Of a stretch of 37,559 nt of DNA, positions 1 to 37,559 are shown piece after piece; position 1 is the stretch's first letter; each line of letters begins with the position of its first letter. A program made the translations under genes and the position numbers. The stretch is taken from positions 1 through 37,559 of the forward strand of contig CAKZKA010000096.1 of NCBI GenBank assembly GCA_937120965.1. The letters run 5' to 3'. A model generated the notes under the pieces. It worked only from the letters and a program-made list of their open reading frames with translations, ran no database searches and was not told the DNA's origin. The stretch comes from an uncultured Chloroflexota bacterium (GTDB lineage: Bacteria > Chloroflexota > Chloroflexia > Chloroflexales > Chloroflexaceae).

Positions 1-10
1 TATTTTCACC

Positions 11-631
11 TCAGGGCAAGGTCAGCATGTAAGCGACCAGATCCTCAATTTGCGCAGGTGTAAGCGCCTCTTTGAAGGTAGCGGGCATAGCTCCTGCCGT
101 GAAGCCATCGACGATGTAATTGTTGGGATGGGTAATCGAGACACGCAGGTACTGGGCCGCCGAGAGGTTCGGGTCGCGGGTTGCGGCTCGCGCGCCCACA
201 CCGCTGAGACTCGGCCCGACCAGGGTCCCGCTGCCTGGTTCGACGTGGTGGCACGAACTGCATGTCACTGCTCCGGCAGATAGCGCCTCGGGCGGCAGGC
301 TGGCAAAGAGCTGAGCGCCCGCCACCGGGTCGCCACTGCTCTCGGCAGGGCCGATCTCTTCAGTGGTGAGCGGCTCAGGGGTGGGAACCTGGGCGCCGGG
401 CCGGACCCTGGTCGGCGGGACGGCCGTCGGCGCTCTGGTGGCTGTAGGGGCAGCCGTGGGTGCGACGGTGGGTTGACCGCTGGCAGTTGAGCCGCTCTGA
501 TCGCCGCAGGCTGCGAGTAACCCCAGGCCGATTAGTGCCAGGGCCACGGTCAGGCGCCAGCTTAGCGCCTCGCTCATCCGCCGCCCCCTGCTCGAACGGT
601 CGAACGGTGAATGCCGTACATGTCTGAGCAT
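11..631 (-). CDS. Lipoprotein c-type cytochrome (class I, single haem)
   Basis: Probable membrane-tethered electron carrier of 206 aa on the outer face of the cytoplasmic membrane. Seen: a hydrophobic N-terminal segment ending in a lipobox (LLAAC, Cys42), a Pro/Thr/Ala-rich linker at about residues 50-90, then a small cytochrome domain with CSSCH (Cys124, Cys127, His128) and a likely axial Met182 in GAMPATF. The chosen start has a GGAGG ribosome site 8 nt upstream. A second in-frame ATG at 577 would give a shorter leader and cannot be excluded. The haem-binding fold is secure; the partner is unknown. The arsenite oxidase encoded elsewhere in this window needs such an acceptor, but that link is inference only. 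Confidence 0.9.
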   Translation of the reverse strand: MLRHVRHSPFDRSSRGRRMSEALSWRLTVALALIGLGLLAACGDQSGSTASGQPTVAPTAAPTATRAPTAVPPTRVRPGAQVPTPEPLTTEEIGPAESSGDPVAGAQLFASLPPEALSAGAVTCSSCHHVEPGSGTLVGPSLSGVGARAATRDPNLSAAQYLRVSITHPNNYIVDGFTAGAMPATFKEALTPAQIEDLVAYMLTLP

Positions 632-841
632 GATCGTCCTCCGTAGTTATGTTGCAGTGCCAGCGGGAGCGCAGCGTGCTCCCGCCCACCACCTTTTCGA
701 CCGTGTGCTCACGGTCAATCAGATGGCAATTCTTGCCGGTGCGCATCTTGCTTGACGCAGAGGGGAACCTGGCAGCGGCGGCTGCGGCGGGAGGAGCGAC
801 CGGAAGGGCAAGGCCCTGTCGGCACGGTCACGCCTCGACAG
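632..841. other. Intergenic gap, no feature seen
   Basis: About 210 bases between the cytochrome and the small membrane protein, both on the minus strand. I see no convincing gene, hairpin or promoter here beyond the GGAGG site serving the cytochrome start. Confidence 0.5.
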
Positions 842-1237
842 TCACGCTGCTCGCCGCAGGTGAGCGTGAAGCAGCACTCTGGGTGGAGGGCGATCGAGAA
901 GGGGGATATGTTCGCGCAGGCTGAGGGAGATGGTGACGAGGGTTGCCACAAGCGCGATGACGATGGCAACGCTGAGAGTGGTTAACGGGAGAGCTTCGTA
1001 GACTGCCCGTGGCCCGTTCCAGACGGCGGTGAAGGGGCCAGAAATATGCTCTTCAGCGACATTGCCGAGGTCGCAAAGGAAGAGCCGTTGCTCTGCGGAG
1101 AGCGTCGCATGCCGGCGGGTCAGCGTGCAGTGCGCCAGACACAGTAGAGGGTTGAGAATGGCGATAGTCGCAATGCTCCAGAACAGGATGACTGCCGCGA
1201 TGCGCGCGCGGATGCTACGGGGTGAAGCGCCGGGCAA
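842..1237 (-). CDS. Small membrane protein with conserved-looking Cys/His, unknown function
   Basis: I do not recognise the family. From a TTG at 1237 the product is about 131 aa with two predicted membrane helices (about residues 10-30 and 85-108), a Cys-Leu-Ala-His-Cys motif at the outer end of helix 1, a CDLG motif between the helices, and a basic Pro-rich tail. Paired Cys/His next to membrane helices recalls small copper-handling proteins such as DUF2946, but that is only a resemblance. The open frame continues upstream to 1399, where it runs into a dispersed repeat, so the true start is uncertain; no strong ribosome site was found. It lies in the same orientation as the cytochrome and could be co-transcribed with it. 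Confidence 0.5.
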   Translation of the reverse strand: MPGASPRSIRARIAAVILFWSIATIAILNPLLCLAHCTLTRRHATLSAEQRLFLCDLGNVAEEHISGPFTAVWNGPRAVYEALPLTTLSVAIVIALVATLVTISLSLREHIPLLDRPPPRVLLHAHLRRAA

Positions 1238-1377
1238 TACCCCGGATATAAACAGATGGGGGACCAGGCGTCCCCACACAGTGGTCCACCGGGAGACCAG
1301 AGGTATGAACACCGGTTGGAAGGTAGGGAAAGCCACGATCTCCACACTCCTGCCGGCCAGGTCCGGGCCTTTCCAGA

Positions 1378-1555
1378 CGCCCATGCGGCTGCGCTGCACC
1401 CCACAGGAATGAAAAGAGATTCTTTTGGGAGGGCGCAGCCCTCCCCAACCCTCCCCGCTGGCGGGGTGTTTCCTGGGAGGGGGTAGGGGCGCGGCGGTGC
1501 CGCGCCCCTACTACGCCCAAACCCTCCCGCGGGCGGTATTATACCATTTCAGATT
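1378..1555. repeat. Dispersed palindromic repeat cluster
   Basis: GC-rich intergenic repeat with nested hairpins (GGGAGGGCGCAGCCCTCCC type, then GGCGCGGCGGTGCCGCGCC). The same module, including the CATGCGGCTGCGC-like edge and the 'tgtttcctgggagg' centre, recurs near 12480-12612 and 14140-14225. It separates the membrane-protein gene from the downstream FAD oxidoreductase gene. Confidence 0.7.
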
Positions 1556-1602
1556 GTAGACTCCAATCCCCGGCGCGTCAGGCTGTAAGCCGACGCAGAC
1601 CA

Positions 1603-2775
1603 TCAACCGGCTGCCGCTGCGGCCAGTCGCTCTCCGGCATGGCGCGCGCCAACGATGTTGCGCGCTACTGGTCCCAGTTCCAGCTCAGCTAGAGCACCTG
1701 TCACGTACAGCCCCGGGGCCCAGCGGAGTGCCCGGTCTATCCGCGGATAGCCGCAGGGCGCGAGGGGTAAGTCATTTGCGGCGATGGCCGCATCCAGCCA
1801 GGCGCCACCAGGTCGGTGCTGCTCAAACCCCGTTGCCAGGAGCACCCCGTGGGTCCGCAGCACTCCCCTGGTGAGTTCCAGATCCACCGTCCCATCGGTT
1901 TGCAGATAAGCGCGTTGCACGTGGTCAAGCCGGACCTGGAGCAGACTCTGCTGCTCAGCCCGGCGCAGGCTGCGAGCTACATCGTCAGGGACGCTACCCG
2001 GCTGGCGCGCGCCGACAATCATAGCCCGGCGGCGCTCCAGGTTTGGTTCGGCCAGGAACCTGCGCAACTCCTTGGGACCGATCCACCCCGGGGGGCTATC
2101 GAAATCGGCGATTCGCAGGGCGTGGCGCATCAGCAGGGTCACGCGCCCGGGAGCGTTGCGCGCCAGGGCCAGAGCAACCTGCACGGCGCTGATCCCGCCG
2201 CCAATCACCGCCAGGGCGCCCTCTCGGGGCAGCGCGTCCGGGTGAAACCCCGGCTCGTAGAGGTGCCAGACCGGGCCGCCCGCGGCGCGCAGGGTCGCAG
2301 CCCAGGCCGGCCAGCGCGGCTGCTCGCTCACGCTGATCGCGAGCAACACCCGGCGCGCCTCCAGGCGCCCCTGATCGCACTCGACGCCCCACCCGGTCTC
2401 GGTGCGTTGCAACGCGGTCGCCCGCCCGCGCAAGTGCAGCCGGTCGAGACCGAAGGCGGCGACTTGCGCGCGGGAGTGATCACGAAACAGGTTCAGCGCA
2501 GGGCGCTGGTAGCGCCCGAAAAAGGCGCGCTCACCGTAGCCGTAGCGCTTGGCATAGTACCATAGATCGTGTGGATCGAGAGCCACGTGATGCACCGAGG
2601 TCGAGCGCAGGAACTCCATCCCTGTCGCTGCCGTACAGGTCTCCCAGCGGGCCAGGAGCGTCTCGTGTGGATCAAGGATGCGCAATCGCTCCGACGCAAT
2701 GCCAGCTTTGCCCAGCAGCACGCATGCCAGGTGCACACCGTGGATCCCGCCACCGACAATCAGCCAATCGAGCAC
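1603..2775 (-). CDS. FAD/NAD(P)-binding oxidoreductase
   Basis: A 390-aa flavoprotein of the FAD/NAD(P)-binding superfamily, closest in layout to SidA/TrkA-like monooxygenase-type oxidoreductases. Seen: an N-terminal Rossmann motif GGGIHG (about residues 8-13) for FAD, a second dinucleotide motif GGGISA near residue 192, and a C-terminal 'LLATGF' segment typical of the family. The substrate cannot be told. The start is a GTG with a GGAGG site about 6 nt upstream, lying inside the end of the bL28 gene, whose stop is one base away. The two genes are therefore probably translated from one message and share the regulated promoter near 3226-3254. Confidence 0.8.
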   Translation of the reverse strand: MLDWLIVGGGIHGVHLACVLLGKAGIASERLRILDPHETLLARWETCTAATGMEFLRSTSVHHVALDPHDLWYYAKRYGYGERAFFGRYQRPALNLFRDHSRAQVAAFGLDRLHLRGRATALQRTETGWGVECDQGRLEARRVLLAISVSEQPRWPAWAATLRAAGGPVWHLYEPGFHPDALPREGALAVIGGGISAVQVALALARNAPGRVTLLMRHALRIADFDSPPGWIGPKELRRFLAEPNLERRRAMIVGARQPGSVPDDVARSLRRAEQQSLLQVRLDHVQRAYLQTDGTVDLELTRGVLRTHGVLLATGFEQHRPGGAWLDAAIAANDLPLAPCGYPRIDRALRWAPGLYVTGALAELELGPVARNIVGARHAGERLAAAAAG

Positions 2776-2776
2776 T

Positions 2777-3019
2777 CTAACCCTCCAGATCCTTTAACCG
2801 CAGGCCCCGGTCACGCAGGGCAGCCTGCAATCCCTTCTTCTGGATCTCGCGCAGAGCTGCTGCGGAAAGCCTGAGGCGCACAAAGCGCTGCTCCTCGGCT
2901 ATCCAGATGCGATGGTAGTGGAGATTGGGTTCCCAGCGCCGCCCGGTGCGGCGCTGGGAGAACGAAACATTGTGTCCGTAAGACGGCTTTCGACCGGTGA
3001 GATCACAGCGTCTGGCCAT
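2777..3019 (-). CDS. rpmB: Ribosomal protein bL28, form lacking zinc-ribbon cysteines
   Basis: An 80-aa 50S subunit protein. The start MARRCDLTG and the later 'NVSFSQRRTGRRWEPNL' stretch are characteristic of bL28. Only one Cys (residue 5) is present, so this is a C-minus form unable to make a four-Cys zinc ribbon. An open frame continues 38 codons upstream, but the ATG at 3019 matches the family N-terminus and has GGAG about 7 nt upstream. In several bacteria, C-minus paralogues of L28, L31, L33 and S14 are repressed by Zur and made under zinc shortage. The operator-like sequence over the promoter here fits such control, but whether a second, C-plus copy exists cannot be seen. Confidence 0.9.
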   Translation of the reverse strand: MARRCDLTGRKPSYGHNVSFSQRRTGRRWEPNLHYHRIWIAEEQRFVRLRLSAAALREIQKKGLQAALRDRGLRLKDLEG

Positions 3020-3149
3020 ACAAATGCTCCGCACGACTTCAAAGTAGACACCCTTACGGCTGCACCGCACAACAATACGGTGGAAAAAAAGCGCCTCCTC
3101 TGCCGAGTGATCAGGGATGGCATCCTCGAGCATTGCTGCCCGTCGTATA

Positions 3150-3243
3150 GATGAGATATTCTATCATTACGAAACGCCAAAAAGAAGCGGCTCACTGAGC
3201 CGCAACCTCAAGCTGATTATTCGTAATGATAGTTTATCTCATC
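3150..3243. promoter_or_regulatory. Long inverted repeat, candidate double operator of the bL28 promoter
   Basis: Two 24-base arms (3150-3173 and 3220-3243) are perfect inverse copies except for three central bases. Each arm contains a small palindrome of the form GATA-N3-TATC or close to it. The right arm covers the -10 box and much of the spacer of the minus-strand promoter; the left arm lies downstream of the expected transcription start. This is the layout of two repressor sites around a promoter. A Fur-family regulator such as Zur is a reasonable guess because of the C-minus bL28, but the motif was not matched to any known box. Alternatively the 94-bp unit is a tiny mobile element with terminal inverted repeats. 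Confidence 0.55.
3178..3203 (-). terminator. Terminator-like hairpin in the bL28 leader
   Basis: On the minus strand an 8-bp stem of GCGGCTCA type with a minimal loop (3203-3187) is followed by TTCTTTTT. This has the form of a rho-independent terminator yet lies downstream of the promoter and upstream of bL28, so it could act as an attenuator. No leader peptide was recognised. Confidence 0.5.
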
Positions 3244-3254
3244 AGAGCTGTCAA
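3226..3254 (-). promoter_or_regulatory. Sigma-70-type promoter for bL28 and FAD oxidoreductase
   Basis: On the minus strand TTGACA (3254-3249) is followed by a 17-base spacer and TATCAT (3231-3226). The -35 box is perfect and the -10 box has five of six consensus bases. Transcription should begin near 3219, giving a leader of about 200 nt before the bL28 start. Confidence 0.65.
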
Positions 3255-3872
3255 GAGTAACGTTTTGAGATACTCAGCCAGGCTCCAGGTCGCGGGCATA
3301 AGCGGCCTTTCGCGACGCGCGGCTCCCACGCGCTGAAGAAGACGCTGCCCCCTTGTGGGCGGCCCCCTCCTCGCCGCGAACGCCGCAGACGTGGCGCAAT
3401 GCGTTTGGAATACTCATCAGGATGGTACAAAGGATACCAGAGATGGAGGCGATTGTCAAGGGAAGGTTAAGATCCGGGGGTGCGGCGTAACGTCGTGGAA
3501 GCACCGGCTCATCGGCGGATGCCCTGCCGCCCCGCGGCGAGGTTGCCCCCGTTGCCCCGGGTTGCCGGGCTGGCCCGCGGCGGGGGCAGGCCGACGCATG
3601 CGCCGTGCAGGGGCGTTTGTGCCCGGTACGCGCCGCGGGCGCATGCGTCGGCCCTACGGGGGCGCCCCGCCGCTCCGTTGCCCCGGCGACGCTGCCCGTG
3701 GCCAACGCGATCGTTTCACTGTTACGCTCCGCACTGGCTCAAATCTTAATCCAGGGTTAAAGGGCAGTTTATCGGGCTGCGCTATCCTGAGGCAAACATA
3801 GGGTAAACCAGGGTTCTCCAATCCCCTGCTCGGGGGATCTGTGTGTGTCTCACCATTGCCGGGTAAGCCAGG
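3244..3872. other. GC-rich non-coding gap with a 16-bp inverted repeat
   Basis: No gene recognised. Open frames here are compositionally biased and resemble no family I know. The notable structure is a 16-base perfect inverted repeat, 3589-3604 and 3638-3653 (core ACGCATGCG), whose arms are themselves partly palindromic, set in runs of G and C. A weak hairpin (ATCCCC/GGGGAT) lies at about 3821-3837 before the next gene. Confidence 0.5.
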
Positions 3873-5240
3873 ATGCTCAGAGTTGCCATGCTGCTTCTGA
3901 CTGTCGCGGCCGCGCTTGCCGCGGTGGGCTGCGCGCCGGGCCGGCGCGATGGCGCGGCGCTGTTGCCCACAGCAATCGTCGATCCGTCGCCGGTGGTCGT
4001 TGCGTTACCTGCCGTGATCGCCGCGCCCACGGCGAGTGCCGTCCCGTCCGCCACACCTGCGCCTGTGCCCACGCCTGCGCCAACTGCGCGGCCCACGCCG
4101 CCCCTGTCGGCTCGCTACGCCGCCCGTCCTGGTGACCGGGTACGGTTGTTGCGACCGGGAGTGGTGCATCTCCGGCGCGTTACCGATGACCCGTTACGTA
4201 TCAACGCGCTGCTCCTCGACCTGACCAATCCCAACCTGGAGCTGGGCGTCACGGTGCCCCAGAATCGTTTCTTCGGGTTGTACCGCACCTCGATGCTGGT
4301 GCAGGATGCGGGGGCGCTGGCGGGTGTCAACGGTGATCTCTTTTCGGTGGACGAAGGCACGCCCCAGGGGCTGACGATGATCGACGGCCAGGTATTGATG
4401 GCGCCCAAGTACCGCGCCACCTTTGCCTGGAGCCGCGCGCAAGGACCCTTCATCGGCTACTTTACCCGTGAATGGACCTGGCAGGCCGAGGTGCAGGCGC
4501 CCGGCGGCGCGCGGGCGCCGCTCTCGCTGCTCAACACCCGCTGCCCGCCTCAACAGATCTGCCTCTACAACGAGTTTGCGCGCCAGGTTCCGGGTCGCGA
4601 GGGCGACGTGAAGGTGTTGCTGGGCCGCGATGGGCGTGTGCGCCAGGTTGTGCGCGGGCAACCACTCAAGCTCGGTCCTGGCGAACAGGCGCTTCAGGGC
4701 ACCGGCGCGGGCGCCGCCTGGCTGCGCGAGCACGCCGTGGTCGGCGCCCGGCTGCGCATCTCGATAACTACCGACCCGCCGCTTGCCGATTACGAGCACG
4801 CCATCAGCGGTGGGCCGATCATTCTCCGCGACGGGGTCTTTGTGCAGGACTGTCTGTGCGCCCTGCGTGATTGTAGCCAGACCCGACGGCCCCACATCGT
4901 GTTGCAGTGCGAAGATTTCTCGACCGACTGGAAGCTCAAGCACTACCTCGACGTGCGGATGCCACGCACTGCGGTGGGCTTCGACCGCGCCCGGCAAACG
5001 CTCATCCTGGTGGTGGTGGATGGCTACCAGCGTGGGTACAGCCGTGGAATGACCCAGCGGGAACTGGCTGACCTGCTGCGCGAGTTCGGCGCCGATACGG
5101 CCATGGAGCTGGACGGCGGCGGATCGTCCACCATGGTCATCGAGAACCGGGTGGTCAACCGGCCCCCGGACACGACGGGTGAGCGCTATGTGGCCAATGC
5201 CCTGCTAGTGTTCTATAACGAGGCCCGGAGAACACCGTGA
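3873..5240 (+). CDS. Exported lipoprotein with NAGPA-type phosphodiester glycosidase domain
   Basis: A 455-aa exported lipoprotein. Seen: a signal peptide with lipobox ending at Cys20, a Pro/Ala/Thr linker to about residue 85, then a phosphodiester glycosidase domain (NAGPA family). Recognisable points are the 'GVNGDLF' and 'PQGLTM' segments, the 'AISGGP' segment, and the C-terminal 'MELDGGGSSTM' motif followed by 'VANALLVF'. Family members act on N-acetylglucosamine-phosphodiester or glycan-phosphate links; the substrate here is unknown. The gene overlaps the following deacetylase start by four bases, so the two form an operon probably acting on envelope polysaccharide. The ribosome site before the ATG is weak. 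Confidence 0.88.
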   Translation: MLRVAMLLLTVAAALAAVGCAPGRRDGAALLPTAIVDPSPVVVALPAVIAAPTASAVPSATPAPVPTPAPTARPTPPLSARYAARPGDRVRLLRPGVVHLRRVTDDPLRINALLLDLTNPNLELGVTVPQNRFFGLYRTSMLVQDAGALAGVNGDLFSVDEGTPQGLTMIDGQVLMAPKYRATFAWSRAQGPFIGYFTREWTWQAEVQAPGGARAPLSLLNTRCPPQQICLYNEFARQVPGREGDVKVLLGRDGRVRQVVRGQPLKLGPGEQALQGTGAGAAWLREHAVVGARLRISITTDPPLADYEHAISGGPIILRDGVFVQDCLCALRDCSQTRRPHIVLQCEDFSTDWKLKHYLDVRMPRTAVGFDRARQTLILVVVDGYQRGYSRGMTQRELADLLREFGADTAMELDGGGSSTMVIENRVVNRPPDTTGERYVANALLVFYNEARRTP

Positions 5241-6169
5241 AACCATTGCGCGTGCTGCGGCGAGTTCTGGGTCTCGTGGCTTTGCGGTTGGCGCCGTTGC
5301 TGATCGCCGTGCCGGCGCTGGCCCATTCGGTGCCGCTGCGGGTAGCGCCGCCAGCGATGGTGGCAACCCCGGCAGCTACGCCTGTTCCGCCGACGCCACT
5401 GCCGGCGACGCCGACACCGGCGCCGCCGGTTCCCACACCTGCGCTGCGCTACGCCCTCGGCGATGCGGCGCCGTACCTCCCCATCCTGATGTACCACTAC
5501 ATCCGCGAGGTGGACCCCGAGGCCGACCCGCTCGGCTTCCGTCTCTCGGTGCGCCCTGAGCGTTTCGCCGAACAACTGGCCTGGTTGCGCGAGCACGGCT
5601 ACGTCGGACTGCGTATGCGCGAAGTGGCCGCCTGTCTCCGCTCCAACAACTGTCCACGGCGCGCAGTGGCGCTCACCTTCGATGACGGCTACGCCGACAA
5701 CGTAACCGCAGCCTTGCCGCTGCTGCGGCGCTATGGCTTCCCGGCGACCTTTTATATCGTGACCGGCTTTGTGGGGCGTGAAGGGTATATGGACTGGGCG
5801 GATCTGGCCCTGCTGCGCGACAGTGGTATGGAGCTGGGCGCGCACACGGTCAGCCATGTTGACCTGGCGGCCCTGGATCTGGAAGCAGCCCGCTACGAGA
5901 TCCACGCCTCGCGCGAGGCGCTGGAGGAGCGACTGGGCATCGAGGTGTTCAGCTTCAGCTACCCGGCAGGCAGCTACACACCGGCGGTCGCGCGGCTCAT
6001 CCGCGAGGCGGGCTTCACCAGCGCCGTCACCGCGACCCCCGGCGATCGCCTGGAGCGGCTCGACGCCCTGCCCCGGCGCCGCGTGCTGGGCGGCGAGACG
6101 CTGGAGGGCTACCGCTGGTACTTTGTGCCGCCTGCCCGGCTGGGGTTCAGGGGCGGACAGAACCCGTAA
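5237..6169 (+). CDS. Exported polysaccharide deacetylase (NodB domain, CE4)
   Basis: A 310-aa secreted or anchored carbohydrate deacetylase. Seen: an N-terminal hydrophobic segment, a Pro/Thr-rich linker (about residues 40-68), then the NodB domain with TFDDGY (Asp149, Asp150), HTVSH (His203, His207) and a YPAGSY motif, which together form the metal site of family CE4. The start is a GTG in a GTGA overlap with the upstream gene, with GGAG about 8 nt before it. The last codons overlap a sequence identical to one terminal repeat of a dispersed element (6145-6163), so the C-terminus may have been altered by insertion. Substrate is likely a cell-wall or capsule glycan containing GlcNAc. Confidence 0.9.
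   Translation: MKPLRVLRRVLGLVALRLAPLLIAVPALAHSVPLRVAPPAMVATPAATPVPPTPLPATPTPAPPVPTPALRYALGDAAPYLPILMYHYIREVDPEADPLGFRLSVRPERFAEQLAWLREHGYVGLRMREVAACLRSNNCPRRAVALTFDDGYADNVTAALPLLRRYGFPATFYIVTGFVGREGYMDWADLALLRDSGMELGAHTVSHVDLAALDLEAARYEIHASREALEERLGIEVFSFSYPAGSYTPAVARLIREAGFTSAVTATPGDRLERLDALPRRRVLGGETLEGYRWYFVPPARLGFRGGQNP
6145..6163. repeat. Solo terminal repeat of the roughly 200-bp dispersed element
   Basis: GTTCAGGGGCGGACAGAAC matches the inverted terminal repeats of the elements at 21100-21302 and 34799-34978. It forms the last coding bases of the deacetylase gene and the 3' end of the broken gene on the other strand. Confidence 0.7.
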
Positions 6170-6743
6170 CGGAGAAACTACAAAGATTTTGGTTACGGTG
6201 GGGAAAGCGGGTTTCCCCACACCCCTCCCGGCGGCAAGGGCCCGGGGGGCTATCCACGGCTGGCGCATCAGGCGAGGCGTGCACAAAGCGCACGTGGGCC
6301 TGGCCCGCAGCAGGCGCGCGGTTGTCGTCCACCAGGAGGAGCGGGGCAATACTTGCCAGTCGGTTGGTGGCAGCGAGCGTGTAATCCTTGCCGGCTTCCA
6401 CGGTCAGATCGGCGTCGATCACCACCGGCGCGGTTGCTCCGGCGGGCACTATGCGAATATTGTAGGCCCTCGGGGCCAGCGAGGCGTAAGAACTGACCGC
6501 CCGGAACGGCACGTTCGTCCAGGCCGGCACACCATTCACCAGAACATCTACCGGCGGTGCATCGGGCGCGGCGTGTACGGCGCGCACCCGGGCGCGTTCG
6601 GGGTCGGGAAAGGGCCGGCCGGCGATAATGTCGGCGACGTGGGTGCCGTGGCCCTCAAAATCGATCGGGTTAGGATCGGGCGCCAGGGGCGGGCTGTTGG
6701 CGCCGCCGCTCCAGGCTTCGCCGACAAAATCGTAGCCGCCCAC
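6147..6743 (-). pseudogene. Broken subtilase/DUF4397 chimera
   Basis: The reading frame starts mid-domain, at a GTG two codons downstream of an in-frame TAA. It first encodes a subtilisin-family fragment (YDFVG, then GHGTHVADIIAG, the region of the catalytic His) and then directly a DUF4397 domain (RAVHAAPDAPPVDV, DLTVEAGKDY). A second DUF4397 repeat stops at 'HASPDAPAVD', where the frame runs into a GGGGAAA palindrome repeat and the element end at 6145-6163. There is no signal peptide, no catalytic Asp or Ser, and no proper end. It looks like the remnant of a larger exported protease from which the middle was deleted. Confidence 0.7.
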
Positions 6744-6979
6744 TGCTGGTTATCTTCCGTACATCCACCGGCTGTCTTGCTCCGTAGAGATAGGCGGACA
6801 GGCAACCCGCCAACTCGAGACCAGCGCGTTTGTTCGCAGGCAATTGCGAGACGCGCGCACAGGCGCCCCCACCGGATACTGCTCCGGAGGCGCCGAGGGG
6901 AAAGATCCCCGGCATGGGCTGGCCTTGCTGTGTCCAGAAAAGGTCGTTACCAGTACGTAAGCGTATGGAGGATCGCCTG
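6744..6979. other. Intergenic, probable debris of the broken gene
   Basis: About 236 bases between the broken chimera and the DUF4397 gene. No intact frame is convincing. An SD-like GGAGG at about 6967-6971 serves the start at 6980. Confidence 0.4.
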
Positions 6980-8293
6980 ATGAGTACTCGCTCGCCTGGT
7001 CGTGTTCACCCGATCATCCTGGCCTTACTGGCCGCGCTCGTTGCCCTGTCGCTGCTGCCCTCGGCGGCGCAGGCTGGCCGCGCCTCTGATGCGCCCGCCC
7101 GACTGCGGGCGATCCACGCGGTGCCCGATTTTGGAGCGGTGGATATCTACGTTAACGGCAACAAGGCTCTGAGTGACGTTACGTTCTTCACGGTCAGCCC
7201 GTACCTGGAAGTGCCCGCGGGTCGCTACAAGGTACAGGTCATCCCTGCCGGCGAGAGCCTCTCCAACCCCAGCCTGTTCGTGATCAACCGCAGCTATAAT
7301 CTCAAGCCTGGCCGCGACTACACGCTGGTGGCACGGGGGAGCGTCGCTTCGGGGCGAGTGGGGCCGACCCTGCTCCGCGACGACAACCGCGAACCGGCAG
7401 TTGGCTCGGCGCGCCTGCGCGCGGCTCACTTCTCGCCCGATGCGCCCGCGGTGGACATCTTCATCAATGGCGAGAAAGCGATTGAGCACCTGAGCTTCCG
7501 CCGGGTCACCGGCTACCTGGAGGTGCCCGCCGGCACCTACGAGGTGGGCATCGCCCCTACGGGCGGCGACCCGATCTTCACCACCAGTCTGACGGTGGAG
7601 GCCGGCAAGGTCTACACCGCCTGGGCCAGTGGCCTGCTTGGTGGCGCGGGCGCGCAGGCGTTTGATGTTCGACCCTCCATTGATGCTGAGTTTGAGCCGG
7701 CGCGTATCCGCGCTGTCCATGCCGTGCCCGACATCGCCGGTTCGCCGGTGGACGTGTATGTGAACGATGTCAAGGTCGTCACCTTCGACTTCTTCTCGGT
7801 GACTGACTATATTGCCGTCCCGGGAGGCACATACAAGATCTGCGTCGTGCCCGCGGGCGGCGATCCGAAGACTCAGGCAGTGATTGCGGCGACCGTGCGG
7901 GTAACGGGCGGCAAGGATTACAGCGTCATCGCCCGCGGCACCGGCGGCGACTTCGGCGCGACCGTGCTTGAAGATGACAACACGCTGCCGGCCAGCGGCA
8001 ATGTGCGCCTGCGCGCGGCTCACTTCTCGCCGGATGCCCCTGCGGTGGACATCTTTGTCAATGGCGCGCGGGCGATCACCAACCTGAGCTTCAAGCAGGC
8101 CACCGGCTACCTCGAGGTGCCCGCCGGCACCTATACGGTCGGCATCGCCCCTACGGGCGGCAGTCCGATCTTCACCACCAGCCTGTCGGTGGAGGCCGGC
8201 AAGGTCTACACCGCCTGGGCCAACGGCCTGCTCGGCGGTGCCGGGTCGCAGGCCTTTACGGTCACCCCGTCGGTAGATGCGATGGTTGAGTAA
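6980..8293 (+). CDS. Exported protein with four DUF4397 repeats
   Basis: A 437-aa secreted protein. Seen: a signal peptide ending near 'PSAAQA', then four tandem DUF4397 (beta-sandwich) repeats of about 100 aa, recognisable by 'R.IHAVPD' or 'RAAHFSPDAPAVDI', '.GYLEVPAGTY' and 'VEAGK.YT'. Repeats 2 and 4 are nearly identical, and repeats 1 and 3 form a second type, so the gene has an A-B-A-B layout and probably arose by duplication of a two-repeat unit. The ATG at 6980 is preferred because GGAGG lies 8 nt upstream; earlier ATGs would put a long non-signal stretch first. The family is common on bacterial surfaces but has no established function. Confidence 0.85.
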   Translation: MSTRSPGRVHPIILALLAALVALSLLPSAAQAGRASDAPARLRAIHAVPDFGAVDIYVNGNKALSDVTFFTVSPYLEVPAGRYKVQVIPAGESLSNPSLFVINRSYNLKPGRDYTLVARGSVASGRVGPTLLRDDNREPAVGSARLRAAHFSPDAPAVDIFINGEKAIEHLSFRRVTGYLEVPAGTYEVGIAPTGGDPIFTTSLTVEAGKVYTAWASGLLGGAGAQAFDVRPSIDAEFEPARIRAVHAVPDIAGSPVDVYVNDVKVVTFDFFSVTDYIAVPGGTYKICVVPAGGDPKTQAVIAATVRVTGGKDYSVIARGTGGDFGATVLEDDNTLPASGNVRLRAAHFSPDAPAVDIFVNGARAITNLSFKQATGYLEVPAGTYTVGIAPTGGSPIFTTSLSVEAGKVYTAWANGLLGGAGSQAFTVTPSVDAMVE

Positions 8294-8312
8294 CCGCACC
8301 ATCGGCAAATAT

Positions 8313-8338
8313 GCGCGGAGGGGTTGACCCCTCCGCGC
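8313..8338. terminator. Strong stem-loop after the DUF4397 gene
   Basis: An 11-bp perfect stem (GCGCGGAGGGG / CCCCTCCGCGC) with a TTGA loop, 20 bases after the stop codon. It lacks a following T tract on the plus strand, so termination may be weak or the hairpin may only stabilise the message. It lies between two convergent genes. Confidence 0.5.
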
Positions 8339-8434
8339 AGTGACCCGTTGGCGCAAACAAGTCCCGGATTATAGTTTTGCACCTGGACTTATCCGCGGAC
8401 CAATCGCGCCGACAATATCCTTCCTCTTCGCAAG

Positions 8435-10621
8435 CTACAACGTAACCACCCCGACGTAGATCAGGTTCTCACTCTGGTTGGCGATGAACAGCTCGTTGGT
8501 CGCAGGGTTGAAGGCCAGTCCCTCGACCCGTTCCGCGCCGCCTCCTGGCGCGGTGATGGTGCCGCGCACCACCAGCGTTACCGGATTAATCACCGTGATC
8601 ACCCCTGTCGAGGAGTTCCCGCAGAAGAGGAAGCCCCGTCCGAAGGCCAGGCCGCGGCACTGGCCGCCCGGAGCCGGGAACGAGCGCAGGACGGCGCCCG
8701 TCGCCGGGTTCAGCACGTGGATGCGATTGATCGTCGAGTAGTAGAGGTGCCTACCGTCGAAGGCCAGACCCTCGCCACGTCCAGCGGGGGCGGGAATGGA
8801 AGCGACCTGAGCGCCAGTCAGGGGGTTGATGCTGTTGATACTGCCAGCCCCAACGGTGACATTCGCCACGCGGATGTTGACGCCGTCCCACTCCATACTG
8901 CCCACGGTGTCGTTGTCCACCGGATCAATCGCTCCCAGCACCGCACCCGTGGAGGGGTTCAGAAAGTAGATGTTCTCCGAGAAGGGCTGCTGGGTCAGGA
9001 AGAGCAGCGCCGGACGAAGCGCGCCGGCGACACGCAGGCGCCGGGCGTAGGCCAGAGCGCTGCTCGAGCCGTTGTTCGGCTGGGGAAACCTGAAACGGCG
9101 CACGAGCTGGAAGCCGATCGGCGGCAGGGGCGTGGCCGAAAGCGCCTTGAAGGCGTTGATGCGGCCCTTGCCCAGCTTGCCGACAAAACCGGGGTTTTTG
9201 GCGTCGATGTTGTCGCATGTGCTTTCAATGATTGCTCGCACCTGCGCACTGGTTAGCGTAGGATTGCGCGACCAGATCAGCGCCGCCAGCCCCGCGACGT
9301 GGGGCGAGGCCATCGAGGTGCCACTCAGGTAGGCGTAGGTGTCATCGGGGTAGGTCGAGTAGATATTCACGCCTGGCGCCGACACATCCACCTTCGTGCC
9401 GTAGTTGGAGAATGAGGCCTTCACGTCCCGGTTGTCGGTTGCGGCAACCGCGATCACTTCAGGGTACACCGCTGGATACTGGGGGGTCGTGTCAATGTCT
9501 ACATTGCTGTTACCTGCCGCAAAGCAGACCACCACCGACCTGCTCACGGCGTTCTGAATGGCGCTATGCACGCCAGCGTGGTCGCCGTTCATCCGCCAAC
9601 TGCAGTTGATAACGTAGCGGCGGGAAGGGTTGGCGACGGCATGGCTGGCTACGAAGTTGATCGCATCGGCACGGTTCTGATTCATGCCCGCGGTCAGGTT
9701 GACGCGCAGGGGCATAATCCGGCAGTTGGGGGCCACGCCGATCACGCCGCTGGTGTTATCAACGCCGGCGACGGTGCCGGCCACGTGGGTACCGTGGCCA
9801 TTCGTGTCGTCGGGTGAGGGGTCTGGCCCGTCGGCGAAGTCCCAATCCTCAGAGCCGCGCGGCAGGAAGTTCGCTACCAGGTCGGGGTGATTCAGGTCGG
9901 CCCCGGTATCGATCACCGCCACGATCACGTTGGGGTTGCCGCGGGTGATGTCCCAGGCCTGGGGTGCGTCAATGTCAGCGTCGGGAGTGCCGGCGACGCC
10001 CTCGACGCTCTGTCCAGTGTTGTGCAGGCCCCAGAGTCGGGAAAAATCAGGATCGTCGGGCAGGTACAGGTCGTCGTTAAAGCCGGCCTCGCTCGGCTCG
10101 GCAAAGGCCACTTCGGGCAGGTCCGAGAAAACGCGCAAGGTCTCGAAGAGGCCCTTGCCCTCGGGCACGGCCAGCGTGTAGTAGCCCGGCGTGCGCTGCT
10201 CAGCGATGATGCGGCTGCCCTGTGCGACGATGATACGCTCGGCTTCTTCCTTGCTCACCCCCTCGCGGAACTGCACGGTAAACTCGTCGGGAAGAAAGTA
10301 GCGCGTCAATCCCTCGTCGTCGATCATCACCGGGAGCGTATTGGCGATGGCCGGCTGGGACTCCAGGCTGGCGCTGGCGGCAGCGAGGTCCTGCCCCGCC
10401 GGCACACGGAAGACTGCAAAGCCACGCTCCAGGTTAATCCCTTCACTGACAGACATGCCCGCCGCTTCCATCACGCTGGCGACGACGTCGCCTTCCGCCA
10501 CTGGCTCGAACGTGGCCATAAGCTCATCGGCCTTGGGCGCGAAGCGAATTTGCTTCTGCGTAAACTTGTTCGTGTAGACAAATTCGCTCTCGGCCTTTAC
10601 CTTCGGACGTGATCCGTTCAT
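8435..10621 (-). CDS. Subtilisin-like serine protease (S8) with C-terminal propeller-like domain
   Basis: A 728-aa serine endopeptidase. Seen: an N-terminal region with two prodomain-like segments (about 30-180), the S8 catalytic domain with Asp238 (VIDTG), His276 (GHGTHVAG), the oxyanion Asn371 (AAGN) and Ser436 (GTSMASPH), and a C-terminal part from about residue 510 with repeated 'INP.TG..' blades like those of NHL/SMP-30-type beta-propellers. No standard signal peptide is evident at the N-terminus, unusual for a protease of this build; the beginning is hydrophilic. The start ATG at 10621 follows an AGGAGG-like site. It converges on the DUF4397 gene; S8 and DUF4397 sequences are also fused in the broken gene nearby. 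Confidence 0.92.
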   Translation of the reverse strand: MNGSRPKVKAESEFVYTNKFTQKQIRFAPKADELMATFEPVAEGDVVASVMEAAGMSVSEGINLERGFAVFRVPAGQDLAAASASLESQPAIANTLPVMIDDEGLTRYFLPDEFTVQFREGVSKEEAERIIVAQGSRIIAEQRTPGYYTLAVPEGKGLFETLRVFSDLPEVAFAEPSEAGFNDDLYLPDDPDFSRLWGLHNTGQSVEGVAGTPDADIDAPQAWDITRGNPNVIVAVIDTGADLNHPDLVANFLPRGSEDWDFADGPDPSPDDTNGHGTHVAGTVAGVDNTSGVIGVAPNCRIMPLRVNLTAGMNQNRADAINFVASHAVANPSRRYVINCSWRMNGDHAGVHSAIQNAVSRSVVVCFAAGNSNVDIDTTPQYPAVYPEVIAVAATDNRDVKASFSNYGTKVDVSAPGVNIYSTYPDDTYAYLSGTSMASPHVAGLAALIWSRNPTLTSAQVRAIIESTCDNIDAKNPGFVGKLGKGRINAFKALSATPLPPIGFQLVRRFRFPQPNNGSSSALAYARRLRVAGALRPALLFLTQQPFSENIYFLNPSTGAVLGAIDPVDNDTVGSMEWDGVNIRVANVTVGAGSINSINPLTGAQVASIPAPAGRGEGLAFDGRHLYYSTINRIHVLNPATGAVLRSFPAPGGQCRGLAFGRGFLFCGNSSTGVITVINPVTLVVRGTITAPGGGAERVEGLAFNPATNELFIANQSENLIYVGVVTL

Positions 10622-11150
10622 CAGACGCCTCCTGTTCGGTACAGTGCCTTATCAGCCTGGTCATCAGCAACGCCACCGGTGGGCTTAATGCAGAGCCGCA
10701 AAGCGGGGTTGACATCTTTCATCTGGTCAGAGATGTGCGGCAGATGGGGCGCAAGCTTCAACCAGCGCTGGCTGGTTCAACCTGGAGCTCAGCCACGAGG
10801 GGGCGAAGACCTACGGTCTCCAACCGGATCAGTCTGATCTCAACCGTATACCTTTGAGGGCTGCTAATTGCTGGTATGAGGTAGAACGTTACCCGGTGGA
10901 ATATTGGAAGAGGTCTCTGGTTAACCAAAGGTTGAGCTGGTAGCTCTGCACCTGTTGTGATGCGTACCGCGTAACCGGATCGTTTCCTCTCTACAGTCTG
11001 CTCGGGGCGTAGAGTGGCGCTACGGAGTCTTGCCATGTCGGACCGCGCCCATCTCCGCTACGGGCAGTGCGATGCGGTGATCGCCACAACGGCCGATGTG
11101 CTCGCCGCAAACGCGGGGTGATCCACGCCTGGTCTGCGCGGTGCTGCGGA
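10622..11150. other. Gap of about 530 bases without a recognised gene
   Basis: Open frames exist on both strands but none resembles a known family, and several overlap each other. A 28-codon frame at 11036-11122 (plus) reads SDRAHLRYGQCDAVIATT and similar, which looks like a piece of a real protein and may be a gene fossil, but I cannot name it. Confidence 0.4.
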
Positions 11151-12251
11151 TTAGAGGCACCCCAGCAGCGCGTCCAGGGTCTCGCGGGCGCAGCGCTCCC
11201 AGGTGAAATTGGCGGCGCGCTCCCACCCCCGGGCGCGGAGGCTGGCGCGGAGCGGCGCATCGGCTGCCAGGCGCTTGAGGGCAGCGGCGATGGCATCGGT
11301 GTCGCAGGGGTCCACCAGCAGCGCGGCGTCGCCGGCCACTTCGGGCAGGGCCGAGGTGGTGGAGGTCAGCACCGGGGCGCCGCAGGCCATGGCTTCGAGC
11401 ACGGGCATCCCGAAACCCTCGTGGAGCGAGGGGAAGACAAAGGCCAGCGCCCCGCTCAACAGCGCCGGCAGATCGGCATCGGGCACGTAGCCGGGAAAGC
11501 GCACCCGGTTAGTAAGGCCGAGTTCGGCGACACGACGCACAATCGGCTCGCTGAGCCAGCCACGCCGCCCGGCGATGACCAGCAGGGCATCGTCGGCCCC
11601 GGCGCGCGCAAAGGCTTCGATCAGCCGTGTCAGGTTCTTGCGCGGTTGAATGGTGCCGATGTAGAGGAAGTACGGCGCCTCGAGCGCGTAGCGGGCGCGG
11701 ATGGCGGCGATCTGCCCGGGATCGTCGGGTGGACGAAAGAGGTTGCTGCGACCAAGGTGCACCACCACGATACGCGCGGGATCGGCCCCGTAGTGGCGCA
11801 CCAGGTCGTTTTTTGTGGCCTGCGAGATGGCGATGACGCGGTGGGCCGCGCGCAGGCACCAGCGGGTGCTCAGGTCAAGCTCCAGGCGACGACGGGCAGT
11901 GTGGGCCTCAGGGAAGGCCAGGTAGCCCAGGTCGTGGATGGTGACGACACTGCGGGGGTGCAGCAGGGGAATAACGTGGGCCGGCACAAAGAGCAGGTCG
12001 GGCCGGTCGCGCATCAGGGCTGGCCCGAGGCGGGCGTGGGTCCACAGCCGGGGCAGGCGGATACTGCGGAGGCTGAAGTTCGGGCCGACGGGTGGCAAAG
12101 ATGGGGGCAACCCGTTAGTATAGAGAGTGTAGGTGTTCCAGCGATCAATGCGAGCCAGGGCGGCCAGCAGTTCGAAGGTGTAGCGTTCGGTGCCGGTGCG
12201 TTCGGCAACGCTGATCCGGCTGGCGTCAATGGCGATGCGTCGGGGCTGCAT
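11151..12251 (-). CDS. GT4-family glycosyltransferase
   Basis: A 366-aa GT-B-fold glycosyltransferase of family GT4, retaining, probably using a nucleotide sugar to build a surface glycan or glycolipid. Seen: an N-terminal domain with 'AERTGTERYTFELLAAL', the linker 'YIGTIQPRKNL', and the C-terminal donor site with EGFGMPVLEAMACGAPVL (the E-x7-E motif). The ATG at 12251 begins the family-like sequence; the frame remains open upstream only because it enters a repeat cluster. It is divergent from the GT28 gene at 12779, with about 500 bases of repeats between them. Acceptor unknown. Confidence 0.88.
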   Translation of the reverse strand: MQPRRIAIDASRISVAERTGTERYTFELLAALARIDRWNTYTLYTNGLPPSLPPVGPNFSLRSIRLPRLWTHARLGPALMRDRPDLLFVPAHVIPLLHPRSVVTIHDLGYLAFPEAHTARRRLELDLSTRWCLRAAHRVIAISQATKNDLVRHYGADPARIVVVHLGRSNLFRPPDDPGQIAAIRARYALEAPYFLYIGTIQPRKNLTRLIEAFARAGADDALLVIAGRRGWLSEPIVRRVAELGLTNRVRFPGYVPDADLPALLSGALAFVFPSLHEGFGMPVLEAMACGAPVLTSTTSALPEVAGDAALLVDPCDTDAIAAALKRLAADAPLRASLRARGWERAANFTWERCARETLDALLGCL

Positions 12252-12289
12252 AGCGCCTATTGTATCAGACGCCTGTGCGGCTGCGCCGC

Positions 12290-12775
12290 ACAACTCAGGA
12301 GGATGGGGAAACCCGGTTTCCCCATTCCCCAACCGCTGGTTGGAGCGGCTGGCGCCCCAGCCGGCAGGGGTGTGGGGAAGCCCGGTTGCCCCATCTCCTA
12401 ACCGCTGCTGGGAGCGGCTGGCGCTCCACACAGGCAGGGGGATGGGGAAACCCGGTTTCCCCGTATTTTCACCTCGGTCATCCATGCGGCTGTGCCGCAC
12501 AACGCTGGAATGAAAATAATTATTCTTGGGAGGGCGTAGCCCTCCCAAACCCTCCCCGCGGGCGGGTTGTTTCCTGGGAGGGCGCAGCCCTCCCAAACCC
12601 TCCCGGTGGGTAGGGCTTGCTGCCCCCCACAGGCAGGGGCATGGGGAAACCCGGTTTCCCCATGTCCCAGCCGCTGCTGGGAGCGGCTGGCGCTCCCACA
12701 GGCAGGGGCACGGTTCGACAAGCTCACCACAGGTGGGGAAACCCGGTTTCCCCGTATGTTCACCTCAGAAAGGGG
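12290..12775. repeat. Dense palindromic repeat cluster between two glycosyltransferase genes
   Basis: At least five GGGGAAACCCGGTTTCCCC-type palindromes (12305, 12374, 12444, 12643, 12735) alternate with a 'GCCGCTGCTGGGAGCGGCTGG' type hairpin, GGGAGGGCGCAGCCCTCCC hairpins (about 12530-12605) and a module with 'GTTCGACAAGCTCACCACAGG'-like sequence. The cluster occupies the whole divergent promoter region. No promoter could be distinguished within it. Confidence 0.8.
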
Positions 12776-12778
12776 CCT

Positions 12779-13951
12779 ATGCTGCGAGTCTTGATCCTCT
12801 ACGCGTCTCTGGGCGCCGGGCATGGCAGCGCGGCCAACGCGCTAGCCGCCGCGCTCAGCCGCCTGGGCGCCGAGCCGAGGGTGGAAGATGTGCTGGACTA
12901 CGCCAGCAGCGTGGTGCGCGCCACGATCACGCGCGCGCATCTCGAGATGGAGTTGAGCGAGCGGGGTCAGCAGTTCTACCGGGTTATCTACGAACGCAGC
13001 AATGAGAGTGATATCGCCGCGGCCTTCCGTCAGAACCGCCTGCTGGGGCTGCTGACCCGGCCGTTCCTCACGCGCCTGGATCGACTGTTTGCCGAGGCGC
13101 AGCCCGATGCAGTGGTTTCGATCCACCCCATCGCCGGGTACATCCTGGCCCTGCGCCGACAGCAGGGCCTGCTGGACGTGCCACTGTACGTGGTGATCAC
13201 CGACTTTCTGGCCCACAGTAGCTGGCTGGTGCCCGGCGTGCAGCGCTATTTCCTGGCCAGCATCTTTACCCGCTGGACCCTGGAGCGGCGCGGTCTCGCG
13301 CCGGAGTTGTTGGAGGTCACGGGCATTCCGATCAACCTCGAAGTTGCCGAGCCAAAGCAGCGCGCCGAGGTGCGCGCCCGGCGCGGTCTGCCGGTTGACC
13401 GGCCAGTGATTACCCTGTTCGGGGGTGGGATCGAAGCCCGGCGGGTGCGCCTGGTAGTCGAGGAGCTGCTGACGAGCGAAATGCCGGGCACGCTGGTGAC
13501 GGTAGCGGGGCGCAATACGGAGCTGAACCAGGCGCTGAGCGATTTTGGCGATGGGCCAGCTATGCGCCTCAGGCGCCTGGGGCGCATTGACTATGTGGAC
13601 GACTTGCTTGTGGCCAGTGATGTGGTGATCACCAAAGCGGGCGGGCTGATCGTCAGCGAAGCGCTGGCGCGCCGCGCACCGCTGGTCATTGTTGATCCCC
13701 TGCTCGGCCACGAGGAATGGAACGCCGACTTTGTGGCCGGTGTGGGCGCAGGTGTGCAACTGCGTATGCCGGAGATGGCCGCGCGGGCCACCCTGGTACT
13801 CCTGCAACAGCCCGAGCGCCTGGCCGCAATGCGCCAGCAGGCCGCCCTGGTCGGCTTCCCGGAAGCCGCGCTGACGATTGCGCGGAGGATTATTGGAGAG
13901 CCTGGAATGGCTCCGAAATGCGACGACTTTCACAACATTGACGTCTCGTAG
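12779..13951 (+). CDS. GT28 glycosyltransferase, MGDG-synthase / processive diacylglycerol glucosyltransferase type
   Basis: A 390-aa peripheral membrane enzyme expected to transfer a hexose from UDP-sugar to diacylglycerol. Seen: the N-terminal 'SLGAGHGSAANAL' motif of MGDG synthases, 'DVPLYVVITDF' and 'TGIPIN' segments, and the C-terminal nucleotide-sugar region with 'TKAGGLIVSEAL' and 'EEWNADF'. Glycolipids such as MGDG are known in phototrophic Chloroflexia, so a role in membrane lipid synthesis is likely. The ATG at 12779 is chosen because the frame upstream is repeat-derived; AAAGGGG lies close before it. The last dozen residues diverge from the family pattern and run to the next repeat. 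Confidence 0.87.
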   Translation: MLRVLILYASLGAGHGSAANALAAALSRLGAEPRVEDVLDYASSVVRATITRAHLEMELSERGQQFYRVIYERSNESDIAAAFRQNRLLGLLTRPFLTRLDRLFAEAQPDAVVSIHPIAGYILALRRQQGLLDVPLYVVITDFLAHSSWLVPGVQRYFLASIFTRWTLERRGLAPELLEVTGIPINLEVAEPKQRAEVRARRGLPVDRPVITLFGGGIEARRVRLVVEELLTSEMPGTLVTVAGRNTELNQALSDFGDGPAMRLRRLGRIDYVDDLLVASDVVITKAGGLIVSEALARRAPLVIVDPLLGHEEWNADFVAGVGAGVQLRMPEMAARATLVLLQQPERLAAMRQQAALVGFPEAALTIARRIIGEPGMAPKCDDFHNIDVS

Positions 13952-13984
13952 AGAGACAGGTACGATAAATAGTAACTCCGTGTC

Positions 13985-14225
13985 TGATGTAAACATATGG
14001 GGAAATCGGGTTTCCCCACCTGTGGTGAGCTTGTCGAACCGTGCCCCTGCCTGTGGGGGCGCCAGCCGCTCCCACCAGCGGTTGGGACATGGGGAAACTG
14101 GGTTTCCCCATCCCCTGCCTGTGGGGAGGATTTGGGGGTGGAGGCGCGGCGTCGCCGCGCCTCCACGCCCTCCCAGGAAACAACCCGTGTTCATCCTGGC
14201 GTTGTGCAGCGCAGCCGCATGGATG
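13985..14225. repeat. Composite palindromic repeat
   Basis: Two GGGGAAA palindromes (13999-14017, 14091-14109) bracket a module containing 'CCTGTGGTGAGCTTGTCGAA' and 'GGCGCCAGCCGCTCCCACCA'. The same module stands at 33768-33900 and, inverted, at 12620-12775. It is followed by a GGCGCGGCGTCGCCGCGCC hairpin and a GCAGCGCAGCCGCATGG edge shared with 1378-1400. Confidence 0.8.
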
Positions 14226-14243
14226 ACTGATAGGGTTAATGCT

Positions 14244-15539
14244 ATGGCAGCTCGTGCAAAGAAGCAGAGCAAGAAAGTGGCACAACGGCACAGAGAGCTG
14301 TTAGTGAGAATGAATGGCTCCGCGTCCTCAGAATATCAGGTTATCAGTCAGCAATCGCGTCTGGATATAGCCAGACAATTGCTGGCCCGGTTGGGTGAAA
14401 GGGCGCTGCCAGAAGCAATCTTGCAACTCGGCTGTGAAATGCTGGGCGCCGATTGCGGCGAGTTGTACCTCTTTGATAGGCAGCAAGGGATTGCACTCGT
14501 GGCGCGGCATTCCCACGACGAGGCTGGATGTGCCACAGAAGCGCTCGATGGTGTGCTTCTGACCCGGCATACGCTGCGCAGTTCTTTGCCCCAGATTGTT
14601 GATTGTGCTCACGACAGCGAGGCACGTTTGCACTATTGTCGCGGTGGTGATTGCCGCTTGACCTTGAGTGTGCCGTTGCAGTGGAAGAGCCAGAATATTG
14701 CCGTCGTGTAGCTTTCACACACCCACCGCGCCCTGGCTATCGAAGCTGATCGCCTGGGTGTTGTGTATGAGTACGCTGATCTGGCAGCGCTAGCGCTGGT
14801 GCAACATTGGCGACTCGGTCACCCGCCAGATCAGCAGCCGGGAGAGCCGGCGTGCTTAGAGAACCCCAATGAGTATGCAGTTGTGTCTGGTGTCTCAGCC
14901 GTACTGGCAGCCAGCGAGGCAGAGCGGGTCAGGATCGCCCGTGATCTGCACGACGGTGCGCGGCAGGCCCTGCTGGGCGCACAATTGCATCTCGAAGCCG
15001 CGCATACAGCGCTACTGCACGGAAATGTCCGGGCGTCGCAGGATCACCTCAGCCACAGTCGGACCGCACTTGATACGGTCGAACAGGAGCTCTCGCGGAT
15101 TGTTCATGATCTGCACCCACCACGATTGGGAGAAGCAGAGTTTCCGATCGTGCTGTCCGAGCTGGGTGAGCGCTGGGCGGCCGCGACGCAGGCCCGGGTG
15201 CATTACGCCTTTGATCCCGGTCTTCCACCACTGGAGGGGGCACAGGCTATTGCGCTGTACCGCATCGTCCAGGAGGCCCTGGCCAATTGTAGCCGCCATG
15301 CCTGCGCCTCACGCGTGGGGATCAGTCTGGTATGCGATGAACAGTATCTGACCCTGAGTGTGGATGATAATGGACGCGGTGGCGCAACTGTGCGAGGCGG
15401 TGGTGTCGGACTGTTAAGTATGGCCCAACGCGCTTATGCCATCGGCGCCGATTTTTGGATAGATTCGCCCCCTGGAAAAGGAACCCGCGTTGTGGTTAGA
15501 TTGCCGCTTGACCGGCGCCGCCTGCAGCTTCCTCAGTGA
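14244..15539 (+). pseudogene. GAF-domain histidine kinase (HisKA_3) interrupted by an in-frame TAG
   Basis: Two frame-matched halves make a NarX/DegS-like cytoplasmic sensor kinase of about 431 codons. The first half (14244-14711) is a GAF domain; the second has the HisKA_3 phosphoacceptor (RIARDLHDGARQ), an N box (EALANCSRHA), and ATP motifs DNGRGGA, GVGLLSMAQRA and GKGTRVVVRLPL. Between them a TAG at 14709-14711 cuts the GAF domain near its end; sequence on both sides reads on in the same frame without loss, and a CAG-to-TAG change would explain it. The second half could be translated separately from the GTG/ATG starts near 14760, giving a kinase without a sensor. The response regulator gene follows about 210 bases on. 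Confidence 0.8.
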
Positions 15540-15593
15540 CTGGTCCGCCAGGGCGAACTTCGCAGACGGTAGCCCCCGTGGATTATGGTTATA

Positions 15594-15690
15594 AAGAATT
15601 AAACCGAGTAGCCGCCCGTGCCGAGGGTATAAACGCCCTGGCCAGGGAAGGCCAGGCTCGCCTGCGCGGGCTATACCGGAGTAAATTCTT
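15594..15690. repeat. Imperfect inverted-repeat element between kinase and regulator genes
   Basis: A 97-bp unit with outer arms AAGAATT (15594) and AATTCTT (15690) and loosely matching inner arms (CCG, GTA, GCC, CCCG blocks), with a GGCCAGGGAAGGCC core. It resembles a short non-autonomous element, but no second copy was found in the window. Confidence 0.35.
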
Positions 15691-15750
15691 AAAGCCCACG
15701 AGCCGCCGGGCAAGCGATGGGTAGTGGAGTATGTGTTCACGGAGGCGCTC

Positions 15751-16386
15751 ATGATCCGTGTCTTCATTGCCGACGATCATCCCATTGTGCGCGAAGGCTT
15801 GCGTAGCCTGATCCGCTATCAGACAGATATGATGCTGGTGGGTGAGGCTGATGATGGCACCCAGGTGCTGCCCTTGCTTGCCACACTCGCCCCTGATGTC
15901 GTGCTCATCGATCTGCGTATGCCGCGCCTGGGCGGTCTCGAGGTCCTGCAGCGGATTCAGGAGCGATCACCTGCGCCAGCGTGTCTTGTGCTTTCGAGCT
16001 ACGATGAACCGGCCTATGTGATGGCTGCGATCGAGGCTGGGGCACGGGGATACCTGTTGAAGCACAGTGCCTATGCCACCATTCTGGATGCGATTCGCAC
16101 TGTAGCGCGTGGAGAGCATGTCGTCTCGCCGACCCTGGTGGGAATGTTGTTCACGGGTGTGGCCGAGTTGCGCCGGGAGCGAGTACGCCAGGCGGTGGGT
16201 GGTGATACCAGTGCCTTGCGGGTGCTCCAGGCGCTGGCCAATGGCGCAACTACGTCCGAGATCAGCTCAATGCTGCACGTCAGCGAGGTGACTGTCAAAC
16301 GGCGTATTCAGGAACTAACCGACCTCCTGGGGGTTCGCAACCGAACCCAACTGGTTGCTGAGGCCATGCGACGAGGGTGGATTTGA
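15751..16386 (+). CDS. NarL/FixJ-family response regulator
   Basis: A 211-aa DNA-binding regulator. Seen: a receiver domain with the acidic pair DDH at residues 8-10, the phosphoacceptor Asp in VLIDLRMPRLGG (about residue 55), the switch Ser in 'LSSYDE', and a conserved Lys in 'YLLKHS'. The C-terminal LuxR-type helix-turn-helix reads 'LANGATTSEISSMLHVSEVTVKRRIQEL'-like in order. ATG at 15751 has GGAGG six bases upstream; an earlier ATG at 15724 is less likely. Its cognate kinase is the interrupted upstream gene. The neighbouring arsenite-oxidase genes are possible targets, by position only. Confidence 0.9.
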   Translation: MIRVFIADDHPIVREGLRSLIRYQTDMMLVGEADDGTQVLPLLATLAPDVVLIDLRMPRLGGLEVLQRIQERSPAPACLVLSSYDEPAYVMAAIEAGARGYLLKHSAYATILDAIRTVARGEHVVSPTLVGMLFTGVAELRRERVRQAVGGDTSALRVLQALANGATTSEISSMLHVSEVTVKRRIQELTDLLGVRNRTQLVAEAMRRGWI

Positions 16387-16603
16387 GGGCAGGGGATACG
16401 AGGACCTGCGGAGTGTGCAGGCCCCCGCAACGTTGCCACGAGCCGGTTAACACACGGTGCTCTGGCAGCGCGATGCGTGTATACGTTGAGCCCTTTGGAT
16501 CAGCGGATTGACCCCTCTGGATCTTCCCCAACCCCGGACCAGGCGAGTATGCTCATCGTATCCCACGAGTGTGTTACGCATACAATGCTATGGAGGGTGA
16601 TCT

Positions 16604-17245
16604 ATGGAGGATCAGGGAGTCACTCCCCCCGACGGGGTTGCCGGGACGCAGCAAGTGCGTCTTGGTCGGCGTAGTTTTCTCAAACTCGGTTCCCTTGGCG
16701 GCACGGCTGCCGTGCTGGCAGCCTGCTCGGCGCCCCCCGCACCGCCTACAGTTGTTCCTCCTACCACTGCACCGGCGCCCACCGCGCCACAGGTCCCTAC
16801 CCCCGTTGCCGCTGCTGAGCCGGTCACTGCGCCGCTGGTCAGCGATGTATTGCCCTATCCACGGCTGAAGATCGCAACTCTTAGCGATCTGCAAAAAGGC
16901 GTCTTCAGTACTGCTTACCCCGATCAGTTCTCGCCAGTTCAGGTGCTCAAACTGGGGGCAAAGACCGTGGGAGGTGTTGGGCCTGATGAAGATATCGTGG
17001 CCTACAGCGGCCTCTGCACGCATATGGGTTGCCCGGTAACGTACAACCCCGCAACCAGAGTGTTTATGTGCCCGTGCCATTACAGTCACTTCGACGCTGC
17101 CACTGACGCAATGTTGATCAGCGGCCCGGCTACGCAGCACCTGCCGCGGGTCGTGCTCGAAGTGGAAGGCCAGGATATCTATGCGGTCGGCGTGCAAGGG
17201 CTGATCTACGGACGGCCCCATAATCTGAGTCTAACTGAGCTGTAG
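16604..17245 (+). CDS. aioB: Arsenite oxidase small subunit, Rieske protein (Tat lipoprotein)
   Basis: A 213-aa Rieske [2Fe-2S] subunit passing electrons from AioA to a cytochrome or other acceptor. Seen: a twin-arginine signal (GRRSFLKLG, Arg22-Arg23) that ends in a lipobox (VLAAC, Cys41), a Pro/Thr/Val linker (about 42-80), then the cluster motifs CTHMGC (138-143) and CPCHYSHF (156-163). Ligands should be Cys138, His140, Cys156 and His159, and both disulfide cysteines (143, 158) are present. The likely lipid anchor and long linker would keep the complex at the membrane of a cell lacking a classic outer membrane. GGAGG stands 7 nt before the ATG. aioA follows after 11 bases. Confidence 0.92.
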   Translation: MEDQGVTPPDGVAGTQQVRLGRRSFLKLGSLGGTAAVLAACSAPPAPPTVVPPTTAPAPTAPQVPTPVAAAEPVTAPLVSDVLPYPRLKIATLSDLQKGVFSTAYPDQFSPVQVLKLGAKTVGGVGPDEDIVAYSGLCTHMGCPVTYNPATRVFMCPCHYSHFDAATDAMLISGPATQHLPRVVLEVEGQDIYAVGVQGLIYGRPHNLSLTEL

Positions 17246-17256
17246 GAGGGATCGCT

Positions 17257-19767
17257 ATGCCTGTACATCGTCCTGCGGATCGGGTTCCATTGCCCCCTAC
17301 TACTGCCGAGAAGTTTCAGACGGTATGTCATTACTGCATCGTTGGCTGTGGGTACCATGTCTATAAGTGGCCTGAAGGTCAAGCCGGAGGTTTGCGACCT
17401 GAAGAGAATGCCCTGGGCGTAGACTACACCCAACCGGTAGCGCCCCTGAAGGCGGGTTGGATCGCTCCGGCGCACCATGCGGTGATCACTGAGCGCGATG
17501 GCCGGCGCTTCAACATCGCTATCGTGCCCGATCAGGAGTGTGTGGTTAACAAAGGCCACCATTCGGGGCGGGGTGGCACCCTCGGCAGTAGTCTCTATCG
17601 GCCCGATGGCCCGACCAACACTCGCCTGACCCATCCGCTCGTCTACCGCGCAACCGATCAGGTGACTACTACCTGGGACGACGCGCTCGATCTCACCGCG
17701 CGGGTGATCTATGGGAGTATCCAGCGGGATGGCAACGACTCGATCTTTATGAAGATCTTTGACCACGGTGGCGGTGGCGGCGGATTCGAGAATAACTGGG
17801 CCGTTGGCAAGTTCTTCTTCGACGCGGTACAGACCGTCAACTGTTCGATCCACAACCGGCCTGCCTATAACTCGGAAGTGCACGCTTCGCGCGATATGGG
17901 TGTGCCAGAGTTGAACTTTGCTTGCGTGGATGCCGAGTTGACCGATACGATGGTGCTGTGGGGCTGCAACTCGTACGAAACACAGACCAATCTGTACCTC
18001 GTCCATATGCTGCCGAACCTGCAAGGTGCGACGGTGAAAGACAAGGAGGCGGCCCGTCCTGGCGAGCTGGTTGGGCCAGGCCGTATCATTGTTATCGACC
18101 CTCGCCGTACTGCCACGGTCGTGGTAAGTGAGCAGGCTGCCGGCAAGGACCGTGTGCTGCATCTGCAGCTCAAGCCCGGCACCGACATCGCGCTGGCTAA
18201 TGCGCTGGCACGGATCATTTATGAGCGCAAATGGCACGATAGCGATTTCCTCGCCAACCGGGTTGAAGCTGAAACTGTGCAGCCGTTCCTCGACCAGAGC
18301 CTGCAGATTGACAAGAGCCTGGACGAGGTGCTGACAGAAACAGAACGCATCACCGGGCTGTCGCGGACACAACTCGAGCAGGCGGCGAGCTGGATCGCTG
18401 AGACTAAAGCCGATGGTAGCCGCCCACGCACGATGTTCTTCTACGAAAAAGGTATTATCTGGGGGTTAAAGAACTACCAGAATGTCGGCAGCATTGTCAA
18501 CCTGGCCCTGCTGACCGGCAACTTCGGTAAGCCCGGAACCGGCTGCGGGCGTCTGGGTGGTCACCAGGAGGGCTACGTGCGTCCTGGCTATCCGGGGCCG
18601 CGCCCGGCGCCGTACATTGACGATCTGCTGAGCCAGGGTCAGGGCAATGTGTTCTACGTGGTAGGGTGCAATCCCGCGGTCACCACCCTCAATGCTCAGC
18701 GTATGCGCGAGACGTTGCAGACACGTGGCAAGCTCGTGCGCGATGCGCTGGACGCTAACTTCGCCGCCGACAACTCCACCAGAGCGCAGGCGGTGCTCGA
18801 TGCTATCAGCCGGGGAGGCTTGTTCATCATTGTTCAGGATATTTATCCGACCCAGACAGCAAACGTTGCGCACGTCGTCTTCCCGGCAGCAGCCTGGGGC
18901 GAAAGCCCGATTACGTCGATCAACGGCGAGCGACGGCTGCGGCTTTATGAGCAGTTTATGGATCCACCCGGGATTGCCGAGCCAGATTGGAAGATTTTTG
19001 GCATGCTAGCACAACGGATCAAGGCCCTGGCCCAGGCTGATGGCAATGCCGAGCTGACCCGGCGGTTTAGCGGTTTCGAGTGGCAAACTGCTGAAGAGGT
19101 CTTCCTGGAAGGCGGCGAGTCGTTTGCCGAGGGGGTGAAGGCTAGCACTGAGCGCTATAAAGGCGTGGACTACGCCTTCCTGAAGGCGGCAGGCAACAAC
19201 GGTATACAGACCCCGGTCACCATCGTGAATGGCAAACCCCAGGGACGGGTGCGCTATTTCGAGAACGGGGAGCCCTTTTATACCGACAGTGGCAAGGCGA
19301 AGATGCTACCCACTTCCTGGCCTGGCTTTCCTGCCGTATTGCAGGCGCAAATTGACAAGTATCCGTACTTCCTTACCAATGGGCGGAACAACAACTGGCA
19401 AACCTTTTACAATGATCTCCGCATCCCCTTCCATGCCGAACGGGCACCTATGCCCTTCATTGAGATCAGCCCCGAAGATGCTCAGAAGGAGGGTCTTAAA
19501 CCAGGCGACATCGTCCAACTCTACAATGACTACGGTGAAGCTACGGCCTACACGGTAGTGAGCACCAGTGTCAAACCTGGCGTGATCTTCATGCTCTTTG
19601 CGCATCCCCGCTCGACAGCAAACAGCCTGACCACTCCCTACGTCGATCCGGAAGTGATCATTCCATACTATAAAGGAAGTGCGGTCGGACTGCGGAAACT
19701 TGGACGGCTGGAGGATCTTGATGCGCGCCTGACTTATTACCCGACGAACTTCGAGACTGTCGCTTGA
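17257..19767 (+). CDS. aioA: Arsenite oxidase large subunit (molybdopterin, 3Fe-4S)
   Basis: An 836-aa molybdenum enzyme of the DMSO-reductase superfamily that oxidises arsenite to arsenate. Seen: the AioA N-terminal cluster motif CHYCIVGCGYHVYKW (Cys24, Cys27, Cys31) with Ser103 in 'NKGHHSGRGG' at the place of a fourth Cys, which gives a [3Fe-4S] cluster in this family. Long blocks of family sequence follow ('NCSIHNRPAYNSEVHA', 'WGCNSYETQTN', 'NGRNNNWQTFYND'). Length fits AioA (about 820-840 aa). There is no signal peptide, as expected because AioA is exported with the Tat-tagged AioB. GGAGG lies 7 bases before the ATG. The order aioB-aioA is standard. Confidence 0.93.
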   Translation: MPVHRPADRVPLPPTTAEKFQTVCHYCIVGCGYHVYKWPEGQAGGLRPEENALGVDYTQPVAPLKAGWIAPAHHAVITERDGRRFNIAIVPDQECVVNKGHHSGRGGTLGSSLYRPDGPTNTRLTHPLVYRATDQVTTTWDDALDLTARVIYGSIQRDGNDSIFMKIFDHGGGGGGFENNWAVGKFFFDAVQTVNCSIHNRPAYNSEVHASRDMGVPELNFACVDAELTDTMVLWGCNSYETQTNLYLVHMLPNLQGATVKDKEAARPGELVGPGRIIVIDPRRTATVVVSEQAAGKDRVLHLQLKPGTDIALANALARIIYERKWHDSDFLANRVEAETVQPFLDQSLQIDKSLDEVLTETERITGLSRTQLEQAASWIAETKADGSRPRTMFFYEKGIIWGLKNYQNVGSIVNLALLTGNFGKPGTGCGRLGGHQEGYVRPGYPGPRPAPYIDDLLSQGQGNVFYVVGCNPAVTTLNAQRMRETLQTRGKLVRDALDANFAADNSTRAQAVLDAISRGGLFIIVQDIYPTQTANVAHVVFPAAAWGESPITSINGERRLRLYEQFMDPPGIAEPDWKIFGMLAQRIKALAQADGNAELTRRFSGFEWQTAEEVFLEGGESFAEGVKASTERYKGVDYAFLKAAGNNGIQTPVTIVNGKPQGRVRYFENGEPFYTDSGKAKMLPTSWPGFPAVLQAQIDKYPYFLTNGRNNNWQTFYNDLRIPFHAERAPMPFIEISPEDAQKEGLKPGDIVQLYNDYGEATAYTVVSTSVKPGVIFMLFAHPRSTANSLTTPYVDPEVIIPYYKGSAVGLRKLGRLEDLDARLTYYPTNFETVA

Positions 19768-19893
19768 GGCGTATGGGCAAAGGGGAGGGCCAGGCCCTCC
19801 CCCAACCTTCTCCACGAGTAGGAACGTCGAGGGAGTCGCTCTCCCTCTCAGTGCTCACATCGGTAATGTGTAAGCAGGAGAAAGCCAAATCCA

Positions 19894-20565
19894 ATGACGC
19901 TGTTGCTTAGCTCAACGCCGCTGCGTGAAGCTCTGGCCCAATCGATGGCTATGCATCGCCACCTTTGCCCTCGCCAGGTGCTCGGTGCGCGTATGGGAAT
20001 GTATGCCGGGGAATTGTTGGGCCTGACCTTGCCCCGGATCGATAAACGCCTGTTTACCTTTGTCGAGACCGATGGATGTTTTGCCGATGGCGTGAGTGTG
20101 GCGACCGGATGCTGGTTGGGCCGCCGAACGTTGCGCCTGATCGATCTGGGAAAGGTTGCGGCAACATTTGTGGATACACGTACCGGCTGCGCCATCCGCA
20201 TTCACCCCCATCCCGAGGCTCGCGCACTGGCCCGTGTCTACGCACCCGATGCACGGAGCCGCTGGCATGCCTATCTGGAAGCCTACCAGATCATGCCTAC
20301 CACCGAATTGCTGGTAGCGCATCCGGTGATGCTCGAAGTGGATCTGGGGTCCCTGATCGGGCGGAACGGCATTCGCACACAGTGTGAGCAGTGTGGCGAA
20401 GAGATTATTAACCAGCGCGAGGTGCTACGGGAGGGGCGCGTCCTGTGTCCGGGTTGTGCTGGCACAGACGCTTACTGGTCAGACGCCGGAGCGCCCCGGG
20501 GCGCTCTGGAATGCCAGTATGGCCATCTCCATCTGAAATCTGCAATCTACAATGGTGTACCATGA
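19894..20565 (+). CDS. FmdE-like protein with C-terminal zinc ribbon
   Basis: A 223-aa probably cytoplasmic protein. Seen: an FmdE-type domain with 'HRHLCPRQVLGARMG' (His21, His23, Cys25), 'ETDGCFADGVSVATGCWLG' and a four-Cys zinc ribbon at the end (CEQC 164-167, CPGC 185-188). FmdE proteins are linked to molybdenum formylmethanofuran dehydrogenase and are often found near molybdenum enzymes; their reaction is not established. Here it follows aioA by about 125 bases, which suggests a role in Mo cofactor delivery or maturation of the arsenite oxidase, by inference. The ribosome site (GGAG, about 14 bases before the ATG) is poorly placed. Confidence 0.8.
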   Translation: MTLLLSSTPLREALAQSMAMHRHLCPRQVLGARMGMYAGELLGLTLPRIDKRLFTFVETDGCFADGVSVATGCWLGRRTLRLIDLGKVAATFVDTRTGCAIRIHPHPEARALARVYAPDARSRWHAYLEAYQIMPTTELLVAHPVMLEVDLGSLIGRNGIRTQCEQCGEEIINQREVLREGRVLCPGCAGTDAYWSDAGAPRGALECQYGHLHLKSAIYNGVP

Positions 20566-20637
20566 GAGTCGGTTCCTTGATGTGCAGGGCGGTGAGTCCT
20601 CTCTGTCTCCCGTGAACGGTTGTAGATAGACCGTTCT

Positions 20638-21048
20638 ATGAGCAAAACGGAATTGCAAACGTTCTGGCAGGCGCCACGGATCGCCCTCTGGGCAGGCATC
20701 CTGTTGACGCTGATAGGCCTGGTCACCCGCTACTTTATTGGAGCGCGGGGCGTCAGCTCAGTCACTCCGCTCCTCTTCGGGATGCCGATTGCCTTGCTGG
20801 GCGTTGTAGCGCTGGAGCCACGCTATGCTCGGCGCGCCCTGCAGAGCGTGGCTGTCCTGTCGCTGCTCGGCGTGCTGGCAACGCTGCACGTGCTGCCCCT
20901 GCTGAATGCGTTGCTCCGGGGCCAGCCCTTCTCCGGCAACGTGGCCGTTGTGCTGGCCAACGGCCTGATGCTGCTGCTCTGCGCTCTGCTGCTGGTGGTG
21001 TGTATGGTTGCGTTTCTGTACGCCTGGTGGCAGCAGTTGCGCCGGTGA
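20638..21048 (+). CDS. Small four-helix membrane protein, unknown function
   Basis: A 136-aa protein with four predicted membrane helices (about residues 13-33, 42-60, 66-88 and 104-130) and a basic C-terminus. No family was recognised. It follows the FmdE-like gene in the same direction and may be co-transcribed with it. Composition and hydrophobic pattern support a real gene; its function cannot be told from sequence or context. Confidence 0.6.
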   Translation: MSKTELQTFWQAPRIALWAGILLTLIGLVTRYFIGARGVSSVTPLLFGMPIALLGVVALEPRYARRALQSVAVLSLLGVLATLHVLPLLNALLRGQPFSGNVAVVLANGLMLLLCALLLVVCMVAFLYAWWQQLRR

Positions 21049-21099
21049 AGACTTCTACATGGGGCGTCCCCACGCCCGCTCCCCCCTCTCTCCCGCTCA

Positions 21100-21302
21100 G
21101 TTTAAGGGCGGACAGAACATCCGCGCCAACGTGGCTGGTACCGCATTGGAACGCCCCCGCCCACGGCTCTGGTCTCCCCGCTTCGACAGGCTCAGCGCAG
21201 GCGCTCCAGCAAAGCTGGAGCGGGGGAGGGGGCGGGAGCCAACCAGCGCATCGCAACGCCATACCGCCCGTCGGCGCTCATACGTTCTGTCCACCCCTGA
21301 AC
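21100..21302. mobile_element. MITE-like dispersed element, copy 1
   Basis: About 203 bp bounded by inverted terminal repeats of the form GTTYARGGGCGGACAGAAC. The same internal sequence ('CATTGGAACGCCCCCG', 'CACGGCTCTGGTCTCCCC') occurs in copy 2 at 34799-34978, and a lone end at 6145-6163. There is no coding capacity. Similarity to copy 2 continues outside the right terminal repeat to about 21390, so the duplicated unit may be larger than the element. Confidence 0.7.
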
Positions 21303-21500
21303 CCGCTCAGGGAGAGGCCTGCCCTGAGCGGAGCCGAAGAGGGGACCGGGGGCTGAGGATGAGCAGCGCATCAGGACGCTACCCGCCAGAAACCCGAATG
21401 CTCCTGGCCTCCCTCGCTGGGAGGGAACCGGGCGCAGCCCTCCCAAACCTTCCTGCGGAGCAGGGAGGTGGAGAACCCCGGGTTCCCTGCTGGACAGAAG
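21303..21500. repeat. Repeat-rich gap before cbiZ 3' end
   Basis: Contains a 'CCTGAGCGGAGCCGAAG'-like module, a GGGAGGG/CCCTCCC hairpin (about 21415-21445) and a diverged palindrome GAACCCCGGGTTCCC (about 21474-21488). No gene seen. Confidence 0.6.
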
Positions 21501-22667
21501 TCACGGAGAAACGCGGTTCTGTCCATACTGATCGGCCCATTTTTCGCTAAAGCCCAGGGCAAACGCGCGGGCGATCAGGTCAAGGGTGGCTGCTGGTGTG
21601 AGTGCCGGCGGGGGATGGGCCAGGATCTCACGGTACGCCGGTAGCCGTTGCGGGCGACCAGATACCGCCGCGGCCAGTTGGGCCGCGTAACTGGCGAAAA
21701 CGTCGGGCAGACAACTCCGAGGCAAAACATCCCAGAGGAATTGATCGCGCAGGTGCAGCAGCGCGGCCACGGCAGCCACCGCAGGCGGATCGTTCAGCAC
21801 GACCTGGAGGTTGCGCGTCAGGAGTTGCCCATCATCGTCATTCAGGCCGGCGCAGATGGCTGCGCTGAAGGTCTCCTCGCGCGCGCCCAGACGCCGGAGA
21901 AGCGCCAGCGTGCTACACTGCGCCGCCGGTGACAGGCCATTCTGACGCGCCAGAGCCTGCCGCAACGCCGCCTGCACGCCGCGCGCAATGAGTTCTCCCA
22001 GGCGGGTGTGCTTGCCGGCGCCGGTCAGTGGCGCACCATCCAGCCGGGCGGCAATGGCGATCTGATCCGTCCCGGTCCCTGTCGCCAGGCCATCGGAATA
22101 GCATGAGGGGACGCTCAACTCTTGAAGCACTGCTGTCTTTGCCTCGGTCGCCAGCGTGACAGCTTCGATCAGTGCGCCGGAGCGCAGTTCGCGATTGATG
22201 CAGAGCATGATCACGATGGTGCCAGCGTGCGGCGCGAGAATATACCGCCCATCCTCTTCGTGGTAGGCGGCGGGATCGCCAGCGCGGCCCGCATTGGTCT
22301 CGACCCCGGCGGTGACAATCGCGACGACCTCCAGGTCGCGGAAGCGTTCGTGGGCCATACCGGCCATATGCATGCTGGCTGCCGTGCCCAGGGTGGCGCA
22401 ACGATCGGCGGGCAGGCCATGGCGTGTGGCGATCAACTCGCGGTAAGCATCAGGGTGGTGGATGGCCAGTCTATGGATCTGGTCGCTCAGCCAGTGCCCC
22501 TGCGGTTCGCAGGACTGATGGTTGTAGAGGTACTCCAGGTCATCCCGTATCCCGCCTGCGCTGCTGCGACAGGTTGAGATGACCCGGTGTGGACACAAGA
22601 AGCGCACGTAGATGATCTTGTCGGCGCGGTGAATTTCCACGCCGTCATAGTAGCGTTCCAGTAACAT
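21501..22667 (-). CDS. cbiZ: Adenosylcobinamide amidohydrolase (CbiZ)
   Basis: A 388-aa enzyme expected to remove the aminopropanol arm from adenosylcobinamide or pseudocobalamin, giving adenosylcobyric acid for rebuilding of the wanted cobalamin. Seen: the CbiZ signatures TAGVETNAGRAGD (residues 120-132), EAKTAVLQEL (176-185) and ATGTGTDQI (196-204), followed by 'GKHTRLGELIARGV'. The core spans about residues 30-245; about 140 further residues at the C-terminus are not typical of short archaeal CbiZ and end in repeat-like sequence. An ATG at 22667 follows AGGA; a TTG one codon earlier is also possible. It is the last gene of the minus-strand corrinoid locus, after cobN. Confidence 0.88.
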   Translation of the reverse strand: MLLERYYDGVEIHRADKIIYVRFLCPHRVISTCRSSAGGIRDDLEYLYNHQSCEPQGHWLSDQIHRLAIHHPDAYRELIATRHGLPADRCATLGTAASMHMAGMAHERFRDLEVVAIVTAGVETNAGRAGDPAAYHEEDGRYILAPHAGTIVIMLCINRELRSGALIEAVTLATEAKTAVLQELSVPSCYSDGLATGTGTDQIAIAARLDGAPLTGAGKHTRLGELIARGVQAALRQALARQNGLSPAAQCSTLALLRRLGAREETFSAAICAGLNDDDGQLLTRNLQVVLNDPPAVAAVAALLHLRDQFLWDVLPRSCLPDVFASYAAQLAAAVSGRPQRLPAYREILAHPPPALTPAATLDLIARAFALGFSEKWADQYGQNRVSP

Positions 22668-22870
22668 CAATCCTGTCCTCGGCGCTCATCGTATACCAGT
22701 TGGGGGTCCAGCCCGCTCATACCTCTCTCGAAAGAGGCATGGGGAACCCAACCCGGGTTCCCCATACCCCTGCCCCGGCGGAGAGTGCAGGAGGGCGCCC
22801 CGGGAGAATCCCTGCCTATTTCTGAGGGGTGCGACGGGGCCGTATGGCGCAGCCGCAACAATCTCATCGC
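22668..22870. repeat. Gap between cobN and cbiZ with a palindromic repeat
   Basis: About 200 bases that carry a GGGGAACCC...GGGTTCCCC palindrome (22741-22763). Apart from this repeat nothing is recognised, so cobN and cbiZ are less tightly linked than the cobN-chlI-chlD genes. Confidence 0.6.
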
Positions 22871-25800
22871 CTATTCCGCCTGCTCTTCGATATCGCCTTC
22901 GATTTCCAGATACAGGCGACCCAGGTGTTCCTTCATCGCCTCGTCGGCCTGCCACATTCCCCGATTGATGGCTTCGAGCAGTCGCCCCAGAATGCTGTGC
23001 AGGGCATGCGGGTTGACCTCGCGCATCCACTCGCGCATGGCCTCATCGAGGGTATAGCGCCGGGCCATGTCTTCGTACATCCAGTCTTCAACCACATCAC
23101 CCACGGCGTCCCAGATAAAGGCGTTGTCCACGGTATGGGCCATATCGCCGGCGCCTTTGAAGCCATGGCGCTGGAGGCCGGCGATCCATTTGGGGTTCAG
23201 GATGCGCGCGCGGAAGATCCGCCGGCTTTCCTGCCGAACGTCACGGTACAGGACGCGCTCGGGGTCGGAGGCGTCACCGCTGTAGGCGTGTGGAGCGCGC
23301 CCGGAAGCGGTCTTGACTGCCAGGCCAAACCCGCCCAGATAGGCAGCCCAGTCATCGTCGCTGTACAGGTCGTATTCGCGGGTATCCTCGTTTTTCACGA
23401 TCAGTTGGATGCCGGCCAGCCGTTGGCGAAAGACGGCATGGCGGGCAACACCGTAGACCTGGCGCCCGTAGGCGTAGCCGCCCCAGTTGACGAAGGTTTC
23501 GGCCAGGTCGGCGCGATCCTGCCAGGCCTGTGCTTCGATCATCTCGGCAATCCCGGTACCATAGGCTCCTGGCGGTTCGGCGAAGATGCGCAAGGTGGCC
23601 TCGCGCAGAGCGGCCTCGGGGTCATAGCCCTGACGCAGCAACTCCTCGCGGTCGCGCAGCACGTTGTGCCGCAGCATGTTCGTCTCCGGCGGCTCATCGA
23701 GCAGAGCGACCATACGTACTGCATCGTCAATCAGTTCCACCAGATTGGGGAAGGTGTCTCGAAAGAGCCCCGAGATGCGCAGGGTCACATCGATGCGCGG
23801 AAACTTCAACGCCGCGGCGGGGATCGGCGCCACCCCCTCGACCCGCCCGCTGGAGCGATTCCAGAGCGGGCGCACGCCCATCAGGTAGAGTATCTGAGCG
23901 ACGTCCTCGCCCATGGTGCGCATCGTTGGTACGGACCAGATGACCATACCCATCGTTTCGGGGAACTGGCCGGTTTCGCTGCGGTAACGTTCGACCATCG
24001 CATCGCCCAGAGCCACGCCGATTTCCCAGGCGGCCGGAGTGGGGATATTGAGCGGATCGACAGTGTAGAAGTTACGCCCACTGGGTAACACGTTGGCCAT
24101 GCCCCGGGTCGGCGCGCCGCTACCGCCGGGCAGGACGTGCCGGCCTCCAAGGGCTGCGTGGATGGACCCCAGTTCGTCAACTGTCTGGGCCAGGCGCGGG
24201 ATGAGCGTATCACGCACATAGCCGAGCGTCGGCGCCAGTGGTCCGGACTCGCAGGCGCGCGTGTCGCCGTCGAGCATGGCCTGGATCTGGCGCAGGGCTT
24301 CGGCGTGGATAGCTTCGATGGCGGTTCCGGCGCTGGGGAAACGTCCGGCAGGATCGGGGGCGCCGCGGTCGCGCAGCAAAGCATCGTAGTCGTAGCCCCA
24401 CTGGCGCGCGATCACCTCGCGCAGGGAGGGTATCGCGCCATTGGGCAGGCGCACCAGTTGAGCCAGGAACTCGACCAGTTGCGCGCCTGTGGGCGCTTCA
24501 CCCAGTATGTGTAACCCGTCACTGATCGCCGTATCGGCCAGGTCGCTGATGTAGCTGTGCAGTCGGCGCGCAAACGCATCAAAGTCGGCGAACGCTCCCG
24601 CCTCGTCAATCTCCAGATCCCGGTCGAGGTGACTGGCGACGGTCAACTCCCAGATCGCGCGAGCCAGGATGGGTAGTTGAGAAGGGTTCATCGCTGCCAT
24701 CTGCATGTATTCGAGCAGGCGCGCATCGAGGATCGCCAGATGCTCGTAGCGTTCAGCGCTGGTCATCACCGGGATCAGGTAATCAACCACGCAGGCGTAG
24801 GAGCGGCGCTTGGCCTGTGCGCCTTCGCCAGGGTTGTTGATGATATACGGGTAGATGTTTGGCAGGTCCATGATCGCCATATCGGGGTAGCAATGCGCCG
24901 AGAGGGCCAGGGACTTGCCGGGCATCCACTCCAGGGTGCCATGGGTGCCAACGTGGATCACGGCGTCGGCTCGAAATACATCGCGGAGCCAGCGGTAGGT
25001 GAGCAGATAGGCCGGCGGCGGCGGCAACAGGGGGTCATGGACTTTGTCGGCGTCGTGGGCGAAGCCGCGGGGAGGCTGAAGGCCAATGTAGAGATTGCCG
25101 TTGATGATCCCGTTGATAACGACCCGGTCATTGTGGGCCAGGATGGGACCAGGCGGCGGCCCCCACTCCCGGCTGATCTCCTGATGACGCTCGGCGGGCC
25201 ACTCCGCTACCCAGGGCTGATACTGCTTCGGCGCGGCCAGGGCTACTGCGCGGGTTGCCAGGGCGTCGCTGGTTTGCCAGCGCGCATCGTTGGTGGCGTG
25301 GGCCAGCAGATCGGCGATCACGTCTTCGCCCGAAGCGTACCGGCGTTCAACCCGATAGCCCTGATCGGCGAGTTGCTGGACCAGGCGCGCCACGCTTTCG
25401 AGCGAGTCCAGGCCGGTAGCGCAACCGATCCGTTCATTCGTTGGCGGATAATTGTGAAACACGATCGCTACCCGCTTCTCAGCGTTGGGGATCAGGCGTA
25501 ACCTGGCCCAGCGCAGAGCCATACGCGCCAGGGCCGTCACGCGCTCGGCGATGGGCCGATGGGCGTTCAGGCGCGCGCCGGTAAGCGGATCGGGCGGCTG
25601 CTCCTCCTGGGTGGCGACCGGCAGCGTGATCAGGACGCCGTCGAATTCGGGCTGTGCCGCATTGATCGCCACGTCCATCGGAGTCACACCCTGCACTGTC
25701 TCACTCCAGTAGGTATAGGGCGAAAACAGTACCATCGCGTGCAGGACCGGCACGCCCAGGCGGGCGTAGACATCGGCCACTGCCGGGGTGGAAAGGCTGA

Positions 25801-26596
25801 TGGCGAAGGCCATCATGTTGATCAGCGCGTGGATCAGCGGCTCGCCATCGTACATAAAGTAGTTTTCGATGACCCAGTCGGAGATGCGGTTGTTGCGGAT
25901 CGGATCGGGCATGCGCATGTAGAAGCATGCCAGGGGAAAGCCACCCTGCCGCTCGATCTCGCGGATCAACGCGTCGACCCAGCCCAGGTTACCATCGTGA
26001 AAGTAGCTGGTGTAGAACCACATGCCGATTATCGGGCGCCCGGAACGACGCAGCTCGTCGACAGAGATGCCCCGCGCGGTCAGATAAGCCTCCAGGGTCG
26101 GAGCGCTGCCGATGTCGGGATGGTAAAGCGCCTCCGTCAATTGAGGTTGCGGCGGATCGTGGGGCAGGATCAACCCCCGGCGGCTCGCGAGCATGCAGTA
26201 CAGGTTTCGCCAGTTGTCGCAGCCGTCGAACTGGATGTAGCGCCGCACAGTGTCAAAGAAGGGACTCCCGTAGTCAGTTGATAACTCCTGCGAGAGCGCC
26301 AGCGCATCTTCGTCGGAGGGATGGATGTAGCAGTAGGCCAGGCTTTCACGCGCAGCGGTCACCAGTTCGTGGAAGTGGGGGCACGAGGCGGCGCCGCCGT
26401 GCAGCAGGACGATCAGCGCATCGGCGGAGCGGATGACTTCATTGGCGAAAGCGACTGCCTGCCCGCGATCCGCCAGATTGCTTCCCACGCGCGCCTGGAG
26501 CACAAACTGTCCACGGTGTTCCTGCTCGAGGCGGAGCAGCGCCTGACGCGCCGCAGGAATGCCATTCCCGGTTGCGCTCACCAGAACGATCTTCAT
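22871..26596 (-). CDS. cobN: Cobaltochelatase large subunit (CobN)
   Basis: A 1241-aa ATP-dependent chelatase subunit that holds the tetrapyrrole and inserts cobalt (into hydrogenobyrinate a,c-diamide in the aerobic pathway). Seen: the CobN/BchH core '[14 protein letters not shown]', '[12 protein letters not shown]', and a C-terminal '[14 protein letters not shown]' block. The N-terminus ([13 protein letters not shown]) is not the DUF3479 start of magnesium-chelatase BchH, and the corrinoid neighbours favour CobN. BchH remains the alternative, because phototrophic Chloroflexia carry several BchH copies. It overlaps the chlI-type gene by four bases (ATGA), so the chelatase subunits are translated together. 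Confidence 0.87.
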
Positions 26597-27567
26597 TGTG
26601 GCACCTCGTGGATGGCGTCAAAGGGCATGCGGCGCAGACGGTGGGGCAAGGCCAGTTCGGCGGCCTGACGCACGTCCTCATCCTCTACCCGTTCCCGCCC
26701 GTGCCAGGCAGCCAGAGCTCTGGCTGTCTTCAGCGTGATAATGTCGGCACGGTGCCCATCCACCCCCAGCTCCTGGCACTGCCGGGCAATGGCGAGCATC
26801 CGGGCGCGTTCGACCGTGACCCGGGGGTGCACTTCGAGGGCCGCAACGATGCGTTCGCGCAACCGGTCAGTCTCTGCGGCCCACCGGCGGGCGAAGCCGA
26901 CCGGGTCGGTCTCATAGTCCAGCCGCCGTTCCATGATCGCCACACGTTCCTCGGTATCCCGAATGCCCTCGACCCGCACACACAACCCGAAGCGGTCGAG
27001 GAGTTGCGGGCGCAACTCGCCCTCTTCGGGGTTCATCGTGCCGACCAGAGTAAAGCGGGCCGGATGGCTGAAGGATATTCCCTCACGCTCGACCGTATTG
27101 ACTCCCAGTGCAGCCGCATCGAGCAGAATGTCTACCAGATGGTCATCGAGCAGGTTGACCTCGTCCACATACAGGAAGCCACGATGGGCCTGAGCCAGCA
27201 GACCCGGCTCGAAGCGCTTCTCACCGTGCTTGAGGGCGTACTCCAGATCAAGCGTACCGACAACGCGGTCTTCGGTGGCGCCAACCGGCAATTCAACCAC
27301 GCGCACCTTGCGCCAGACTACCAGCGCGTCGGCTGGCAGCCCATCGCGCCAGTGGTCGTCTGGCGCGCGCTGGAAGGCATCGCCGGCAACCACCGGGATT
27401 TCCGGCAGAATATCGGCCAGGGCGCGCACGGCGGTGGACTTGGCGGTGCCCTTCTCGCCACGAATGAGCACTCCAGAGATGCGCGGGTCAATCACGTTCA
27501 GGATCAGCGCCAGCTTCATGCGCTCCTGACCCACGATCGCTGCGAAGGGGTACGGAACCGGTTCCAT
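26593..27567 (-). CDS. ChlI/BchI-type AAA+ chelatase subunit
   Basis: A 324-aa AAA+ ATPase that forms a hexameric ring with the ChlD-type subunit and drives metal insertion by the large subunit. Seen: Walker [10 protein letters not shown] (37-45), Walker B FLYVDEV (131-137), sensor-1 '[11 protein letters not shown]' and 'LLDRFGL'. Length is close to the usual BchI (about 340-350 aa). It sits between chlD-type (6-base gap) and cobN (4-base overlap), so it most likely serves CobN in place of CobS, as known for many bacteria that lack CobST. It could also be shared with a magnesium chelatase. Confidence 0.9.
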
Positions 27568-27573
27568 AGGAGG

Positions 27574-29445
27574 TCACCTCGATTGTACAAGGGCGATCAG
27601 ATCATTGGCTCTGAGATCGTCGAGCGCGTAATATGCCGCGCCAAGGGCCTGAGCGAGGTCGCGGGCCAGGCCGAAGCGGACCACGCCGGGGGCCTCGGTG
27701 TCTACCACAATCGGGGTCAGGCGTGGCTCAAGCGCCAGATGTTCGGCAATACGTAGGGCCTCACCCCATGGATCGGCGCCGGGGGTCACGGCAAGATTGG
27801 CCTTGCCGTCGGTGATCACCACCAGGATGGGGCGGGCGGCAGGCTCTCTTGCCAGGTGCAAACGCACGACCCGCGTGGCTTCGGCCAGGCCCGCAGCGAG
27901 TGGAGTGCGTCCGCCGACCGGAAGGGCGCGCAATTGCCGCGCGGCCAGTTCAATGGACGCTGTTGGAGGCAGGACCAGAGTTGCCCCGTGGCGCCGGAAG
28001 GTGATCAGGGCCACACGGTCACGCTTCTGGTAAGCATCGGTAAGCAGGGCCATAATGGCGCCTTTGGTTGCAACCATGCGCCCCCGGGCGCCCATCGAAC
28101 CGCTGGCATCCACCACGAAGAGCAAAAAGTTGCCGATACGCCGCTCGCGCTGGCGCTCTTGCAGATCCTGAGGACGAATGGCGATTGCCATTCCCTGCGG
28201 ACGTGAACGGTGATGTTGTTCGGGAGCGGCGGCCCGAATTGTCGCATCGAGGGCGATGTCGCGTCCACCCCGGCCAGGCACGGCCCGCACGTAGCGACCC
28301 AGGCGCATCGTCCGGGTGCGTGAGCGACGCCCGGAACCACGGCGTGTCAGACGGTCGCGGCGGGTCTCGATTCGCTGCGCCACGAAACCGCTGTCCACCT
28401 CAAAGACGCGCTCCCGATCAGCAGCGGGGTGGCTCGGTTCGGGGCCTGCTTCGGCGGGCGGAGGGCCGGGGCTGTCGGGAGGTGGCGCATCGCCGGGTAG
28501 CTGGAGATCAGGGGCGGGTGGCGAGTGGGCGGGTGGCGGCGGCGCCAGTTGGGGGGGCGGTGGGGGTGGCGGCGGCGGCGGCAGGGCCTCGCGCCGGCGG
28601 TGGCCCAGCACCAGCGGCGCCAGCCGTTCGATATCAGTCAGCGTAACCTCTGGCCGCCCCTCCAGTGCGGCCAGGGCCATCGCCGCGCGTTGCAGGGTCA
28701 GATCGGCACGGTGGCCCGCGACCTGGTGTTGAGCGCACAGTTCGGCGATGAACATACGCAGGCGTGAAGCCAGACCTACCCGGCCCATCTGCTCGCGCGC
28801 AGCCAGCAGTTGACCCCGCAGACGCTCCTCCTCGGCGTGAAAACGGCGCTGAAACTCCGGCGGATCGCGGTCGAACTGCTCACGACGCTCGAGGACGAGC
28901 ACCCGGCGCTCCAGATCCGCCTCAGCCCGCACCTCGACACAGAGGCCAAAGCGATCAAGCAGATGAGGGCGCAACTCACCCTCCTCAGGGTTCATCGTGC
29001 CTACCAGAGTTATGCGCGCCGCATGGGCCGCAGCGACACCCTCTCGCTCCACTCGATGCCAGCCTGCGGCCAGCGTATCGAGGATCACATCCACCAGGTG
29101 ATCGTCGAGCAGGTTGACTTCATCAATATAGAGGATGCCGCCATCGGCGCGGGCAAGCAGACCGGCCTGGAAGCGGCGGTGGCCCGTCTGGAGCGCAGCC
29201 CTCCAGTCCAACCCGCCCAGCAGCATCTCTTCAGTCGCATTGAGGGGCAATGTGACAAGAGGAAGTTCGGGCAGTACACTTTGCAATGCGCGCACCGCAG
29301 TAGACTTGGCGGTACCCTTGCCGCCACGGATCAGCACTCCGCCGATGGCCGGTTCAATCACTGCCAGCATAAGGGCCAGCTTCATTGTCTCTTGCCCGAC
29401 GAGCGCCGAGAAGGGGTAGGATGGAACAACTGGCAACCTGATCAC
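27574..29445 (-). CDS. ChlD-type chelatase subunit (AAA+ plus von Willebrand A domain)
   Basis: A 623-aa partner of the AAA+ subunit that links the ATPase ring to CobN. Seen: an intact AAA+ domain with Walker A GGKGTAKST (41-49) and Walker B ILYIDE (104-109), a proline-rich linker (about 288-345), and a VWA domain with the metal site DASGS (446-450) and 'VVITDGKAN'. The Walker A site is intact, unlike many ChlD proteins. I choose the GTG at 29445, which has GGAG about 8 bases upstream. An earlier TTG at 29505 lies inside a MITE and would add 20 unrelated residues. The start overlaps the 3' fragment of the disrupted adenosyltransferase gene. Confidence 0.88.
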   Translation of the reverse strand: MIRLPVVPSYPFSALVGQETMKLALMLAVIEPAIGGVLIRGGKGTAKSTAVRALQSVLPELPLVTLPLNATEEMLLGGLDWRAALQTGHRRFQAGLLARADGGILYIDEVNLLDDHLVDVILDTLAAGWHRVEREGVAAAHAARITLVGTMNPEEGELRPHLLDRFGLCVEVRAEADLERRVLVLERREQFDRDPPEFQRRFHAEEERLRGQLLAAREQMGRVGLASRLRMFIAELCAQHQVAGHRADLTLQRAAMALAALEGRPEVTLTDIERLAPLVLGHRRREALPPPPPPPPPPQLAPPPPAHSPPAPDLQLPGDAPPPDSPGPPPAEAGPEPSHPAADRERVFEVDSGFVAQRIETRRDRLTRRGSGRRSRTRTMRLGRYVRAVPGRGGRDIALDATIRAAAPEQHHRSRPQGMAIAIRPQDLQERQRERRIGNFLLFVVDASGSMGARGRMVATKGAIMALLTDAYQKRDRVALITFRRHGATLVLPPTASIELAARQLRALPVGGRTPLAAGLAEATRVVRLHLAREPAARPILVVITDGKANLAVTPGADPWGEALRIAEHLALEPRLTPIVVDTEAPGVVRFGLARDLAQALGAAYYALDDLRANDLIALVQSR

Positions 29446-29448
29446 AGC

Positions 29449-29943
29449 CGATGCTCCGCACGAAGAGACAGTCAGAGAGACGGTTGAGGTAGCGTATAAT
29501 ACCAATTACCGTTGATGATGCCGCATTGCCTGAAGCGATTTCATGCGTTGTGCTGCCCAGCGTGGCAATCCACAATCCAAAATCTAAAATCCAAAATGGT
29601 ATAACCTCGGCGTTACAGGCTCATCGCGAGCCAGCGCGACCACAGCACGCTCGGCGCGACGGCAGATCGTGCGCGCCATGAACAGGTGCGCCACAGCCAG
29701 GCTTCCCCCTGGGAGAATAAACTGACGTAACGGCGCCAGCGTTGCTTCGAGCTGATCGATAAGCTGTTCGAGAAGCGCCACATCTGCCGCCTGGACACGC
29801 GGAATGTGCCGCGTGTCTTCGATTGCGGTCAGATCGGAGCCGACAACGAAGAGCATATTCTGTATCCCGGCCAGCACCTTGTCCAGTTCGGAGTCATTGC
29901 TGTGCGCGCAGGCTACCCCAATCGCCGCATGGCACTCATCCAC
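29449..29943 (-). pseudogene. PduO-type cob(I)alamin adenosyltransferase, N-truncated and split by a MITE
   Basis: The family would attach adenosyl to cob(I)alamin. The first part (29943 to about 29603) reads VDECHAAIGVA, 'IQNMLFVVGSDL', 'FILPGGS' and ARTICRRAER, all typical of PduO/CobA2. It then enters the MITE and stops as RLYHFGF. On the far side of the MITE the missing end RYLNRLSDCLFV resumes at about 29496. About 26 N-terminal residues, including the TGDxGxT ATP motif, are also absent: a TGA lies directly before the GTG start and the upstream DNA encodes the BtuD C-terminus. The protein is therefore very unlikely to be active. Exact repair of the split is ambiguous by one or two bases. 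Confidence 0.85.
29499..29602 (+). mobile_element. 104-bp MITE, copy 1 (inside adenosyltransferase gene)
   Basis: Bounded by ATACCAATT and AATGGTAT, imperfect inverted ends. Its reverse complement at 34002-34105 differs at one position out of 104. No coding capacity. TA-rich flanks suggest insertion at TA, as for IS630/mariner-type elements, but the target duplication cannot be fixed because both flanks contain several TA steps. Confidence 0.85.
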
Positions 29944-30953
29944 TCACGCACCAGCGCCACTACCTCGCGCAGCGAGGCGACCCGCTGCGGTGGAGCGCCG
30001 TCGAACCACACGTTCCAGCGTGGCGCCAGATCGCTGCCGGAGATGATCACGCGAGCCAGCGCTGGCTCCTCACCGCCGACGATCTGGCACCCGGCCCGCT
30101 CCAGGGCACGGGCGGTCCATGCGCCGATCAGGCCGTCGCCGGTCAGCGCGACGCGCCAGTAGGCCGGGGGGTGAACGCGGAAGCTGCCCTGGTGACGATC
30201 AAAGCTGATGCCCTGGCTGGCAAAGGTTGCCTCAAAGGCCCCGCTGAGCACCAGATCTTCGGGCGCGCCTGTGCGCATCACGCCCTCTGGCGCCAGCAAC
30301 CAGAGCACATCGGCGCTGCGCAGGGCCAGATCCAGGTCATGGGTGGAGAGCAGCAGCGCCCGGTTGGTCTCACGCGCCAGACGGCGCAACAGACCCATCA
30401 TCTCCACTCGCCGCGGCAGGTCCAGGAAGGCAGTTGGCTCATCGAGGATCATCACCAGCGGCTCCTGGGCCAGCGCCCGCGCCACCATCACCCGTTGACG
30501 CTCGCCGTCGCTCAGTTCGTGGACGAGCCTCCCTGCGAGGCTTACCGCATCAACCGCTTCCAGCGCCCAGCGCGCCACCTCCTCGTCTCGCGGTGTCAGC
30601 CGCCCGGTCCAGTCGGTGTGCGGATGGCGCCCGAGGGCAACCAGCGCGTAGGCGGTCAACTGGCCCACCTCGATGCGCTCGGTCAGCACCACGCTGAGGC
30701 GGCGGGCCACCTCGCGCGGGCTGAGGGTGGCAAGATCGGCGCCGTCGAGGAGCACGCGCCCACCCAGGGGCGGCTGCATCCCGACCAGGGTGCGCAGCAG
30801 GGTAGACTTGCCCACGCCGTTCGGCCCCAGCAGGCACACCACCTCGCCAGCGTGGAGGGCCAGGTTCAAATCAGCGGCGATGACCCGTCGTGGCCCACGC
30901 CGGGGGGCGTAGCCAATGCTCAGATCTTCAGTTGCCAGTACAGTGGCACTCAT
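29913..30953 (-). CDS. btuD: Corrinoid ABC transporter ATPase (BtuD type) with C-terminal extension
   Basis: A 346-aa cytoplasmic ATPase that powers the BtuC permease. Seen: Walker A GPNGVGKST (43-51), signature LSDGERQ (147-153), Walker B VMILDEP (167-173) and switch His205 (LLLSTHD). About 90 residues follow the ATPase domain; such tails occur in BtuD/FecE-like proteins of archaea and Chloroflexi and their role is unknown. The family also covers iron-siderophore and haem transporters; cobalamin specificity is inferred from the neighbours. The ATG at 30953 has a G-rich site just upstream, which is part of a repeat. The 3' end overlaps the adenosyltransferase fragment by 31 bases. Confidence 0.85.
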   Translation of the reverse strand: MSATVLATEDLSIGYAPRRGPRRVIAADLNLALHAGEVVCLLGPNGVGKSTLLRTLVGMQPPLGGRVLLDGADLATLSPREVARRLSVVLTERIEVGQLTAYALVALGRHPHTDWTGRLTPRDEEVARWALEAVDAVSLAGRLVHELSDGERQRVMVARALAQEPLVMILDEPTAFLDLPRRVEMMGLLRRLARETNRALLLSTHDLDLALRSADVLWLLAPEGVMRTGAPEDLVLSGAFEATFASQGISFDRHQGSFRVHPPAYWRVALTGDGLIGAWTARALERAGCQIVGGEEPALARVIISGSDLAPRWNVWFDGAPPQRVASLREVVALVREWMSAMRRLG

Positions 30954-31337
30954 CGGACCCCCTCCCTGCGGGGAGGCGCCCGGTTCCCTCCCCCAGCGGG
31001 GGAGGGCCAGGGAAGGGGCGGCCCTCCCAGAGATACCCCACGTTCATCGCGGCGGTGTGCGCCATGCGTATGACCGTCTGAGGTGAACATATGGGGAAAC
31101 CGGGTTTCCCCACCTGTGGTGAGCTTGCCGAACCACCCCCCTCCCTGCGGGGAGGCGCCCGGTTCCCTCCCCCAGCGGGGGAGGGCCAGGGAGGGGGCGG
31201 CCCTCCCAGAGATACCCCACGTTCATCGCGGCGGTGTGCGCCATGCGCATGACCGTCTAACGTGAACATAGGGAACCCGGGGTTGCCCCACGCCCCCGCC
31301 TGCCGGGGCGCCCGGCGCCCTTCACGCCGGTCAGGTG
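30954..31337. repeat. Tandem 179-bp duplication of intergenic repeats between btuC and btuD
   Basis: The unit starting at 30961 (CCTCCCTGCGGGGAGGCGCC) recurs at 31140, with few differences for about 130 bases up to the GTGAACATA motif. The first unit contains an intact palindrome (31093-31111), while at the end of the second it is diverged (31269-31287). The gap carries no gene and breaks the otherwise tight transporter operon. Confidence 0.85.
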
Positions 31338-32438
31338 TCATACACCAAAGGCGCCCCTCCCGACACCACGGCGTAGAATAATCCAGACCACCACCGGCGC
31401 GCCGATCAGCGCCGTGATGGCGTTCAACGGCAGCACTACACTCGTGCCGGGGGCCTGGGCGGCCAGGTCGGCCAGGAGCGCGGCAGTGGCGCCGACCAGG
31501 GCGCAGGCCGGGATCAGCACGCGGTGGTCGGCGCTGCGAAACACGGCCCGGCAGAGATGGGGGATGGCGATGCCCAGAAAGGCGATTGGCCCGCAGAAGG
31601 CCGTCACCGTCCCGGCAAGCACAGCGCCGCTGGCAACAATCCCCACCCGCGCCCGGCGGATGTCCAGTCCCATACTGCGGGCATAGGCTTCGCCCAGCAG
31701 CAGCGCATTGAGCGCCTTGGTCAGCATCAGGGCCAGCAGCAGGCCAAGGCCAATAGTGGGGGCCAGCACGCGCATCTGGGTCCAGGTTACTCCGCCAAAG
31801 CTGCCGAAGCTCCAGGCGATGTAGGCCTGAATGCGCTCAGCGATGCTGAAGTAGAGCAGCAGGCTGACAATCGCGCTGGTCAGGTAGCCGATCATCAGTC
31901 CCAGGATGAGCAGGGTCACGCTGCTCTGTACCCGCCGGGCCAGCACGAGCACCAGGACAAGCACCGCGCCTGCGCCGAGGCTGGCCGCCGCCACCAGGCT
32001 CAGGTTGCCCAGCAGACCGGCGACCGCAAGCAGCGTGTTGTTCGCCGCGCCGACGCTCAGCACCACCAGCGCCACACCCAGACTGGCTCCCGAACTGACC
32101 CCCAGCACAAAGGGGTCGGCCAGGGGATTGCGAAAGAGGGTTTGCATCTGCAACCCGCTAACGCCCAGGGCTGCGCCGGCCAGGGTCGCCGTTAGCGCCT
32201 TGGGGAGGCGAAAGTCGTTGACAATCGTCGTCCAGGTTGTGCGCATCGGCTCGCCGCCAATCAGAATCGTCAACACCTGATCAAGAGGAATGCGTACCGA
32301 GCCGAGCGCCAGACTCAGCATGAAGGCTCCAGCCCAGATCAGCGCCATCACGACCAGTGCCAGCGGTCGCAATCCCAGGCGCGGCCAGGGTGAGGCGGTA
32401 GCGGAGGCTTCGGTAGTCGTCCGGGTCATTTCGGCCAT
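31338..32438 (-). CDS. btuC: Corrinoid ABC transporter permease (BtuC/FecCD family)
   Basis: A 366-aa permease with about ten membrane helices. Seen: the family blocks 'LRLPR.L'-like 'DFRLPKALTATLAGAALGVSG', 'NPLADPFVLGVSSGA', and 'GPIAFLGIAIPHLCRAVF' in the order usual for BtuC/FecCD. A 25-residue hydrophilic N-terminus precedes helix 1. AAGGAG lies 7 bases before the ATG. The upstream DUF4430 gene ends 11 bases before it, so these two are in one operon. Cobalamin as substrate is inferred from DUF4430, toroid, CobN and CbiZ neighbours; no BtuF-type binding protein gene is present. Confidence 0.87.
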   Translation of the reverse strand: MAEMTRTTTEASATASPWPRLGLRPLALVVMALIWAGAFMLSLALGSVRIPLDQVLTILIGGEPMRTTWTTIVNDFRLPKALTATLAGAALGVSGLQMQTLFRNPLADPFVLGVSSGASLGVALVVLSVGAANNTLLAVAGLLGNLSLVAAASLGAGAVLVLVLVLARRVQSSVTLLILGLMIGYLTSAIVSLLLYFSIAERIQAYIAWSFGSFGGVTWTQMRVLAPTIGLGLLLALMLTKALNALLLGEAYARSMGLDIRRARVGIVASGAVLAGTVTAFCGPIAFLGIAIPHLCRAVFRSADHRVLIPACALVGATAALLADLAAQAPGTSVVLPLNAITALIGAPVVVWIILRRGVGRGAFGV

Positions 32439-32449
32439 CGGTAACTCCT

Positions 32450-33763
32450 TTACACGAGCGCATCATCATCATCCAGGCTGCGCCTGGCGCGGCGCTGCGC
32501 CACGATAAGGGCCAGCAGCAGCGCCAGGTATGCCCCAACTGCAAGCGCCAGCCAGAGGAAAAAGCCCGCCGGCGGATCGAAGCTCCGTTGGGCAAAGGCT
32601 GACGGCGCCGGGTATGCCGGTGGTTCCTCGGGCTGCGCCGTAGCAACCTCAGACGCTCCAGCAGCCGGTTGAGTGGCGCGAGGCGCTGGCGGAGCGCGCG
32701 ACGATGGCGCAGTTGAGATCGGCGCCGGCCCGCTGACGCCTGCCGGCGCTTGACCATCCGTCGGCGTGGGCCGGGCAGGCGGAACGGCAAACTCGGTCTG
32801 GAGGATCGCTGCCGTTGCTGTCAGATCGAGCCCGGGTGTCGGGGAGAGGGTCGCCGAGGGCATCGGCAGCGTGGGCGATGGTTCATCGATTGCCACCCGC
32901 GGCGTGACCAGAGGCAGTGGAGTTTCCGCGGCAGCGCCGCGCACCAGCGGCAGATGGATCGCGACTGACTCGCGCGCCGAGACAGTAGTCGTAGGTGAAG
33001 GCCGCACAAACGTCGGTAGGGTCTGACGTGTCGGCGATGCCGCCGGCAAAACTATCGGCGGGTTCACTTCCGGCGGGCGTGACTGCTCCTCCGGCGCCGG
33101 CAGGATTGTAGCAGTGGGTGGCTGTGTGTCCGTTGGCGCCGGGGTATCGTTCGGCGCCGGGGTATCGGTTGAGGTTGGCGTAGCGGTGGGCGTTGCGGTC
33201 GGTGTTGCCGCAGCGCAGATCTCCGCGAAGCTCACCACCCGCGATGGACGGGCTGCACCCTGACCGTGTCCATCGCCCGGGTAGCCCCAGACCCATGCCT
33301 CAACATCACCGGGGAACACCCGTCGGCGGCTCAGATGAACCTCGGCCGGTTCAGGGCGCTGCCAGGCTCCATTGCGGAGCCGGTAGCTCAGCCAGAGGCG
33401 GCTCTGTGGCGCATCACCGGCATAGGCGCAGTAGCACGCCTCTGCTGGACATCCCTCGCTGCCGATGCGGCACACGGCAGTATTCCCGTACTCACGAAAC
33501 ATCTGCACCTCAATCGGCGCGCTCAAGAGGAGTTCTTCGGCACTTACCCCAAAAACATCGCCGGTATCTATACAGAACGTCTCGATGCGCCCATTGCCAT
33601 ACTCGACCACCAGCCCGGCCCGGGTCGGCTGTTGGGCGCGGATCCAACCTGCCAGGGGCAGCCCTGGTACCAGGCCGATCCCCAGTGTCAGCGTAACCAG
33701 AACACCGATCAGATGGCCGATCGTTCTACGCTGAAGTGGGCCAGGTTGTCGAAAGAACTTCAT
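32450..33763 (-). CDS. Membrane-anchored exported protein with DUF4430-like (transcobalamin beta-type) domain
   Basis: A 437-aa surface protein. Seen: an N-terminal hydrophobic export segment, a domain at about residues 45-185 with 'GLVVEYGNGRIETFC', a Cys-rich 'VCRIGSEGCPAEACYC', and 'GDVEAWVWG', then a long Pro/Thr/Ala stalk (about 190-395), a C-terminal membrane helix and a basic-then-acidic tail. The globular part aligns in order with the shorter protein at 34089-34685, and the pattern W...G.W...GDV.GW.WG is that of DUF4430, the family related to the transcobalamin C-terminal domain. It would hold a corrinoid-binding beta domain above the BtuC permease. The start at 33763 is chosen because the frame upstream is repeat DNA. 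Confidence 0.75.
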   Translation of the reverse strand: MKFFRQPGPLQRRTIGHLIGVLVTLTLGIGLVPGLPLAGWIRAQQPTRAGLVVEYGNGRIETFCIDTGDVFGVSAEELLLSAPIEVQMFREYGNTAVCRIGSEGCPAEACYCAYAGDAPQSRLWLSYRLRNGAWQRPEPAEVHLSRRRVFPGDVEAWVWGYPGDGHGQGAARPSRVVSFAEICAAATPTATPTATPTSTDTPAPNDTPAPTDTQPPTATILPAPEEQSRPPEVNPPIVLPAASPTRQTLPTFVRPSPTTTVSARESVAIHLPLVRGAAAETPLPLVTPRVAIDEPSPTLPMPSATLSPTPGLDLTATAAILQTEFAVPPARPTPTDGQAPAGVSGPAPISTAPSSRAPPAPRATQPAAGASEVATAQPEEPPAYPAPSAFAQRSFDPPAGFFLWLALAVGAYLALLLALIVAQRRARRSLDDDDALV

Positions 33764-33767
33764 CTGA

Positions 33768-33915
33768 GGTGAACATACGGGGAAACCCGCGTTCCCCACC
33801 TGCGGTGAGCCTGTCGAACCGCACCCCTGCCTGTGGGGGCGCCAGCCGCTCCCACCAGCAATTGGGACATGGGGAAACCGGGTTTCCCCAACCCCCTCCC
33901 TGAGGGGGGTTGGGA
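33768..33915. repeat. Composite palindromic repeat
   Basis: Two palindromes (33779-33797, 33871-33889) and the 'CTGTCGAACCGCACCCCTGC' module, as at 13985-14125. It directly abuts the start of the DUF4430 gene, so it has replaced or supplies its leader; no ribosome site is seen there. Confidence 0.75.
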
Positions 33916-34001
33916 AAGCGCAGCCCTCCCAAGAACAACCATGTTCATGCTGTGGAAGAGCGCAGCCTTTTCACGAACTGCAATCCGAAATCTGCAATCT
34001 A

Positions 34002-34105
34002 ATACCATTTTGGATTTTAGATTTTGGATTGTGGATTGCCACGCTGGGCAGCACAACGCTTGAAATCGCTTCAGGCAATGCGGCATCATCAACGGTAATT
34101 GGTAT
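34002..34105 (-). mobile_element. 104-bp MITE, copy 2
   Basis: Reverse complement of the element at 29499-29602 with a single mismatch. Its right edge supplies the last codons and the stop of the DUF4430 gene that ends at 34089. Confidence 0.85.
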
Positions 34106-34685
34106 AAAACGATGTACGACTCACCAGCGGCAGATACACGCGCCTGTCAGCAGCCGCCTGACAGGGATTGCCGAAACGCTCATCAAAGACCGGGCCATCA
34201 GCGCCATTCGACCAGATCCACCCGTCTACATCGCCATCGCGCACCACCCGGCTACTGGCGCCAACAGGCGAGATTTGCCAGCCGCCTCGTTCGAGGAGCC
34301 AGTACTGCCAGTAGCGCGGCGGGTAGGCGCACAGACAGCGATCTGCCGGACAGCCTACATCGGCAATGCCACAGATAAATGCGCCATAGCGCTCGTCATT
34401 CACGGCGGCGAAGGGCAATCCCGAGCGCTCAAGCAGCGCCAGCCCGCTGATCCACTCCTCATCGAAGCTAACGCACTGGCTAACTACCTCATTGGGACCA
34501 GTTCGCACAATCAACCCGGCCTGGTTCTGGCGCGTGGGGCCGCTGTGTGGTATTGCCGGCGAGGGGATCGCCAGCGTAACCAGCAGCAGGGCCAGGCAGA
34601 CACCCAGGAGAGCGCGCCAGCGACGCGCCCCATCGTGGCGCGCTATGGAGTGTTGGCGATGGCGCTGTTTTCGGTGGTTGGGCAT
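34089..34685 (-). CDS. Short exported protein with DUF4430-like (transcobalamin beta-type) domain
   Basis: A 198-aa exported protein. Seen: a basic N-terminus and one hydrophobic export segment (about 25-45), then a single domain with 'AGLIVRTGPNEVVSQC', 'ICGIADVGCPADRCLC', 'YWQYWLLERGGW' and 'VRDGDVDGWIWS', which fits DUF4430. Five cysteines are shared in position with the longer paralogue. The C-terminus has 'VYLPLVSR', like the toroid protein's 'RYLPIVGR', and is followed by 'TSFYTNYR', the last residues encoded by the inserted MITE. The chosen ATG has AGGA a few bases upstream. Position between the toroid and btuC genes suggests it works with both. Confidence 0.75.
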   Translation of the reverse strand: MPNHRKQRHRQHSIARHDGARRWRALLGVCLALLLVTLAIPSPAIPHSGPTRQNQAGLIVRTGPNEVVSQCVSFDEEWISGLALLERSGLPFAAVNDERYGAFICGIADVGCPADRCLCAYPPRYWQYWLLERGGWQISPVGASSRVVRDGDVDGWIWSNGADGPVFDERFGNPCQAAADRRVYLPLVSRTSFYTNYR

Positions 34686-34730
34686 TGTCCTGATGTAAAA
34701 AAATAGGAGAAACCGGGTTTCCCCATCCTC

Positions 34731-35054
34731 TCAGGGATAGAGTTTTTGGCGGATGGCGTCCTGATGGGCTGCTGGCCCTCACCCCCTCCCCTGGAAGGGT
34801 TCAGAGGCGGACCGAACATCCGAGCCAACGTGGCTTGCGCCGCATTGGAACGCCCCCGCGCACGGCTCTGGTCTCCCCTCTCCAGCTTCGCTGGAGAGGG
34901 GCAGGGGGTGAGGACGAACCAGCGCATCCCAACGCCAGAGCGCCCGTCGTCGCCCATATGTTCTGTCCGCCCCTGAACCTGGAAGGGGAGGAGGTAGGGG
35001 GGTGGGGTGTCCGGAGTCGGGCGGCGCAGCCCCCAAAAACTCTACACCTGAGAG
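34731..35054. repeat. Inverted repeat bracketing the second MITE-like element
   Basis: CCTCTCAGG..TAGAGTTTTTGG stands at about 34731-34751 and inverted at about 35032-35054, on either side of the element at 34799-34978. The gap between the toroid gene and the short DUF4430 gene (34686-35148) contains only these repeats. Confidence 0.6.
34799..34978. mobile_element. MITE-like dispersed element, copy 2
   Basis: About 180 bp with inverted ends (GTTCAGAGGCGGACCGAAC / GTTCTGTCCGCCCCTGAAC) and internal sequence shared with 21100-21302. Non-coding. Copy 1 is longer by about 23 bases because of an inserted 'CTTCGACAGGCTCAGCGCAG' segment. Confidence 0.7.
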
Positions 35055-35148
35055 GTTTCCCCATCCCCCTGCCTGTGGAGCGGCAAGCCCTCCCCCCGGG
35101 GCGGAGCAGATGCGGGCGCAGCGTCGCTGCGCCGCTCGCAGGTGTGCC

Positions 35149-37488
35149 TTATCGTCCAACAATCGGCAGATAGCGCCGCTGTGGCGCCAGGTCTCCAATC
35201 ACGGCAACCGGACTGGTCGCCAGCGTTCCTCCATCCTGAACTCCATCGGGGTCGCTGAACGTCGCGCGCACCCGCAGCGTGTCAAGGGGGCGAACGCTAG
35301 CGCCGCTAAGGTTGATCGTTGCCCGGAAGGCCCCCGGCTCACGGGTGACCGGCACGCTCTGAAACGCCGCGGCGTCGGCTGAGTTGCGGAGGACATCCCA
35401 CTCGATTGTTGCGCTACCGTTGGCGTTGAGATCGCTTCCGAACGGCGCAATTACCGTGGCCTGGGTACGCTGGGGGTTAATCTCGATGATGATCGGTGCG
35501 GTAATCAGGCGATCCGGGTTCGGCCCGCGATTGATCGGCGTGAAGCTGGAGGCCAGGGTCCCGCTCGTCCGGTAGGGGTAGAAAGCGCCGAGCAGTGCCG
35601 GGATGCTCTGCTGGGTGGCGAGCAAGTTATTAGCTGCCGGGTTGAATCCGCCGCTTGCCGAGCCCCAATGGTAGACAAAGGGGCCATTCGGCTTCTGAAA
35701 GCTGGCCAGCGCACCGAGAGGCCAGCGACCCTGCTTGTGCCACTCCGGACGCGTCAGGTCCACTCCGGCGGCGAGCAACCCCTGAATGGCATAGGCTGTC
35801 GAGTTGCTATTGACTGCGCCGAACGCCTCCCAACCCCCACTGGCGGCTTGCGAGCTACGCAGGAAGTTGATGCCGTTGACAACAGCAGGGCTATCCGGTG
35901 CAACTCCGGCAGCGATCAAGGCCTGCAAAGCAAGACCGGTTTCGTCAACAATGCCCCAACTGCCGCTGGCTGTTTGGAGGCTGTTCAGGAAGGTAATGGC
36001 CTGCGCCGGAATTGGCTCACCGGCTGCGACAAGGCCGAGTATGGCGAAGGACTGGTTGGTGACACTGGCGGCGCCGCTGGTGAAGCCCCGTTGCGCATCC
36101 GTGCTGTAAGAGCCGTTTGCTTGAAGGGTGGATTGCAGATCGGACACCAGATTGAATCCCGCAAAACTGGCAGGGTTGCCGCCTGCCGCCACAACCCCGA
36201 CGATCAACTTGCCGGTTTGAGCCGGGAAGATCCGCTGGCTATCATCGCGTGTGTAGGTAGGCGCAGTGGCAGCGAGGTAATCGAGGGGCGAATTGTTTGT
36301 GCTGCTGCGGAGCTGATTGGGGTTATAACCGGCAGCCACAAAGGCGAACAGAGTATCCAGGGTTGCGTCTGGCGCCGAGGCGCTTCCGAAGGCAGGCCAT
36401 CCGCCATCCGGATTCTGTGCCTCCCTGAGGTAGGCCAGCCCCCGCTCGACCCGCAACGGTCGCCCCAGGAACAGCGGCTGATCGGTAAGGCCGTAGAGTC
36501 CCTCCAGGGTCGCGTAGGCATTGAAGAAGCGCAGGGCGATCACTCCCTCGTCGTTTTGTAACCCGAGCAACGCCTGACGCGGATGAGTGCCGCCCGTGCC
36601 CCAACTGCGGGTCATTGGCACATAGCCGTAGGCTGACAGCGCAGTCATCGCCCAGCCACTACTATTGGCCGGCTCGTCGCCGCCAGTGTCTCCCCAGAGC
36701 GCCGTGCGCCCGGTCTGGCTGGCGCGGAGGAAGGCCAGTGCTCGCTGCACCGCCGGATCGGTCGGCGGCACATTGCCGCTGCCAATAAGCGCCAGCAGGC
36801 CGTAGCCGGTCACATCAATGCTGTTAATCCAGCTCCCGTTCTCGCGCTGCCGGCCAATAAGCCACTGCGTGGCCGCTGGTGGGATAGGTCGCCCCGCAGA
36901 GACCAGCCCCAGGATCGCCAGTGTCTGATTGATCTCGCTAGCCTGCCCGCTGGCAAAACCCTCGACAGCATTGGTGCTGTAGGTGCCATCGGCCCGGTAG
37001 ACGCCTTCGAGCTCGGCGATCAGGTTCACACCGCCGAATTTGTTGCGTGGGTCCAACCTCGCAGCGCTCACTGCCCCCAGCACCAACCCCGCGCGACCGG
37101 GAAACAGATTGTCAGTTGCCGGTGTGTCGTCCTTGTAGATGTAGCCAACCACTTCGGCGGCCAGATAATCGGCCAGGGTGCGGTTGTCGTTAGAGACCAG
37201 CGCATTGGCCGGGTAGCCCACGGCATTGAGCGCCATGAGCAACCGGCTGGTGCCGCCGGGGTCGGCGCCGGCGCCGAACGAGTTAATGCCCCCACTGGAA
37301 ACCTGCTGCGTTCGCAGGTATCCTACCGCCCTCTCAATCGCCTGGCTTTCCAAGAAAGGATAGGTGGCGCTTGCTGACTGCGCTGGCGCAGTCGCCAGGG
37401 TTACACGGGCAGGCCCGACGGTAACTGTGCCGAAGACCAGCGTGACGACGAGCGTGAGCAGTCCTGACCAGAGTCGTTTGCGGTACAT
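35149..37488 (-). CDS. Exported double alpha/alpha-toroid protein, transcobalamin alpha-domain-like
   Basis: A 779-aa exported protein. Seen: a signal peptide (about 1-38); two homologous halves (about 45-335 and 340-640) of alpha/alpha-barrel repeats with 'GSW...D.TG.ALQALIAAG' and 'GGW.AFG' motifs; the recurring 'YSTNAVEGFASGQAS..NQTLAILGLVSAG'-type order; 'ATQQSIPALLGAFYPY' closing the second half; and a beta-rich C-terminal domain ending in 'RYLPIVGR'. The fold is that of prenyltransferase/terpene-cyclase repeats, also used by the alpha domain of intrinsic factor and transcobalamin. No DxDD cyclase motif was found. Leading the corrinoid locus, a corrinoid-capturing role is the best guess. 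The ATG has a weak GAGG upstream. Confidence 0.8.
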   Translation of the reverse strand: MYRKRLWSGLLTLVVTLVFGTVTVGPARVTLATAPAQSASATYPFLESQAIERAVGYLRTQQVSSGGINSFGAGADPGGTSRLLMALNAVGYPANALVSNDNRTLADYLAAEVVGYIYKDDTPATDNLFPGRAGLVLGAVSAARLDPRNKFGGVNLIAELEGVYRADGTYSTNAVEGFASGQASEINQTLAILGLVSAGRPIPPAATQWLIGRQRENGSWINSIDVTGYGLLALIGSGNVPPTDPAVQRALAFLRASQTGRTALWGDTGGDEPANSSGWAMTALSAYGYVPMTRSWGTGGTHPRQALLGLQNDEGVIALRFFNAYATLEGLYGLTDQPLFLGRPLRVERGLAYLREAQNPDGGWPAFGSASAPDATLDTLFAFVAAGYNPNQLRSSTNNSPLDYLAATAPTYTRDDSQRIFPAQTGKLIVGVVAAGGNPASFAGFNLVSDLQSTLQANGSYSTDAQRGFTSGAASVTNQSFAILGLVAAGEPIPAQAITFLNSLQTASGSWGIVDETGLALQALIAAGVAPDSPAVVNGINFLRSSQAASGGWEAFGAVNSNSTAYAIQGLLAAGVDLTRPEWHKQGRWPLGALASFQKPNGPFVYHWGSASGGFNPAANNLLATQQSIPALLGAFYPYRTSGTLASSFTPINRGPNPDRLITAPIIIEINPQRTQATVIAPFGSDLNANGSATIEWDVLRNSADAAAFQSVPVTREPGAFRATINLSGASVRPLDTLRVRATFSDPDGVQDGGTLATSPVAVIGDLAPQRRYLPIVGR

Positions 37489-37509
37489 AACTGGCCTCTT
37501 CGAAACTGT

Positions 37510-37559
37510 AAAGGACGGTTACGGACTTTCCGGCAGGTAGCAACCCGGCCTCCGTCCCA
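37510..37559 (-). promoter_or_regulatory. Possible 3' end of a cobalamin riboswitch
   Basis: In the leader of the toroid gene the minus strand reads TACCTGCCGG, like the 3' half of the B12 box (consensus ...ACCTGCC), about 40 bases before the start codon. GGACGG near the window edge can pair with CCGTCC downstream, and CCGG with CCGG around it. The rest of any riboswitch lies outside the window, so this is only suggestive. Confidence 0.3.

Follow-up and report, generated by a model that had tools for sequence, protein, structure and literature searches.

A candidate split-chain, transcobalamin-like corrinoid trap encoded with B12 importers in Chloroflexota

Three exported proteins encoded near the end of a 37,559-nucleotide contig stretch from an uncultured member of the Chloroflexaceae (GCA_937120965.1, CAKZKA010000096.1; the whole stretch is called the window below) are best read as a cell-surface corrinoid trap that resembles transcobalamin (TC), is split over separate chains and feeds an importer, a reading to which a probability of about 0.72 is assigned. 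In this trap a corrinoid would be enclosed between two partners, an alpha/alpha toroid protein and a protein that folds like the transcobalamin beta domain; once loaded, the pair would deliver the corrinoid at the membrane to the importer, which would be an ECF transporter in many relatives (T component with A/A', often S) and BtuCD in the window. The genes, the beta fold, class-wide homology, gene order, fusions, riboswitches in relatives and the linkage to importer and B12 genes support this reading; from them we infer corrinoid binding, a site between the two domains and hand-over to the importer.

All window genes concerned lie on the minus strand. The toroid gene (35149..37488), recognised from its open reading frame (ORF), Pfam, hydropathy and a single-toroid profile, encodes an exported protein of 779 aa, and the contig terminates 71 nt upstream of it. 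The beta1 gene (34089..34685) encodes an exported protein of 198 aa with the predicted TC beta fold, four conserved cysteines and a YLP-box at residues 181-190 (NF050076, 15.8 bits, cut-off 15). The beta2 gene (32450..33763) encodes a further exported protein that shares this domain by homology and continues into a stalk rich in Pro and Thr and a membrane anchor at the C-terminus (about 32501-32557); its frame is open to a GTG at 33799, and by eye the ATG at 33763 suits the signal-like segment better. Hydropathy places an N-terminal segment at residues 27-45 of beta1 and at 26-44 of beta2, with a C-terminal segment at 415-433 of the latter. The initial annotation had placed a toroid gene and two exported Cys-rich genes before btuC on one strand, with 11 bases between the longer beta gene and btuC and a stalk and membrane anchor on its product; the ORF coordinates bear out the layout and the spacing, and hydropathy agrees with the anchor.

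The next two genes encode a FecCD permease (31338..32438; 4.8e-74) and an ABC ATPase (29913..30953; ABC_tran 6.6e-29), by Pfam as in a BtuCD-type importer. The best NCBIfam row for the permease is BtuC PRK03784, an equivalog that would convey corrinoid specificity and against which it scores 194.7 bits under a cut-off of 334; that for the ATPase is a corrinoid ABC transporter ATPase, likewise below cut-off. Further along lie genes for a PduO-type cobalamin adenosyltransferase (29584..29943; Cob_adeno_trans 2e-30), ChlD-like and ChlI-like chelatase subunits (27574-29505 and 26593-27567; span 26593..29505), the cobaltochelatase subunit CobN (22871..26596; CobN-Mg_chel E 0; TIGR02257 926 bits, above the cut-off of 822) and a CbiZ-type adenosylcobinamide amidohydrolase (21501..22670; 8.3e-54). 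Since the genome carries a cobaltochelatase, it may make B12, and the candidate uptake system may be confined to salvage.

Beta1 and beta2 share 38% identity and are homologous (E 1.3e-13). When a structure model of beta1 (pLDDT 89) was compared with the PDB by Foldseek, the top 19 rows were all transcobalamin, haptocorrin, intrinsic factor or the bacterial structure 3u7z. VIA-align returned the same set (15 rows) at Z 13.2-14.0, rmsd 1.6-2.8 and 95-102 aligned residues, with the next fold at Z 6.9; 3u7z, which we take to be a DUF4430 protein, scored Z 13.7. As modelled, beta1 has the transcobalamin beta-domain fold. This link is visible through fold comparison only, and sequence profiles miss it: a search of the PDB with a beta profile returned a folate synthase and antibodies, none better than E 0.025, and the DUF4430 profile (PF14478) matches no protein of the window or its genome and only 2 of 71 beta family members (best E 0.16, curated cut-off unmet). 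The earlier label "DUF4430-like" therefore holds for the beta1 fold and fails at the level of the profile. Beta1 also matches SCO2322_fam distantly (1.1e-4; 22.6 bits under a cut-off of 85). Both window beta domains were aligned with 60 of 64 beta domains of relatives (alignment A4).

The window toroid contains squalene-hopene cyclase domains by Pfam (3e-15 and 6.5e-9), and the single-toroid profile aligns on it twice (residues 47-341 and 345-640), a double coverage that is not independent because the profile, from which L054 and L056 were omitted, included the window's own toroid halves. The protein has an N-terminal hydrophobic segment (6-24) and two weak internal ones, and its C-terminal end, after a region beyond the two toroid domains, carries the sequence YLPIVGR. 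It matches NCBIfam SCO2321_fam at 3e-28 (98.9 bits, under the cut-off of 300). The animal cobalamin-binding family, presumably PF01122, was unmatched in a Pfam scan at E up to 1, which returned only squalene-cyclase, Pec_lyase and TED rows. The alpha/alpha class is assigned to the window protein by profile and to a relative with a natural beta-toroid fusion (L117) by structure model. The L117 model matches toroids with VIA-align Z up to 24.2; TC appears at rank 49 in Foldseek (E 5.3e-4) and is not among the best 50 VIA-align rows, an absence that is no evidence against the relation. Terpene cyclases also lead the best 60 of 90 rows when the PDB is searched with a fusion profile. In the structure comparison with transcobalamin that the initial annotation had proposed, beta1 thus agrees with the animal protein, and the toroid, judged from the L117 model, folds more like terpene cyclases than like TC.

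The beta proteins are not a chance occurrence, since 90 of the 150 class genomes contain homologues (E <= 0.001). Both genes are present in 74 of the 150, and in 68 of these the closest toroid and beta are at most 8 kb apart on the same strand with the toroid upstream; the other 6 have no pair within 8 kb, and 16 class genomes have beta without a toroid match. The surrounding contig segments of relatives are referred to as loci (L plus a number), several being the same contig taken twice (L054/L123, L068/L149, L075/L131, L077/L127, L080/L129, L066/L141 and others). Fusions of the two occur in both orders: toroid-then-beta in L055, L057 and L078, and beta-then-toroid in L117, L123, L129, L134, L163 and the truncated L162, the latter six being among 52 named loci. 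The idea of a split transcobalamin is supported as regards separate genes in the window, the beta fold, the toroid class and the single chain that carries both parts in some relatives. The further suggestion of two binding pairs draws no support from copy numbers: two betas accompany a single toroid in L114 and L116, one detected beta accompanies a double toroid in L124 and L131, and L118 has three toroids and two betas.

Rows of the alignments were chosen partly by hand. Alignment A1 kept 71 of 75 loci after removal of four fragmentary or divergent ones, with L004 and L052 (the window itself) replaced by window references; alignment A3, also chosen by hand, combines 13 beta domains and three pieces of the window with 22 of the 32 pieces from fusions and toroids. 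The Actinomycetota sample comprised two MAG loci (L147, L164) and one Embleya plasmid record, in which the toroid and beta genes lie on opposite strands and the beta was recognised by eye; an actinobacterial beta domain searched against plasmids gave no match.

A B12-type riboswitch was found at the 5' side of the toroid gene in 46 of 54 loci scanned, on the toroid strand in all 46 and, in 41, between -150 and +500 nt relative to the edge of the open toroid frame. The scan included 40 hand-chosen loci, mostly one per genus, plus beta-only loci and other phylum members. Among the 8 loci without a riboswitch, 4 are not at a contig end; a further set yielded riboswitches in 7 of 9. In the window, which ends so close to the toroid gene, there is no Rfam match and no riboswitch, and the Embleya pair gave no riboswitch match. 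The toroid/beta operon stands under B12 riboswitches in most scanned loci, alongside importers and B12 genes.

The usual importer beside the pair is an ECF transporter: of 52 named loci, 36 have a T component and 33 have A/A', whereas BtuC was seen next to the pair at only 3 of the 112 loci, two of which come from one contig. In some lineages, such as the Thermomicrobium loci, no S gene was detected near the operon, and there, on the more tentative reading given further below, the candidate clamp might even stand in for the S component. One could object that cobalt rather than corrinoid is taken up, for the T components match PF02361 CbiQ by Pfam and the operon is under riboswitch control, B12 riboswitches being known to control cobalt ECF transporters too. 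This is highly improbable given that the four S genes tested beside beta are all ECF_trnsprt by Pfam (one also of the riboflavin S family) and none matches CbiM, that beta shares its fold with corrinoid carriers and that the window permease is BtuC-type. A somewhat more serious, still unlikely, objection is that substrate binding is really the work of BtuF-type lipoproteins, with the toroid and beta proteins as accessory surface scavengers or operon bystanders. Two same-genus loci, L067 and L068, carry BtuF-type (Peripla_BP_2) proteins in the toroid cluster, three of them by Pfam (3e-26, 2.9e-25, 5.7e-32). L068 has them ahead of the toroid and behind BtuD, and L067 has one between toroid and BtuC, with two others by similarity; one such gene adjoins the toroid upstream, where the window contig ends, and L127 has one after beta by similarity. 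Such proteins beside a same-genus toroid could manage the hand-over alone. However, only L127 and L149 (the L068 contig) among the 52 named loci have such a gene on the toroid/beta strand, so the pair is kept without the lipoprotein in most relatives. The window's own genome yielded no exported copy, its 3 PF01497 matches falling in listed ORFs without a signal peptide by eye and its matches to the relative's gene being N-terminal only (residues 19-128), and the window contig has no BtuF-type gene, though a gap at the contig end is possible. The earlier proposal that the pair acts in place of BtuF is thus left unsupported, and the window importer is probably BtuCD with a BtuF-type lipoprotein as in the two same-genus genomes.

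Least probable among the alternatives is a toroid that acts as a terpene cyclase-like enzyme, with the beta as a surface domain unrelated to it. Squalene-hopene cyclases do provide the toroid's best profile and fold matches; but the window toroid lacks the D.DD motif, which is catalytic in terpene cyclases, as do 102 of the 105 toroid frames (several drawn from the same contigs), and toroid and beta are exported, B12-regulated in relatives and in some fused to each other. Motif counts per toroid half were too noisy to point to a functional half.

Among known systems, the proposed split-chain trap compares with transcobalamin, intrinsic factor and haptocorrin, in which animals join both domain types in one chain to carry B12 in blood and gut. 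Likenesses are the beta fold, the alpha/alpha toroid partner, the export of both parts and the single chain of some relatives; unlike the animal proteins, the window system comprises two or three separate proteins with a doubled toroid nearer to terpene cyclases and a Cys-rich beta, encoded in a bacterial operon with an importer and without sequence-level membership of the animal family. BtuG and BtuH of Bacteroides are surface B12 binders that also serve an importer, as proposed here, and differ in fold and in their outer-membrane partner BtuB. SCO2321 and SCO2322 (Streptomyces locus names) are neighbours by locus number and toroid-like and beta-like, respectively; window and relatives match both families distantly, always under the curated cut-offs (SCO2322_fam matched in 26 of 201 phylum genomes, over its cut-off in none), and a literature search found no paper on their function. 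DUF4430 lipoproteins of Lactobacillales share the beta fold class (3u7z) and a link to B12 ECF uptake: one is annotated as 'additional lipoprotein component of putative cobalamin ECF transporter', a DUF4430 gene adjoins rtpR, and the two are likely one protein, no toroid partner being mentioned in the part of that source available (PMC9963975); the DUF4430 profile, as noted, fails on the window family. ECF-CbrT is likewise an ECF importer with B12-linked genes (nrdJ-cbrS-cbrT-pduO in L. delbrueckii; PMC5997447), for which the available text mentions no toroid/beta trap, and the window uses BtuCD instead. As a precedent for such assembly, the isolated alpha and beta domains of human TC are reported to come together only upon addition of cobalamin (PMC5599065).

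In a literature search without most subscription journals and bioRxiv, no paper describing a toroid/beta pair of the transcobalamin kind in bacteria turned up. The conserved pair of genes for exported proteins, mostly in B12-controlled operons, suggests a B12-capturing clamp. A bolder and more tentative proposal, given somewhat less than even odds, is that a putative secreted two-polypeptide clamp, its halves joined by the vitamin, serves as an interchangeable front end for ECF and BtuCD importers in a large part of the phylum, with animal transcobalamin and intrinsic factor as its fused eukaryotic form. If the trap is real, the B12 carriers of animals would have a bacterial counterpart in a riboswitch-controlled pair that supplies the two domain types of transcobalamin, in some cases as one fused chain. 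The unnamed SCO2321 and SCO2322 families would then gain a suggested function, and there would be an explanation for how B12 captured at the surface can be passed to ECF as well as BtuCD importers.

On the minus strand of the window, one entire contig (C96) of a 5.18 Mb genome in 307 contigs, the genes are arranged in transcription order as toroid (779 aa; 35149-37488), beta1 (198 aa; 34089-34685), beta2 (32450-33763; 449 aa counted from the GTG at 33799 to which its ORF is open), btuC, btuD, PduO-type adenosyltransferase, ChlD-like, ChlI-like, cobN and cbiZ. An ORF check of the window confirmed the positions of the toroid and beta genes in the initial annotation, which had also correctly described the 11-base gap between the beta2 gene and btuC and the stalk and membrane anchor on beta2, the longer Cys-rich protein. 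An extragenic palindromic repeat around GGGGAAACCCGGTTTCCCC (31091-31112, 33777-33798, 33869-33890, 34704-34725 and others) recurs intergenically across the window within longer repeats. At 17257-19767 the window also encodes a molybdopterin oxidoreductase that starts with a Rieske_3 domain, as arsenite oxidase large subunits do.

The two beta proteins are homologous (38%, 1.3e-13), and the invariant or nearly invariant columns among 71 family members include four Cys and four Trp. The likeness to DUF4430 proposed initially was not recovered by profile search, with no significant match in the organism's genome, the window proteins or the 71 members. Structure prediction bore out the expected fold for beta1. 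The model, built from 62 sequences of the window and the named loci, has a mean pLDDT of 89.0 and a pTM of 0.79, and its best 19 Foldseek rows against the PDB are all transcobalamin, haptocorrin, intrinsic factor or 3u7z, followed in row 20 by a superantigen complex (E 0.036). VIA-align superimposed it on entries of this set with Z 13.2-14.0 and rmsd 1.6-2.8 over 95-102 residues, and the next fold reached Z 6.9, which points to a transcobalamin-type beta domain. By homology, it follows that beta2 should share this predicted fold. Near its C-terminal end, beta1 carries a YLP-box (15.8 bits against a cut-off of 15), listed in NCBIfam as a putative sorting motif.

Pfam identified two squalene-hopene cyclase stretches in the toroid protein (3e-15 and 6.5e-9), and a single-toroid profile, which contained the window halves, matches it twice along its length. 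The D.DD motif of cyclases is missing from the window toroid and from 102 of 105 toroid frames. The window protein ends in YLPIVGR; in some relatives the end is LPTTG (L061) or LPESG (L128, L132) with a hydrophobic segment behind it, compatible with surface anchoring. In L118, one protein (4336-7068) comprises three consecutive toroid domains, with two beta genes adjoining.

Among 150 genomes of the window's class, beta is present in 90 (E <= 0.001), the toroid in 77 (E <= 1e-8) and both in 74; beta occurs without toroid in 16 and toroid without beta in 3. In 68 of those 74 genomes, the closest toroid and beta genes share a contig and a strand and are no more than 8 kb apart; the toroid is upstream in 68/68, and the match edges are separated by a median of 280 nt. 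In the remaining six the two are on separate contigs or farther apart. Toroid and beta belong together. Natural fusions exist in both domain orders: toroid then beta in L078 (927 aa, from the window organism's family), L055 (857 aa) and L057 (828 aa), and beta then toroid in 6/52 named loci (L117, L123, L129, L134, L163 and truncated L162), L123 and L129 sharing their contigs with L054 and L080, respectively. The model of the L117 fusion (416 aa, pLDDT 89.6) has a pTM of 0.85, which suggests that its two domains are packed in a defined way; its toroid best matches squalene-hopene cyclase (VIA-align, Z 24.2); in the Foldseek search transcobalamin ranks 49th (E 5.3e-4). Copy numbers do not support the initial idea of two binding pairs: a single toroid accompanies two betas in L114 and L116, a double toroid one detected beta in L124 and L131, and a triple toroid two betas in L118. 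On an Embleya megaplasmid (L172, 5542-6855 and 8109-8864), a toroid gene and a beta-like gene, recognized by eye, lie on opposite strands; Rfam found no riboswitch match there.

Rfam scans of 54 loci, counting RF00174, RF01482 and RF01689 as B12-type, revealed such a riboswitch in 46, always on the toroid's strand and 5' side, and in 41 of them at -150 to +500 nt from the edge of the open toroid frame. It lies about 2 kb upstream of the toroid, before a BtuF-type gene, in the same-genus loci L067 and L068, and overlaps the open frame by 197-354 nt in L101, L102 and L111, where this frame probably extends upstream of the true start. Among the eight loci lacking a match, the toroid is terminal on its contig in four (L079, L096, L106, L109) and internal in the other four (L059, L061, L066, L089). 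Seven of nine further loci, both Actinomycetota MAG loci included, carry the riboswitch and L123 and L134 do not; L127 is the contig of L077, already counted in the first set. A scan of the entire window found no riboswitch, which, judged from the same-genus relatives, would fall outside contig C96. In L055 (603-12058), the B12-riboswitch operon that carries the toroid-beta fusion adjoins a separate ECF-like cluster headed by a Moco-type riboswitch; this cluster includes several lipoprotein-like genes and one of the ABC_cobalt family.

ECF transporter components were counted in the 52 named loci, truncated contigs included, as genes that resemble seed proteins and lie on beta's strand: T in 36, A/A' ATPase in 33 and S in 22. 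Pfam matched CbiQ in 6/6 T genes tested, one scoring 23.2 bits where the cut-off is 25, and ECF_trnsprt in 4/4 S genes tested. A CobS gene separates beta from T in L060, L061 (confirmed by Pfam), L064, L072 and L082. Thermomicrobium and its kin (L139, L141-L144, L146) have toroid, beta, T and A/A', with no S component detected within 8-kb flanks. For L066, which is the contig of L141, 9 membrane segments are predicted in the T protein. BtuC adjoins the pair in 3 of 112 loci, many of them short: L067, L068 and L149 (same contig as L068). In L068, the riboswitch is followed by a Peripla_BP_2 gene whose product starts like a lipoprotein, then by toroid, two further ORFs, beta1, beta2, btuC, btuD, a second Peripla_BP_2 gene and chelatase genes; in the window, the adenosyltransferase occupies the place of the second Peripla_BP_2 gene, and a counterpart of the first would fall past the end of C96. 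The proposal that the pair acts in place of BtuF therefore lacks support, since the clusters of L067 and L068 carry BtuF-type proteins, though it may still hold for the window's own genome. The organism's genome yielded no clear copy of the first gene (matches span residues 19-128 only), and its three PF01497 matches show no signal sequence by eye. L067, with two BtuCD sets, and L068 have BtuCD and two or three BtuF-type proteins where an ECF importer is usual in relatives. Two different contigs of the organism's genome (L001, L002) each hold a Peripla_BP_2 gene whose product looks unexported; judged by eye, the two copies are almost identical, and one of them seems truncated or recombined.

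The literature searched yielded no description of a bacterial pairing of toroid and beta. BtuFCD was stated in 2009 to be the sole prokaryotic B12 transport system then known (passage in PMC2667541). An nrdJ-cbrS-cbrT-pduO cluster is described in L. delbrueckii (passages in PMC5997447). Passages in PMC9963975 annotate a lipoprotein of a Lactobacillus relative as an extra part of a putative cobalamin ECF transporter, and also put a DUF4430 gene next to rtpR. The analysis establishes the gene set, the fold of beta, the conserved pairing of toroid and beta with its natural fusions, control by riboswitches among relatives, and linkage to importers. The system probably works like transcobalamin, although its sequence and chain layout set it outside that family. 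In animal transcobalamin, cobalamin is held between the toroid and the beta domain. The DUF4430 domain of the animal proteins is placed at the C-terminus (excerpt of PMC4350170), and human alpha and beta domains made separately are described as assembling only on cobalamin addition (excerpt of PMC5599065), in agreement with a cobalamin-dependent association reported elsewhere (excerpt of PMC11107200). From this behavior we infer that corrinoid binding, assembly and hand-over are putative functions of the bacterial pair: at the cell surface, toroid and beta would come together around a corrinoid, and the membrane-anchored protein may keep the complex near the importer.
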